A stretch of DNA of 43,553 nucleotides from Calditrichota bacterium. Lineage in GTDB: Bacteria; Zhuqueibacterota; Zhuqueibacteria; Thermofontimicrobiales; Thermofontimicrobiaceae. Position numbers and translations under genes: made by a program. The stretch is from contig JAADFU010000188.1 in NCBI GenBank assembly GCA_013152715.1, positions 1 through 43,553 of the forward strand, given 5' to 3'. Under the pieces are notes generated by a model. That model did no database searches and had not been told where the DNA came from. It saw only the letters and a program-made list of their open reading frames with translations. Positions within the stretch are counted from its first letter, which is position 1, and the number at the start of each line of letters is the position of its first letter. This document shows positions 1 to 43,553 of the stretch, piece by piece.

Positions 1-87
1 AATCCATAGTTCCGCATTAGGCAAATGATCAGGTTCTTCGTATTTAATCGCTTTTAAAAATCGATTGAAATCTGGTTGCTTTTGCAT
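1..87 (-). CDS. UROD-family (uroporphyrinogen decarboxylase-like) protein, N-terminus only
   Basis: The gene starts with ATG at 87 and runs off the left edge, so only 29 residues are visible. They contain RFLKAIKYEEPDHLPNAELW, which has the layout of the N-terminus of UROD-superfamily methyltransferases (a short helix with R..K/R, then E-P-D and a Pro) and resembles the complete homologue just upstream (RVLCTLRHEEPDKVP). No clear Shine-Dalgarno sequence precedes the ATG. It lies downstream of the complete UROD-family gene in the same orientation, separated by a repeat-rich gap. The family includes heme-pathway decarboxylases and corrinoid-dependent methyltransferases; the clustered copies favour the second, by inference. 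Confidence 0.7.
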   Translation of the reverse strand, partial: MQKQPDFNRFLKAIKYEEPDHLPNAELWI

Positions 88-104
88 TTTTTTTAAATTT
101 AATT

Positions 105-237
105 TTTTCTTGGTGTCTTTGAGTCTGGTGGTTAAGTTTTTTATTGTTTTCCTCTCACAAAGACACAGAGGCACAAAGCCTCCCAGCTCCAAAAACTTAT
201 ATTTTTCTTCTTTGAGCCTTCGAGTCTTGGTGGCAAA
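105..237. repeat. Dispersed repeat, cacaaag/ctttgtg family, copy 1
   Basis: The spacer between the two UROD-family genes holds CTCACAAAGACACAGAGG and related inverted words (TTGGTGTCTTTGAG at 111-124, CTTTGAGCCTTCGAG near 211-225). The same words recur at 2951-3008 and 42376-42512. It has no coding frame and can form imperfect stems. Confidence 0.6.
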
Positions 238-242
238 AAAAA

Positions 243-1445
243 TCACATAATCGGATATTCCCGATGAGCAATAGCAGTATCAAAAACCGTCACAATTTTT
301 TCCGGCGGAATTGTCGCTTGAATATTGTGCACGGGGTTGAAAACAAATCCGCCGCCGGGAGCGAAAATTTTTATTCTTTCAATCACTTGCTCGCGAATCT
401 CATCGAGGCTCCCTTCCGGCAAAGTGTGTTGTGTATCAACGCCGCCGCCCCAGAATGTGAGTTTGTCGCCAAATTCCTTTTTCAGCCGTTCCGGCTCCAT
501 GTTGCGCGCTGAAGTTTGCACCGGATTCAAAATTTCAACACCGGCATCGATTAAGTCAGGAATGAGCTCGTAAATAGAACCGCAACTGTGCAAAAACACA
601 TACAAATCAGAATTCTTTTTCACGTATTGATAGATTTTTTTGTGATGTGGTTTGATCATTTCCCGATACATATCCGGCGAAATTTGAGGCGAACTCTGCG
701 TGCCAAGATCATCTCCCATCTGGATGATCTGAATGTAATCGCCCACAGCCTGAAGATAGCCCTCTAAATTTTTCAGATGAACCTCGGTCATTTTCGCCAT
801 CAAATCTTCTGCAAAACTGCGATTGACGACCAGATCCATCATGAATTTTGCCCAGCCGCGCAAAGCCTGACCCAATTCCAGAATATTTCCGCCAAAGCCG
901 CCCATGATGGCAAATTCCGTTTCATGATATAATTTCTTTGCTTTTTCCTCTAACAGGCGGAAATCCTCATCCGTGAAATAATGCCATTTGTAATTTTCAA
1001 TATCAGCGCTGGTTTCCGCATTTTCCAGCGGCGGATTGCAAGACTCAAAATAGAGACACCCTTCAGGCATGCGCGCTGCGATTCTGTCGCCATCCATCAA
1101 AACCCATTCGTCATTCACGCGCTTCGGATAAAAAATTTCGTGAACTTTCCCCGGCGAGCCATCCGGCAAAGTCCAATCTTTCCATTCGGGTCCCGGATTG
1201 CCCAGCGTATTGGATAAATCAATCACATCCACCTGAAAACGCTGCAAAATTTCCGGTTCCGGCTCTGCCAATTGTTGTCCGATATCGTAAACAATCGTGT
1301 TTCCGCCTTCAACGCCGAGATATTTTTTCAATTTATTGTAAGCAATCGCCATGATTCCTGTCGAACGCATGGCTCCCAAATCAATAGGAACTTTATCCGG
1401 CTCTTCATGTCGCAAAGTGCATAATACTCGCTCTCGTGATGTCAT
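243..1445 (-). CDS. UROD-family protein, probable corrinoid-linked methyltransferase
   Basis: A 400-residue UROD-superfamily TIM-barrel protein. It begins TSRERVLCTLRHEEPDKVP, the usual N-terminal signature, and carries HSCG at residues 286-289, the His-x-Cys-type site that binds zinc in MtaA/MtbA-like methyl-corrinoid methyltransferases. Such enzymes move methyl groups between a corrinoid protein and a thiol or other acceptor. True HemE enzymes are shorter and lack this Cys, so a heme role is unlikely. An upstream in-frame ATG at 1469 exists, but AGGAGG at 1453-1458 sits 7 nt before the ATG at 1445, which fixes the start. The gene follows a PfkB kinase gene in the same direction and precedes another UROD-family gene. 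The substrate cannot be told from the sequence. Confidence 0.88.
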   Translation of the reverse strand: MTSRERVLCTLRHEEPDKVPIDLGAMRSTGIMAIAYNKLKKYLGVEGGNTIVYDIGQQLAEPEPEILQRFQVDVIDLSNTLGNPGPEWKDWTLPDGSPGKVHEIFYPKRVNDEWVLMDGDRIAARMPEGCLYFESCNPPLENAETSADIENYKWHYFTDEDFRLLEEKAKKLYHETEFAIMGGFGGNILELGQALRGWAKFMMDLVVNRSFAEDLMAKMTEVHLKNLEGYLQAVGDYIQIIQMGDDLGTQSSPQISPDMYREMIKPHHKKIYQYVKKNSDLYVFLHSCGSIYELIPDLIDAGVEILNPVQTSARNMEPERLKKEFGDKLTFWGGGVDTQHTLPEGSLDEIREQVIERIKIFAPGGGFVFNPVHNIQATIPPEKIVTVFDTAIAHREYPIM

Positions 1446-1518
1446 TTCATTTCCTCCTGATCCTAGCACATTTGCGAAAATTCAAATTTCGCGCAATGAA
1501 ATTGGTAAAATAGTTTAA

Positions 1519-1672
1519 TAAAAGGCTAACGCCTGAAATCCCAAATGTTTTTTGGATTTAATCCGTCAGGATTTTAAAATCGCGTTTATTGCGAATATTC
1601 AAAGATACTCTTTAAAAAGTTGACGCCTGAAATCCGATCTGATCACTGATTTTAGCCCTCAGGCATAATTTG
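1519..1672. repeat. Two copies of the ggctgacgcc/ccgtcagg palindromic repeat
   Basis: The gap between the PfkB kinase and the UROD-family gene has two imperfect palindromes (about 1519-1580 and 1612-1672). Each has a left arm like AAAGGCTAACGCCTGAAATCC and a right arm like GGATTTAATCCGTCAGGATT. Related arms occur at 11775-11834, 12951-13010 and 20383-20510. No gene is visible in this 256-base gap. Confidence 0.65.
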
Positions 1673-1701
1673 TCCTTTTCTTTTTCGACCTATTGCCAAA
1701 C

Positions 1702-2901
1702 TCAAATATTCACAAAAAACTTATCACCAGCACCAACCCATAATTGATGCTCCACACTCCATTTCCAGTTACTCTCATCGAGAGAAATTTCAATTTTTTT
1801 CAATTTCCTCTCTTTCAGCATTTGCGTTGTCTCATCCCATGATTTAATTCCGCTGATGGCATCCAGCTCATGCAAATTTTGGTAGCCGGTGCAATTGGCG
1901 TAATTCAGCGCATCCTCTACATCTCTGCCCTGGACGATGGCTGCCAGGAATCCCGCAATGGCAGAATCACCGGAACCAGTTGCACTGGCAATTTTTTCAA
2001 TGCGAAAAGCCGGGCTCCATAACTCGCGATTTGACCAGTTTTCAGCATTTTTCGGCACGCCGTTTTTTGCACGAATTTTTCGGCTGTAAAAATAAATTCC
2101 TTTGTGCGCAGCTTTAAGTGCCACCATTTGTGCACCCAGATCAAGGCATTTTTGCGCTAATCGCTGATAATCATTCACATCGATGAAATCGACCACATCG
2201 CGATTCCCCGCTGCTTTTTTTATCTGAAAATACTTTTCGCGATCAAGCATGTAAAAAATCTCTTCAATGCTCGGAATGAACAAATCCACATACGGCAATA
2301 CTCGCTCCAGAATCTTTGGCCATGGCGCTTTGCCGCTGGCACTATCCGGATCTGGCAAAGCCATGTCAATCGAAGTGAAAGCTCCTTCGCCGTTGGCAAT
2401 TCGAATAATTTTCTCTAATTCGCTGCCCTCATCCCGATAACATTTCGCCATAATTGGCGGATAGCCAAAATGAAACATTTTTGACTGGCGAATAATTTCC
2501 ACATCCAGATCATTGTGATCAAAATGATCATTTGCGCCGGGGTGATGTAAAAAGATTCTGTCAATTCCCGACGGCGCAATAGCGATGGTATAAGATGTGC
2601 GTTCTCCCTGAATTTTGGAAATCCCGGAAGTGAAGCCCTGAGTCTCCAGCAATTTTTCGACTATCTCGCCAAAGTGGTCATCTCCGATTCTCGCCATAAA
2701 TGCTACTTTCAAGCCCAATTTTGCCAGTGCAATTCCGGTATTGGAAACAGGCCCCCCGGTGCTGATCGTTGCTTTATCCACGATGACCAATTTTCCCGGC
2801 TTGAAAATATCGGTTATCTCTTTCAATCCCGTGTGTGGAATCTTCGGAATAATGTCCAGACAAATGTGTCCGGCAACCGTGATGTCAAAATTCTTTCCCA
2901 T
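1702..2901 (-). CDS. PfkB-family carbohydrate kinase
   Basis: A 399-residue ribokinase/PfkB-family sugar kinase, a cytoplasmic ATP-dependent enzyme that phosphorylates a sugar or nucleoside. The Gly-Gly of family signature 1 is at residues 49-50 (STGGPVSNTGIALAKLG), and signature 2 is ATGSGDSAIAGF at 307-318 with catalytic-base candidate Asp312. The family is usually 300-350 residues; the extra length lies around residues 215-300. The ATG at 2901 is preceded by AGGAT and begins the conserved strand FDITVAGHICLDIIP; the longer reading to 2973 crosses a repeat element and is unlikely. It is followed on the same strand by the UROD-family gene and preceded by the ABC exporter operon. The sugar substrate is not predictable, though glycosidase genes upstream make a glycan-derived sugar plausible. 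Confidence 0.9.
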   Translation of the reverse strand: MGKNFDITVAGHICLDIIPKIPHTGLKEITDIFKPGKLVIVDKATISTGGPVSNTGIALAKLGLKVAFMARIGDDHFGEIVEKLLETQGFTSGISKIQGERTSYTIAIAPSGIDRIFLHHPGANDHFDHNDLDVEIIRQSKMFHFGYPPIMAKCYRDEGSELEKIIRIANGEGAFTSIDMALPDPDSASGKAPWPKILERVLPYVDLFIPSIEEIFYMLDREKYFQIKKAAGNRDVVDFIDVNDYQRLAQKCLDLGAQMVALKAAHKGIYFYSRKIRAKNGVPKNAENWSNRELWSPAFRIEKIASATGSGDSAIAGFLAAIVQGRDVEDALNYANCTGYQNLHELDAISGIKSWDETTQMLKERKLKKIEISLDESNWKWSVEHQLWVGAGDKFFVNI

Positions 2902-2950
2902 AGCAATCCTGATTTTGGTTTCGAATGATGTGTTTCGATCTTTCTCATAA

Positions 2951-3008
2951 CTCACACAAAGCCTCAAAAACACAAAGATTTCTTTGTGTCACCGTGTCTT
3001 TGTGTGAG
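2951..3008. repeat. Hairpin repeat, cacaaag/ctttgtg family, copy 2
   Basis: CTCACACAAAG at 2951-2961 pairs with CTTTGTGTGAG at 2998-3008 over 11 bp. An inner 8-bp pair (CACAAAGA/TCTTTGTG) is separated from the outer stem by an unpaired stretch. It sits between the membrane-anchored protein gene and the kinase gene, and might end transcription of the first, but it has no T-tract. Confidence 0.7.
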
Positions 3009-3051
3009 GATAACAAAAAAGTATGCCCGACATTGCTAATCCGCTCACAAT

Positions 3052-3861
3052 CTACCTCCAGATTAACTGCATCCAGCTTTTTGAACCCACCAACACCGAA
3101 ATTGTTGCGGATAATTTTTCATCTTTCGGAAGTGCTGTCAGAGCGGCGGCCAGTTTTTTCTTTTTGCTCTGGTTCAATTCCATTATTTTCAAATCTGCTT
3201 CACTTTCCGTCAAATTCACCAACTCCACCGACACATTAATTTTTTCCAGCGGAGAAATTTGAATGGCAGCGGTCCCTGTTTGCCCGATTTTCAATTTTCG
3301 TTTCATCCGCTTATCCACAGGAAGCTGGCTCACGTAAAGCGAACAATTTTCAAAATTAAACACGCCGCCGGGAATTGAATTGGCTGAAATAAACGGCAAT
3401 TCATCGGAGATAAGGATGAATTCTCCCTCGATTTTGCTCCTGACTTCGTATTGACTCAGATACGGATATTTCTTGTCCTCAAGTTGCCCACGCATCTTTT
3501 GTAATTGTGAAACCAGCGAACCATTTCCCGTCCCCTCTGCCAAAGCAGTTTGTTCATCAAGTTTCACAATAATTTTTTTATCGGCGATAAAAACCGGATC
3601 GTCTGTCACAATGAGCAGCGCTGTTTCCGGTGCAACAACTTTTCCGGTATCAGCAGCTATTTTCAGAACGTACCAAGGCTTATCCGATTGAATCAAATCC
3701 GTTGAGATTGCCAATTCCCCCTTCAGACCGACAAACTCATCTTCTGCCTTGACGCGCGACAAAATAATCAAACCGGCGATGAATAAAATCACAAATCCAT
3801 AACCGATTATTTCAATGTAAGTTACATACTTCGCTAATAATTTTTTTACCCAGAACTTCAT
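3052..3861 (-). CDS. Membrane-anchored protein of the ABC exporter operon, possibly adaptor-like
   Basis: A 269-residue protein with a single N-terminal membrane segment at about residues 18-36 (after MKFWVKKLLAKYVTYIEI) and a predicted extracytoplasmic remainder. The body has beta-rich stretches, a short helical part around residues 125-150 (LVSQLQKMRGQLEDKKYP) and IGQTGTAAIQISPLEKI near the C-terminus. This resembles, at low similarity, the membrane-proximal parts of HlyD-type periplasmic adaptors, but no convincing lipoyl-domain pair is visible. It begins 28 bases after the second ABC exporter gene with GGAG seven bases before its ATG, so it is very likely co-transcribed. A role as accessory or adaptor of that exporter is inferred from position. 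Confidence 0.75.
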   Translation of the reverse strand: MKFWVKKLLAKYVTYIEIIGYGFVILFIAGLIILSRVKAEDEFVGLKGELAISTDLIQSDKPWYVLKIAADTGKVVAPETALLIVTDDPVFIADKKIIVKLDEQTALAEGTGNGSLVSQLQKMRGQLEDKKYPYLSQYEVRSKIEGEFILISDELPFISANSIPGGVFNFENCSLYVSQLPVDKRMKRKLKIGQTGTAAIQISPLEKINVSVELVNLTESEADLKIMELNQSKKKKLAAALTALPKDEKLSATISVLVGSKSWMQLIWR

Positions 3862-3889
3862 GTATTTTCTCCGCTGATTTTCGAGCCAA

Positions 3890-5737
3890 CTACTCTGCTA
3901 CTTGTTTCCGATAAAGCGAGGCAAATAATCCGTCTTTTTCAAGCAATTCCTCAAAAGCGCCTTGTTCCACCAGTTCGCCATTTTCGATCACAAAGATTTT
4001 ATCGCACTGACGAACAGACAGCAATTTGTGCGTGATCATCACAATGGTCTTTTCCTGTCCTGCCTCAAAAATTGTCTCTTCAATTCTACGGGCGGTTTCT
4101 GAATCCAGAGAGCTTGTCGCCTCATCCAGAATTAAAATATTGGGCTGGCGAATTAAAGCCCGGGCGATGGCGATTCGCTGGCGCTGTCCGCCGGAAAGTT
4201 TTGTTCCCTCACCCAAATCCGTGTCATAGCCATTGGGCAAACGTAAAATATCTTCGTGCACCGCTGCTAATTTAGCCGCCAGATACACTTCTTCCTCGCC
4301 GCTGTCAGGTTTTCCGTAACGAATATTTTCCCGAACAGTTCCGCTGAAAAGGAAATCTTCCTGTAAAATAATGCCGATATTTTGGTAATAATTATTCAAT
4401 TTTACATCCCGCAAATTCACTTTATCGAGCAGGATTTCGCCACTATCCGGATCGTAAAATCGCATCAGCAAATTCACCAGTGAGGTTTTCCCGGAACCTG
4501 AAGCTCCAACAATACCGATGCGCTGACCGCGGGGTATTTCCAAAGTGACGTTCTTCAAAATCGGTTTCTCTGGTTCATAACTAAATTTCACTCGATTCAC
4601 TTTGTAGGGACCGGAAAATTTTGGTAGCGAAAGAGCATCGGATTTTTCGCGAATATCCGGTTCCACGCCAACAGTCTCCATCAAACGCCGCGCCGGAATG
4701 AGTTGCAGACGAATGCCTTCGACGACGCGCACGTATTGATTGATGGGGCTGAAAAATTGATCCAGCAGCAAAAAAAGCGCGACCACTGCACCGGTGGTTT
4801 GTTTTTCAACAACGAGCATGTAAAGAATCGCGCCCACGATGAAGGCATAGCGAAAAAAGAGAATGAAATTATCAGTCGCCAATTTCATGAAAAAATTCTG
4901 CCATTCCACACGCAACATACGAATGTAAAGCCGAATATTTTTCAGCACCTCGTATTTGCCTTTGCCAAACGCTTTTACGGTCTTAATTCCGGCGAACCAC
5001 TCCTGCAAACCAGCGAGAAAATTTTGACTTTTCTCACGATAGCGCAAATCAATGCGACGCTGAATATTGTAAAAAAGATGAATGATCGCGATATAAGGCA
5101 CACAGAAAACAATCAACGCCATGCCTACTTTAAAATTTATGCCGTAAGTCACAGTGAATAAAATCAACAGCAAGCGAAACGTCACGCGAATGATCAAATC
5201 CAGCGATTGCGTGATCATTGACAAAACAGTATCCACATCGTTTCCCATGAAAGGCTGGGTCTCTCCCTTGGCGGAGCCGGTGGTTTCGAAAAGCAATCCC
5301 AGTATCGCCAAATTGGCAAATCCCGGGTCAAAAGTGGTGCCCACGCGGTACATGTGCTCGCCAACCGGTCTTTTCTGAAAAAACGAAAGCGGCAATGTCA
5401 GCACATGTTTGAAGACATCCATTCCCATGCGAATGCCCAATTTCATGGAGACAACGTATTTGTTCAATTCAAGCAAATAGTTACAACTCAGAAAAAGTAC
5501 GATCTGCGTGATCAACACAATGAGCAATATTTTGAACATGTACCAATCGTGCTGTCCCAAAACCTGATCGATAAATTTTTTCGTCACCAAGGGCAGGACG
5601 ACTGTATTGATGTCCAGCACTGTCAAAACAATCGCCAACAACACAACTAACAAAACTTTATCCCAGATTGGCTTCAGATATCTGATGAAATAAAGAAAAA
5701 GTTGCCAGTCAGATTTCGGACTCTGAGTCGTTTTCAT
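3890..5737 (-). CDS. ABC exporter, fused membrane and ATPase domains (second subunit)
   Basis: A 615-residue half-transporter with an N-terminal six-helix exporter domain (about 20-370) and a C-terminal ATPase. Visible motifs are Walker A GASGSGKTS, the Q-loop ILQEDFLFSGTVRENIRYG, signature LSGGQRQR, Walker B ILILDEATSSLD with the catalytic Glu, and the switch His in MITHKL. Start: the ATG at 5735-5737 overlaps the TGA of the preceding exporter gene (ATGA), with AGGCAGG just before it, so the two are translationally coupled and probably form a heterodimer. The reading from 5785 is longer but lies inside the upstream gene. Unlike its partner, it carries about 30 extra residues (around 135-165, containing LLFETTGSAKGETQPFMG) between GEHMYR and NDVDTVLSMI in the membrane domain. 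Cargo (lipid, drug or peptide) cannot be told. Confidence 0.93.
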   Translation of the reverse strand: MKTTQSPKSDWQLFLYFIRYLKPIWDKVLLVVLLAIVLTVLDINTVVLPLVTKKFIDQVLGQHDWYMFKILLIVLITQIVLFLSCNYLLELNKYVVSMKLGIRMGMDVFKHVLTLPLSFFQKRPVGEHMYRVGTTFDPGFANLAILGLLFETTGSAKGETQPFMGNDVDTVLSMITQSLDLIIRVTFRLLLILFTVTYGINFKVGMALIVFCVPYIAIIHLFYNIQRRIDLRYREKSQNFLAGLQEWFAGIKTVKAFGKGKYEVLKNIRLYIRMLRVEWQNFFMKLATDNFILFFRYAFIVGAILYMLVVEKQTTGAVVALFLLLDQFFSPINQYVRVVEGIRLQLIPARRLMETVGVEPDIREKSDALSLPKFSGPYKVNRVKFSYEPEKPILKNVTLEIPRGQRIGIVGASGSGKTSLVNLLMRFYDPDSGEILLDKVNLRDVKLNNYYQNIGIILQEDFLFSGTVRENIRYGKPDSGEEEVYLAAKLAAVHEDILRLPNGYDTDLGEGTKLSGGQRQRIAIARALIRQPNILILDEATSSLDSETARRIEETIFEAGQEKTIVMITHKLLSVRQCDKIFVIENGELVEQGAFEELLEKDGLFASLYRKQVAE

Positions 5738-7521
5738 CCTGCCTGCTTTTCCCTGTTGTCCGTTTGCTGTAAGTACAAATTGCAATACATTCCTCTATTT
5801 TGCAGCAAAGTTTTATGAGTCCCCTGTTCAATAATTTTTCCTTTGTCCAAAACCACAATTTGGTCGGCGTCGCGCACCAGCGAAATTCGATGAGAAATCA
5901 TTACTATCGAAATATCGGGGAATGACTTTTTCAGCGTGTCAATAATTGCATTTTCTGTGGTTACATCCAGCGATGTAGTAGCCTCATCCAAAATCAGTAG
6001 TTTTGGTTTTTTCACCAGAGCACGCGCGATAGCAATACGTTGTTTTTGGCCTCCGGAAAGACGCGTTCCCTCAGCCGCATCCATGTTGTAATCTCCGGGC
6101 ATCTGCATGATATCATTGTGAATGCCGGCAGCCTTTGCGGCGTCGATGACCTCCCCGTCGCTCGCTTTGGGATTGCCGTAGCGAATATTGTCCCGAATCG
6201 TGCCGCCAAAAAGAAACGTGTCCTGCAAAATCACGCCGGTCTGGCTGAAAAACGAATCAATGTCAATTTCAGAAATCTTCTCGCCATCAATTTTAATATC
6301 TCCTCTCTCCGGCTGGTACAATCGGAGCATCAAGTTGGCGATGGTGCTTTTCCCTGCGCCGCTGGGGCCTACAATAGCTAACTTTTTCCCGGGTTCAAGT
6401 TTAAAATGAATGTCCTGCAAAATCGGGAAACCTTTTTCGTAGGAAAAATGAACATCCTCAAATTTGAGTTCTCCCTGCAAAGGCAAAAGTTTTTTCCCGT
6501 TTTTCGGAAAAACAATTTCCGGTTTTACATCCAACGTTTCAAAAAGTCGCTGGGCAGGAACAAGAAACAGACGAAATCTCTGCACAAAACTGAACGTCAA
6601 ATCTAAAAAATAGAGCATCTGCCGGGAAAAATAGATCACGGCGAACCAGCTCACGATGGGCATTTTGCCTTTCAAGCCAAAATAAGCAAACAGCGGCAGC
6701 GACAGCGGCCAGAGAATGTGCACCGGCGAAGTGCGCACAAAATCCGCGACCAGCGTCTGCAATAAATAGGCGGATTGGGTTGATTTGTAGAATCGCTTCA
6801 TGGCGGCAAAATATCGCCGCTCGGTAAATTTCAGCCTTCCGAATGCTTTCACCACACGAATCCCGGCGATACTCTCGCGCAGCGCTGCCGTCAATTGCTG
6901 GGCGCGGGCGCGTTTCACGTAATCCAGCTTTCGTACAATGCCGTAAAGATAATGTACAATGGCATAAACAGGAATCAAAATCAGCGCCAGGTAAAATAAA
7001 ATTTCGACCCCGGCAATGGAAATCAAGTAAGCCATTAAAATCGTCTGATAAATGCTGGAAATAAACATCGGCAGACCAGTCATGGGGTTGTTGAACAATG
7101 GAATCATGGCGTCGATGTCGGCGTTGGCGCGATAGAGATGTTCGCCCACAGGACGGGACTGATAAAATCCCAGCGATAATTTTTCCATGTGCCGATACAA
7201 CAATTGGCGAAATCGAAAGGACAGCTTCAAACCGACGTACCAGTTCAAAGTATTCAACAAACTCTCAAAAATAACGAACCGAAAAAGAAAAGCGGGCAGC
7301 AGCAAAAGTAAGCAAAAAACGACATAATCTTTAGTCTTACCCATGCCGACGAATTCAGGCATTTTCGACAGGAACAAATAGGGCAGCGTATGAATTGTCC
7401 CCTGAATCATCTGCAAAATAATGATCAGCAGGTATTTATCCCAATAAGGTTTGACATATTTTATCAAGCGCCAGGCTAATTTTAACTGACTCTGTTGCTG
7501 AAAGTGAATCTCTTTGCTCAA
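5734..7521 (-). CDS. ABC exporter, fused membrane and ATPase domains (first subunit)
   Basis: A 595-residue exporter half-transporter. The membrane domain fills about residues 20-320 (GEHLYRANADIDAMIPL is the typical first coupling-helix region) and the ATPase follows: Walker A GPSGAGKST, Q-loop VILQDTFLFGGTIRDNIRYG, signature LSGGQKQR, Walker B LLILDEATTSLD and switch MISHRI. Both this subunit and its partner keep the catalytic Glu, so the pair is not a classical one-dead-site heterodimer. The start is TTG at 7521, with GAGG five bases upstream; no ATG fits better. It is followed without gap by the second exporter gene and a membrane-anchored protein. About 290 bases of repeats separate it from the upstream DUF4185 gene. 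Confidence 0.93.
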   Translation of the reverse strand: MSKEIHFQQQSQLKLAWRLIKYVKPYWDKYLLIIILQMIQGTIHTLPYLFLSKMPEFVGMGKTKDYVVFCLLLLLPAFLFRFVIFESLLNTLNWYVGLKLSFRFRQLLYRHMEKLSLGFYQSRPVGEHLYRANADIDAMIPLFNNPMTGLPMFISSIYQTILMAYLISIAGVEILFYLALILIPVYAIVHYLYGIVRKLDYVKRARAQQLTAALRESIAGIRVVKAFGRLKFTERRYFAAMKRFYKSTQSAYLLQTLVADFVRTSPVHILWPLSLPLFAYFGLKGKMPIVSWFAVIYFSRQMLYFLDLTFSFVQRFRLFLVPAQRLFETLDVKPEIVFPKNGKKLLPLQGELKFEDVHFSYEKGFPILQDIHFKLEPGKKLAIVGPSGAGKSTIANLMLRLYQPERGDIKIDGEKISEIDIDSFFSQTGVILQDTFLFGGTIRDNIRYGNPKASDGEVIDAAKAAGIHNDIMQMPGDYNMDAAEGTRLSGGQKQRIAIARALVKKPKLLILDEATTSLDVTTENAIIDTLKKSFPDISIVMISHRISLVRDADQIVVLDKGKIIEQGTHKTLLQNRGMYCNLYLQQTDNREKQAG

Positions 7522-7547
7522 TTTGGCCTCGGCTTTTTTCTTTCCCG

Positions 7548-7580
7548 AGAAACCAGGTTTTTAGAAAAAATCTGGTTTCT
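7548..7580. repeat. Hairpin just upstream of the exporter operon
   Basis: AGAAACCAG at 7548-7556 pairs with CTGGTTTCT at 7572-7580, and the stem extends through T/A runs with one mismatch to a 2-4-base loop. It lies about 25 bases upstream of the TTG start of the first exporter gene, so it could be a 5' UTR structure or a mobile palindrome. Confidence 0.55.
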
Positions 7581-7610
7581 AAATTGCTACTTAGTCAGAT
7601 TGCGTTTTTA

Positions 7611-7736
7611 CATCCCCCCTTGCCCCCCTTCAAAGGGGGGAATCCAGTAAGTCCCCCTCAAAGCGGAAACACAGTAAATCGCCTTTCAAAGCGAAAACCC
7701 AATAAGTCCCCCTTTGAAGGGGGATTTAGGGGGATG
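7611..7736. repeat. CCCCCTT-type repeat cluster with long inverted outer arms
   Basis: The outer arms are CATCCCCCCTTGCCCCCC at 7611-7628 and GGGGGATTTAGGGGGATG at 7719-7736. Between them run three related units of about 30 bases, each with a form of CAGTAAGTCCCCCTCAAAG (the second degraded to CGCCTTTCAAAGCG). The 292-base gap between the DUF4185 gene and the exporter operon contains only this and the hairpin at 7548-7580. Confidence 0.75.
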
Positions 7737-7813
7737 TTCGAACGAATAAAACCACAAACAATTATCTAAATTCTTAATTTTTCCAGCAATACGAATTATA
7801 CCAATTTCTTTTC

Positions 7814-8845
7814 TTATTCCAACTCAACTTCAATCAATCTCGGAAAATATTCCTCGAATTCAACACAGGTGAGATAGATAATTTTCCCGTTTTTTCTTTT
7901 GTATTCCGGATGCTCTTTTCCGGCGTACACCAGAGGCCCTCCGTAAACGAGCGGATTGCGCAGCGGAACTTTTGGCGTCCGGAGCGTGACCGGCGCGCTC
8001 CAGGGACCCCAGGGCGTCGGAGATGTTCGCCCCACAACGAGACCTGTGATGTCCAGAGAATGCACTGCCAGATAGCATCCAAGATATTCGTTAAAAGAAA
8101 CCGACATTTCTGTGGGCATTCCCTCCATTATTGAGATAGCTTTTGACCGATCCGGACTCCAGCGAGGCTCCTGAGAAACGAGATATTCATAGTACGAAGG
8201 ATACGCCAGGCTATCAGGCCTGACCCGCGCCAGCGCACACAAATGTTTTCCGTTTTGCAAATAGGAGCCGTACAAATAGACATAATTTTCTTTCTCATCA
8301 ATTAAAACCGCCACGCCATAGCTCGGTTCGTCTTTTTGCCACAGAATTGTAGATCCGTTTTCTTTGATGCGCTGAAACTCCAGATGAGGATAATTTGCCA
8401 CAGCCAGTCCGCTTCCTGCAACATCAAATTTATAAGGCCATACTCCTTCTTTTAAAATTTTTACGCGAATGTAGTACCAATACACTTTTCCCCGCCAAAA
8501 ACATCCGTGCATGCCCCAGATACGATATTTCTCGTGATCTTCATCCGGTTCCAAAGGAATCAATTGCCGAATTTGACCCGACTTGTCTGTCAAATAGTGA
8601 AAATCTTTCAGTCCGTTCGAGGCATCTCTGTCTCGACAAATCAGACCAGAATTATTGGGCATCTGTTCGATAACGCGGCCGCCGATCTCATTGAAATGGC
8701 CGATAAAAGTATCGCCGAAAAGCCAGAGTGACTCGTTCGGCTTGATGGGAATGGAATAAGCGCCATCCTGGCCTATCATTTTGAGATCATTTTCAGCAAA
8801 TAAAATTCCCAGATCGCGGCTATTTTTAACTTTTAATTTTTTCAT
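7814..8845 (-). CDS. DUF4185-type beta-propeller protein
   Basis: A 343-residue protein without signal peptide, so probably cytoplasmic. It has the DUF4185 pattern: GAYSIPI followed by LWLFGDTFIG near the N-terminus, repeated W/Y-rich blades (RIWGMHGCFWRGKVYWYY), EMSVSFNEYLGCYLAVHS and a late blade ending in HPEYKRKNGKIIYLT. The family is built like five-bladed glycosidase propellers, but no activity is established for most members. It lies 44 bases downstream of the GH38-like gene and is likely co-transcribed, which hints at a role in glycoside processing. A second, secreted DUF4185 protein is encoded at 23230-25161 and shares the YSIPI...FGDTFIG block. The ATG at 8845 lacks a strong Shine-Dalgarno sequence. 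Confidence 0.8.
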   Translation of the reverse strand: MKKLKVKNSRDLGILFAENDLKMIGQDGAYSIPIKPNESLWLFGDTFIGHFNEIGGRVIEQMPNNSGLICRDRDASNGLKDFHYLTDKSGQIRQLIPLEPDEDHEKYRIWGMHGCFWRGKVYWYYIRVKILKEGVWPYKFDVAGSGLAVANYPHLEFQRIKENGSTILWQKDEPSYGVAVLIDEKENYVYLYGSYLQNGKHLCALARVRPDSLAYPSYYEYLVSQEPRWSPDRSKAISIMEGMPTEMSVSFNEYLGCYLAVHSLDITGLVVGRTSPTPWGPWSAPVTLRTPKVPLRNPLVYGGPLVYAGKEHPEYKRKNGKIIYLTCVEFEEYFPRLIEVELE

Positions 8846-8856
8846 AATGCGTAATC

Positions 8857-8889
8857 AGATGTAGTCCACTTTGGAAGTGGACTACATCT
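8857..8889. repeat. Perfect 15-bp hairpin between GH38-like and DUF4185 genes
   Basis: AGATGTAGTCCACTT (8857-8871) and AAGTGGACTACATCT (8875-8889) are exact reverse complements around a 3-base loop. The stem begins at the last base of the GH38-like stop codon. It has no T-tract, so it looks like a processing or RNA-stability element, or a mobile palindrome, rather than a terminator. Confidence 0.8.
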
Positions 8890-11663
8890 TAATAAATCTC
8901 CAATTCCACAGTTACAATTTTTTTATGCGCTACTTTTAGAGCAAGCGAACCATCAGGATCTAATTTTAATTCTTCCTGTCGTTCCTCATTCAAATTGGTC
9001 AGCCACGCCGCGCGAATAGCTCTGGCAAATTGCAATTTGCCAGAAATTTCCTTCATCGTCGGATTAAATAACCGAACGATTACAGTATTTCTGGTCTCAC
9101 ATTTTTTAACGGCGCTCAAAATTAGTTCTTCCGGTTCCAATTTCAAAAATTGATTTGACGCAGGAAGCTCCCCAGGCGTAGCGCCGCATTGCACTATTTT
9201 TAATGGTGTGAAAAATCGGTAAGTGTACTCAAACACTTTTCCCTGTTCCCAATTTCCCTCATGAGGATACAAGGCATAATAGCACGTATGTTTTCCCAGA
9301 CACTGGGAACCAATCTGTTCGCGGCGCTCCACGCGTTCCGGCGGAAGGCCGACTTTGGGATAACGCAATCCTTTGACAAGAGTTAAAATCATTGTTCTGT
9401 TTTCATCATCTCGAACCTCGTACTCGGTCAAGCCATGACTGATCACAGCAAGTCCGCCGCGTTCGTCAGACATGTCAAAAAACGAAAGATGCGGCTGGGT
9501 TCCTGTCCACGGTTCCACCCAATCGCGCGTGTCAGGAATTTCGATGTCACGAGTCACAACATCGAAAGCGGTTTCCACGTCCACGGTTTTCGATTTCACG
9601 CCACTGGGGAAACAAACACGCAAGCGATGATCCTGCGCCTGATTATCAAAAGTAGTCTCAATATCCAAACGCGGGGAATTTTTGTGCAGCGTGATGAGCG
9701 AGGTAATCGGAAGCGGCACCAGCTCGTCCGATCGTTTCCGTTTATCGTCGGTCAAACATTTCGGCACCTGCATCTCGATTTCCACTTTCATCGTCGTTTG
9801 CAATTCTCCGTCCTCGGCAATGGTGATGCGCGCCTGACAGCCCAGAGAAGTGTAAATCGGGTTCACAAGCGGTGAAATTCTTGTCCAGGGATCGCCTGCT
9901 TCCGCATCTTCAATGAAATAATGGCAATTTTCAAAAACTCTTCCCGTTTTTTTGTCGGTCAAATCAAATGTACCATTAGCGTGAAATTCCACGCGCAGAA
10001 GCTCATTTTCCATAACTGAATGTGCTTTTATCTGGCTGCCGAAATTCACCAGTTCGCCGACTTTTTTGCGCGCAATAAAAGTACGGTAGCCACAAGCCGG
10101 AATATTTTTTGCCTCAAAGGCAAATCTGAAACGCTGGGTGTAAAAAGGAGAAGGAATGTCATACGGATTCATCACATTGGCGCCCCACTTCCTTCGATCC
10201 TGTAATTGAAACGGCACGAGTTCGCCGGTTTCGGCATCAATAAGTTCCATGGATTTTGTTTCCGGCTGGTCAGGAAAGTCAATCTCCACTTCTACGATTT
10301 CGTCACGCTCATAGTTCAGCGGATTAAACGCCACAATTGCCACATCCTCATCAGAATAGTTGCCCAGATCAATTTTGCGAACAATTTGCCCAAACGCGTC
10401 ATTGGTCACAGTCTCACCGATTTGTTTCACCTGATCCCAGCGAAAAAGCATGTCTTTGTGCACCTGATCCATGCTCACACCGGTGATGCTGTCGTGGGGG
10501 TGATTTGTCAATAAATATTTCCACGCTAATTCCAGATAGCGTTCAGGGTATTCTTTTCCCAGCAGAAACGCAAAAGTGGAAAACGGCTCCGCCCATTTTT
10601 CCAGCAAAGTCTGCATACGCGCATTGATTTGCTTTTGATACAGACGAGTGGACGCCTGATCTTTCAAAAAACGGTTGAACCAATTGTCTTTGCTAGGCCT
10701 ACGGCGTTCACCTTTGAGCACTTTTAATTTTGACCGATCTACTGCTTTTTTGATTTTCTCCACAACTTCGGGAAAAGAACTGTGAATGTAAACATCGCCC
10801 GTATTTTTGCTATTGCAATACTCGATCACTTTGATCGTGTTCGGATGCGGGAAAACCGAATCCATGCCGTCCATGGCAATCAAGAATGGCGTGGTGGCAT
10901 CTTTGGACAGATCGTCCCTGATATTTTTCATCCCCTGATCCAGCAAATCCGTGTTAAAATTGTTCAACGAATCCGGTTCCAGCAGCCGATAATCCTGATC
11001 CCCGGCATCTATATCGCAGCGACGGAAAGGAAGCCGGTTCAAGTGCCATTTGTAATAACCGTCGTAATTGGAATCTTTGAACATGGTGGCGCGAAACAGA
11101 TGCAGCCAATAAGATGCCCGGCTGAATTCAGCGCTCAAACGAAGACCCAAAATTTGTGTGCCGTCCGGCGCTTCCAGAATATATTCGGTGTCGCACTCTT
11201 CCCTGACAATTCCCCGATAAAACATCATGCCGTCGATGCCGAATCCGGCGTAAATCTGGGCAATTTGCGACAACTGGCCGTAGGACGTGGGCGTATAGCC
11301 TATTTTCATTACTCCCCCGAATTCACTGGCAATTTTATGCCCGCGCATTAAATTTCGCACGATGGCTTCGCCGCTGACCGTATTCATTTCCGGCAGCGTG
11401 TACCAGGGTCCAACCAACAACCTGCCTTCGGAAATATATTTTTTCAATTTATCCCTGTTTTCCGGTCGAATTTCCAGATAATCTTCAAGCGGAATGGTCT
11501 GAGAATCCAGATGATAATGCTTGTATTCCGGATATTTCTCGAATAATTCCAGCAACCAATCCATCAATTCAACCAGATGCGTCCGCGTTTCCTGAGCCGG
11601 ATAACGCCATTCCCTGTCCCAATGGGTGTTGGAAATTACATGAAACTCAAAATGCTTCGGCAT
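8889..11663 (-). CDS. GH38-family alpha-mannosidase-like protein lacking the usual catalytic Asp
   Basis: A 924-residue protein that follows family GH38 along its length. The N-terminus has the metal site HVISNTHWDREWR (His14, Asp16); the middle has the metal-ligand block NHPHDSITG near residue 398; a GH38 C-terminal beta region follows. It resembles bacterial enzymes of the MngB type. The block that should hold the nucleophile and metal ligand Asp (normally GY.PDSFG) reads KIGYTPTSYGQLSQ, with Thr126 at the Asp position (codon ACG). Activity by the standard retaining mechanism is therefore doubtful, although the rest of the site is kept. No signal peptide is seen, so it is probably cytoplasmic. 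AGGAG five bases before the ATG sets the start. It is followed by a DUF4185 gene. Confidence 0.88.
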   Translation of the reverse strand: MPKHFEFHVISNTHWDREWRYPAQETRTHLVELMDWLLELFEKYPEYKHYHLDSQTIPLEDYLEIRPENRDKLKKYISEGRLLVGPWYTLPEMNTVSGEAIVRNLMRGHKIASEFGGVMKIGYTPTSYGQLSQIAQIYAGFGIDGMMFYRGIVREECDTEYILEAPDGTQILGLRLSAEFSRASYWLHLFRATMFKDSNYDGYYKWHLNRLPFRRCDIDAGDQDYRLLEPDSLNNFNTDLLDQGMKNIRDDLSKDATTPFLIAMDGMDSVFPHPNTIKVIEYCNSKNTGDVYIHSSFPEVVEKIKKAVDRSKLKVLKGERRRPSKDNWFNRFLKDQASTRLYQKQINARMQTLLEKWAEPFSTFAFLLGKEYPERYLELAWKYLLTNHPHDSITGVSMDQVHKDMLFRWDQVKQIGETVTNDAFGQIVRKIDLGNYSDEDVAIVAFNPLNYERDEIVEVEIDFPDQPETKSMELIDAETGELVPFQLQDRRKWGANVMNPYDIPSPFYTQRFRFAFEAKNIPACGYRTFIARKKVGELVNFGSQIKAHSVMENELLRVEFHANGTFDLTDKKTGRVFENCHYFIEDAEAGDPWTRISPLVNPIYTSLGCQARITIAEDGELQTTMKVEIEMQVPKCLTDDKRKRSDELVPLPITSLITLHKNSPRLDIETTFDNQAQDHRLRVCFPSGVKSKTVDVETAFDVVTRDIEIPDTRDWVEPWTGTQPHLSFFDMSDERGGLAVISHGLTEYEVRDDENRTMILTLVKGLRYPKVGLPPERVERREQIGSQCLGKHTCYYALYPHEGNWEQGKVFEYTYRFFTPLKIVQCGATPGELPASNQFLKLEPEELILSAVKKCETRNTVIVRLFNPTMKEISGKLQFARAIRAAWLTNLNEERQEELKLDPDGSLALKVAHKKIVTVELEIY

Positions 11664-11774
11664 AGATTCTCCTGCTCTGATTTTGTAAATACCTTCCTTG
11701 CCCGTGAATCACAATGTAAATAAAAATATGAATGACTAATTGAAATATTTTGTACCAAGAATTAATAAAAATGA

Positions 11775-11834
11775 TAAAAGCCTTACGGCTTAATTCCGTA
11801 GTTGGAATGGAGTTAAGGCGTCAGCCTTTTAAAA
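11775..11834. repeat. ggctgacgcc-type palindrome, copy downstream of the small T9SS gene
   Basis: AAAAGCCTTACGGCTTAATTCC and GGAGTTAAGGCGTCAGCCTTTT form the two arms of an imperfect palindrome. It is nearly identical to the copy at 12951-13010, and the similarity extends into the flanks (ATATGAATGAC before it). The 280-base gap between the GH38-like gene and the small T9SS gene holds this and the hairpin at 11897-11933. Confidence 0.8.
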
Positions 11835-11896
11835 CCAACAAATTAGCGTTTTATACAAAATTTTATTTAACTATTTGTATTGCAAATTAAAATTTG

Positions 11897-11933
11897 AAGA
11901 ACGCAGGACACACAGCCGGTGTCCTGCGTTCTT
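11897..11933 (-). terminator. Strong hairpin after the small T9SS-sorted gene
   Basis: AAGAACGCAGGACAC (11897-11911) and GTGTCCTGCGTTCTT (11919-11933) form a perfect 15-bp stem with a 7-base loop, 10 bases after the stop codon. On the plus strand it is followed by TTT; on the minus strand only by CAAATTTTAATTT. The position suits a minus-strand terminator, but the weak T-tract there lowers confidence. Confidence 0.55.
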
Positions 11934-11943
11934 TTTAAAAAAA

Positions 11944-12795
11944 TTATTTCAACAACAAGAGCTTTTTCGTTGCCACAAAATCACCGGATTCGAGACGATA
12001 GTAGTAAATTCCTGACTGCAAATTCGAAGCATCAAAAACGATCTGATGGTTGCCGGCAGAAACTTTCCCATTAACGAGTGTGGCAACCTCTTTTCCCAGC
12101 AAGTCGTAAACCGACAATTTCACCTGATTCGTTGCCGGAATTTCAAACGAAATCGTGGTTGTCGGATTGAACGGATTCGGGAAATTCTGTGCCAATTCAT
12201 AACGACGAGGCAGGGCTCTTTCCGCAGCAACGCCGGTTCCGCCGGAAACCGTGATTGGATTTTCCAGACTGACGGAATAGTATTTGGGATCGGTAAAATC
12301 AAGCGCCGCATTGGAGACAAAATAGCCAATATTGAAAGCGCCATTGCTATTGCCGACCGTCATCACAACTTCCACGTCCACGTAGCCGGTGTCCAGACTT
12401 GATGCGAAAGGAGTATTTGCCTGAAAAACAACCCAACCCATGTCATCGCCACTGGGGTAGCGCGCTTCCAAACTGTCCGTCCAGTAATCGACTTGTCCGC
12501 CCGGATCGGCATCAATGCTGTCCGGGGGCAGGAAACTGGCGCTGTCCGGACCGAAATCGCCGGAGTAATAGACGCTGTTCACAGTCCAGTCGTTGGGAAC
12601 GAGGAAAGCGATAATTCCGTGATGGGCGTTCGCATCTGTGTCTTCGGTGCGGACTTCCAGCGTCGCAGTGATTTGATCGCCGGCATTGGCTGTGTCCGGC
12701 TGATCAACGCTCAAAATTGTGAAACAACTGCTCAAAATTGCCAGAGCAAACACAAAAAGCAAGTAGCCGACTAATTTTTTGCGGTTAAGGTTCAT
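11944..12795 (-). CDS. Small exported protein with type IX secretion sorting domain
   Basis: A 283-residue exported protein. The N-terminus is a signal sequence ending in LAILSSC, a possible lipobox (Cys24). Residues 30-180 form a beta-rich module (HHGIIAFLVPNDWTVNSVYY, then YP.GDDMGWVVFQ) that reappears at the N-terminus of the DUF4185/T9SS protein at 23230-25161. The last 85 residues are a Por/T9SS type A sorting domain: LAQNFPNPFNPTTTISFEIP, VKLSVYDLLGKEVATLV, SGIYYYRL and the C-terminal VATKKLLLLK. Its role is unknown; the family is usually surface-attached or released. AAGGAGG lies 7 bases before the ATG. It follows the PorV-like gene, but about 330 bases with a MITE-like repeat lie between, and near-identical repeats stand on both sides. 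Confidence 0.85.
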   Translation of the reverse strand: MNLNRKKLVGYLLFVFALAILSSCFTILSVDQPDTANAGDQITATLEVRTEDTDANAHHGIIAFLVPNDWTVNSVYYSGDFGPDSASFLPPDSIDADPGGQVDYWTDSLEARYPSGDDMGWVVFQANTPFASSLDTGYVDVEVVMTVGNSNGAFNIGYFVSNAALDFTDPKYYSVSLENPITVSGGTGVAAERALPRRYELAQNFPNPFNPTTTISFEIPATNQVKLSVYDLLGKEVATLVNGKVSAGNHQIVFDASNLQSGIYYYRLESGDFVATKKLLLLK

Positions 12796-12867
12796 AACTA
12801 ACCTCCTTGAATTGAGTTACACCACTTTTTAAATGAATTAATTTGTGACAACCTGATTTTTTTATTT

Positions 12868-12879
12868 ATCACCTCCTTA
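12868..12879 (-). other. Isolated perfect anti-16S (Shine-Dalgarno) match without an ORF
   Basis: On the minus strand the sequence is TAAGGAGGTGAT, fully complementary to the usual 3' end of 16S rRNA. No ATG, GTG or TTG follows at a usable distance; the nearest candidate, TTG about 20 bases on, would encode 17 residues ending just before the small T9SS gene. It may be a chance match, a leader peptide site or a ribosome standby site. Confidence 0.35.
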
Positions 12880-12904
12880 AAAAAAGATTTTTAACCACTA
12901 ATAT

Positions 12905-13052
12905 GAATGACCAGTTGAAAATTTTTAAGTAAAATAGCAATGAAAAACAATAAAAGCCTTACGGCTTAATTCCGAAATTGGATTGGAGTTAAGGCGTCAG
13001 CCTTTTAAAAACAATAGATTAGCATCTTATGTTCAATTTTAACTGGTCATTC
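12905..13052. repeat. MITE-like nested palindrome between PorV-like and small T9SS genes
   Basis: Outer arms GAATGACCAGTT (12905-12916) and AACTGGTCATTC (13041-13052) are perfect 12-bp reverse complements. Inside them lies the ggctgacgcc-type palindrome (12951-13010). A decayed copy with the same layout is at about 11725-11880. The 148-bp unit with terminal inverted repeats and no ORF is typical of a miniature transposable element. Confidence 0.7.
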
Positions 13053-13126
13053 GCATCACTAATACTCCACGTCGCCAAGATTTTTTGAAAAAATTTTTTC
13101 CTCGTGTTTTCGTGGTTGGAAGAAAT

Positions 13127-14074
13127 TTAAAATCCAAAAGTTGCGGTAATTCTATTCACACCGCCCATGATTTCGCCATATTCGCTGAAAGAATAATCCA
13201 ATTGACCGGCGACACCCAAAATTTTCTGCTTAATTCCGGCGCCGAACGAATAATTTCCCAGATCAGCGCCCATGCGATAACCGCCGCGAAAATAGATCAA
13301 ATTCATCAATCCCCATTCGAGACCAAAATTTACGCGCTCATTGTTGTCGGTCGGATGGAGTAAGTCTACCGCCAGCGTTAACTGACTAAAATCGGAATGA
13401 AAAATATCGTCCGCTACTCCGACTTTGAAAATCAGCGGCATACGAAATTTATCGCGCAGAAAGCGAATGTCCGGTCCAAAATGCTGAGCGCTCACCGCCA
13501 GGGTCAAATGGCGAAATCCCGTAAAATAAATCGCGCCGATATCGACCAGTACATTTTGAAAAGAATCCTGATCCAGTTGTTCTCTCACATAGCGAATTTG
13601 TCCTCCCATTGCCAATTTATTTGTAAATCTCCGCGCCACAGCAAGACCAATGGCGATGTCGTTCGCGCTCACCATTCTTCCGGTGCCGTCTTGCATAGTC
13701 ACTGTCGTTTCCTCGAAATCAGGAATACCCATGTAAATTGCGCTGATGCCCACGGTGATTCTGTTTTTCAGGTTGTACACGGCAGCAAACGCGTTGATGT
13801 CAATATCCAGCAGCCAGGTCGCGTGAGAAAAAGTAGCTTCCGCATGGTCGATGTGGGCGATTCCTGCCGGATTCCAAAAAATAGAATTTGCGCCTTTGGA
13901 AACGCCGAGCGCGGCCTCGCCCATGGCAGACTCCCGGGCGCCAATACCGATTTTCAAAAATTGCAAACCTGCCGTGCCCGCTTTGTTGAAATCAAAGCCG
14001 TAGTTGAATTCAGTTTGCGCCATCAAAGGCAAAGCAATAATCAGCATTAAAATTAGCAAAATTTTTATTTTCAT
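13127..14074 (-). CDS. PorV/PorQ-family outer-membrane protein
   Basis: A 315-residue protein with a signal peptide (MKIKILLILMLIIALPLMAQ) followed by the PorV/PorQ-family start (AGLQFLKIGIGARESAMGEA, SIFWNPAGIAHID). The rest is alternating beta strands ending in aromatic-rich ITATFGF, as in 14-stranded barrels of the FadL superfamily. PorV shuttles type IX secretion substrates to the surface attachment complex in Bacteroidota; many relatives in other FCB lineages lack a tested role. GGGAG lies 7 bases before the ATG at 14074, which is preferred over an upstream TTG at 14080. It is 45 bases downstream of a T9SS-sorted protein gene and in line with a TonB-dependent receptor gene, suggesting one surface complex. 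Confidence 0.88.
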   Translation of the reverse strand: MKIKILLILMLIIALPLMAQTEFNYGFDFNKAGTAGLQFLKIGIGARESAMGEAALGVSKGANSIFWNPAGIAHIDHAEATFSHATWLLDIDINAFAAVYNLKNRITVGISAIYMGIPDFEETTVTMQDGTGRMVSANDIAIGLAVARRFTNKLAMGGQIRYVREQLDQDSFQNVLVDIGAIYFTGFRHLTLAVSAQHFGPDIRFLRDKFRMPLIFKVGVADDIFHSDFSQLTLAVDLLHPTDNNERVNFGLEWGLMNLIYFRGGYRMGADLGNYSFGAGIKQKILGVAGQLDYSFSEYGEIMGGVNRITATFGF

Positions 14075-14119
14075 AACCAAACTCCCGAATGAATTTTCGG
14101 ATTAAATTTTTGTCCAATT

Positions 14120-15952
14120 TTATTTGATCAAAAGAAGCGTTCCTTTGGCATTTCCGACGTCGGATTCCACCGTGTACAGGTAAATTCCTGCCGCTGTCTT
14201 CTGTCGGGAATCGCTGAGTTGATCCCAGACTTCTTCGCCAGAGCCCGGATTATTGTGCTCCAGTGTGCGCACCAGATCGCCGCTGACGGTGTAAATTCGA
14301 ATCGTACACACCGCGGGCAAATTCGTGAAAACAATGGAATTTTCTTCCCCGGCAGTAGGCAGACCGGAAACCAGACGGAACGGATTGGGAAAAACACTGA
14401 CGTTCAGCGTATTTTCCGCCGGAGTTCTCGCCGTCACCAATGCCTGCGCATTGATGTTCGTCATGCCGCTTTCGTGTCCGCTGGAATCAATTGAAGTTAC
14501 AGCGTAAAAATACCCTACGCCAACCTGTACGGTATTATCTTTGTATTTCCATTTGTTGAGGTCGCGATCAAAAAATCGGCTGATGTCCGTACTTCGCGCT
14601 ACTTTGATGTCTTTCAATTTTTTGAAAGGCCCGATATAGGAACGATCGCTGCGATAAACGCGATATATTTTTAAACCGTTGCGCCCGGTTTGCGGATTAA
14701 TCCAGTTCTCCACTTCTTTATCCCAGGTGATGACAATTTCTTGCGACGATGGCAGGACGAAAAATTCCAATTCCGGCGCTGGCGGTGCCAAGGCATCGGG
14801 CACGTAATTTTGGTCATACAATTTTTTCGCCCGATCGTAGGTGTTTTTCAATGAATCCAGCCCGGCAGGCAATTCCGGCTGCGCCGCCAGACCTTTGACG
14901 GCCTCGGACATGGGAAGTCCATTCACCGCTTCCACGATGACAATTTTCACCGAATCATTGGGAGCCAAATCGTAAGGGCCCAATCCTTCCAACATGAACG
15001 GCGACAAAACTTCTCCGGGAACTAATTGATCCATTAGCGAACGATCCGAACCGTTGAGAATGGCGTACATATTTGATTCGCTCTGGTTGGCAAGAGAGAG
15101 ACGCTGCACATTATTCAAAACCTGCGCGTAAAAGACTGTCGCCGGTTGTTCGCTTCCGTCTTTGGCTGGATCTGCGTAAAGAGGAGCAAACCCGGCGTAG
15201 CCCGTAGTGCGCAACTCATCTCTTTTGTCCCAATAATTTCCCCAGCTCCAGGTTGTTTCAAAACTGGGCTGGTAATCGTAAGCGTAAAGCAGTTTCCGCG
15301 GCTCATCGTAGCCGACAATTTCATCGTCCACGTTGCTGTTATCGCCCCAAAATCCCTGAACCATGACATCCTGATAACTGGGACGAATCAAATAAGGAAA
15401 GCCGAAATAGACATCCGTCAGAACATCCGCAGTAGTATTTTTGCAATAATATTCAAAAATGATAAAATCGGCGTACGCGGGATAGCTCCAGGCGCGACTC
15501 ACTCGGCGCACTTCAATCCCTCTGCTGGTGATCCAATGAGCTGTGATTATTTCCTCTGCTTCATTGGGATTAAAATTTTCCGAACCGTTGAAATTTTCCG
15601 TTTCGACCATGTCGAAAAATGTTCCCTGATCCACATAAGTGAATGGTCCCATTTCATCGAGGAAAACTGATCCGTCGGGATTTTTGCCGCCGACCCAGAA
15701 ACCGCCGCCCTGCGAGTAAGAGCGCTGTTCGTTTTTGCTGGGCAGAACCGCGGGACCGCCAGGCCAGTCCATTGACGGATAAAATTGAAAATCAGAAAAT
15801 CTGCCGCCGATCTGACCGTTGTCTTTCACGGTATCCCACAATCTGCCGCGATCGTGGATTTTGAATAAAGGCTCACGATACTGACTGATTGCTTGAGAGA
15901 GCAAAATCACTGAAAAAATTGCTGTCATAAAAATTACATTTTTTATTTTCAT
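14120..15952 (-). CDS. Exported protein with FN3-like and type IX sorting domains
   Basis: A 610-residue exported protein. A signal peptide (MKIKNVIFMTAIFSVILLSQ, cleaved near AISQ) is followed by a large beta-rich region (about 30-390) of a type common beside TonB receptors in KSB1/Calditrichota-like genomes, with no recognised enzyme motif. A fibronectin type III-like domain lies around 395-500 (SSQEIVITWDKEV, GLKIYRVYRSD, YFYAVTSIDSSGHESG). The end is a Por sorting domain (SVFPNPFR, IRIYTVSGDLVRTLEH, TAAGIYLYTVES, GTLLLIK). The ATG at 15952 has GGAG 6 bases upstream; a longer reading to 16003 would overlap the TonB receptor gene. It sits 16 bases after that receptor gene and may act as its surface partner, an inference. 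Confidence 0.87.
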   Translation of the reverse strand: MKIKNVIFMTAIFSVILLSQAISQYREPLFKIHDRGRLWDTVKDNGQIGGRFSDFQFYPSMDWPGGPAVLPSKNEQRSYSQGGGFWVGGKNPDGSVFLDEMGPFTYVDQGTFFDMVETENFNGSENFNPNEAEEIITAHWITSRGIEVRRVSRAWSYPAYADFIIFEYYCKNTTADVLTDVYFGFPYLIRPSYQDVMVQGFWGDNSNVDDEIVGYDEPRKLLYAYDYQPSFETTWSWGNYWDKRDELRTTGYAGFAPLYADPAKDGSEQPATVFYAQVLNNVQRLSLANQSESNMYAILNGSDRSLMDQLVPGEVLSPFMLEGLGPYDLAPNDSVKIVIVEAVNGLPMSEAVKGLAAQPELPAGLDSLKNTYDRAKKLYDQNYVPDALAPPAPELEFFVLPSSQEIVITWDKEVENWINPQTGRNGLKIYRVYRSDRSYIGPFKKLKDIKVARSTDISRFFDRDLNKWKYKDNTVQVGVGYFYAVTSIDSSGHESGMTNINAQALVTARTPAENTLNVSVFPNPFRLVSGLPTAGEENSIVFTNLPAVCTIRIYTVSGDLVRTLEHNNPGSGEEVWDQLSDSRQKTAAGIYLYTVESDVGNAKGTLLLIK

Positions 15953-15968
15953 AACGAACTCCAATTTT

Positions 15969-18941
15969 TTATTGAAAATCGTAACGGATACCAAAGAAAA
16001 CACTGCGCGGCGGAAAATAAATCATGTAACTGATATTGTAGCCATCCGCGTCAATGAAGGTCGGCTCGCCTGTTTTGACAAATTTTTCCATGGCGCCACC
16101 GTCGTACGGATACGGGTGTCCCCAGGTTTTCACCGTCTTGGTGTTGAATAAATTTGTGGCTTTCACGTAAAAAGTAAAAGTGTGCGCACCCAATGTCACA
16201 TATTTGTTGAATTTCAAATCCCAGGTCTGCCGCGCCGGAAAACGATGATTATCAACCAAGTCCGGCGGATCGTCCGGTTCAAGAAATGTGAACGCCTGTC
16301 CGCTGACGTAGCGGTAGAGCAAGTTGCAATCGGAATTGCCGAAAATTTTTGAAATCACCGGAAAATTCCAGTCTTGGGGATATTGCATGAAAAAATTCAC
16401 CCGCAAGATATGCGGTCGGCTGAAACTGTTCTCTGTGGGCAACCGATCCGTTGTTTCCACGTACCAATTGTAGGTAATTGTGCCATCTTCGTTAATATGC
16501 ACCTGTCGCGGCGTGGCAGTTCCGCGCATGCTTTTGGAAAAAGAATAATTCAAATTTACCACAAAATCATTGCTGAACAAAGTCTTCAGCGAAACCTCAA
16601 CGCCGCGGGCGTCGCCGTAATCTCCGCCAAAATAACTGGAAAATGGCAAATTCGAAACCCTGCCAAACGGATCGATGCCGTAAACGCTTTTGTCCAAAAA
16701 ACCGTATTGTTCGGTTTGATCGTAAACATCTTTGTAATAGCCGGTCACATTCACCACAGCCAAATTTTCAAAGTGATGCTTGATGCCCATCTCAAATTGA
16801 ATCGTTTTTTCCGGCTTCAGCGGGTCAATGGTCATGGCAATCACGCGCTCGGGATCCGTGCTGTCCGGCCCCGGGGTAGGGTTATTTTTAATGAAAGGAA
16901 CGGGTCTGAAATAGACCAGTTGGTACTGATAATTAATCGGCGGCATCTGGTAAAAATGGCCGTAGCTGAAGTGGAAAACTGAATTGTCCGTAATGGGAAA
17001 AGAAATTCCCAATCTCGGATTTACGGACACAAATGGTTTTACGCGTTTCCTGGGCTTCGCCAGTACATTTTCAAAGCTCCACTTTTTGTGGCCCAGCGTA
17101 TCGATTCCATCCAGATCAGGGTCGGCATTTTTGTTGTATTCCGGATCCAGCGACGGATTCCACTGAAAGCTGTCCAGTGTGTACCAGTCGCGATCGCCAT
17201 CGAAATAATCCAGACGAACGCCCATATTGAGAATCATGCTCTCGAATTCCATTTTGTCCTGCACGTAAACGCCTAATTGCAGCGGATGAAAAGTTTCATT
17301 CAAACCGCGCACCCGCCAATCTTTGAGAGCATCGCTGAAAGCAGCCAAAACCCAGTTATCCTCTTTGTAAGTGTGATAATGGGTCTCAAAACCGCCTTTG
17401 AATAAATTATTGTGATTAATCTGCCAACTAAACGCTCCGGTCAGGGAGAGATCATTAATCAGATTGTCGCTTTTGGGACTGAACAGATGTGCCAAAAACG
17501 GCTCATCCTCAAAACCGTCGTAGTAATGCCAGCCCCAGACGTCCGGTTTTTTCGACTCGCCCAAAACGCGATAGTGGCTGGGGTTTTCCACAGAACGAAA
17601 CGTGTAAGAGCTCAGCTTTAACTCGTAATACATTTCCGGTTTCAAAATATGCGTCAGTCCGAGACGCTCCTGATAAGTGTAGTTGTCAAGCGTTGTGCCG
17701 TAACCGCGGTAATATTTTGCCTTCAACGGAAAAAATTGCTGGTCATTAGTGGCGTGAGCGTCGTGGCTGAACATGGCGCCGTAACGGACGTTGATATTTG
17801 AAGATGGCACATATTTTCCGCTTAAGTTAGCCGATTGCAATTTGCGGAAAGCCCGCGGTCGGGGCAACTCGTAAGGCATTTCCTTGTATTGGCCCGTGAG
17901 GAAAAATGTCATCTTTTTGATTTCACCGCCGATCAGCGGCAGGAATCTTCCGGGCACAGGCCCCCCGAAAGAAAAGCGAAAATCCTTGTCAGAATATTTG
18001 CGGTAGTCGTAAACCTGCATCCTGCGCTCCGGCGTCCACCACGCCGGGTCGAGATATTTTTCCCCGGTCACACTATCCACCAAAGTGTGGCGTTGGAATT
18101 CAATGTTTTTCATCGGATCGTAGAGATAATCGCCAAAATGACGCTGATGAGCCGGACCGTACTGATAGTCCACAGAAAAAGTGTACTTTTCACTGCCGTC
18201 TCGGGTGATGATATTGACAATTCCCGACTGCGCATCGCCATATTCGGCGTTGAATCCGCCGGTGATCACCTGAATTTCTTTGACAGCCTCGCGATTCACC
18301 TGAGTGAACGAACCGCCGGCATCAGCTTTTCCCTCGTACATGGTAGCCGCTTTAGCGCCGTCAATGTACCAGACCACCTGATCCTGATCTCCGCCGCGGA
18401 CAGAATACCTCCGCTCGCCCTTTCCCAGTCTGCCTTCAACCGGAACGAGGTCGAAAAATACGCCGGTCTGTAGATTAACTTCTTCGGAGACGTCGGTGGC
18501 GACGGATTTTTTCATCTCATCGATTCCCACGACTTCGATGCTGGTCGTCAGATCTTTTTGAATCACCGGTCTTTCCGCGACGACAGTCACCGATGCTCCC
18601 AAATCCACAACTTGTGCGCTCAATCTCACGTTAATTTTTGTTGTTTGGTCCGCACGAACGGTGACATTTTTCACATCGGTCGTGCGGTAGCCCATCATCG
18701 TAATCCGCAGCGTATAATTTCCCGGCGGCACCGACAGGATTGTGTAAACGCCGTCCATATCGGAGGCAGCACCCATTGTGGCGCCCAGTATCAGAACATT
18801 GGCGCCGGGCAGAGGTTCGCCGCTTTTGTCATCGACAATTTTACCGGATATTTTTCCGGTGATGCCGGCGAACAGAAAATGTGACGTTAGCATCAGAAAA
18901 GCTGCCAGAAACAACCAGATTTTTTTTCTCTCTCCGGGCAT
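15969..18941 (-). CDS. TonB-dependent outer-membrane receptor with carboxypeptidase-like N-terminal domain
   Basis: A 990-residue receptor. After a signal peptide (LFLAAFLMLTSHFLFAG) comes a carboxypeptidase-regulatory-like domain at about residues 28-110 (GKIVDDKSGEPLPGANVLI), then a plug at about 125-250 (RYSVRGGDQDQVVWYIDGA, GGFNAEYGDAQSGIVNIITR), and a beta-barrel to the end, closing in FFGIRYDFQ. This is the SusC/RagA-like layout for TonB-driven uptake of glycans or other large ligands, but no SusD gene is present. AGGAGG 7 bases before the ATG sets the start, 17 bases after the HAD gene. T9SS-sorted and PorV-like genes follow directly. The substrate cannot be told; nearby glycosidase genes favour a saccharide. 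Confidence 0.93.
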   Translation of the reverse strand: MPGERKKIWLFLAAFLMLTSHFLFAGITGKISGKIVDDKSGEPLPGANVLILGATMGAASDMDGVYTILSVPPGNYTLRITMMGYRTTDVKNVTVRADQTTKINVRLSAQVVDLGASVTVVAERPVIQKDLTTSIEVVGIDEMKKSVATDVSEEVNLQTGVFFDLVPVEGRLGKGERRYSVRGGDQDQVVWYIDGAKAATMYEGKADAGGSFTQVNREAVKEIQVITGGFNAEYGDAQSGIVNIITRDGSEKYTFSVDYQYGPAHQRHFGDYLYDPMKNIEFQRHTLVDSVTGEKYLDPAWWTPERRMQVYDYRKYSDKDFRFSFGGPVPGRFLPLIGGEIKKMTFFLTGQYKEMPYELPRPRAFRKLQSANLSGKYVPSSNINVRYGAMFSHDAHATNDQQFFPLKAKYYRGYGTTLDNYTYQERLGLTHILKPEMYYELKLSSYTFRSVENPSHYRVLGESKKPDVWGWHYYDGFEDEPFLAHLFSPKSDNLINDLSLTGAFSWQINHNNLFKGGFETHYHTYKEDNWVLAAFSDALKDWRVRGLNETFHPLQLGVYVQDKMEFESMILNMGVRLDYFDGDRDWYTLDSFQWNPSLDPEYNKNADPDLDGIDTLGHKKWSFENVLAKPRKRVKPFVSVNPRLGISFPITDNSVFHFSYGHFYQMPPINYQYQLVYFRPVPFIKNNPTPGPDSTDPERVIAMTIDPLKPEKTIQFEMGIKHHFENLAVVNVTGYYKDVYDQTEQYGFLDKSVYGIDPFGRVSNLPFSSYFGGDYGDARGVEVSLKTLFSNDFVVNLNYSFSKSMRGTATPRQVHINEDGTITYNWYVETTDRLPTENSFSRPHILRVNFFMQYPQDWNFPVISKIFGNSDCNLLYRYVSGQAFTFLEPDDPPDLVDNHRFPARQTWDLKFNKYVTLGAHTFTFYVKATNLFNTKTVKTWGHPYPYDGGAMEKFVKTGEPTFIDADGYNISYMIYFPPRSVFFGIRYDFQ

Positions 18942-18958
18942 AAAAATTCCTCCTCTGA

Positions 18959-20362
18959 CTATGTCAGTTTAAAAATTGTATTTTTATCGAGAAAAAAATG
19001 ATGTACCAGCATGGCTTCGGGCAAACCGCCATGCAGAATGTGACTCGCATAACTGAGCTCGTGCCCCTGCGTGTCGGCAAAAGGGACTGCCACACACAAA
19101 CCAATTCCCGCAGTACGAATGGCAATTGTCCCGGACTCACTGTCTTCAAATCCAATCACATTATCGTAGTCTCTTTTGTCGATTCCCAGACGATGCAGCG
19201 CCAGACTGTACAAATCCCGGTGCGGCTTCAGTCGAATTTCGCTGGAATCGGAGGCAGTAATTACTTCATCAAAAACAGCGGCGTAACTTTCGAATTTTTC
19301 CGAAATCATTTCTTTATTGGCATCACTCACAGGCCAGCGCTGCACTTCATTTTTCATCACTTTAAAAACCTGACTCAAAACAATATCCGCTTCGTAAAAA
19401 ATCGATGATGTCACGACTGCTACCTTGACCGGATTTCGCTGAAAATATTTTCCGATCGCGCTCAGCACGGCAGGTAATCTTTTCACATCAACTTCACGAA
19501 CATCCACAAGTTGATTTTTTGCCAGACTTTCCGCGAGCCCAGCAAGGAATTGCGCCAATTCTTCTCCCAGCCAGCCCTTGATTGCCGCAAGAAAAATTCC
19601 CACTCCCGGCATTGGTTCAATGAAACTTTTGTGACCGGCTGGAATGAGCGCTGTCAAATTCTCCGTGTCATTTTTTTCTATTTTGAACAAAATTTCATGG
19701 TATCGCTGATAATAAACTTCAATCGCCGCTCTGACCTGATCAGTGAAAGATCTGATGGCAATTTCTTCCGCCCGTTTTTGAAAATTTTTCTCCAATTCTT
19801 TTGGGAAAAATATTTTCGGCGATTTTTTTGCGTCTTCAAACCATTGTTTAATGCGCTGGTCAAAAATCAAATCGCCCAAACCAAAATAGCGCAGACTCGC
19901 CAGCGCTTCCCGTTTGCGTCCCTCGTCTCTGCCAAAAGCCAGCGTTAGCAGACTGGAGCGCAAATAAGCGGATCGAAAAAAATACGAATCCTGCTTTTTA
20001 TTGTAAGCGCGAATGAGATATTCCACGTGTTTCGTGGTACTGTTTCCGATGATGTGGGGGTAATCTTTTTCGCGATCCAGGCCTTTCCATTCTTCCCGAC
20101 GCATTTGCCCCGTGAAACAGCGTACCATGTGCTCCAAAGAATGCAGACAAAGCGGTTCTGTCGTGGTAGTTGTTCCGTCCATGTCCTGCACCACGGCGAC
20201 GATCTTTTTTCTCGGTTCAGTTATTTTCAGCGCTAACGGACAAATATCGAAATCCGCGAAAATGTAATTTGGGTTTTCAATTGCGACAAATTCTTCGCCA
20301 AGTTGAGAAATGAATTCACTTGCTTGAATATTAGTTAATATTTTGTCGTTTTTATTTCTCAT
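18959..20362 (-). CDS. HAD-superfamily phosphatase with a very large cap
   Basis: A 467-residue HAD-superfamily hydrolase. Motif I is VVQDMDGTTTT (Asp60 and Asp62), motif II is VAVVTSS in the second half, the Lys motif is RLKPHRD and motif IV is GFEDSESG. It resembles beta-phosphoglucomutase/phosphatase-like members, but about 250 residues lie between motifs I and II against roughly 100-150 in C1-capped relatives, and about 50 residues precede motif I. The insert is helical and charged. A sugar-phosphate phosphatase or mutase role is possible; the reaction is not predictable. No signal peptide is seen. It is first in line before the TonB receptor (17-base gap), probably as one operon. The start at 20362 has only a weak AGG upstream. 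Confidence 0.8.
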   Translation of the reverse strand: MRNKNDKILTNIQASEFISQLGEEFVAIENPNYIFADFDICPLALKITEPRKKIVAVVQDMDGTTTTTEPLCLHSLEHMVRCFTGQMRREEWKGLDREKDYPHIIGNSTTKHVEYLIRAYNKKQDSYFFRSAYLRSSLLTLAFGRDEGRKREALASLRYFGLGDLIFDQRIKQWFEDAKKSPKIFFPKELEKNFQKRAEEIAIRSFTDQVRAAIEVYYQRYHEILFKIEKNDTENLTALIPAGHKSFIEPMPGVGIFLAAIKGWLGEELAQFLAGLAESLAKNQLVDVREVDVKRLPAVLSAIGKYFQRNPVKVAVVTSSIFYEADIVLSQVFKVMKNEVQRWPVSDANKEMISEKFESYAAVFDEVITASDSSEIRLKPHRDLYSLALHRLGIDKRDYDNVIGFEDSESGTIAIRTAGIGLCVAVPFADTQGHELSYASHILHGGLPEAMLVHHFFLDKNTIFKLT

Positions 20363-20382
20363 TTTGGTCGCCTAAAACAATC

Positions 20383-20510
20383 TGGAATTAATCCGTCAGG
20401 ATTTTATTTTATTCTATAAAATAATAATTCGTTTTAGATATTTTAAAGTGCTTGTTGTAATCCTTTCTTACAAATTGTAAAAGGCTGACGCCTTAACTCC
20501 TTAAATCTCT
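20383..20510. repeat. ggctgacgcc-type repeat before the HAD gene
   Basis: GGAATTAATCCGTCAGGATTTT (near 20384-20405) and AAAAGGCTGACGCCTTAACTCC (near 20479-20500) are the two arms of the dispersed palindrome, here spread over about 115 bases. The 156-base gap between the GH106-like and HAD genes contains nothing else recognised. Confidence 0.65.
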
Positions 20511-20518
20511 GCAAAATT

Positions 20519-23233
20519 TTAGTTGCTAAAAATAATGATTCTTACTTTTCCTAGCAATCCAGAGTCAACAACCTTCCCCCATTTTTCACCAAAGAGATAT
20601 TTTTGCCGCACCAGCATGTAATGGTTAGCCGGCGTATTGGTCACACGAATTTCCAGTTCATTTTTCCCGGCGCGCACAAAAGGCGTTAAATCAAATTCGT
20701 AGGGTTGCCAGCAGCGAACTCCGGCTAATTTTCCGTTCACGCGCACTTCGGCGACCTCGCGAACTTTTTCAATTCTCAAAATAAAAGCGCTTTTCTTTTT
20801 AAAATATTCATCAGGCAACTCAAATTCAGAACGATAAATTCCTGTGCCGGAAAAATTGGGATGCGCCGGCGCTGAATTCTGCGGCGCTGTCCAACTGCCA
20901 ATAGTACGAATTTCTTCGGGAAAAGAATTGTCTGCCGGGGCGAATTTCCAATTTCTGCTCAATGCAATTTCCCGTTTTTCCCTGGGGAGAGGTGTCACTA
21001 TCATTTGACCCGATTCTTTTTTCACCACAAACAATTTGGAGCCGTAAGGCGCAAATTTCACAGAAATATTTGTCCGGCTTTTCTCACTTTCGGCGTGCTG
21101 CGACACCTGTCTAACTCCGGTCTCGGGGTCCCAGACTTCAACAGTTCCCGTAACGGTTAGTGAAATTGTCCCCTGCCAAGGAACGCTGTCATTGTTGGAA
21201 ATGAAAAAAATTTCCGCATCATCCAGACTTCCGTGCAGGGCTTCAATCGCCGAATTTCGGGGAAAAATTTCCACGTCAAGCGGAACAGTGCGTTTGATTG
21301 TTTGCAGCAGCGAATCCGTGTCTGAAAAATAGTTTGGGATAATATTTTCAGTTGAAATTTTTCGCAGACGTTCCGCGGGAGAAAATTTATCGCCCTTCAG
21401 CAAAAAACGAACAGTTTTCCCGAACCAGAGAACTGTTCCGCCCTTTTCTTCAAATTGCTTTATTTTCTCAAATGCCTCCCGGGTTACTACTTCAGCAAAT
21501 GGCATGAGCAAAACGTCAAATTCCAAATTTTCCGCGCCGGTGCTGATGTGTAATTTTGTATTTCCGTTTTTGGCGGATATTTTTGTCTTGCGCGCCAAAA
21601 TGTCATCATTGACAAAAAGAAAATCGATTTGATGTTGCAGGAGGAAATTTCCCAGTGCGGTGAAATTTTTGTCGAGAGAATCTGCTGCCGCTTCCTCGTC
21701 GACGGACAAAACAGCGCGAAGCGACAAATTCGGACGATACAAAGCGATTTTTGGCTTGATCTTCACTTTTGTCAAAATAGTGCTCAATCTTTCCAGATAA
21801 TCGGTGAAAAAATTCATGTATTTCCACTGGGTATTCTGATAAAATAGAGAAGGCGGTATTTCCATGCGCCAGTTGTCATTGAATGTGGTAAAATAAAATG
21901 AGCTCAATTGAAAACGATTAACTCCGCGAGCGAACAACCAATCAGCGACTGCTTTCATTTTTGCCAGCGACAAATCCCAGCCGTAAACGCCAAACACTTC
22001 GCAATAGATTTCATTTTCCCCAAGCAAGTGCGCCGCAGACGACGCCAGTTTTGGCGTCAAATTTGTCCTGTCCCAATTGTACACTTCGTCGCAGCCGGGG
22101 ATGTCAGAATATCTCATCACCTGAAAATAGTCGCCTTGCAGCAGCGCGTCGTATTTCATGGTCTCTTCATGCACAGGCTGGATGTTCAATTTGATGTCAT
22201 GGTTAGCGCACCATTTTTGCAGCGGCTCCAGATAAGATTTACTGAATAGTTGCCCCAGAAAATCATAAAAATCCACCCGCACCGGAATAGTTTCCTCGCC
22301 GATATTTTCCCAGAGTGCCGGCAAATAGCGACGCAAGTCGTACTTTTTTATTTTTTTGAATTCCTCAAACAATTTTGGCGTGAACGGAACTGCTCCCGGA
22401 TTGATCAAATAAGGCCGCAGATCGCAGTAAAGCCCGGGCTCGTCCGTGATAATCGCTGCGATCGGATCGCCGAAATATTCAGGCATCAGGCGATAATATT
22501 TCTCGTGAGTCAATTCAATGAATTTCTGAACGGTCGCCGGATTCAGCAAATCAACGTAGCCGGTTTCCTGGAACGTCGGATGAAATTGGCACTGCTGCTC
22601 GTAAAAAATTTCCACTTTCCAGTCGCCTGCCGGAACCTGCCATTTGAATCTATTGCCATTTTTTTCAATGTTCCATTCCCGCCAACTAATGATTTTTGTT
22701 TTTCCACTCTTCTTCTGGCAAATAATCACAGTTACGGTTTTCTCCGGTAGGTCAAGGGAAATACTTTTGGGGCCTGAAACTTCGTGAATTTCTCTCCCCA
22801 GACACCGTGCGTGCAATTCAGGATTTTCCCGCAAGACTTCTCCGCCGGCATAGCCGCTGGGCCAGAGAATTTCATCGTACAGCCAGATTTTCAAGCCTAA
22901 CTCCTTTGCCACATCGCAGGCAAATTTCACCCGCTCGAACCAGAGGTCAGACAAATACTTTATCGCCAGTCCTTCCCACGCCATAATTACGGCGCCGGAC
23001 ACTGTGCCGCTTTTTTTCATTTGAGTTAGTTGCCAGCGAATCGAATCCGGATTCATTTCGCCATTCCAGAACCAGTAGGCAATGGGCAGATATTTTTCAT
23101 CGGGTTGTTGAAATTGCTGATAAACTTCGTCGGCAGACTCTTTCGATTTTGTGCCGCAACCTGACAACACAATTATCAATAAAAAAAGTATTGTCGGGAT
23201 TGCAAACGAAAATTGTGGGATCAATTTTTTCAT
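20519..23233 (-). CDS. GH106-like glycoside hydrolase lipoprotein
   Basis: A 904-residue exported lipoprotein: LFLLIIVLSGCG is a clear lipobox. The start of the mature part (YWFWNGEMNPDSIRWQLTQM, then WLYDEILWPSGYAGGE) follows GH106 alpha-L-rhamnosidase-type proteins, which open with W.WNG and a TIM-barrel-like region. IITDEPGLY around residue 265 is a candidate active-site stretch. A beta-sandwich of the GH2 sugar-binding type closes the protein (GIYRSEFELPDEYF, VAEVRVNGKLAGVRCWQPYEFDL). It would act in the periplasm or on the outer membrane on a plant- or algal-type glycan; rhamnose specificity is family-based only. The ATG at 23233 overlaps the TGA of the upstream DUF4185/T9SS gene (ATGA), and no Shine-Dalgarno sequence is visible, so translation is probably coupled. 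Confidence 0.8.
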   Translation of the reverse strand: MKKLIPQFSFAIPTILFLLIIVLSGCGTKSKESADEVYQQFQQPDEKYLPIAYWFWNGEMNPDSIRWQLTQMKKSGTVSGAVIMAWEGLAIKYLSDLWFERVKFACDVAKELGLKIWLYDEILWPSGYAGGEVLRENPELHARCLGREIHEVSGPKSISLDLPEKTVTVIICQKKSGKTKIISWREWNIEKNGNRFKWQVPAGDWKVEIFYEQQCQFHPTFQETGYVDLLNPATVQKFIELTHEKYYRLMPEYFGDPIAAIITDEPGLYCDLRPYLINPGAVPFTPKLFEEFKKIKKYDLRRYLPALWENIGEETIPVRVDFYDFLGQLFSKSYLEPLQKWCANHDIKLNIQPVHEETMKYDALLQGDYFQVMRYSDIPGCDEVYNWDRTNLTPKLASSAAHLLGENEIYCEVFGVYGWDLSLAKMKAVADWLFARGVNRFQLSSFYFTTFNDNWRMEIPPSLFYQNTQWKYMNFFTDYLERLSTILTKVKIKPKIALYRPNLSLRAVLSVDEEAAADSLDKNFTALGNFLLQHQIDFLFVNDDILARKTKISAKNGNTKLHISTGAENLEFDVLLMPFAEVVTREAFEKIKQFEEKGGTVLWFGKTVRFLLKGDKFSPAERLRKISTENIIPNYFSDTDSLLQTIKRTVPLDVEIFPRNSAIEALHGSLDDAEIFFISNNDSVPWQGTISLTVTGTVEVWDPETGVRQVSQHAESEKSRTNISVKFAPYGSKLFVVKKESGQMIVTPLPREKREIALSRNWKFAPADNSFPEEIRTIGSWTAPQNSAPAHPNFSGTGIYRSEFELPDEYFKKKSAFILRIEKVREVAEVRVNGKLAGVRCWQPYEFDLTPFVRAGKNELEIRVTNTPANHYMLVRQKYLFGEKWGKVVDSGLLGKVRIIIFSN

Positions 23234-25161
23234 CGCAACAGCAACATTTTTTGTGAATAGATTTTCCGGTGAATTTTTAATTGGCACAGATAAATTCCGG
23301 AGCTCATATTTTTTCCTTGAAAATCCTTGCCATTCCAACGCAGAAAATATTTTCCTGGCGCTTTGAAGCTATCGTACATTAGAGAATTTACCTTTTCGCC
23401 AAGTAAATTAAAAATTTCCACGGAAACGACTCCGCCATCTCGAAGCGAGAAAAAAATTGTGGTTCCGCCATTGAACGGATTGGGAAAATTGTGCAACATG
23501 TCAAATTCTTCCGGGATTGACACCCCTTTTTGCACATCGACAGGCGTCCCCTCGTCGAATAATTTTAGCCAAATAAAACGAGGCCTGTAAATATCAGCGC
23601 GATGCATCAAATCATAGAGGCTGAAAGTGTTGACATTATAGCTAATCAGCATTACATTTTCCGACGAAAGATGAGGGTGAGCCTTGGCGTTGTAAACAAA
23701 AATATCGGGATCAGTTCCCGGTTCCGGGCAATCGTAAACAGACAGCGCCGCCTGAAACGGTCCTACCGGCGATTCTCCAAATTTGACTTTCACTTTTCCG
23801 CCCGCTTCAAAAACCAGCAAAAATCTCCCGTCTTTCAGAGGGCTGACGCTGAATTCCTGAGAAATGCCATTGGTAATCACAGCGCAATCGGCGATATTGT
23901 TCGACCAACCCGTTCCGTTCCAAAATTCCCATTGAGAAAAATCTGCAAAATTTTCCGGCAGTACGCGCGAAGCGACAAGTCCTTTGTTTCCGAATGAATT
24001 ACGGGGACCGTACACGTAAATGTAGCCATCAGGATTCGGATTCCCGGAAAAATCTGTCATCGGCATGACTGCCTGCCCCAGAACAAACTGCATTCCTGCC
24101 GCCTGGTTCTGATAGAACAGCGGCGCGTCGACGTGACGATAATTGATGATTTGATCCGCTGAATCCAATTCAAAAGAAATCAGCGTTGTGCCTACAATGC
24201 GGAAATAATTATTTTCGTAATCCAGCCGCAAACCAAAAACGTAAATTTTATCATTCAAAGAAATTCCGTCCATGGGCCAGATCCAATCGCCGGGCTTCGA
24301 GTTCGGCGTGTCCGCTTCAAACATGGCTGCGGGGATGGTCTGACTGGTGGTTTTCCAATAAAAACTGAGGCTCTCGGGAATTGCTTCTTTGCCCCGCAAC
24401 AATGCCACTGTATTTCTGATCATTTTTGCATTCACTCGCTGATCATTTTCGCCCACTTCGCCGATAAAAGTGTCGCCAAAAACAAAAATTGTCTTTTCAT
24501 TTTTATCAGGAGAAGGGTAATCGTAACCGGAAATCGGGATCGAATACACGGCATCGCTGCCAGTCCAACCGTTTTTTCGATGAAACAATTCGCTCCATTC
24601 CGGCGCTGGTTCGGCACGCAGCGCTTCTGTTGTGTCGCAGATATCGGGAATGCCAATCGGGTGCGGATACGAAAAAGGCGACCAACCGGTGCAAATCAAA
24701 TCGCGCGTGGCTTTTGTCGCCAGATATGCCAGCGAAAAACATCCCTCGCGCTCTCCGACCTGCCAGTGAGTATCGATTTCCACGCTCGGATTATTAGTGT
24801 ACGTGTAGCCGGTGTCTGAAATCAAAGCGATCCAGTTCATTCCATCGCCAAATTCCGCCGCCGGATAGCACGCTTCGGCCGAGTCGGACCATTCCGGAGA
24901 ATAAAACATCTCGCCGCTGCCAACGCGGCCGGCGTACTCGCCGGACAAAAACTGCCAGTCATCGGGAACGAGAACACAGAGCACGCCTTTGTGGGGATTT
25001 GTCGTTTCATCAATATTGTCGGAAATGGTCACTTTTATTTCTATGACCTCTCCGGGCGCTGCGTGAGCCGGCTGCTCGATGCGATCGAATTTGCATCGAA
25101 CGAAAAAAGAAACGATCACCAACGACAGCGCGAAGATTAACTTATTCTGTTTTATTTTCAT
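23230..25161 (-). CDS. Exported DUF4185 protein with type IX sorting domain
   Basis: A 643-residue exported three-part protein. The signal sequence ends FFVRC, a poor lipobox. Residues 30-170 repeat the module of the small T9SS protein at 11944-12795 (HKGVLCVLVPDDWQFLSGEY; ACYP..FGDGMNWIALISDTGY). A DUF4185 propeller follows (AVYSIPI, TIFVFGDTFIGEVG, AKAHPHLSSENVMLISYN), related to the cytoplasmic protein at 7814-8845. The last 90 residues are a Por sorting domain (MLHNFPNPFNGGTTIFFSL, VEIFNLLGEKVNSL, SSGIYLCQL, KMLLLR). GGAG five bases before the ATG at 25161 fixes the start; longer readings overlap the corrinoid gene. It sits 34 bases after the corrinoid gene and overlaps the GH106-like gene, so the three look co-transcribed. 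Confidence 0.87.
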   Translation of the reverse strand: MKIKQNKLIFALSLVIVSFFVRCKFDRIEQPAHAAPGEVIEIKVTISDNIDETTNPHKGVLCVLVPDDWQFLSGEYAGRVGSGEMFYSPEWSDSAEACYPAAEFGDGMNWIALISDTGYTYTNNPSVEIDTHWQVGEREGCFSLAYLATKATRDLICTGWSPFSYPHPIGIPDICDTTEALRAEPAPEWSELFHRKNGWTGSDAVYSIPISGYDYPSPDKNEKTIFVFGDTFIGEVGENDQRVNAKMIRNTVALLRGKEAIPESLSFYWKTTSQTIPAAMFEADTPNSKPGDWIWPMDGISLNDKIYVFGLRLDYENNYFRIVGTTLISFELDSADQIINYRHVDAPLFYQNQAAGMQFVLGQAVMPMTDFSGNPNPDGYIYVYGPRNSFGNKGLVASRVLPENFADFSQWEFWNGTGWSNNIADCAVITNGISQEFSVSPLKDGRFLLVFEAGGKVKVKFGESPVGPFQAALSVYDCPEPGTDPDIFVYNAKAHPHLSSENVMLISYNVNTFSLYDLMHRADIYRPRFIWLKLFDEGTPVDVQKGVSIPEEFDMLHNFPNPFNGGTTIFFSLRDGGVVSVEIFNLLGEKVNSLMYDSFKAPGKYFLRWNGKDFQGKNMSSGIYLCQLKIHRKIYSQKMLLLR

Positions 25162-25195
25162 CCGAACTCCGGGAACGATTGACAAAAATAGATTT

Positions 25196-25831
25196 TCAAA
25201 CTCGAAGCAGTCTTTTAACGACATCCACGGCGGTGACGAAATCCTCTGCGTAACCGTCCGCGCCAATCAAATCAGCGAAATGCTGCGTAATCGGCGCCCC
25301 GCCAATCACGATTTTCACTTTATTTTTCAAATCAGTCGCATGAATTGTATCCACAGTAATTTTCATCATGTGCATGGTGGTCGTCAGCAGCGCGGAAATT
25401 CCGATCAAATGCGCCGATTGCTCGCGCGCCGCATGAACAAATTTCTCCGGCGACACGTCAACGCCGAGATCGATGAGCTGAAAGCCTGCGCCTTCAAGCA
25501 TCATGCTTACGAGATTTTTGCCGATGTCGTGCAGGTCGCCTTTGACGGTTCCCACAATGATTTTTTTATTGTTTCTGGAATTTGTATTTGCAAGATAAGG
25601 CCGAAGGACGTCAGCGCCGGCATGCATGGAAGAAGCGGCAACAAGGACTTCAGGAATGTAAATTTCGTTATTTTTGAACAAAACGCTGATTCGATCCATT
25701 CCCGAAATTAAACCGTTGTGTAAAATGTCCAGTGGCGGGACATTTGCCTCAAGCGCCATTCGGATCAATTTCTCTACCTCGGCGCTGTAGCCGCGACAAA
25801 GATTGTCAGCGATTTCTGTAAAAAAGTCCAT
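25196..25831 (-). CDS. Corrinoid (B12-binding) protein of a methyltransferase system
   Basis: A 211-residue protein with the two-domain build of MtaC/MtbC-type corrinoid proteins. Residues 1-85 are the helical cap (ILHNGLISGMDRISVLFKNN, IYIPEVLVAASSMHAG); the Rossmann-like B12-binding domain follows, with the DxHxxG motif at Asp99-His101-Gly104 (VKGDLHDIGKNLV) supplying the lower cobalt ligand, then GVDVSPEKFV and IGGAPITQHFADLIGADGYAED. It carries a methyl group between two methyltransferases in the cytoplasm. No methyltransferase gene adjoins it; the UROD-family genes of this window are more than 12 kb away. It is preceded by a PocR-AraC regulator gene and a promoter with a candidate operator, and followed by the DUF4185/T9SS and GH106-like genes. 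Confidence 0.93.
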   Translation of the reverse strand: MDFFTEIADNLCRGYSAEVEKLIRMALEANVPPLDILHNGLISGMDRISVLFKNNEIYIPEVLVAASSMHAGADVLRPYLANTNSRNNKKIIVGTVKGDLHDIGKNLVSMMLEGAGFQLIDLGVDVSPEKFVHAAREQSAHLIGISALLTTTMHMMKITVDTIHATDLKNKVKIVIGGAPITQHFADLIGADGYAEDFVTAVDVVKRLLRV

Positions 25832-25857
25832 GTTTGAAATACCGGCATTGGTTTTTC

Positions 25858-25887
25858 ATTCTACCGTTAGTGTACAAAACTTTGCAA
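25858..25887 (-). promoter_or_regulatory. Candidate sigma-70 promoter of the corrinoid gene
   Basis: TTGCAA (25882-25887) and TAGAAT (25858-25863) on the minus strand are separated by 18 bases. Transcription would start about 20 bases before the corrinoid ATG. Both hexamers match the consensus in 4-5 of 6 positions. Confidence 0.5.
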
Positions 25888-25913
25888 TAAAAATCTTGTG
25901 CAATAATGTTCAA

Positions 25914-25931
25914 TTTTGGTAAAATCTTGCT
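25914..25931. promoter_or_regulatory. Candidate operator upstream of the corrinoid gene
   Basis: The plus-strand sequence TTTTGGTAAAATCTTGCT matches TTTTGGTCAAATCTTGTT before the adjacent PocR-AraC gene (27273-27290) in 16 of 18 positions. A half-copy AAAATCTTG lies at 25890-25898. The site is 27 bases upstream of the predicted -35, a normal place for AraC-family activation. Confidence 0.5.
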
Positions 25932-25952
25932 ATGCTGCCTGATTTTCGAGAA

Positions 25953-27254
25953 TCAATAAACAGGTTGACGTAATCGGCGAAAAGTCTTTGGCGTAATGCG
26001 TTCCACTTTTTTGAAAACTTTGGTAAAATAGCTTTGATCCGGATAGCCAACTTCGAGGGCAATCTGAGACAAAGAGAGGTCGGTATCGCGTAAGAGGGCT
26101 TTGGCAGCTTCGATTCGGGTTTTCGTCAAAAATTCGCCAAAAGTAGTATTCAGATCGTCCTTGAATAAGTGGCTTAAATAAAAAGGACTTACAAAAACAT
26201 GTTTTGCAACAGTTTCCAGCGCCACCTTTTCGGAATAATTTTCGCGAATATAGTTACACGCTTTTTCCAGTATGTAAAAATGTTGCTGATTTCGTGTTTG
26301 GTAAATGGTATCGCAAATAATTTCCATCATTTTCACCACCCAGAAACAGAGGGACTGGTGATCCGAAATATCGGAAAGTTCAGAGATGAACTGGTAGCGC
26401 AAGCCAAAAATACTCTCCGGATTAGCGCCTTCTTCGACAACAGCTCGCGTTAAAATTGCCAGCAGTTCCAGGACATGAGCTTTCATCAATTCCAGATTGA
26501 TGGGATTGTACAACATCACCTGCGCCAAAAACTCGTTGAGAATCGTTTTGGCGCCGATTTTATCCCCAAGGCGTACGAGCGTGATGAGCTCTTTTTCTTT
26601 TTTAGGATTGAGAATGGGAAACAAAGACGGCGAAGGCGCATCGCTGTTCCGTTTGTAGCGCTGAATTTCCTCGGCCACCTGGGCTTGTTCGCGGTAAGAT
26701 TGGCGCCGCGCCGTAAGCAAACCCAGATCCGGAATGGAGAAAAAATCCGCAATGGAAAATATCAATTCCGCGGCGACTTTGACTCTTTTTTCAGGAATCA
26801 CCGGCACTTGCGACAGCGCTGATTTTAACGCCCGCATTTTGTCTTTTGAAAAAGACTTTCCATGTCCAGAATTTTTCAAAAAACTCTCGCCGACGCGCCT
26901 CATCAAAAGCGGTGCCGCAACCAATCCGCCGATAAATTTTTCATTGTACAAAATGGGAACAGCAATTTGAATGAATTTGTGCGGACATTCCGAAATGTAG
27001 GCGTCTCCCCAGCGCAGGGCTTCCAAACAGGAATCTTTTCGATATTCCCGGCATTGACTCATCGAATGGGAATCTTCTTGAAAAATTTGACAGGGTAGCG
27101 GCTTCCGCTGCTGATTTGCAGCGGAAAAAACCACCTCGCCGTAACTGTTGATCACATGAATATTGATACCCGTCAATTCATTGAAATAGGTCAAAAATCT
27201 ATTCAGCGAGCGAGTGCCCTGACTGTCGCGGATTAATTCGATGAGATCAATCAT
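25953..27254 (-). CDS. PocR-domain AraC-family transcriptional regulator
   Basis: A 433-residue regulator. Residues 4-170 form a PocR sensor domain (LNRFLTYFNELTGINIHVI, then Cys55, Cys68, Cys76 and Cys90, and IQIAVPILYNEKFIGGLVAA); PocR domains bind small organic ligands such as diols and methylated compounds, and the Cys set may hold metal. A helical linker follows, and two AraC helix-turn-helix motifs end the protein (VALETVAKHVFVSPFYLSHLFK; LSQIALEVGYPDQSYFTKVFKK). PocR-AraC regulators often sit beside corrinoid methyltransferase genes, as here: the corrinoid gene is next on the same strand. Near-identical 18-base sites precede this gene and the corrinoid gene, suggesting autoregulation plus activation of the operon. 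The start at 27254 has a weak GGT. Confidence 0.9.
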   Translation of the reverse strand: MIDLIELIRDSQGTRSLNRFLTYFNELTGINIHVINSYGEVVFSAANQQRKPLPCQIFQEDSHSMSQCREYRKDSCLEALRWGDAYISECPHKFIQIAVPILYNEKFIGGLVAAPLLMRRVGESFLKNSGHGKSFSKDKMRALKSALSQVPVIPEKRVKVAAELIFSIADFFSIPDLGLLTARRQSYREQAQVAEEIQRYKRNSDAPSPSLFPILNPKKEKELITLVRLGDKIGAKTILNEFLAQVMLYNPINLELMKAHVLELLAILTRAVVEEGANPESIFGLRYQFISELSDISDHQSLCFWVVKMMEIICDTIYQTRNQQHFYILEKACNYIRENYSEKVALETVAKHVFVSPFYLSHLFKDDLNTTFGEFLTKTRIEAAKALLRDTDLSLSQIALEVGYPDQSYFTKVFKKVERITPKTFRRLRQPVY

Positions 27255-27272
27255 ATCGATTTACCAATTTGT

Positions 27273-27290
27273 TTTTGGTCAAATCTTGTT
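27273..27290. promoter_or_regulatory. Candidate operator upstream of the PocR-AraC gene
   Basis: TTTTGGTCAAATCTTGTT lies 19-36 bases before the ATG of the regulator and matches the site at 25914-25931 in 16 of 18 positions. Its closeness to the start codon suits autorepression. Confidence 0.45.
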
Positions 27291-27449
27291 ATTCCAATAT
27301 AACCACTAAAATTGAAGATGTCAACTAATTTTTTTGGAAATTCCAATTTTGCGGTGGGCGACATCTTGTCAAATGGCAAATTCTTTAACGCTATTTTAAA
27401 TTTTGAGTTTGTCCGGAATTTGGGACTTGGAATTTGGCGTTTATATTTC

Positions 27450-27950
27450 TCAGGCAGGTTGCTTGTTTTTGACTATTTTTTTGACCAAAACAACTCCGGT
27501 CGCGGTATTAAATTTGATCCTTCGACCGGAATTGCCGCCGACATCAGAAGCGACGACGGGGATTGCTTTGCTCTCGAGGTAGGATTTTGCCAGCGCGATA
27601 TTTTTCAATCCGACATGCCCGTCATTGTTTTTGTTTTGCAAAACCGCTGCGCCACCGAAAATTTTCGCGCGCAGATTTTTCAACTCGCTGCCGCGGTGAA
27701 TCATTTTTTCGATTAATTTTTCAATGGCGATGTCGCCGTATTTTGGCGACGCCAGACCCACGCCGTTCCAGAACGGCAGCAAATAATGATTGATGCCGCC
27801 AATTTTGCGCAGCGGGTCCCACAGGCACACAGCAACGCAGGAACCCAAAATTGTGGTCACCCAAAACGGTTCACCGGAGACAAAAATTTTTCCGGGAAAC
27901 AGAAAATGTTCTTTTCGTTCCTCAACTGCTGGAAGCGACTGCTGTATCAT
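27450..27950 (-). CDS. cheD: Chemoreceptor glutamine deamidase CheD
   Basis: A 166-residue CheD. The conserved core VTTILGSCVAVCLWDP carries the catalytic Cys38 and GGINHYLLPF the catalytic His55; YGDIAIEKLIEKMIHRG and KIFGGAAVLQ follow. CheD deamidates glutamines on chemoreceptors and can bind CheC. It is the last gene of the chemotaxis cluster. The ATG at 27950 overlaps the end of the degraded histidine kinase frame, and AGGAAGGG lies 11 bases upstream; a longer in-frame reading to 27998 would start inside kinase-derived sequence. No CheC gene is visible. No clear terminator follows the stop codon. Confidence 0.93.
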   Translation of the reverse strand: MIQQSLPAVEERKEHFLFPGKIFVSGEPFWVTTILGSCVAVCLWDPLRKIGGINHYLLPFWNGVGLASPKYGDIAIEKLIEKMIHRGSELKNLRAKIFGGAAVLQNKNNDGHVGLKNIALAKSYLESKAIPVVASDVGGNSGRRIKFNTATGVVLVKKIVKNKQPA

Positions 27951-28267
27951 AAGACCAAAACCCTTCCTCATCAAACACCACTTCATCCGTTTGGTCACTG
28001 TACAAATCTTGAATCAACACAATTTCAAATAAGCTGCCTTTCTCCGAATGGCTTGCTAAATTTATCGTGCCACCCAAAAGCTCGACCAGGCTTTTTGCCA
28101 TTGACAGCCCCAGAATGGAAGTAATCGGATTATTGATTTCATTGCGTATAATTGGAAAGAAACTGGCTTTTCAGTTTTTCCGATTCCAATAATTTGGCGT
28201 TCAGCTTTTTCAACTCTTCCGTCATTTTCGCCAGTTCATTGAATTTTTTTTGATTGAATTCCATCAT
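27922..28267 (-). pseudogene. Histidine kinase remnant: frameshift plus large internal deletion
   Basis: The minus-strand frame from ATG 28267 (AAGGA five bases before it) gives a 42-residue peptide ending LNAKLLESEKLKSQFLSN-YTQ-stop at 28139. Removing one T just before the stop restores IRNEINNPITSILGL, the start of a HisKA dimerisation helix (with Asn where the phospho-accepting His belongs). This runs straight into SMAKSLVELLGGTINLASHS and EKGSLFEIVL, the G2 end of an HATPase domain. The roughly 100 or more residues between, including the N and G1 boxes, are missing. Both flanks read LGLS at the join, so a deletion between short direct repeats is likely. The frame ends at 27922, overlapping the start of cheD. 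It lies 23 bases after cheB. Confidence 0.8.
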
Positions 28268-28290
28268 TTTTTCCTTCGGCTAATTTTTTT

Positions 28291-29385
28291 CTAAAGAAAA
28301 CTGACCACTGCCTCCACCATCTGATCCAGCGGAACAACTTTGTCCACAGCTCCCAGACGGATAGCCTCCCGAGGCATACCAAAAACAACGCAAGATTCCT
28401 CGTCCTGGGCAATCGTCTGCGCGCCTGCCTGCTTCATTTCCAGCATTGCTTTTGCGCCATCATCGCCCATGCCGGTCATGATTACTCCGATGGCATTTTT
28501 CCCCACGTAGCGCGCCGCCGAACGAAAAAGAACATCGACAGAGGGCCGGTGTCGATTTACCAGCGGACCTTTTTTCACTTCCAAATAGTAATGCTTGCCG
28601 TTAAATTTCACCAGCACGTGCTGATCGCCAGGGGCAATGAAGGCGCAGCCCGGGACAACGATATCCCCATTCTTTGCCTCTTTGACCTGCACGTTACATT
28701 TTTTATCGAGTCGATCGGCAAACAAATAGGTGAAATGTGGCGGCATGTGCTGGACAATGACAATCCCCGGAAAATTTTCCGGCAATCGCGTAAGAAAATT
28801 TTCAATAGCAACCGTTCCGCCCGTCGAAGCGCCAACCACGACCAGCTTTTTTGTTCGGATTTTTAATTTGTCGGCCAACCCTCTGTCAGCCGCGGCTTTG
28901 TGCAAACCCTTTTCCGATTTTTTCTCGCCTGAGAATACGCTGACTTTGGCACGAAAGCTTGCTTTCACGGCATCACAAGCGATTGTCTGAAACTCTCGCA
29001 AATCAATGCCGCTCATCAATTTCGGCTTGCAAATAACTTCCAAAGCGCCCAATTCAAACGCCCGCATGGCTTTGAACGAGCCTTCAGGCGCGTGACTGGA
29101 AATCACCACCACCGGCATCGGGCGCTGCTCCATTATCCTCTTCAAAAAACCGAGGCCATTCATACGCGGCATTTCCAGATCGAGAGTGATTACGTCGGGG
29201 AGATTTCTCTTTATTTTTTGCACTGCAATGTAAGGATCCGCCGCTGTGCTAATCACTTCTATTTCCGGATCAGAGTTGAGAATCTCTGTCAATTTCTTCC
29301 TTGCCAGCGCCGAGTCATCCACGATAAGAACTTTTATTTTTCTCCCCACTATTTTTCTTTCCGGCAATTCCGAAATTTGTTTCAT
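28291..29385 (-). CDS. cheB: Chemotaxis methylesterase CheB
   Basis: A 364-residue CheB. The N-terminal receiver domain has the acidic pair VDDSALARK and the phospho-accepting Asp69 (VITLDLEMPRMNG). A linker around 125-180 joins it to the methylesterase domain, whose catalytic triad is Ser187 in VVGASTGG, His213 in IVQHMPP and the Asp of TGMGDDG near 309. It demethylates receptor glutamate methyl esters when phosphorylated by CheA, opposing CheR, whose gene is 37 bases upstream. The start at 29385 has no strong Shine-Dalgarno sequence. It is directly followed by the kinase remnant and cheD. Confidence 0.96.
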   Translation of the reverse strand: MKQISELPERKIVGRKIKVLIVDDSALARKKLTEILNSDPEIEVISTAADPYIAVQKIKRNLPDVITLDLEMPRMNGLGFLKRIMEQRPMPVVVISSHAPEGSFKAMRAFELGALEVICKPKLMSGIDLREFQTIACDAVKASFRAKVSVFSGEKKSEKGLHKAAADRGLADKLKIRTKKLVVVGASTGGTVAIENFLTRLPENFPGIVIVQHMPPHFTYLFADRLDKKCNVQVKEAKNGDIVVPGCAFIAPGDQHVLVKFNGKHYYLEVKKGPLVNRHRPSVDVLFRSAARYVGKNAIGVIMTGMGDDGAKAMLEMKQAGAQTIAQDEESCVVFGMPREAIRLGAVDKVVPLDQMVEAVVSFL

Positions 29386-29422
29386 GACAATGCCATCATT
29401 TTTTTGAATTTTTTCTTAATGT

Positions 29423-30277
29423 TCAGCTCTTTCGATAAATTTTAGGCTTCACCATTTCAAACGGCAAGCCAAAATTAATCATGCTCTCCGAATGACCAAG
29501 AAAAAGAAATCCCCCTGAATTGAGATGGTGATAAAATCGCTGAAATAGTTCTTTCTGTCTTTCCTGATCAAAATAAATGATCACATTTCGGCAAAAAATA
29601 ATATCAAAAGAACGATTCGTAAATATAGTGTTAGCCATGAGATTGTGTTGGAAAAATTTCACTTTTTGGCGGATAGCCGGAACAATGCGAACAATTTTGT
29701 CCTGTTTTGTTTTGCTTTTGAGCAAATATTTTTTTCGCAATTTCATAGGAATTGCTTCAATTTGCTCTTCCTGGTAAATTGCTACTCTTGCTTCCTCCAG
29801 TACTTTTTGAGACAAGTCCGTTGCCAGAATTTCAAAATCAAAGTCCTTATTTTTTTCAACAAACTCCGCCAAAGTCATCGCAATCGAATAAGGTTCCTCG
29901 CCGGAGGAACAACCCGCGCTCCAGACGGAAATGAATTTTGCCTTTCCTTTCTTTTTTTCTCTTAATTCCGGCAATACATATTGATACAAAAAGTCAAATT
30001 GCTCTGGTTCGCGAAAAAAATCGGTCTTATTTGTGGTCACTTCGTCAACCATGCGCAAAATTTCATCTTTCCCCGCGCGGCTGAAAATGTAATTAATGTA
30101 CTCCCGAAACGTCGCATGGCCAAGTTCGCGCAATCGTTTTTGCAATCGCGCCTGGAGCATCATCTTTTTCGACCCCGGCATTTTTATGCCAAATTCATTT
30201 TCAATATACGTCCCCAGTCGGGAAAAATCTTGTGCGGTCATGCGTCGATTTTCGAGTATCCGGATATTGGGTTTCAT
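29423..30277 (-). CDS. cheR: Chemotaxis receptor methyltransferase CheR
   Basis: A 284-residue CheR. The helical N-terminal domain (residues 14-80, LGTYIENEFGIKMPGSKK, ARLQKRLRELG) precedes the SAM-binding domain with TTNKTDFFREPEQFDFL, VWSAGCSSGEEPYSIAM, FEILATDLSQKVLEEAR and FDIIFCRNVIIYFD, all conserved in the family. It methylates receptor glutamates using SAM. The neighbouring receptor ends in a pentapeptide (EFERY) that could tether this enzyme. It lies between cheW and cheB. The ATG at 30277 has no good Shine-Dalgarno sequence, and an in-frame ATG 36 bases on is an alternative. Confidence 0.96.
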   Translation of the reverse strand: MKPNIRILENRRMTAQDFSRLGTYIENEFGIKMPGSKKMMLQARLQKRLRELGHATFREYINYIFSRAGKDEILRMVDEVTTNKTDFFREPEQFDFLYQYVLPELREKKKGKAKFISVWSAGCSSGEEPYSIAMTLAEFVEKNKDFDFEILATDLSQKVLEEARVAIYQEEQIEAIPMKLRKKYLLKSKTKQDKIVRIVPAIRQKVKFFQHNLMANTIFTNRSFDIIFCRNVIIYFDQERQKELFQRFYHHLNSGGFLFLGHSESMINFGLPFEMVKPKIYRKS

Positions 30278-30391
30278 CGGAGTTTGTCTTTAGTTCAGAG
30301 TTCTGCGTTTTCTGATTTTCGTTAGGCTGATTATTCTTGGTAGATTTTACTTTTACCAAATCTCTCGGCTAAAAATTTAGCGCAGTGCAAC

Positions 30392-30919
30392 TTATTGATT
30401 AACAAGTATTTCAAACTCGCTTTCAACCGGAGTTTCCTCTCCCGTTTCTTGCACAATCAATAATTCATCAGATGTAAATATTTTTTCAATTTCCAAAATA
30501 ATAACTAATTGATCCAGATAATTAGCAACGCCTTTGATGAACTCAGTCTTCAAATGCGTGCCGATTTTTGGCGCTGGTTCAATCTGTTCCGGATAAATCT
30601 GAATGACTTCACGCACTGCGTCAGCGAGAACGCCCAGCGTCGTTTTTTCGCCGTCGATGTCCACATTGACAATAATAATGCAGCTCTCCCGCGTTTTGAT
30701 TGTTTCCGACAGGCCAAATTTCAGCCGCAGATCAATGATCGGGACAATTTTTCCGCGAAGATTAATGACCCCGCGCATGAACGGCGGCGTGCGCGGCACG
30801 CGGGTGATACTTTCAAAATCCAGAACCGATTGCACTTTTTCTATTTCAAACCCATATTGCTCATGGTCAAGCGCAAAAGTCAAATAATGAGCAGGTTTTT
30901 GGATCTGATTTTCACTCAC
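30392..30919 (-). CDS. cheW: Chemotaxis coupling protein CheW
   Basis: A 175-residue CheW. It shows the two SH3-like barrels of the family: YLTFALDHEQYGFEIEKVQ, VPRTPPFMRGVINLRGKIVP, IIDLRLKFGL, then LGVLADAVREVIQIYPEQIEP and FIKGVANYLDQLVIILEIEK. The RGVINLRG.I.P.IDL motif is the receptor- and CheA-binding surface. It has a short acidic C-terminal tail beyond the barrel. The start is GTG at 30919 with AGGAG 7 bases upstream. It lies 17 bases after the receptor gene, and CheA in the same cluster has its own CheW-like domain. Confidence 0.95.
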   Translation of the reverse strand: MSENQIQKPAHYLTFALDHEQYGFEIEKVQSVLDFESITRVPRTPPFMRGVINLRGKIVPIIDLRLKFGLSETIKTRESCIIIVNVDIDGEKTTLGVLADAVREVIQIYPEQIEPAPKIGTHLKTEFIKGVANYLDQLVIILEIEKIFTSDELLIVQETGEETPVESEFEILVNQ

Positions 30920-30936
30920 TTTCTTTCTCCTGATTT

Positions 30937-32934
30937 TTAGTAACGTTCAAATTCTTCATCCAGAGCATCTTTTTTGCCAAACCCATTCCCATCTAAATCA
31001 ATGGCGACGACTTCTTCTCGCGGTCGTTGAAAATTAGCATTTTGTGCTTTCGCCGTTTGTTTTGCATTGAATTTTGGCTTTGAAACAGAAGCAAATGAAA
31101 GCTGTGAACCGCCATTTCCATTGCCAACATTATCTTCGAGTCGGAAAAATTCCACAGTTGCGCGCAACTGCATCGCCTGACTGGCAAGTTCTTCGGAAGT
31201 CGCAGATAATTCCTCAGCAGCCGAGGCGTTTTGTTGAGTAACCGTATCCAATTGCTGAATCGCTTCATTTATCTGGTCAGCGCCGAGCCGCTGCTCCTCG
31301 CTGGCGGCAGTGATTTCTTTGACTAACTCGGCAGTTCTTTCAATTTCCGGAAGCAATTTATCCAGCATCGCGCCTGCTTTTTCCACTGTTTCCACACTTG
31401 CAGCCGTCAAATCACTGATTTCCGCTGCCGCTTTTCGGCTTCTTTCCGCCAATTTGCGAACTTCCGCCGCGACGACCGCAAATCCTTTTCCGTGCTCGCC
31501 GGCTCTGGCAGCTTCAATGGCAGCATTCAACGCCAGCATATTTGTTTGCCTGGCAATTTCTTCGATAATGGAAATTTTTTCGGCAATAGTGTGCATCGCT
31601 TGCACAGTCTCGTTCGCTGCTGCGACTCCGTCGCGCATGTCTTTTGTGGATTGTGCGGCAATTTCTTCGGTCGCTTTCGCATTTTCTGCATTCTGTCGAA
31701 TGTTGGTAACCATCTGTTCCATGGAAGAAGCGACCTCTTCCGTGGAAGCCGCCTGTTCGGTAGCTCCCTGCGACATTTGCTGCGAAGCGGAACTCAGTTC
31801 CTCGCTGCCGGCAGCTACGTTTTCGGCGGAAACGCGAATTTCACTGACTATCCGACGCATCCTTTCAACCATGATTTTTATATCTGCCAAAACTCCGCTG
31901 ATTTTTTTGTGACCCGCGCCAACTTCAAAACTAAAATCACCATCAACGATGTGGCTCAGCGATCTTCTTATGATTTTAGGATCAGCGCCCAGATTTTTGT
32001 AAACTGAATACGTGACAAAAGACGATCCAAATAAGCCCGCCAAAGACAGAAAAATTGTTATCCAGATAATCATCTGCCGGTTTTTCGCCTGATCATTTCC
32101 CATTTTCAAATAAGATTGATTTGATAGCCTTATTATTTCTGCTCTCAATTGATCAATTTTTTCTGCCAAAACCGCTTTTTGTTGTTGTAATTGCTGACTC
32201 AAATTTGACGCGGATCGATACTTTCTTAATTTCAATAATGAAATGAGTTGTTTATTTTGATTGTCTATCTCATCGTTTTTTGATTTCAGCTTTGCAAAAG
32301 AAACATAAATTTTTTCCAATTGATCATGCAAATAGCTTTTTTCCCGCAACTTCGCCTCAAGTTCATTCATTTTTTTCATTGTGAACTGCGCAAATTCTTG
32401 CTGGTGCAGATTATAATCATTTTCTATTTCATCAAATACAGCGCGATTATTTGTTGTAATACCAAACAGTGCCTGCCCTAAAACAGCCTCTTTTTTCCCG
32501 AAATAATCTTCATAACTCGCAACCAAATCCGCTATTTTCTGATTGACAAAAGCGACTTCCTTTATATCCCGATTTAAGCCATTTATCTTGTCTATTACAA
32601 AAAATGACAGACAAAGCAACGCACAAAAAGCGCCGCCATAAACGGCGACAAATTTTGCCCCGATGGTGAAAGAATATTTCGTTTCTCCCCGCATGTCTTT
32701 TACTCGGGCAAAGTAAATTCCCAGAACAACAAATAACAGCATAAAAAATATTTCCAACAGATAAAACCACGTGTTATTAAATACTCCCCGATTAAAAAGC
32801 TGGTCTGATGTCGATACTGAAAAGCCAGTCTCACCCACGGCTGCCTTCAATCCTGTTCCGACCAAAATAGTCGTCAAAATGACAAAAGCAATAAGCCAGA
32901 ACCAACGTCGATTAATCAAAGTCGCTCGTTTCAT
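30937..32934 (-). CDS. Methyl-accepting chemotaxis protein with four membrane segments
   Basis: A 665-residue chemoreceptor. Membrane segments lie at about residues 11-29, 55-76, 92-114 and 288-310. The last two enclose a helical, Gln/Lys-rich sensor (115-285, probable four-helix bundle); the first pair adds a small extracytoplasmic loop, unusual for a two-TM receptor. A degenerate HAMP (310-365) leads to the signalling coiled coil with the hairpin tip [20 protein letters not shown] at 457-476, then [20 protein letters not shown]. After residue 610 comes a flexible Ser/Lys/Asn-rich linker ending in EFERY, which fits the x-[FYWH]-x-x-[FYWH] tether for CheR or CheB. AAGGAG 8 bases before the ATG sets the start. 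The gene lies between cheA and cheW. The ligand is unknown. Confidence 0.95.
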
Positions 32935-33037
32935 TTTTGATTCTCCTTTATTTTGAAACGCTAATTTTCAACGATAACTTTCAGGGTTCACTAACTAAAT
33001 TCAATTTAATTCTTTTCAAATTGGTAAATAACTGCCA

Positions 33038-35149
33038 TCATAAATTTTGAACCTGAGCAAATTCTTCTTTTTCTGCAATTTCGATCAACTTCCCGGCATC
33101 TAAAATCAGCGCCACAGAGCCATCTCCCAAAATCGTCGCGCCGGAAAGTCCGTCCACATTTCGGTACAATTTTCCCAGAGATTTTATCACGATTTGATGC
33201 TCGCCTTCGATTTCATCCACCACAATGCCGATTTTTTGATCATTCACCTGGGCGATGACCAGATGTCCCCTTTCCGGCGGATTTCCCGAAATAGCGAAAT
33301 GTTCCCGCAAGCGAATGTACGAGATGACCTCGCCGCGAATTTCAAGAATCTCCCGATGTTTGAATCGAGTAGTCCCCTCGACGTAAAATTCCTGACAATC
33401 CTGTACCACTGAAATCGGCAGTACAAATCTCTCACTGCCGGCTTTAATCACCAGGCCATCGATGATCCCCAGCGTCAACGGCAGCCGCAGAGAGATAGTT
33501 GTGCCTTTTCCTACCTCACTTTTCACGGACACCGTGCCCCGCAAATCTTTCACATTTTTTTTGACAACATCCATTCCCACGCCGCGGCCGGAAATATCGC
33601 TCACTTCTTCCGCCGTGGAAAATCCCGGCTTGAAAATAAGCTGCAAAATTTCCGATGTGCTCAGAGGCAGATTTGCCGGAACGATGCCTTTTTCCACTGC
33701 CCGCGCGTGAATTTTTTCCGGATCCATGCCCTTTCCGTCGTCGGAAATTTGAATCCAGACGTCAGCGCCGCTCTGTCGCGCTGAAATGCGGATTGTTCCT
33801 GCCCGTGGCTTGCCGTTTTTTTCGCGAATTTCCGGAAGCTCGATGCCATGATCGATGCTGTTACGAATCAAATGCACTAAGGGGTCGCCGAGACGATCGA
33901 TGATTGTTTTGTCCAATTCTGTCTCGCCGCCTTCAAAAACAAAATTGATTTCTTTTTTCTGCGTGCGCGCCAGGTCTCTCACCAATCGCCTGTATTTGCC
34001 GAAAAGAGACCCGAGGGGAATAAGTCGGATTTCCATGGCAATGTCGCGCAAGCCGGCCGTGAGCCGTTCCAACTCCTCGGCTATCGCCAAATAGCGGCTG
34101 TCGTTGTTTTTCAGCACAGTCTGCGCCAGACTCGCCTGAGCTGTCACCAGTTCGCCGACCAAATTAATTAAGTTATCCAATTTTTCCGAAGAAACCCGAA
34201 TCGCAGACGCCTGCTCGCATTCCACGCGCATTTTCGCGGAAGACGGGGTTAATTTTTTCTCTTCCTTTTTCTCACGGATAGGTTTTTCAGCAGTCTTTTG
34301 CGTCGCTGCCGCTGACTCGTCTTGGTCTTTATTTGCAAGAAGTTGACTCAGTTTCTCAAACGACAATCCCTTTTCAGCAATCAGAGTATTTTTAATTTTT
34401 TCAATGTCTTTCGCTGAAAATTTTCCTTCGCCATCAAGCGTCTCAATGCGAATTACGCTCTCATCTTCAACAAAAATAAAAACATCTTGAATCGCTCGCA
34501 CATCTTCAGAGGTCGTCAAAATGATCGTCCAGTAGAGATAACATTTTTCAGGATTCATTTCTTCAAATTCGGGGAGTCTATCCCAATGAGCAATCACATG
34601 ACCGGAGCCAAGCTCGAGCAGTTCTTTGAGCAACAAAATCGGATTCATGCCGGAAAGAAAAATATCTTCGTGAGGCACAAAATGAATAAAATAAGTAGCG
34701 CTCTTTTTCTCATCAGCGCGCTTATCTGCTGCAATCGCAGAACTGACACTTTTAACACGGGACTGCTGGTCTTTTTGGGGAAGCAATTGGGCAAACCCCT
34801 GCAAAGTCGTATCGACTTTTTCTTTTTGTTTGCCAATATCAGCGCCGGGTTTGAGCAGCATCAAATTAATCTGGTCGCAGGCTTCCAAAGTTAAATTTAT
34901 CAATTCAGGTGTGACGGGAAGTTCGCCTTCCCGAACTTTGTCGTAAACAGTTTCAATGTCGTGGGTGAAGGCAGAAATATTGTCAAAGCCGAACATGGCG
35001 CCGTTGCCTTTCATATTGTGCATCGCCCGAAAAACCCGATCGATCAGTTCCCGATCTTTTGGTTTCTCCTCCAATTCCAGCAACGTGTCCTGAATATCAT
35101 TCAGCAGCTCTTTTGTCTCTTCTTTGTAAAGTTCAACAAAATTTTCCAT
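33038..35149 (-). CDS. cheA: Chemotaxis histidine kinase CheA
   Basis: A 703-residue CheA. The P1 domain carries the phospho-accepting His44 (RAMHNMKGNGAMFGF). A 100-residue beta/alpha segment (about 150-250, FIHFVPHEDIFLSGMNPILL) takes the place of the usual P2 response-regulator docking domain. Then P3 dimerisation (LDNLINLVGELVTAQASL), P4 ATPase (HLIRNSIDHGIELPEIREK, SDDGKGMDPEKI, GRGVGMDVVKKNV) and the P5 CheW-like domain follow to the end. It autophosphorylates in response to receptors and passes phosphate to CheY and CheB. GGAT 6 bases before the ATG at 35149 and the conserved first helix favour this start over 35179. It lies 22 bases after cheY. Confidence 0.95.
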   Translation of the reverse strand: MENFVELYKEETKELLNDIQDTLLELEEKPKDRELIDRVFRAMHNMKGNGAMFGFDNISAFTHDIETVYDKVREGELPVTPELINLTLEACDQINLMLLKPGADIGKQKEKVDTTLQGFAQLLPQKDQQSRVKSVSSAIAADKRADEKKSATYFIHFVPHEDIFLSGMNPILLLKELLELGSGHVIAHWDRLPEFEEMNPEKCYLYWTIILTTSEDVRAIQDVFIFVEDESVIRIETLDGEGKFSAKDIEKIKNTLIAEKGLSFEKLSQLLANKDQDESAAATQKTAEKPIREKKEEKKLTPSSAKMRVECEQASAIRVSSEKLDNLINLVGELVTAQASLAQTVLKNNDSRYLAIAEELERLTAGLRDIAMEIRLIPLGSLFGKYRRLVRDLARTQKKEINFVFEGGETELDKTIIDRLGDPLVHLIRNSIDHGIELPEIREKNGKPRAGTIRISARQSGADVWIQISDDGKGMDPEKIHARAVEKGIVPANLPLSTSEILQLIFKPGFSTAEEVSDISGRGVGMDVVKKNVKDLRGTVSVKSEVGKGTTISLRLPLTLGIIDGLVIKAGSERFVLPISVVQDCQEFYVEGTTRFKHREILEIRGEVISYIRLREHFAISGNPPERGHLVIAQVNDQKIGIVVDEIEGEHQIVIKSLGKLYRNVDGLSGATILGDGSVALILDAGKLIEIAEKEEFAQVQNL

Positions 35150-35171
35150 GTTCCATCCGTCTTGCGTGAAA

Positions 35172-35540
35172 TTAGCCAAGTACTTTTTTCACCACCGCCA
35201 GCAACTGCTCCGGTTTGAAAGGTTTGACGATCCAGCCGGTCGCGCCGACTTTTTTTCCTTCCTGTTTTTTGCTCATTTGAGATTCAGTGGTAAGCATAAT
35301 CAATGGAATGAAACGGTACTTTTCGTGAGACCTGACCGCTTTGATGAATTCGATGCCGTTCATGTTGGGCATGTTCAAATCCACAAACGCCAGATGGATT
35401 GGTGAGCCGTCCATTTTTTGCAGCGCATCTTTTCCGTCTTCGGCTTCCACAACCTCAAAGCCGGCGCTCTGCAGCGTCATTTTTACAAACTGCCTGACGC
35501 TCGGCGAATCGTCGACGGTCATGATCGTTTTCAACGACAT
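35172..35540 (-). CDS. cheY: Chemotaxis response regulator CheY-like
   Basis: A 122-residue single receiver domain. It has the acidic pair MTVDDSPSVRQF, phospho-acceptor Asp54 (LAFVDLNMPNMNG), the Thr of LIMLTTES near residue 84 and Lys106 (IVKPFKP). No output domain is attached, so it would act by binding a motor or other partner, as CheY does, though no motility genes are in the window. GGAGG 6 bases before the ATG sets the start. It sits between the STAS gene and cheA. Confidence 0.93.
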   Translation of the reverse strand: MSLKTIMTVDDSPSVRQFVKMTLQSAGFEVVEAEDGKDALQKMDGSPIHLAFVDLNMPNMNGIEFIKAVRSHEKYRFIPLIMLTTESQMSKKQEGKKVGATGWIVKPFKPEQLLAVVKKVLG

Positions 35541-35604
35541 AAATTACCTCCGCGCTTTCCCATAGACTAAAATTCAATCTCAACAGGTGCTTCCCCGGCA
35601 AAGT

Positions 35605-35904
35605 TCAGTTCAAAAAGTGCGCGCACCCTAATATTGTTAAAGCATCTTTTACAGAAGAATTGGCAGCACTTTGAAATGACAATTTTTTGCCGGACCTTGT
35701 GTAATCCTTCTGCAAAGCCAAAATGAGTTGAATCACCGCAGTGTGCGGTTCAGCATTTGCATCAAAAACAAGCTCTACTTTTTCCGCGACTTCGACGATT
35801 TTGTGCAATTCTTCCTTCAACAAGATAGCATCGTCAACCGTCAACTCGCCGCGCAAATGCACCTTCGTTGATTTTTTTCTGTTTTCAATTTTTATTTTTT
35901 CCAT
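35605..35904 (-). CDS. STAS-domain protein, first gene of the chemotaxis operon
   Basis: A 99-residue STAS-type domain (KSTKVHLRGELTVDDAILLKE, VELVFDANAEPHTAVIQLIL, LSFQSAANSSVKDALTILG). Such domains act as anti-sigma antagonists or as modules in sensory complexes. The usual phosphorylatable Ser/Thr of D.S.V..ID.S is not in its normal setting here (EPHTAVIQ), so switching by phosphorylation is uncertain. It opens the chemotaxis operon, 64 bases before cheY, so a role in the receptor array or the same pathway is inferred. The ATG at 35904 is chosen because a strong promoter places the transcript start near 35931; an in-frame ATG at 35916 is also possible. Confidence 0.75.
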   Translation of the reverse strand: MEKIKIENRKKSTKVHLRGELTVDDAILLKEELHKIVEVAEKVELVFDANAEPHTAVIQLILALQKDYTRSGKKLSFQSAANSSVKDALTILGCAHFLN

Positions 35905-35937
35905 CGCAGACGTCATCCCCGAAAATTTCAAAAAGAG

Positions 35938-35966
35938 ATTATACTTTTCGATTTTATCATTGTAAA
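35938..35966 (-). promoter_or_regulatory. Near-consensus sigma-70 promoter of the chemotaxis operon
   Basis: TTTACA at 35961-35966 and TATAAT at 35938-35943 on the minus strand are exactly 17 bases apart. The predicted transcript start (about 35931) lies roughly 27 bases before the STAS ATG, so it would drive the genes from STAS to cheD. Confidence 0.7.
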
Positions 35967-35969
35967 GCG

Positions 35970-36400
35970 GTGCACTTTTTCACAATTCTCAAAAATCGTA
36001 CCATGTAGATTCAAACATTTCTAGGCTCGCACTTTGGTTTTTCAGAGAAGATTAACTTATTTTTTATCAAATACTTAAAGTTTTTGGGGCAAAATAACAG
36101 CAAGGGCTAACATGAGGTTAAATTGCAATTTGAAATGATTTTTTTTACAAATTGAATCTTTGAGAACAACGAAGAAAAGCGATACAGGGAACAATACAAA
36201 AATTTTCGTAGAAAAATTGAAACAAATGTTGGAGGCAAAGGTAGCAGAGAATAAAAAGTGCGGCCATTAATCCGCAGGGTGACCGAAATTACTAAGAAAA
36301 AAATTACACAAAATAGGGGACTACCTGTAAGCAATGTAGGGTGAATTTTTAAGGCTTTTGGACTAATTTTTCAGCAAACCCTAATGAGTCATTATTCCGT
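35970..36400. other. Long non-coding gap between the chemotaxis operon and the fic region
   Basis: No frame here has the composition of a gene; a 75-codon minus-strand frame at 36107-36334 lacks a Shine-Dalgarno sequence and a recognisable fold. It is AT-rich, with no clear RNA gene or terminator. GGGGACTACCTGTAAG near 36315 was checked and matches nothing I recognise. Confidence 0.4.
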
Positions 36401-36401
36401 A

Positions 36402-36480
36402 CTTTCCGAACCATGTCACATCAATAAGTTTAATAAATACAATATAATAAAAAATCGAACCTTTGCTTGGGTTCGGAAAG
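36402..36480. repeat. Inverted TTCGGAAAG pair downstream of fic
   Basis: CTTTCCGAACC (36402-36412) and GGTTCGGAAAG (36470-36480) are perfect 11-bp reverse complements around an AT-rich 57-base centre. The same arrangement, of almost equal span, lies over the fic promoter at 37585-37664. Confidence 0.7.
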
Positions 36481-36548
36481 CATTTTTGCCACAAATATAC
36501 ACAAATAAAAAAACATTAGCGTTAATTCATGATCATTGGTGGCTAAAT

Positions 36549-37565
36549 CTATTTCGATAAACTTTCCAGATACTTCTCAACATCCCGAACCCGAACATAC
36601 CACAATTTGCCTTTTTTTTGGGCTGGCAGCTTGTCATTATTTATTAATTTCCTCAAATAATCCTGAGAATAATGAAAAAATTTTGCCGCATCCCGTAACG
36701 GCAGCAAAGCATCTTTTGCAAATGCGAGCGATTCCCTTCTTTTCAATCGCTCAAGTGCATCCTTTAAACGATCTTCAATAATTTTTTTCAACAATGAGAT
36801 GTCACTTTTTTCAAGATAGCGATCCATATCTTTTGTGCTGACTTTTTTCCCGCTTTCAATAGCACGAAGCAGCAGCTCACATTGATCATCCGCGATTTCC
36901 AACGCCTCGTAATATTTATTCCGATTTTCCTTATTCGTTCCTTTGATGGCGATGTTCACATAACCGCAGCCGATGAACAAAAAGGAAAGCAAAATCCTGC
37001 CCACTCTGCCGTTTCCATCGCGAAAGGGATGAATCGTTTCAAACAGTACATGACTGATTGTGGCAAGTTTCAACTTATCATAATCATCATCACTTAATTT
37101 TTCATTAACCCATTTGACAAATAATTTCATCGTCTGGTTCAAAAAAGGAGCTTTCACAGGAGTAAAATGGGATTCAATGACTTCAACGTCGCCTTTTCGG
37201 AAATCTCCCAATGTTCCCTGAAAGGTGCCGATCTGCTTTTCGTATCGCATCAGAAGAGAATGAATTTGTTTGATGTCTGCCAGACGCAGTTTGAATTCGT
37301 TTTCTTTGAAAAGATTATTCGCATACTCATAAACAGAACTGGCAGACTCAAAATAGCCCAATATGGCTGCTGTCTTTTGTGTATCCGTCCGTTTATTTCG
37401 TTCCAGTACGTCAAGTAATTCATTGCGGTTGGCGAAAATGCCCTCGATGGCAATAGAATTTCTGATTTCGTCTTTAAATAGCGAATACCATTCACTGTTG
37501 GATACAGCAATAAAATGGATATTCTCTTTTCTTAACTGCTCAAATTCTTTTTTCAACTTTTGCAT
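36549..37565 (-). CDS. Fic-domain protein with C-terminal HTH
   Basis: A 338-residue Fic-family protein, likely an AMP-transferase. The active-site loop HPFRDGNGRVGR (catalytic His179) is intact. An N-terminal inhibitory helix with S-IAI-EG at 37-42 fits the [S/T]xxxE[G/N] motif, so it should be self-inhibited (class II). Residues about 280-338 (LPLRDAAKFFHYSQDYLRKLI, KLPAQKKGKLWYVRVRDVEKYL) form an excisionase/MerR-like helix-turn-helix, suggesting DNA binding and autoregulation. The ATG at 37565 has GAG 6 bases upstream and fits the promoter at 37610-37638; an ATG at 37601 would give an almost leaderless transcript. It stands alone, with inverted TTCGGAAA sites before and after it. The target protein is unknown. 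Confidence 0.87.
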   Translation of the reverse strand: MQKLKKEFEQLRKENIHFIAVSNSEWYSLFKDEIRNSIAIEGIFANRNELLDVLERNKRTDTQKTAAILGYFESASSVYEYANNLFKENEFKLRLADIKQIHSLLMRYEKQIGTFQGTLGDFRKGDVEVIESHFTPVKAPFLNQTMKLFVKWVNEKLSDDDYDKLKLATISHVLFETIHPFRDGNGRVGRILLSFLFIGCGYVNIAIKGTNKENRNKYYEALEIADDQCELLLRAIESGKKVSTKDMDRYLEKSDISLLKKIIEDRLKDALERLKRRESLAFAKDALLPLRDAAKFFHYSQDYLRKLINNDKLPAQKKGKLWYVRVRDVEKYLESLSK

Positions 37566-37574
37566 AGATCGCTC

Positions 37575-37664
37575 TTTTTCCGAACTTTCCGAACCCTTCA
37601 TTTTCCGTTAATATAATAAATAATAAGATATTATGCAATCAATTTTTTAAAAGGGGTTCGGAAA
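37575..37664. promoter_or_regulatory. Inverted/direct TTCGGAAA sites around the fic promoter
   Basis: On the plus strand, CTTTCCGAACCC (37585-37596) faces GGGGTTCGGAAAT (37653-37665), and a third, same-direction copy, TTTTTCCGAAC, lies at 37575-37585. A promoter sits between the facing copies. The layout suggests operators, possibly for the HTH of the Fic protein itself. Confidence 0.55.
37610..37638 (-). promoter_or_regulatory. Candidate fic promoter
   Basis: TTGCAT (37633-37638) and TATATT (37610-37615) on the minus strand are 17 bases apart, giving a transcript start near 37603. It lies between the inverted TTCGGAAA sites. Confidence 0.5.
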
Positions 37665-37665
37665 T

Positions 37666-37939
37666 TTTTTTGATCACAAACGGATGCGAATTTTCACAAA
37701 TTATTCTTGTTTCATTAGTGAAAATCAGTGAATCATTTTTTTACACTCTATTACAAAAAATGATTCGTTAAAGCTTTTTCTGGTTGTTCAATAATATTTT
37801 TTCTGTAAGCCAAACCTACTCTTAAACGCGTGACACATACGTGACATAATAAAACTGAAATGGGCTAAAAACTATTAAAAAAGAGTAACAGCCACTAAAA
37901 TGGATATTTTTTATCCTAAAAATCTAACTTTATATTTAA
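37666..37939. other. Non-coding AT-rich gap between fic and the tRNA
   Basis: No gene is visible. The part near 37671-37732 (CACAAACGGATGCGAATT ... ATTAGTGAAAATCAGTG) resembles the decayed repeat at 36487-36541 on the other side of fic (CACAAATATACACAAAT ... CATTAGCG). Confidence 0.4.
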
Positions 37940-37984
37940 CAAAAAAATAACCCCTTAAGTTCTTAAATTACTTAAAGGGTTATT
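37940..37984 (-). terminator. Rho-independent terminator of the tRNA gene
   Basis: On the minus strand AATAACCCTTTAAGT (37984-37970) pairs with ACTTAAGGGGTTATT (37960-37946) over 15 bp with one G-U, followed by a run of T. It lies directly after the tRNA 3' end. Confidence 0.9.
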
Positions 37985-37985
37985 G

Positions 37986-38058
37986 TGGGCCCAGTAGGAC
38001 TCGAACCTACGACCTACGGATTATGAGTCCGCTGCTCTACCAACTGAGCTATGGGCCC
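37986..38058 (-). tRNA. tRNA with CAT anticodon, probably tRNA-Ile2 (or elongator Met)
   Basis: A 73-base cloverleaf: 7-bp acceptor (GGGCCCA/TGGGCCC), D-arm GCTC...GAGC, anticodon arm GCGGA-CTCATAA-TCCGT, variable AGGTC and T-arm GTAGG-TTCGAGT-CCTAC; no CCA is encoded. The CAT anticodon fits elongator or initiator Met and Ile2. The paired acceptor end excludes an initiator, and the C4-G69/C5-G68 pairs, used by the lysidine synthase TilS, favour Ile2 reading AUA. Confidence 0.93.
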
Positions 38059-38079
38059 GTGCTTCAATTTTTGAACCAG

Positions 38080-38108
38080 AATATAATAAAATTTATTTGA
38101 AAAATCAA
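38080..38108 (-). promoter_or_regulatory. Promoter of the tRNA gene
   Basis: TTGATT (38103-38108) and TATATT (38080-38085) on the minus strand are 17 bases apart, about 22 bases before the tRNA 5' end. The same two hexamers and spacing precede the DNA methyltransferase gene. Confidence 0.6.
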
Positions 38109-38210
38109 TATTATTTTTTTGCTGCCAAAAAGTTGATGATTCTCTGATTCTCCCTGAAAAATTACCTTTGAAAAAATTCTACAAAAGCTCGACAAACTGG
38201 TCGGATTGGC

Positions 38211-38235
38211 AAAAAAATTTTGCTGAATAGCAAAA
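38211..38235 (-). terminator. Terminator after the UROD-family gene
   Basis: On the minus strand TTTTGCT-ATTC-AGCAAAA is followed by seven T (38217-38211). A larger imperfect stem (GCGGCGTCAA/TTGACGCCCGC at about 38262-38300) precedes it. Confidence 0.65.
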
Positions 38236-38306
38236 TAGCATTTCTCGTTTTCGAGAGCGGGCGTCAAACGAATATCAAAACAGTTGACGCCGCTTCTCGC
38301 TGTTTT

Positions 38307-39344
38307 TTATCTCCGATTTTCCTGATCAATTTTTTCCCATTCCTCAAATACCGCCAACACCGTCTCCGGATTGGCGCCGGCGCCAAATTCCAATTGAGCG
38401 ACGATGCCACCTGTCGGATCGTACAGATACTCGGCAACTTTGCGAACAGCATCGCGGCCTTGCTGCGGGTTTTCACTGGGCAAAACATGCTGGCGGTCGA
38501 TTTCACCCCAGAAAGTAATTTTTCCCTTCACATTGTCGCGCAAATACTCGAAATCCATGGTAAAAAGCTGGGAATTTATCGCATCCACGCCAATTTCGAC
38601 CAAATCGGTGAAAATCTCCTGAATGTAGCCGTCGCTGTGCATAAAAACAAATTTCCCCTCAGCGTGCGCCATGTCGCAATATTCTTTGTAAAGCGGCTTG
38701 AACAATTCTCTCCAGATTCTCGGCGGAATGAGCAACTGATTTTGTGAGCCCCAGTCGTCCATGAACATCACCGCATCGACGTCGGATCTGACCCAAAATT
38801 CCATTTCCTTCAAATAAAAATCATGAATCGCCTTGAGCAGATCTGCGCCGCCTTCCTCGGGCATCATCATGTCGACCATTGCCTCCTCGGTGCCGCGCAG
38901 GAATTGGTATCGCTCCCAGGGCCGCGGGCAGAGATTCGCCATGACAAATTTCTCGCTCTTTTCATAAAATCGGCTGATTTCATCGTACGCCTGTTGTTTG
39001 TTCCGCGGCAAAGTTTCATAGGGCGGCTGAACAATTTTCCAATCGGAAATGTCGCGAATCATCGGTTCCTTTACTTCACCGATCACGCCCTCTTGAAAAT
39101 TGACAAATTTACAGCCCCAGTCATCGACATACTCGCCTTTAGCGTAAGGATCGCCTTTTTCTCTCGGCGAGGGCAAATAGACCGCAGCGGTTCCGCTAAA
39201 ATCTGTCGGAAAGCGCTGTTTCATTTCAGCGACTTGTTCGGCAAAATGTGTCTCTGCCCAGGGCAACACCCACAGGTCTCGCGGCATCCGTTCTGGCGTC
39301 TCAAATTTCACACAATTTTTCACAATCTCTTTCGAAGTCTGCAT
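38307..39344 (-). CDS. UROD-family protein, Cys-less divergent member
   Basis: A 345-residue UROD-superfamily protein, shorter than the copy at 243-1445. Visible are FETPERMPRDLWVLPWAE at the N-terminus, DAVMFMDDWGSQNQLLIPP and WRELFKPLYKEYCDMAH before the C-terminal part, then KFVFMHSDGYIQEIFTDLVE and KGKITFWGEIDRQHVLPSEN. The zinc-type Cys of MtaA-like enzymes is absent: HSDG at 236-239 replaces HSCG. The family assignment is firm but the activity (methyl transfer, decarboxylation or other) is open. GAGGAGG lies 8 bases before the ATG. It stands between a TlpA-like gene upstream and a terminator and tRNA downstream, so it is transcribed alone or with the TlpA-like gene. Confidence 0.85.
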   Translation of the reverse strand: MQTSKEIVKNCVKFETPERMPRDLWVLPWAETHFAEQVAEMKQRFPTDFSGTAAVYLPSPREKGDPYAKGEYVDDWGCKFVNFQEGVIGEVKEPMIRDISDWKIVQPPYETLPRNKQQAYDEISRFYEKSEKFVMANLCPRPWERYQFLRGTEEAMVDMMMPEEGGADLLKAIHDFYLKEMEFWVRSDVDAVMFMDDWGSQNQLLIPPRIWRELFKPLYKEYCDMAHAEGKFVFMHSDGYIQEIFTDLVEIGVDAINSQLFTMDFEYLRDNVKGKITFWGEIDRQHVLPSENPQQGRDAVRKVAEYLYDPTGGIVAQLEFGAGANPETVLAVFEEWEKIDQENRR

Positions 39345-39435
39345 ACTCTGTTCCTCCTCATTGTCGGTTGCAATTCTGTGGGATCAAGCGCACGAATAAA
39401 ACAATTTCTGGCAAAACGAGCGAAGCTAATCAAAA

Positions 39436-39960
39436 CTATTTGTCAGCCAACAAATTTTCCAACGTTGATTTCAATTGAGAAAATAGTTCCTCGTTGTACC
39501 CAATCTCTTGAAGCGCGATTTTTCCGTCTTTATCAATGACATAATTTCTGGGTATCATTTTCTCAGCAAAAAGCGAATAAACGCCACGCTTCGGGTCAGG
39601 TGCAATGGGGAACGTAAAGCCTTTTTGTTTTTTGAATTTGACCAATTCCTCTGCCTTGTGCTCCCTGCCAATTGAAATCAGGAAAAAATCATCACGATTT
39701 TTATACTTCTGCCAGATTTCCTTTTCCAGATGGGGCATTTCAGCTTTGCAAGGCGGACACCACGTTGCGAAGAAATTTATCAACACGACTTTCCCCTTTA
39801 AATCATTAATTGCCACTTCCTTCCCCGCCAATGTTGTCACTTTAAATTCCGGTACTTGTTGTCCTTTTTTAGTACGAGTGCCATTTTCGGACAAAAATCC
39901 ACACAAAAAAACGATCAAAAGAGCAGAAGTTACCACCAGGGGAATGACAGTTCGTTTCAT
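39436..39960 (-). CDS. TlpA/ResA-like membrane-anchored thioredoxin
   Basis: A 174-residue thioredoxin-fold protein with an N-terminal membrane anchor or signal (IPLVVTSALLIVFLCG) and an exported catalytic part. The active site is FFATWCPPCKAEMPHLEKE (Cys68, Cys71), and the cis-Pro lies in KMIPRNYVIDKDGKIA. Proteins of this type reduce disulfides of apocytochromes or other exported targets. No cytochrome maturation genes are near, so the target is unknown. AGGAG 6 bases before the ATG sets the start. It is divergent from the DNA methyltransferase gene, and a UROD-family gene follows. Confidence 0.9.
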   Translation of the reverse strand: MKRTVIPLVVTSALLIVFLCGFLSENGTRTKKGQQVPEFKVTTLAGKEVAINDLKGKVVLINFFATWCPPCKAEMPHLEKEIWQKYKNRDDFFLISIGREHKAEELVKFKKQKGFTFPIAPDPKRGVYSLFAEKMIPRNYVIDKDGKIALQEIGYNEELFSQLKSTLENLLADK

Positions 39961-40131
39961 GCTAATCTCCTGTTTTTTGCGGTTGGGGTTAATATTTGTG
40001 CCCCAAAGGCCGATTCACCAAAATAATTAACTTTGAGTTTTCGATCCTTCGAGGCAGAAAATAAAATGAGCTTTCAGCCAATTCGTAAGCTCAATATACA
40101 AATATTCAAATCATTTTTCAAGGAAAATCAC

Positions 40132-40160
40132 TTGATTTTTAACTTTTCAGCCATTATATT
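40132..40160 (+). promoter_or_regulatory. Promoter of the DNA methyltransferase gene
   Basis: TTGATT (40132-40137) and TATATT (40155-40160) are 17 bases apart. The transcript would start near 40167, about 20 bases before the ATG at 40188. Confidence 0.55.
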
Positions 40161-40187
40161 GAGAAAGAAAAATTGGACCTGCATTTT

Positions 40188-41342
40188 ATGATTGAATATA
40201 AAAAAATACACCTGCCGCTTTCTTCGCCGCTAAATCCCGAAGAAAAAAGTTATCTTCAGGAAATAAACCGGAATTTCAAACCCAAAGAAATGAAAGTGGA
40301 ATTTTCCGGTGAGGGGATTACTATTTTCCTGCGGGAAATTGATTTGAATAAATTACATCAATTGGAACAAGACGTTCGGGCGCGCTATCAGTTGGATGAG
40401 CAGAAAAATTGGCTTAAAAAAATCATTCAACGAATCGAACGCATTGGCAGCTACGGCATTCACGCCGGGCGGAGAAATTTTGTCGATTACAACAAAGAAA
40501 GAAAAGTCAAAAACAGGGCGAAAAAAGAAGAGCAACGCAGCCAGTATTTTTACGCTCGTGGCCATCAATTCTCCGGAAAAAACAATGACTTCCCTGAAGA
40601 ATTCACGGATCGCATCATCTGCGGCGACAGCGAAAAAGTGCTGGCGCAACTACCGGACAATTGCGTGGACCTGATTTTCACGTCGCCGCCGTACAACTTC
40701 GGACTGGATTACGAGCAAAGCCAGGACGATCATTTCTGGGAAAATTATTTTGACACACTTTTTCGCATTTTCGACCAATGCATTCGCGTGCTGAAATTCG
40801 GCGGCAGAATTGTCGTCAATATTCAACCGCTATTTTCCGATTACATTCCCAGCCATCACATCATCAGTAATTTTTTTCTCAATAAAAAATTAATCTGGAA
40901 AGGCGAAATTCTCTGGGAAAAAAACAACTACAACTGCAAATACACCTCGTGGGGAAGCTGGAAAAGTCCGAGCAGCCCCTATTTGAAATACACCTGGGAA
41001 TTTCTGGAAATTTTCAGCAAGGGTGACTTGAAAAAATCTGGCGACAAAGAAAATATCGACATCACGGCAGACGATTTCAAAAAATGGGTTGTGGCAAAAT
41101 GGTCTATTTCGCCGGAACGAAAAATGAAATCTTACGGCCATCCCGCCATGTTTCCGGAGGAACTCGTCAAAAGAGTGCTGCAACTTTTTAGCTACAAAAA
41201 TGACGTTATCCTCGACCCCTTCAACGGCGTGGGCACGACCACCTACGTGGCATTTTCATTTGCGCGCCGCTATCTGGGGATCGACATTTCCGAAGAGTAC
41301 TGCCGGAAAGCGGAACAGCGCATTGCGGCGAAATTGTTGTGA
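40188..41342 (+). CDS. Beta-class DNA methyltransferase (N4-cytosine/N6-adenine)
   Basis: A 384-residue DNA methyltransferase. Catalytic motif IV is FTSPPYNFG at 164-172; Ser-Pro-Pro-Tyr is more common in N4-cytosine enzymes, but N6-adenine cannot be excluded. The SAM-binding motif I DPFNGVGTTTYVA comes near the C-terminus, the beta-class order, with YLGIDISEEYCRKAEQR after it. The N-terminal 130 residues are helical and charged and may contact DNA or bind partners. The start is uncertain: a TTG at 40173 reads through, but the promoter position favours ATG 40188. It opens the plus-strand block. No ordinary restriction gene is adjacent; a nuclease-like protein is encoded 1.2 kb downstream. Confidence 0.9.
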   Translation: MIEYKKIHLPLSSPLNPEEKSYLQEINRNFKPKEMKVEFSGEGITIFLREIDLNKLHQLEQDVRARYQLDEQKNWLKKIIQRIERIGSYGIHAGRRNFVDYNKERKVKNRAKKEEQRSQYFYARGHQFSGKNNDFPEEFTDRIICGDSEKVLAQLPDNCVDLIFTSPPYNFGLDYEQSQDDHFWENYFDTLFRIFDQCIRVLKFGGRIVVNIQPLFSDYIPSHHIISNFFLNKKLIWKGEILWEKNNYNCKYTSWGSWKSPSSPYLKYTWEFLEIFSKGDLKKSGDKENIDITADDFKKWVVAKWSISPERKMKSYGHPAMFPEELVKRVLQLFSYKNDVILDPFNGVGTTTYVAFSFARRYLGIDISEEYCRKAEQRIAAKLL

Positions 41343-41370
41343 ACGTACTCACTCACTCGAAAGGAAAATT

Positions 41371-41853
41371 ATGAAGCGAAATTTTTCTTTTCTCATCGTT
41401 TTGCTTCTCGCCCAATTTTCATTCGCTGCTGCGAAAAATAACGTCTCCGATTCATTGGTCGGAACCTGGCAGGGAAGATGCAAAATCTATCTTCCCATCA
41501 GCAAAATTCCGAAGTTGGCGAACGCGAAAGACACGGTAAACGTAAAAATTACCATTCACAAAGACGGTTCTGTTCAGGGAAAAGTCGGCGATACGGAAAT
41601 GATGAATTGCCGCTTCGGCAAAAATCGCGGTTGGTTCGGGCGCTGGCTAAACATCAAAACCGATTTTATCATCAAAGGCGGCTATTTGAAAGGTTCGCTT
41701 TACAAAGGAGACTCCGTTCAGGTCAAAACTTTCACCCTGCCGTTCAACATCATCGACGGCAAAATGCGCGGCTCGGTGATGCGAACGTTTAAATGGAAAT
41801 ATCCTTTTCCGCTGGTAAAAATTTTGCTCTCACTTTCAGAGAATTCAAAATAA
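41371..41853 (+). CDS. Small exported protein of unknown function
   Basis: A 160-residue protein with a signal peptide (FSFLIVLLLAQFSFAAA, cleaved about residue 20). The rest is beta-rich: DSLVGTWQGRCKIYLP, VNVKITIHKDGSVQGKVG, NCRFGKNRGWFGRWLNIKTD, and a hydrophobic C-terminal end. The GTWQG start and G.V.G strands recall small lipocalin-like or DUF-type periplasmic proteins, but I do not recognise the family. AAGGAAAATT before ATG 41371 is a good Shine-Dalgarno sequence; a longer reading would run in a frame overlapping the methyltransferase. It lies 28 bases after that gene. Confidence 0.75.
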   Translation: MKRNFSFLIVLLLAQFSFAAAKNNVSDSLVGTWQGRCKIYLPISKIPKLANAKDTVNVKITIHKDGSVQGKVGDTEMMNCRFGKNRGWFGRWLNIKTDFIIKGGYLKGSLYKGDSVQVKTFTLPFNIIDGKMRGSVMRTFKWKYPFPLVKILLSLSENSK

Positions 41854-41894
41854 TTCGATAAAATTTCTCCGTTGAATCAAAGGTTGTCGAACGA

Positions 41895-42395
41895 ATGAAT
41901 ATTTTTAAGCGTAAATATCAGACTTCAACACAAAAATTCCGCGCCGGAGTCGGGGCGATAATTGTAAACGCAAACGGCCGTGTTTTCGCGGGCAAAAGAA
42001 AAGGAGCAGTCCCAGCCTGGCAATTTCCGCAAGGCGGCATTCTCATCGGAGAGATGCCTCAGGCTGCTGTTTATCGAGAAATCGAGGAAGAAACCGGCAT
42101 TAAACCGGAATCTCTTGAGCTCATCGCGCAAAATGAGGATTTGTTAGCCTACGAACTGCCGCCGGAATTGCGTTCGGAGCTTGTACGCGGCCAGATACAC
42201 TACTGGTTTTTGTTCCGCTTCATTGATTCCGATGACAAAATCACCCTCGGCGATCAGGTTGAATTTGAGAATTGGCAGTGGATGGAATTCGACGATATTC
42301 TGTCCCAAATCGTTTCATTCAAAAAGCGGGTTTATGAGCAATTGAAGACTTTTTTCGAACAACATGTTCATCGAGGGCTCCGTGGCTTTGTGTGA
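41895..42395 (+). CDS. Nudix hydrolase, RNA pyrophosphohydrolase (RppH)-like
   Basis: A 166-residue Nudix protein. The Nudix box GGILIGEMPQAAVYREIEEE-TGI at 47-69 has all metal-binding Glu residues; PAWQFPQGG before it and VEFENWQWMEFDDI after it fit RppH, which removes pyrophosphate from 5' triphosphorylated RNA. The strand AYELPPELRSELVRGQIHYW also matches that family. The last residues (HRGLRGFV, then stop) are encoded by the cacaaag/ctttgtg repeat that runs on downstream, so the C-terminus is probably a recent, repeat-derived end. AAGG lies 10 bases before the ATG. It may share a transcript with the genes on either side. Confidence 0.85.
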   Translation: MNIFKRKYQTSTQKFRAGVGAIIVNANGRVFAGKRKGAVPAWQFPQGGILIGEMPQAAVYREIEEETGIKPESLELIAQNEDLLAYELPPELRSELVRGQIHYWFLFRFIDSDDKITLGDQVEFENWQWMEFDDILSQIVSFKKRVYEQLKTFFEQHVHRGLRGFV

Positions 42396-42512
42396 AGCAA
42401 AAAAACTCACACGAAGCCGCAAAGGCACAAAGGGTATTAAAATAAAGAGACAAAAAATTCACCGAGAAAATAAAAAAAGTTTTTTCTCTGTGGCTCCGTG
42501 CCTTTGTGTGAG
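42376..42512. repeat. cacaaag/ctttgtg repeat, copies 3-5
   Basis: CTCCGTGGCTTTGTGTGAAG (42379-42398), ACACGAAGCCGCAAAGGCACAAAGG (42410 onward) and CTGTGGCTCCGTGCC-TTTGTGTGAG (42488-42512) are related words in alternating directions, able to pair as a large imperfect hairpin. They lie between the Nudix gene, whose 3' end they form, and the nuclease-like gene. Confidence 0.7.
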
Positions 42513-42539
42513 AATAACTTTTTTTCCGCTGATAACGTT

Positions 42540-43079
42540 ATGTTCACCGTAAAAGTCCCAGACAAAATTATTCTTTACTGCAAAAATCTTCTCAAGAAGC
42601 ACAACTTCGGCAACCGCGGCGTTGCCGACGGCAGTCGGGAAGAACAGCTCACCGGTTTAATCGGTCAGTGCATGATACAAAAATTGTTCAACCAGCCACT
42701 GGTCACCGGCGCGCACGGCAGCGATGACGGCGAAGACTTTCGCTTTGCCGACAAAATCATCGATGTCAAAACCATGGGCCGAGAAACCGATGTGCGCCAC
42801 TATTACGTGAACAATTTCATCGGATTGCAAAAAGATTTCCACACCGACGTTTACATCTTTTGCAGTCTCAACAAAAAAACGAACGCGCTCACAATCTGCG
42901 GCTGGGTGACAAAATCTCAACTTTTCCAACGCGCCTCGTTCTACAAAAAAGGCGCCAAACGCTACCGCTCCGACGGCACCTTTTTCCGCACCAAAGCCGA
43001 CCTGTACGAAATCAAAAATACGGATCTCAATCAGGCGAATTCATTGGAAGAATTGAAACAGGGAATTTTTTATTGTTAG
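42540..43079 (+). CDS. PD-(D/E)XK nuclease-like protein
   Basis: A 179-residue protein with a probable PD-(D/E)XK core: Glu35 in GSREEQLTGLIGQCMIQKLF, Asp66 in DDGEDFRFA and the D-V-K triad IDVKTMG at Asp75/Lys77. The later YVNNFIGLQKDFHTDVYIFC, ICGWVTKSQLF and RYRSDGTFFRTKADLYEIKN form the rest of a compact domain. Small proteins of this kind occur in phages and plasmids and look like DNA nucleases, but I recognise no named family. The start at 42540 lacks a visible Shine-Dalgarno sequence; a longer frame from 42498 lies in repeat sequence. It could be a restriction partner of the methyltransferase 1.2 kb upstream, by inference only. Confidence 0.72.
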   Translation: MFTVKVPDKIILYCKNLLKKHNFGNRGVADGSREEQLTGLIGQCMIQKLFNQPLVTGAHGSDDGEDFRFADKIIDVKTMGRETDVRHYYVNNFIGLQKDFHTDVYIFCSLNKKTNALTICGWVTKSQLFQRASFYKKGAKRYRSDGTFFRTKADLYEIKNTDLNQANSLEELKQGIFYC

Positions 43080-43132
43080 CAAAGGATGTCGATAATGCGC
43101 AATTACTTTTCCCGATTTTTGTGATTTTCTGC

Positions 43133-43161
43133 TTGACAACTTCAGGCTTTTTTTGTATAAT
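43133..43161 (+). promoter_or_regulatory. Perfect consensus sigma-70 promoter
   Basis: TTGACA (43133-43138) and TATAAT (43156-43161) are exactly 17 bases apart, the full consensus. Transcription should start near 43168. No long frame follows; see the adjacent entry. Confidence 0.75.
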
Positions 43162-43553
43162 TAAAACAGCGCTATCGATACGAATTATAAAAAACAAGAT
43201 AAAGAGAAATCTAAAATGAGCATAGCCTAATATTTTCTAATATTGGAAAAACATGTCTATATTTAGAAAAATTTCCAAAATTCGTGGACTTATAAACTAA
43301 TATGTTAGTTGCTTTACCAGCTTTTCCGACACGCTTCGTCGGTTATTGTTGAACAGTTGTTTGCAAATTATCGGCACTATTATTGATTTGCTGCCAAAAA
43401 TTAGGTGGTTAAAATAAAAAATCAGCTTATTCACCCTATTTCCTACCCTTTTCAATTTATCCAATTCATGAAAAGCTAATTGCTGACTTAATATTTGAAA
43501 AAAACAATTATTTATCTTTTTTATGTTAGCGGATTTTATCGTCGAATTGAACG
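43162..43553 (+). other. Region behind the strong promoter, no gene recognised
   Basis: The 392 bases to the right edge contain only short frames: a 4-codon one at 43216 and a 15-codon basic one (ATG at 43253, GGAAAAAC before it). Small palindromes occur (AACTAATATGTTAGTT near 43298; CCGAC-ACGCTTC-GTCGG near 43328). It could encode a small RNA or be the leader of a gene beyond the edge. Confidence 0.4.

What the first reader, a model, noticed from the sequence alone, without database searches (positions are those of the whole stretch)
20519..27254. Corrinoid protein co-transcribed with exported glycoside-processing genes: possible O-methyl glycan or glycoside use
A B12-binding methyl carrier, without an adjacent methyltransferase, is followed by an exported DUF4185 protein (34-base gap) and a GH106-like lipoprotein (ATGA overlap), under a PocR-AraC regulator. 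The window also holds three UROD-family genes, a GH38-like protein, a sugar kinase and a TonB receptor. One explanation is that exported enzymes free a methoxylated sugar or glycoside and the corrinoid system takes its methyl group. I know of no described system with exactly this make-up.
Basis: inference. Interest (0 to 1): 0.6.

Follow-up and report, generated by a model that had tools for sequence, protein, structure and literature searches.

The report
Glycan-use locus with corrinoid methyl-transfer genes
This stretch is a sugar-polymer degradation locus from an uncultured bacterium that also carries vitamin-B12-type methyl-transfer genes, and the same pairing recurs in related genomes, which suggests, but does not prove, that the cell strips methyl groups from methylated sugars without oxygen.

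Summary
A PocR-AraC regulator, a canonical corrinoid methyl carrier, an exported DUF4185 protein (34-base gap) and a GH106-like lipoprotein (ATGA overlap) lie as described. They head a 27-kb one-strand locus with a HAD phosphatase, TonB receptor, PorV, GH38, a second DUF4185, sugar kinase and UroD genes. DUF4185 is no longer unknown: it is GH183, endo-D-arabinanase, and both copies keep the catalytic residues. The UroD protein at 243-1469 is not HemE. It is nearest the MtaA methyltransferases and lacks the His-Cys-Cys zinc site of S-methyltransferases. Its orthologues (55-79%) sit with GH183/GH38/ABC sugar importer/MtaB (one genus), galactokinase and mutarotase, GH172, GH78, or directly after a corrinoid gene. 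The PocR-corrinoid-GH183-HAD order recurs in a second family. In two 'Chlamydiota' MAGs the order is sugar ABC importer-corrinoid-UroD, followed by a GH106 relative, with GH78 between in one. So the glycan/corrinoid link is real and recurrent, and methyl-sugar demethylation is the best reading. Substrate and chemistry are untested: methanol (MtaB) or S-methyl sugars remain possible. The corrinoid gene itself is not next to GH183 in three other relatives. New variant of known parts; no description of it found in the open-access papers searched.

The parts
25953..27254 (-). PocR-sensor AraC-family regulator; a sigma-70-like promoter match lies at 27324-27296
   Evidence: Pfam PocR 75.8 bits, HTH_18 83.3 bits; promoter pattern 11/12, consensus match only; PocR-type gene next to a corrinoid gene also in L113, L120, L121 and several Bacillota/Verrucomicrobiota loci
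25196..25831 (-). corrinoid methyl-carrier protein (MtaC/MtvC/MtgC type)
   Evidence: B12-binding_2 + B12-binding; DLHDIG motif; nearest solved 1y80 cobalamin-binding protein, E 9.4e-64; NCBIfam: methyltransferase corrinoid families, all below their cut-offs
23230..25161 (-). exported DUF4961-DUF4185 (GH183) protein with T9SS-type C-terminal tail; lipobox-like Cys near the N-terminus
   Evidence: Pfam DUF4185 63.7, DUF4961 33.4, Por_Secre_tail 27 bits; catalytic D203, D230, E436 invariant in 12 homologues; PDB 8hhv endo-alpha-D-arabinanase E 4e-07
20519..23233 (-). GH106-like lipoprotein
   Evidence: Pfam Glyco_hydro_106 121.7 bits; ATGA overlap; PDB 6q2f GH family, E 4.9e-25
18959..20362 (-). 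conserved HAD phosphatase / beta-phosphoglucomutase-like protein with a large cap insertion
   Evidence: HAD_2 32.9 bits; DxDGT motif and others invariant, 48-73% identity in 9 relatives; model pLDDT 86, nearest CbbY/beta-PGM
15969..18941 (-). TonB-dependent receptor with CarboxypepD_reg domain
   Evidence: Pfam; adjacent to HAD gene in several relatives
14120..16003 (-). exported protein without Pfam match, between the receptor and PorV genes
13127..14080 (-). PorV-like outer-membrane protein
   Evidence: Pfam PorV 38.5 bits
11944..12795 (-). exported DUF4961 protein with T9SS tail
   Evidence: Pfam DUF4961 85.5 bits
8889..11663 (-). GH38 alpha-mannosidase-like enzyme without signal peptide
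   Evidence: Pfam GH38 N/mid/C; PDB 3lvt E 5.5e-103
7814..8845 (-). second DUF4185 (GH183) protein, no signal peptide
   Evidence: Pfam 99.3 bits; catalytic triad aligned
3890..7521 (-). two ABC transporter subunits (exporter type)
   Evidence: Pfam; kept in G059, G060, G063, G064 loci
3052..3861 (-). membrane-anchored protein conserved beside the ABC genes
   Evidence: no Pfam; 43-49% homologues in same place
1702..2973 (-). PfkB-family sugar kinase
   Evidence: Pfam PfkB 105.8 bits; beside UROD1 in G060 and G004
243..1445 (-). UROD1, UroD-superfamily methyltransferase-like protein
   Evidence: URO-D 82 bits; MtaA-type NCBIfam above HemE, all below cut-offs; only PDB sequence hit is MtaA 4ay7; model pLDDT 95, best fold hit MtaA 4ay8; HSC motif, third ligand Cys absent
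1..87 (-). first 29 residues of a third UroD-like gene, cut by contig end
38307..39344 (-). UROD2, UroD-like gene outside the locus; HSD in place of HxC
   Evidence: URO-D 55.6 bits

Best explanation
A glycan-utilisation locus with a one-carbon arm. Shown from sequence: surface GH183 and GH106 enzymes, a TonB receptor/PorV import system, intracellular GH38 and GH183, a sugar kinase and a HAD sugar-phosphate-type phosphatase, together with a corrinoid methyl carrier and UroD methyltransferase-like genes, under a PocR-AraC regulator. Inferred: the surface enzymes cut a rhamnose-, mannose- or arabinose-containing glycan whose sugars carry O-methyl groups. The fragments are imported and trimmed, a UroD protein (UROD1 or its paralogues) moves the methyl group to the Co(I) corrinoid protein, and the freed sugar is phosphorylated and catabolised. 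RACo (contig C179) reactivates the carrier. A second methyltransferase (the MtaA-thioredoxin fusion on C76 or the homocysteine methyltransferase beside RACo) passes the methyl to a thiol such as homocysteine.
For: (1) UROD1 orthologues lie in sugar loci: G020-G022 (71-73%) with GH183 x2, GH38 and sugar ABC importer, with receptor and HAD gene further along; G060 (79%) with PfkB, GH183 and ROK kinase; G004 (68%) with PfkB, galactokinase and mutarotase; G068 (61%) directly after GH172; G039 (55%) next to GH78; G065 (62%) directly after a corrinoid gene. UROD1 is within 7 kb of a GH183 in 3 of 6 lineages that have both, about 2e-5 under random placement. (2) PocR-corrinoid-GH183-HAD order recurs in G064, and the two corrinoid proteins form one clade, 100/99. 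(3) Two 'Chlamydiota' MAGs: in L062 sugar importer-corrinoid-UroD-GH78-GH106, in L046 importer-corrinoid-UroD with a GH106 relative further on. (4) Other UroD genes of this genome sit with MFS/zinc-dehydrogenase/xylose-isomerase-like genes (C140) or a ROK kinase (C151), and with the C55 corrinoid gene near a beta-helix protein and a BNR-type protein. (5) Helper set present: RACo, three carriers, MtaA-thioredoxin fusion, homocysteine methyltransferase. (6) UROD1 lacks the His-Cys-Cys zinc site that marks S-methyltransferases; O-enzymes lose one or both Cys (PMC10418091).
Against: No activity data. The locus corrinoid gene and UROD1 are 24 kb apart. In G059, G060 and G063 the GH183-GH106 module lacks a neighbouring corrinoid gene. 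Corrinoid genes are in 78 of 82 genomes of the phylum, so co-occurrence says nothing, and many are beside non-sugar genes. UROD1 keeps one Cys of the zinc site. No folate-type methyltransferase II was found (only a DHPS). MtaB in the related locus points to methanol.
Confidence: 0.48

Rival explanations
1. Methanol arm: the carrier serves an MtaB methanol:corrinoid methyltransferase, the UroD proteins act as MtaA-type acceptor methyltransferases, and methanol comes from methyl esters or methyl glycosides of the glycan.
For: MtaB (530 bits) lies in the syntenic locus of G021 and once in this genome on C172 (560 bits); RACo-corrinoid-MtaB-UroD clusters occur in G026-G028.
Against: No MtaB in the window or near its corrinoid gene; on C172 MtaB sits beside a heavy-metal-ATPase-like gene and an exported protein; UROD1 and most UroD proteins here lack the Cys ligands of MtaA; no carbohydrate esterase seen in the locus.
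Confidence: 0.2
2. Unrelated methyl metabolism: the corrinoid protein serves general methyl transfer (methionine/thiol methylation) and sits in the locus only by rearrangement.
For: Carrier is nearly universal in the phylum; many paralogues sit in housekeeping contexts (DegT, GHMP kinase, NadD, BamD); in G058 the HAD and CheD genes are 279 bp apart without the PocR-corrinoid-GH183-GH106 block, so the block may be insertable.
Against: Clade-specific PocR-corrinoid-GH183 order kept in a second family; repeated UroD-sugar operons.
Confidence: 0.17
3. S-methyl sugar use: the methyl comes from a methylthio sugar, such as the 5-methylthioxylose cap of mycobacterial lipoarabinomannan (own knowledge), which would fit GH183 and GH38.
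For: GH183 enzymes act on arabinogalactan and lipoarabinomannan (PMC10115798, PMC10509167); GH38 and GH106 would suit mannose and rhamnose parts.
Against: UROD1 orthologues lack the third ligand Cys of S-type zinc sites; GH172/GH116 partners are not in the window, one GH172 is on another contig.
Confidence: 0.06
4. Sensor role: the corrinoid protein works with PocR as a cobalamin or methyl-status sensor for the operon rather than as a methyl carrier.
For: PocR and corrinoid genes are adjacent in several phyla; the carrier shows weak likeness to CarH.
Against: The protein lacks a DNA-binding domain and is of the methyl-carrier type; in other loci the same PocR-corrinoid pair stands with MeTr and RACo genes.
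Confidence: 0.06

Closest known systems
Corrinoid-dependent O-demethylases of acetogens and archaea (MtvABC, OdmABCD, MtoABCD)
   Same: corrinoid carrier of the same family, UroD-superfamily methyltransferase I, RACo activator
   Different: genes scattered, no folate methyltransferase II found, partners are glycan enzymes not aromatic-compound genes
Methanol system MtaABC
   Same: MtaC-like carrier, MtaA-like UroD folds, MtaB present in the genome and in the related locus of one genus
   Different: no MtaB in the window; UROD1 lacks the second MtaA Cys ligand
Type 1 mlp gene clusters (PMC10418091)
   Same: several MtaA-like UroD proteins, corrinoid protein and activator without folate methyltransferase
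   Different: those are compact, His-Cys-Cys and linked to sulfur/selenium genes; here they are linked to sugars
D-arabinan degradation loci with GH183/GH172/GH116 (Dysgonomonas PUL42, Microbacterium)
   Same: GH183 enzymes with conserved Asp/Asp/Glu; GH172 beside a UROD1 orthologue in G068
   Different: no GH172 or GH116 in the window; GH38 and GH106 instead; corrinoid genes added
Aerobic demethylation of 6-O-methyl-galactose by P450 in porphyran users (PMC10033563)
   Same: would solve the same problem, removing a sugar methyl ether
   Different: oxygen-dependent, gives formaldehyde; here an oxygen-free methyl transfer is proposed

Membership tests
Corrinoid O-demethylase system | corrinoid carrier with helical and Rossmann B12 domains and His-on motif | tested here: met
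Corrinoid O-demethylase system | UroD-type methyltransferase I without His-Cys-Cys S-site | tested here: met
   HSC kept, third ligand Cys absent in UROD1 and orthologues
Corrinoid O-demethylase system | methyltransferase I next to carrier gene | tested here: not met
   24 kb apart in the window; adjacent in G065 and L062
Corrinoid O-demethylase system | reductive activator | tested here: met
   one RACo on contig C179
Corrinoid O-demethylase system | methyl-carrier:folate methyltransferase II | tested here: inconclusive
   only a DHPS matches Pterin_bind; a MetH end fragment sits at a contig end next to a MetF-like gene
Corrinoid O-demethylase system | O-demethylation activity | not testable with these tools
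   needs enzyme assay
GH183 (DUF4185) | Pfam DUF4185 over cut-off | tested here: met
   63.7 and 99.3 bits, cut-off 39.5
GH183 (DUF4185) | two catalytic Asp and one Glu | tested here: met
   D203, D230, E436 invariant, matched by motif to residues in PMC10509167; not a structural superposition
GH183 (DUF4185) | endo-D-arabinanase activity | not testable with these tools
   needs assay
Bacteroidota-type PUL | SusC-like receptor plus SusD-like protein | tested here: not met
   receptor present; no SusD Pfam match, an unassigned protein in its place
HemE uroporphyrinogen decarboxylase (for UROD1) | TIGR01464 over its cut-off | tested here: not met
   27 bits against 302.95
Type 1 mlp gene cluster | two or more Mlps, carrier and activator within 2 kb of each other | tested here: not met
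   window gene order and RACo on another contig
Methanol system MtaABC | MtaB beside the carrier | tested here: not met
   MtaB on contig C172, not beside a corrinoid gene

The most novel reading that the evidence does not exclude
UroD-family sugar O-demethylases exist: a B12-dependent, oxygen-free route that removes methyl ethers from glycan sugars (rhamnose, galactose, mannose or arabinose type), built into glycan-utilisation loci across an uncultured phylum and in 'Chlamydiota' MAGs, with the methyl salvaged into thiols or one-carbon metabolism.
Probability: 0.38. Interest if true: 0.82.

Novelty: new variant of a known kind. Interest (0 to 1): 0.58.

Why it matters
O-methyl sugars are common in algal, plant and bacterial glycans and make them hard to digest. 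The sugar demethylation found in the papers searched is P450-based and needs oxygen. An anaerobic corrinoid route would explain how sediment and gut bacteria finish such glycans, would give a function to part of the large unassigned UroD superfamily, and would add a methyl source to anaerobic one-carbon budgets. UROD1 with the C149-type carrier (its G065 orthologue is next to UROD1), or the compact L062 operon, makes the idea directly testable.

Tried and rejected
Cobalamin riboswitch in the window: none, only a tRNA. HemE identity for UROD1: rejected. Reading contig C76's best URO-D hit as HemE: rejected, it is an MtaA-like protein fused to a thioredoxin domain. Broken MetH: first suggested by stops, rejected on reading the locus; the fragment lies at a contig end next to a MetF-like gene. 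Co-occurrence of corrinoid and GH genes as evidence: rejected because carriers are in 78 of 82 genomes. Type 1 mlp cluster: not met. Literature searches for corrinoid demethylation of sugars found nothing, but only open-licence papers are held. An unbiased Pfam census of UroD neighbours against random genes was not run; the enrichment figure covers GH183 only and is crude.
Full report
Setting. The window is the whole of contig C188 of a 4.15-Mb genome bin in 211 contigs, 97.9% complete.

Observation. Start and overlap details are exact: 34 bases between corrinoid stop and DUF4185 start at 25161, ATGA at 23233/23230. Only the third UroD gene is weak: 29 residues before the contig end. All genes from 27254 down to 1 are on one strand.

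What the exported genes are. DUF4185 was given a function in 2023: it is GH183, a retaining endo-D-arabinanase family with two catalytic Asp and one Glu (PMC10115798, PMC10509167). Both window copies keep all three residues, invariant across 12 homologues. One is exported with a DUF4961 domain and a T9SS-type tail; the other has no signal peptide. The specificity of these divergent members is unknown. The GH106-like lipoprotein matches the family at domain level but far below the characterised equivalog cut-off. GH38 is closest to bacterial GH38 structures.

What the methyl-transfer genes are. The corrinoid protein is a normal carrier, closest to 1y80. UROD1 is not HemE: its only PDB sequence hit is MtaA, MtaA models outrank HemE, and the high-confidence model has MtaA as best fold match, though HemE structures follow closely and the overall fit is moderate (TM about 0.6). 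The zinc site keeps His-x-Cys but not the second Cys. PMC10418091 states that S-methyltransferases of this superfamily have His-Cys-Cys, whereas O-methyltransferases lose one or both Cys. This fits, but does not prove, an oxygen-bound methyl donor. The genome has RACo, MtaB, an MtaA-thioredoxin fusion and a homocysteine methyltransferase beside RACo.

Conserved context. The locus is syntenic in pieces across genera. HAD-receptor-unknown-PorV-GH38-DUF4185 recurs in G020-G022 (on two contigs in G022) together with a sugar ABC importer, UROD1 and, at the far end in G021, MtaB. DUF4185-GH106-HAD-receptor recurs in G060, and ABC-ABC-3052-PfkB-UROD1-GH183-...-UroD-ROK on another G060 contig. UROD1 orthologues also lie with galactokinase, mutarotase and PfkB (G004), GH172 (G068), GH78 (G039), and a corrinoid gene (G065). 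More distant UROD1-like genes lie in clusters with GH29 and GH2 (G034) or GH67N-like and GH31 proteins (G036). UROD1 is within 7 kb of GH183 in 3 of 6 lineages having both; random placement gives about 2e-5, a crude figure.

The corrinoid gene. PocR-corrinoid-DUF4185-HAD is repeated in G064 of another family, and in a tree of 102 carriers these two are sisters with 100/99 support, although the G064 branch is long. The C149 carrier of this genome groups with the G065 carrier that precedes UROD1 and with a G062 carrier that has a PfkB homologue nearby, so C149 may be UROD1's own partner. In G059, G060 and G063 the GH183-GH106 module has no corrinoid gene beside it. In most genomes of the phylum carriers stand with DegT/GHMP kinase or with UroD/RACo/MttB/MtaB genes. 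Independent support comes from two 'Chlamydiota' MAGs: L062 has sugar importer, carrier, UroD with an H-x-D site, GH78 rhamnosidase and a GH106 relative of the window protein (27% identity over 759 columns); L046 has the same carrier and UroD with the GH106 relative further downstream.

Mechanism. Shown: the gene content, domains, residues and linkages above. Inferred: that surface GH183 and GH106 enzymes open a methylated glycan, that fragments are imported through the TonB receptor, that UroD proteins demethylate the sugars onto the carrier, and that the methyl goes to a thiol. I give this 0.48. Methanol chemistry is the main rival (0.2), because MtaB is in the related locus and in this genome. 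The exact sugar is open. GH183, GH38 and GH106 together would suit arabinan-, mannan- and rhamnose-containing envelope glycans of actinobacteria, which by my own knowledge can carry O-methyl rhamnose and methylthio-xylose; this is a guess.

Novelty. No paper found in the held library describes corrinoid demethylation of sugars; aerobic P450 demethylation of 6-O-methyl-galactose is known (PMC10033563). The parts are known and the combination appears to be new, hence a new variant of a known kind.

Noticed in passing
L114-L119, L125, L126, L129, L130, L133, L138, L139, L141 (same-phylum corrinoid loci): Across the phylum a corrinoid carrier, usually without any methyltransferase gene nearby, sits beside a DegT aminotransferase, often with a GHMP kinase and HAD gene, in a BamD-NadD-CRP neighbourhood. 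Its role is unexplained.
   Followed up: partly
window 18959-27998; L192, L191: In the same-genus genome G058 the HAD gene lies 279 bp from CheD and next to PfkB, with a second HAD copy beside GH106 and the receptor on another contig. The PocR-corrinoid-GH183-GH106 block looks inserted or swapped at the HAD gene in the window.
   Followed up: partly
L021, L132 (contig C55 and G058:C260): A second corrinoid-glycan type cluster: CobW GTPase, UroD, M14-like peptidase, corrinoid, right-handed beta helix, BNR protein; in G058 preceded by the end of an MtaA-thioredoxin fusion.
   Followed up: partly
window 3052-7521: An exporter-type ABC pair plus a membrane-anchored protein is kept inside this glycan locus in related genera but a sugar ABC importer stands in its place in G020-G022. 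Why an exporter would be there is unclear.
   Followed up: no
window 14120-16003: Exported protein without Pfam match between the TonB receptor and the PorV gene, where a SusD would be expected; kept in the same place in relatives.
   Followed up: no
window 27450-35931: Chemotaxis operon (CheD, CheB, CheR, CheW, MCP, CheA, CheY, STAS) directly upstream of the locus, on the same strand.
   Followed up: no
window 36549-37601 and 40173-41342: Fic/DOC protein with HTH_17, and an N4/N6 DNA methylase, either side of a tRNA at 37986-38058.
   Followed up: no
L035, L036, L039, L041 and other Bacillota loci: PocR-corrinoid pairs in Bacillota stand beside MeTr, RACo or a phosphatase-like protein, so PocR-AraC may be a widespread regulator type for corrinoid methyl systems.
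   Followed up: no
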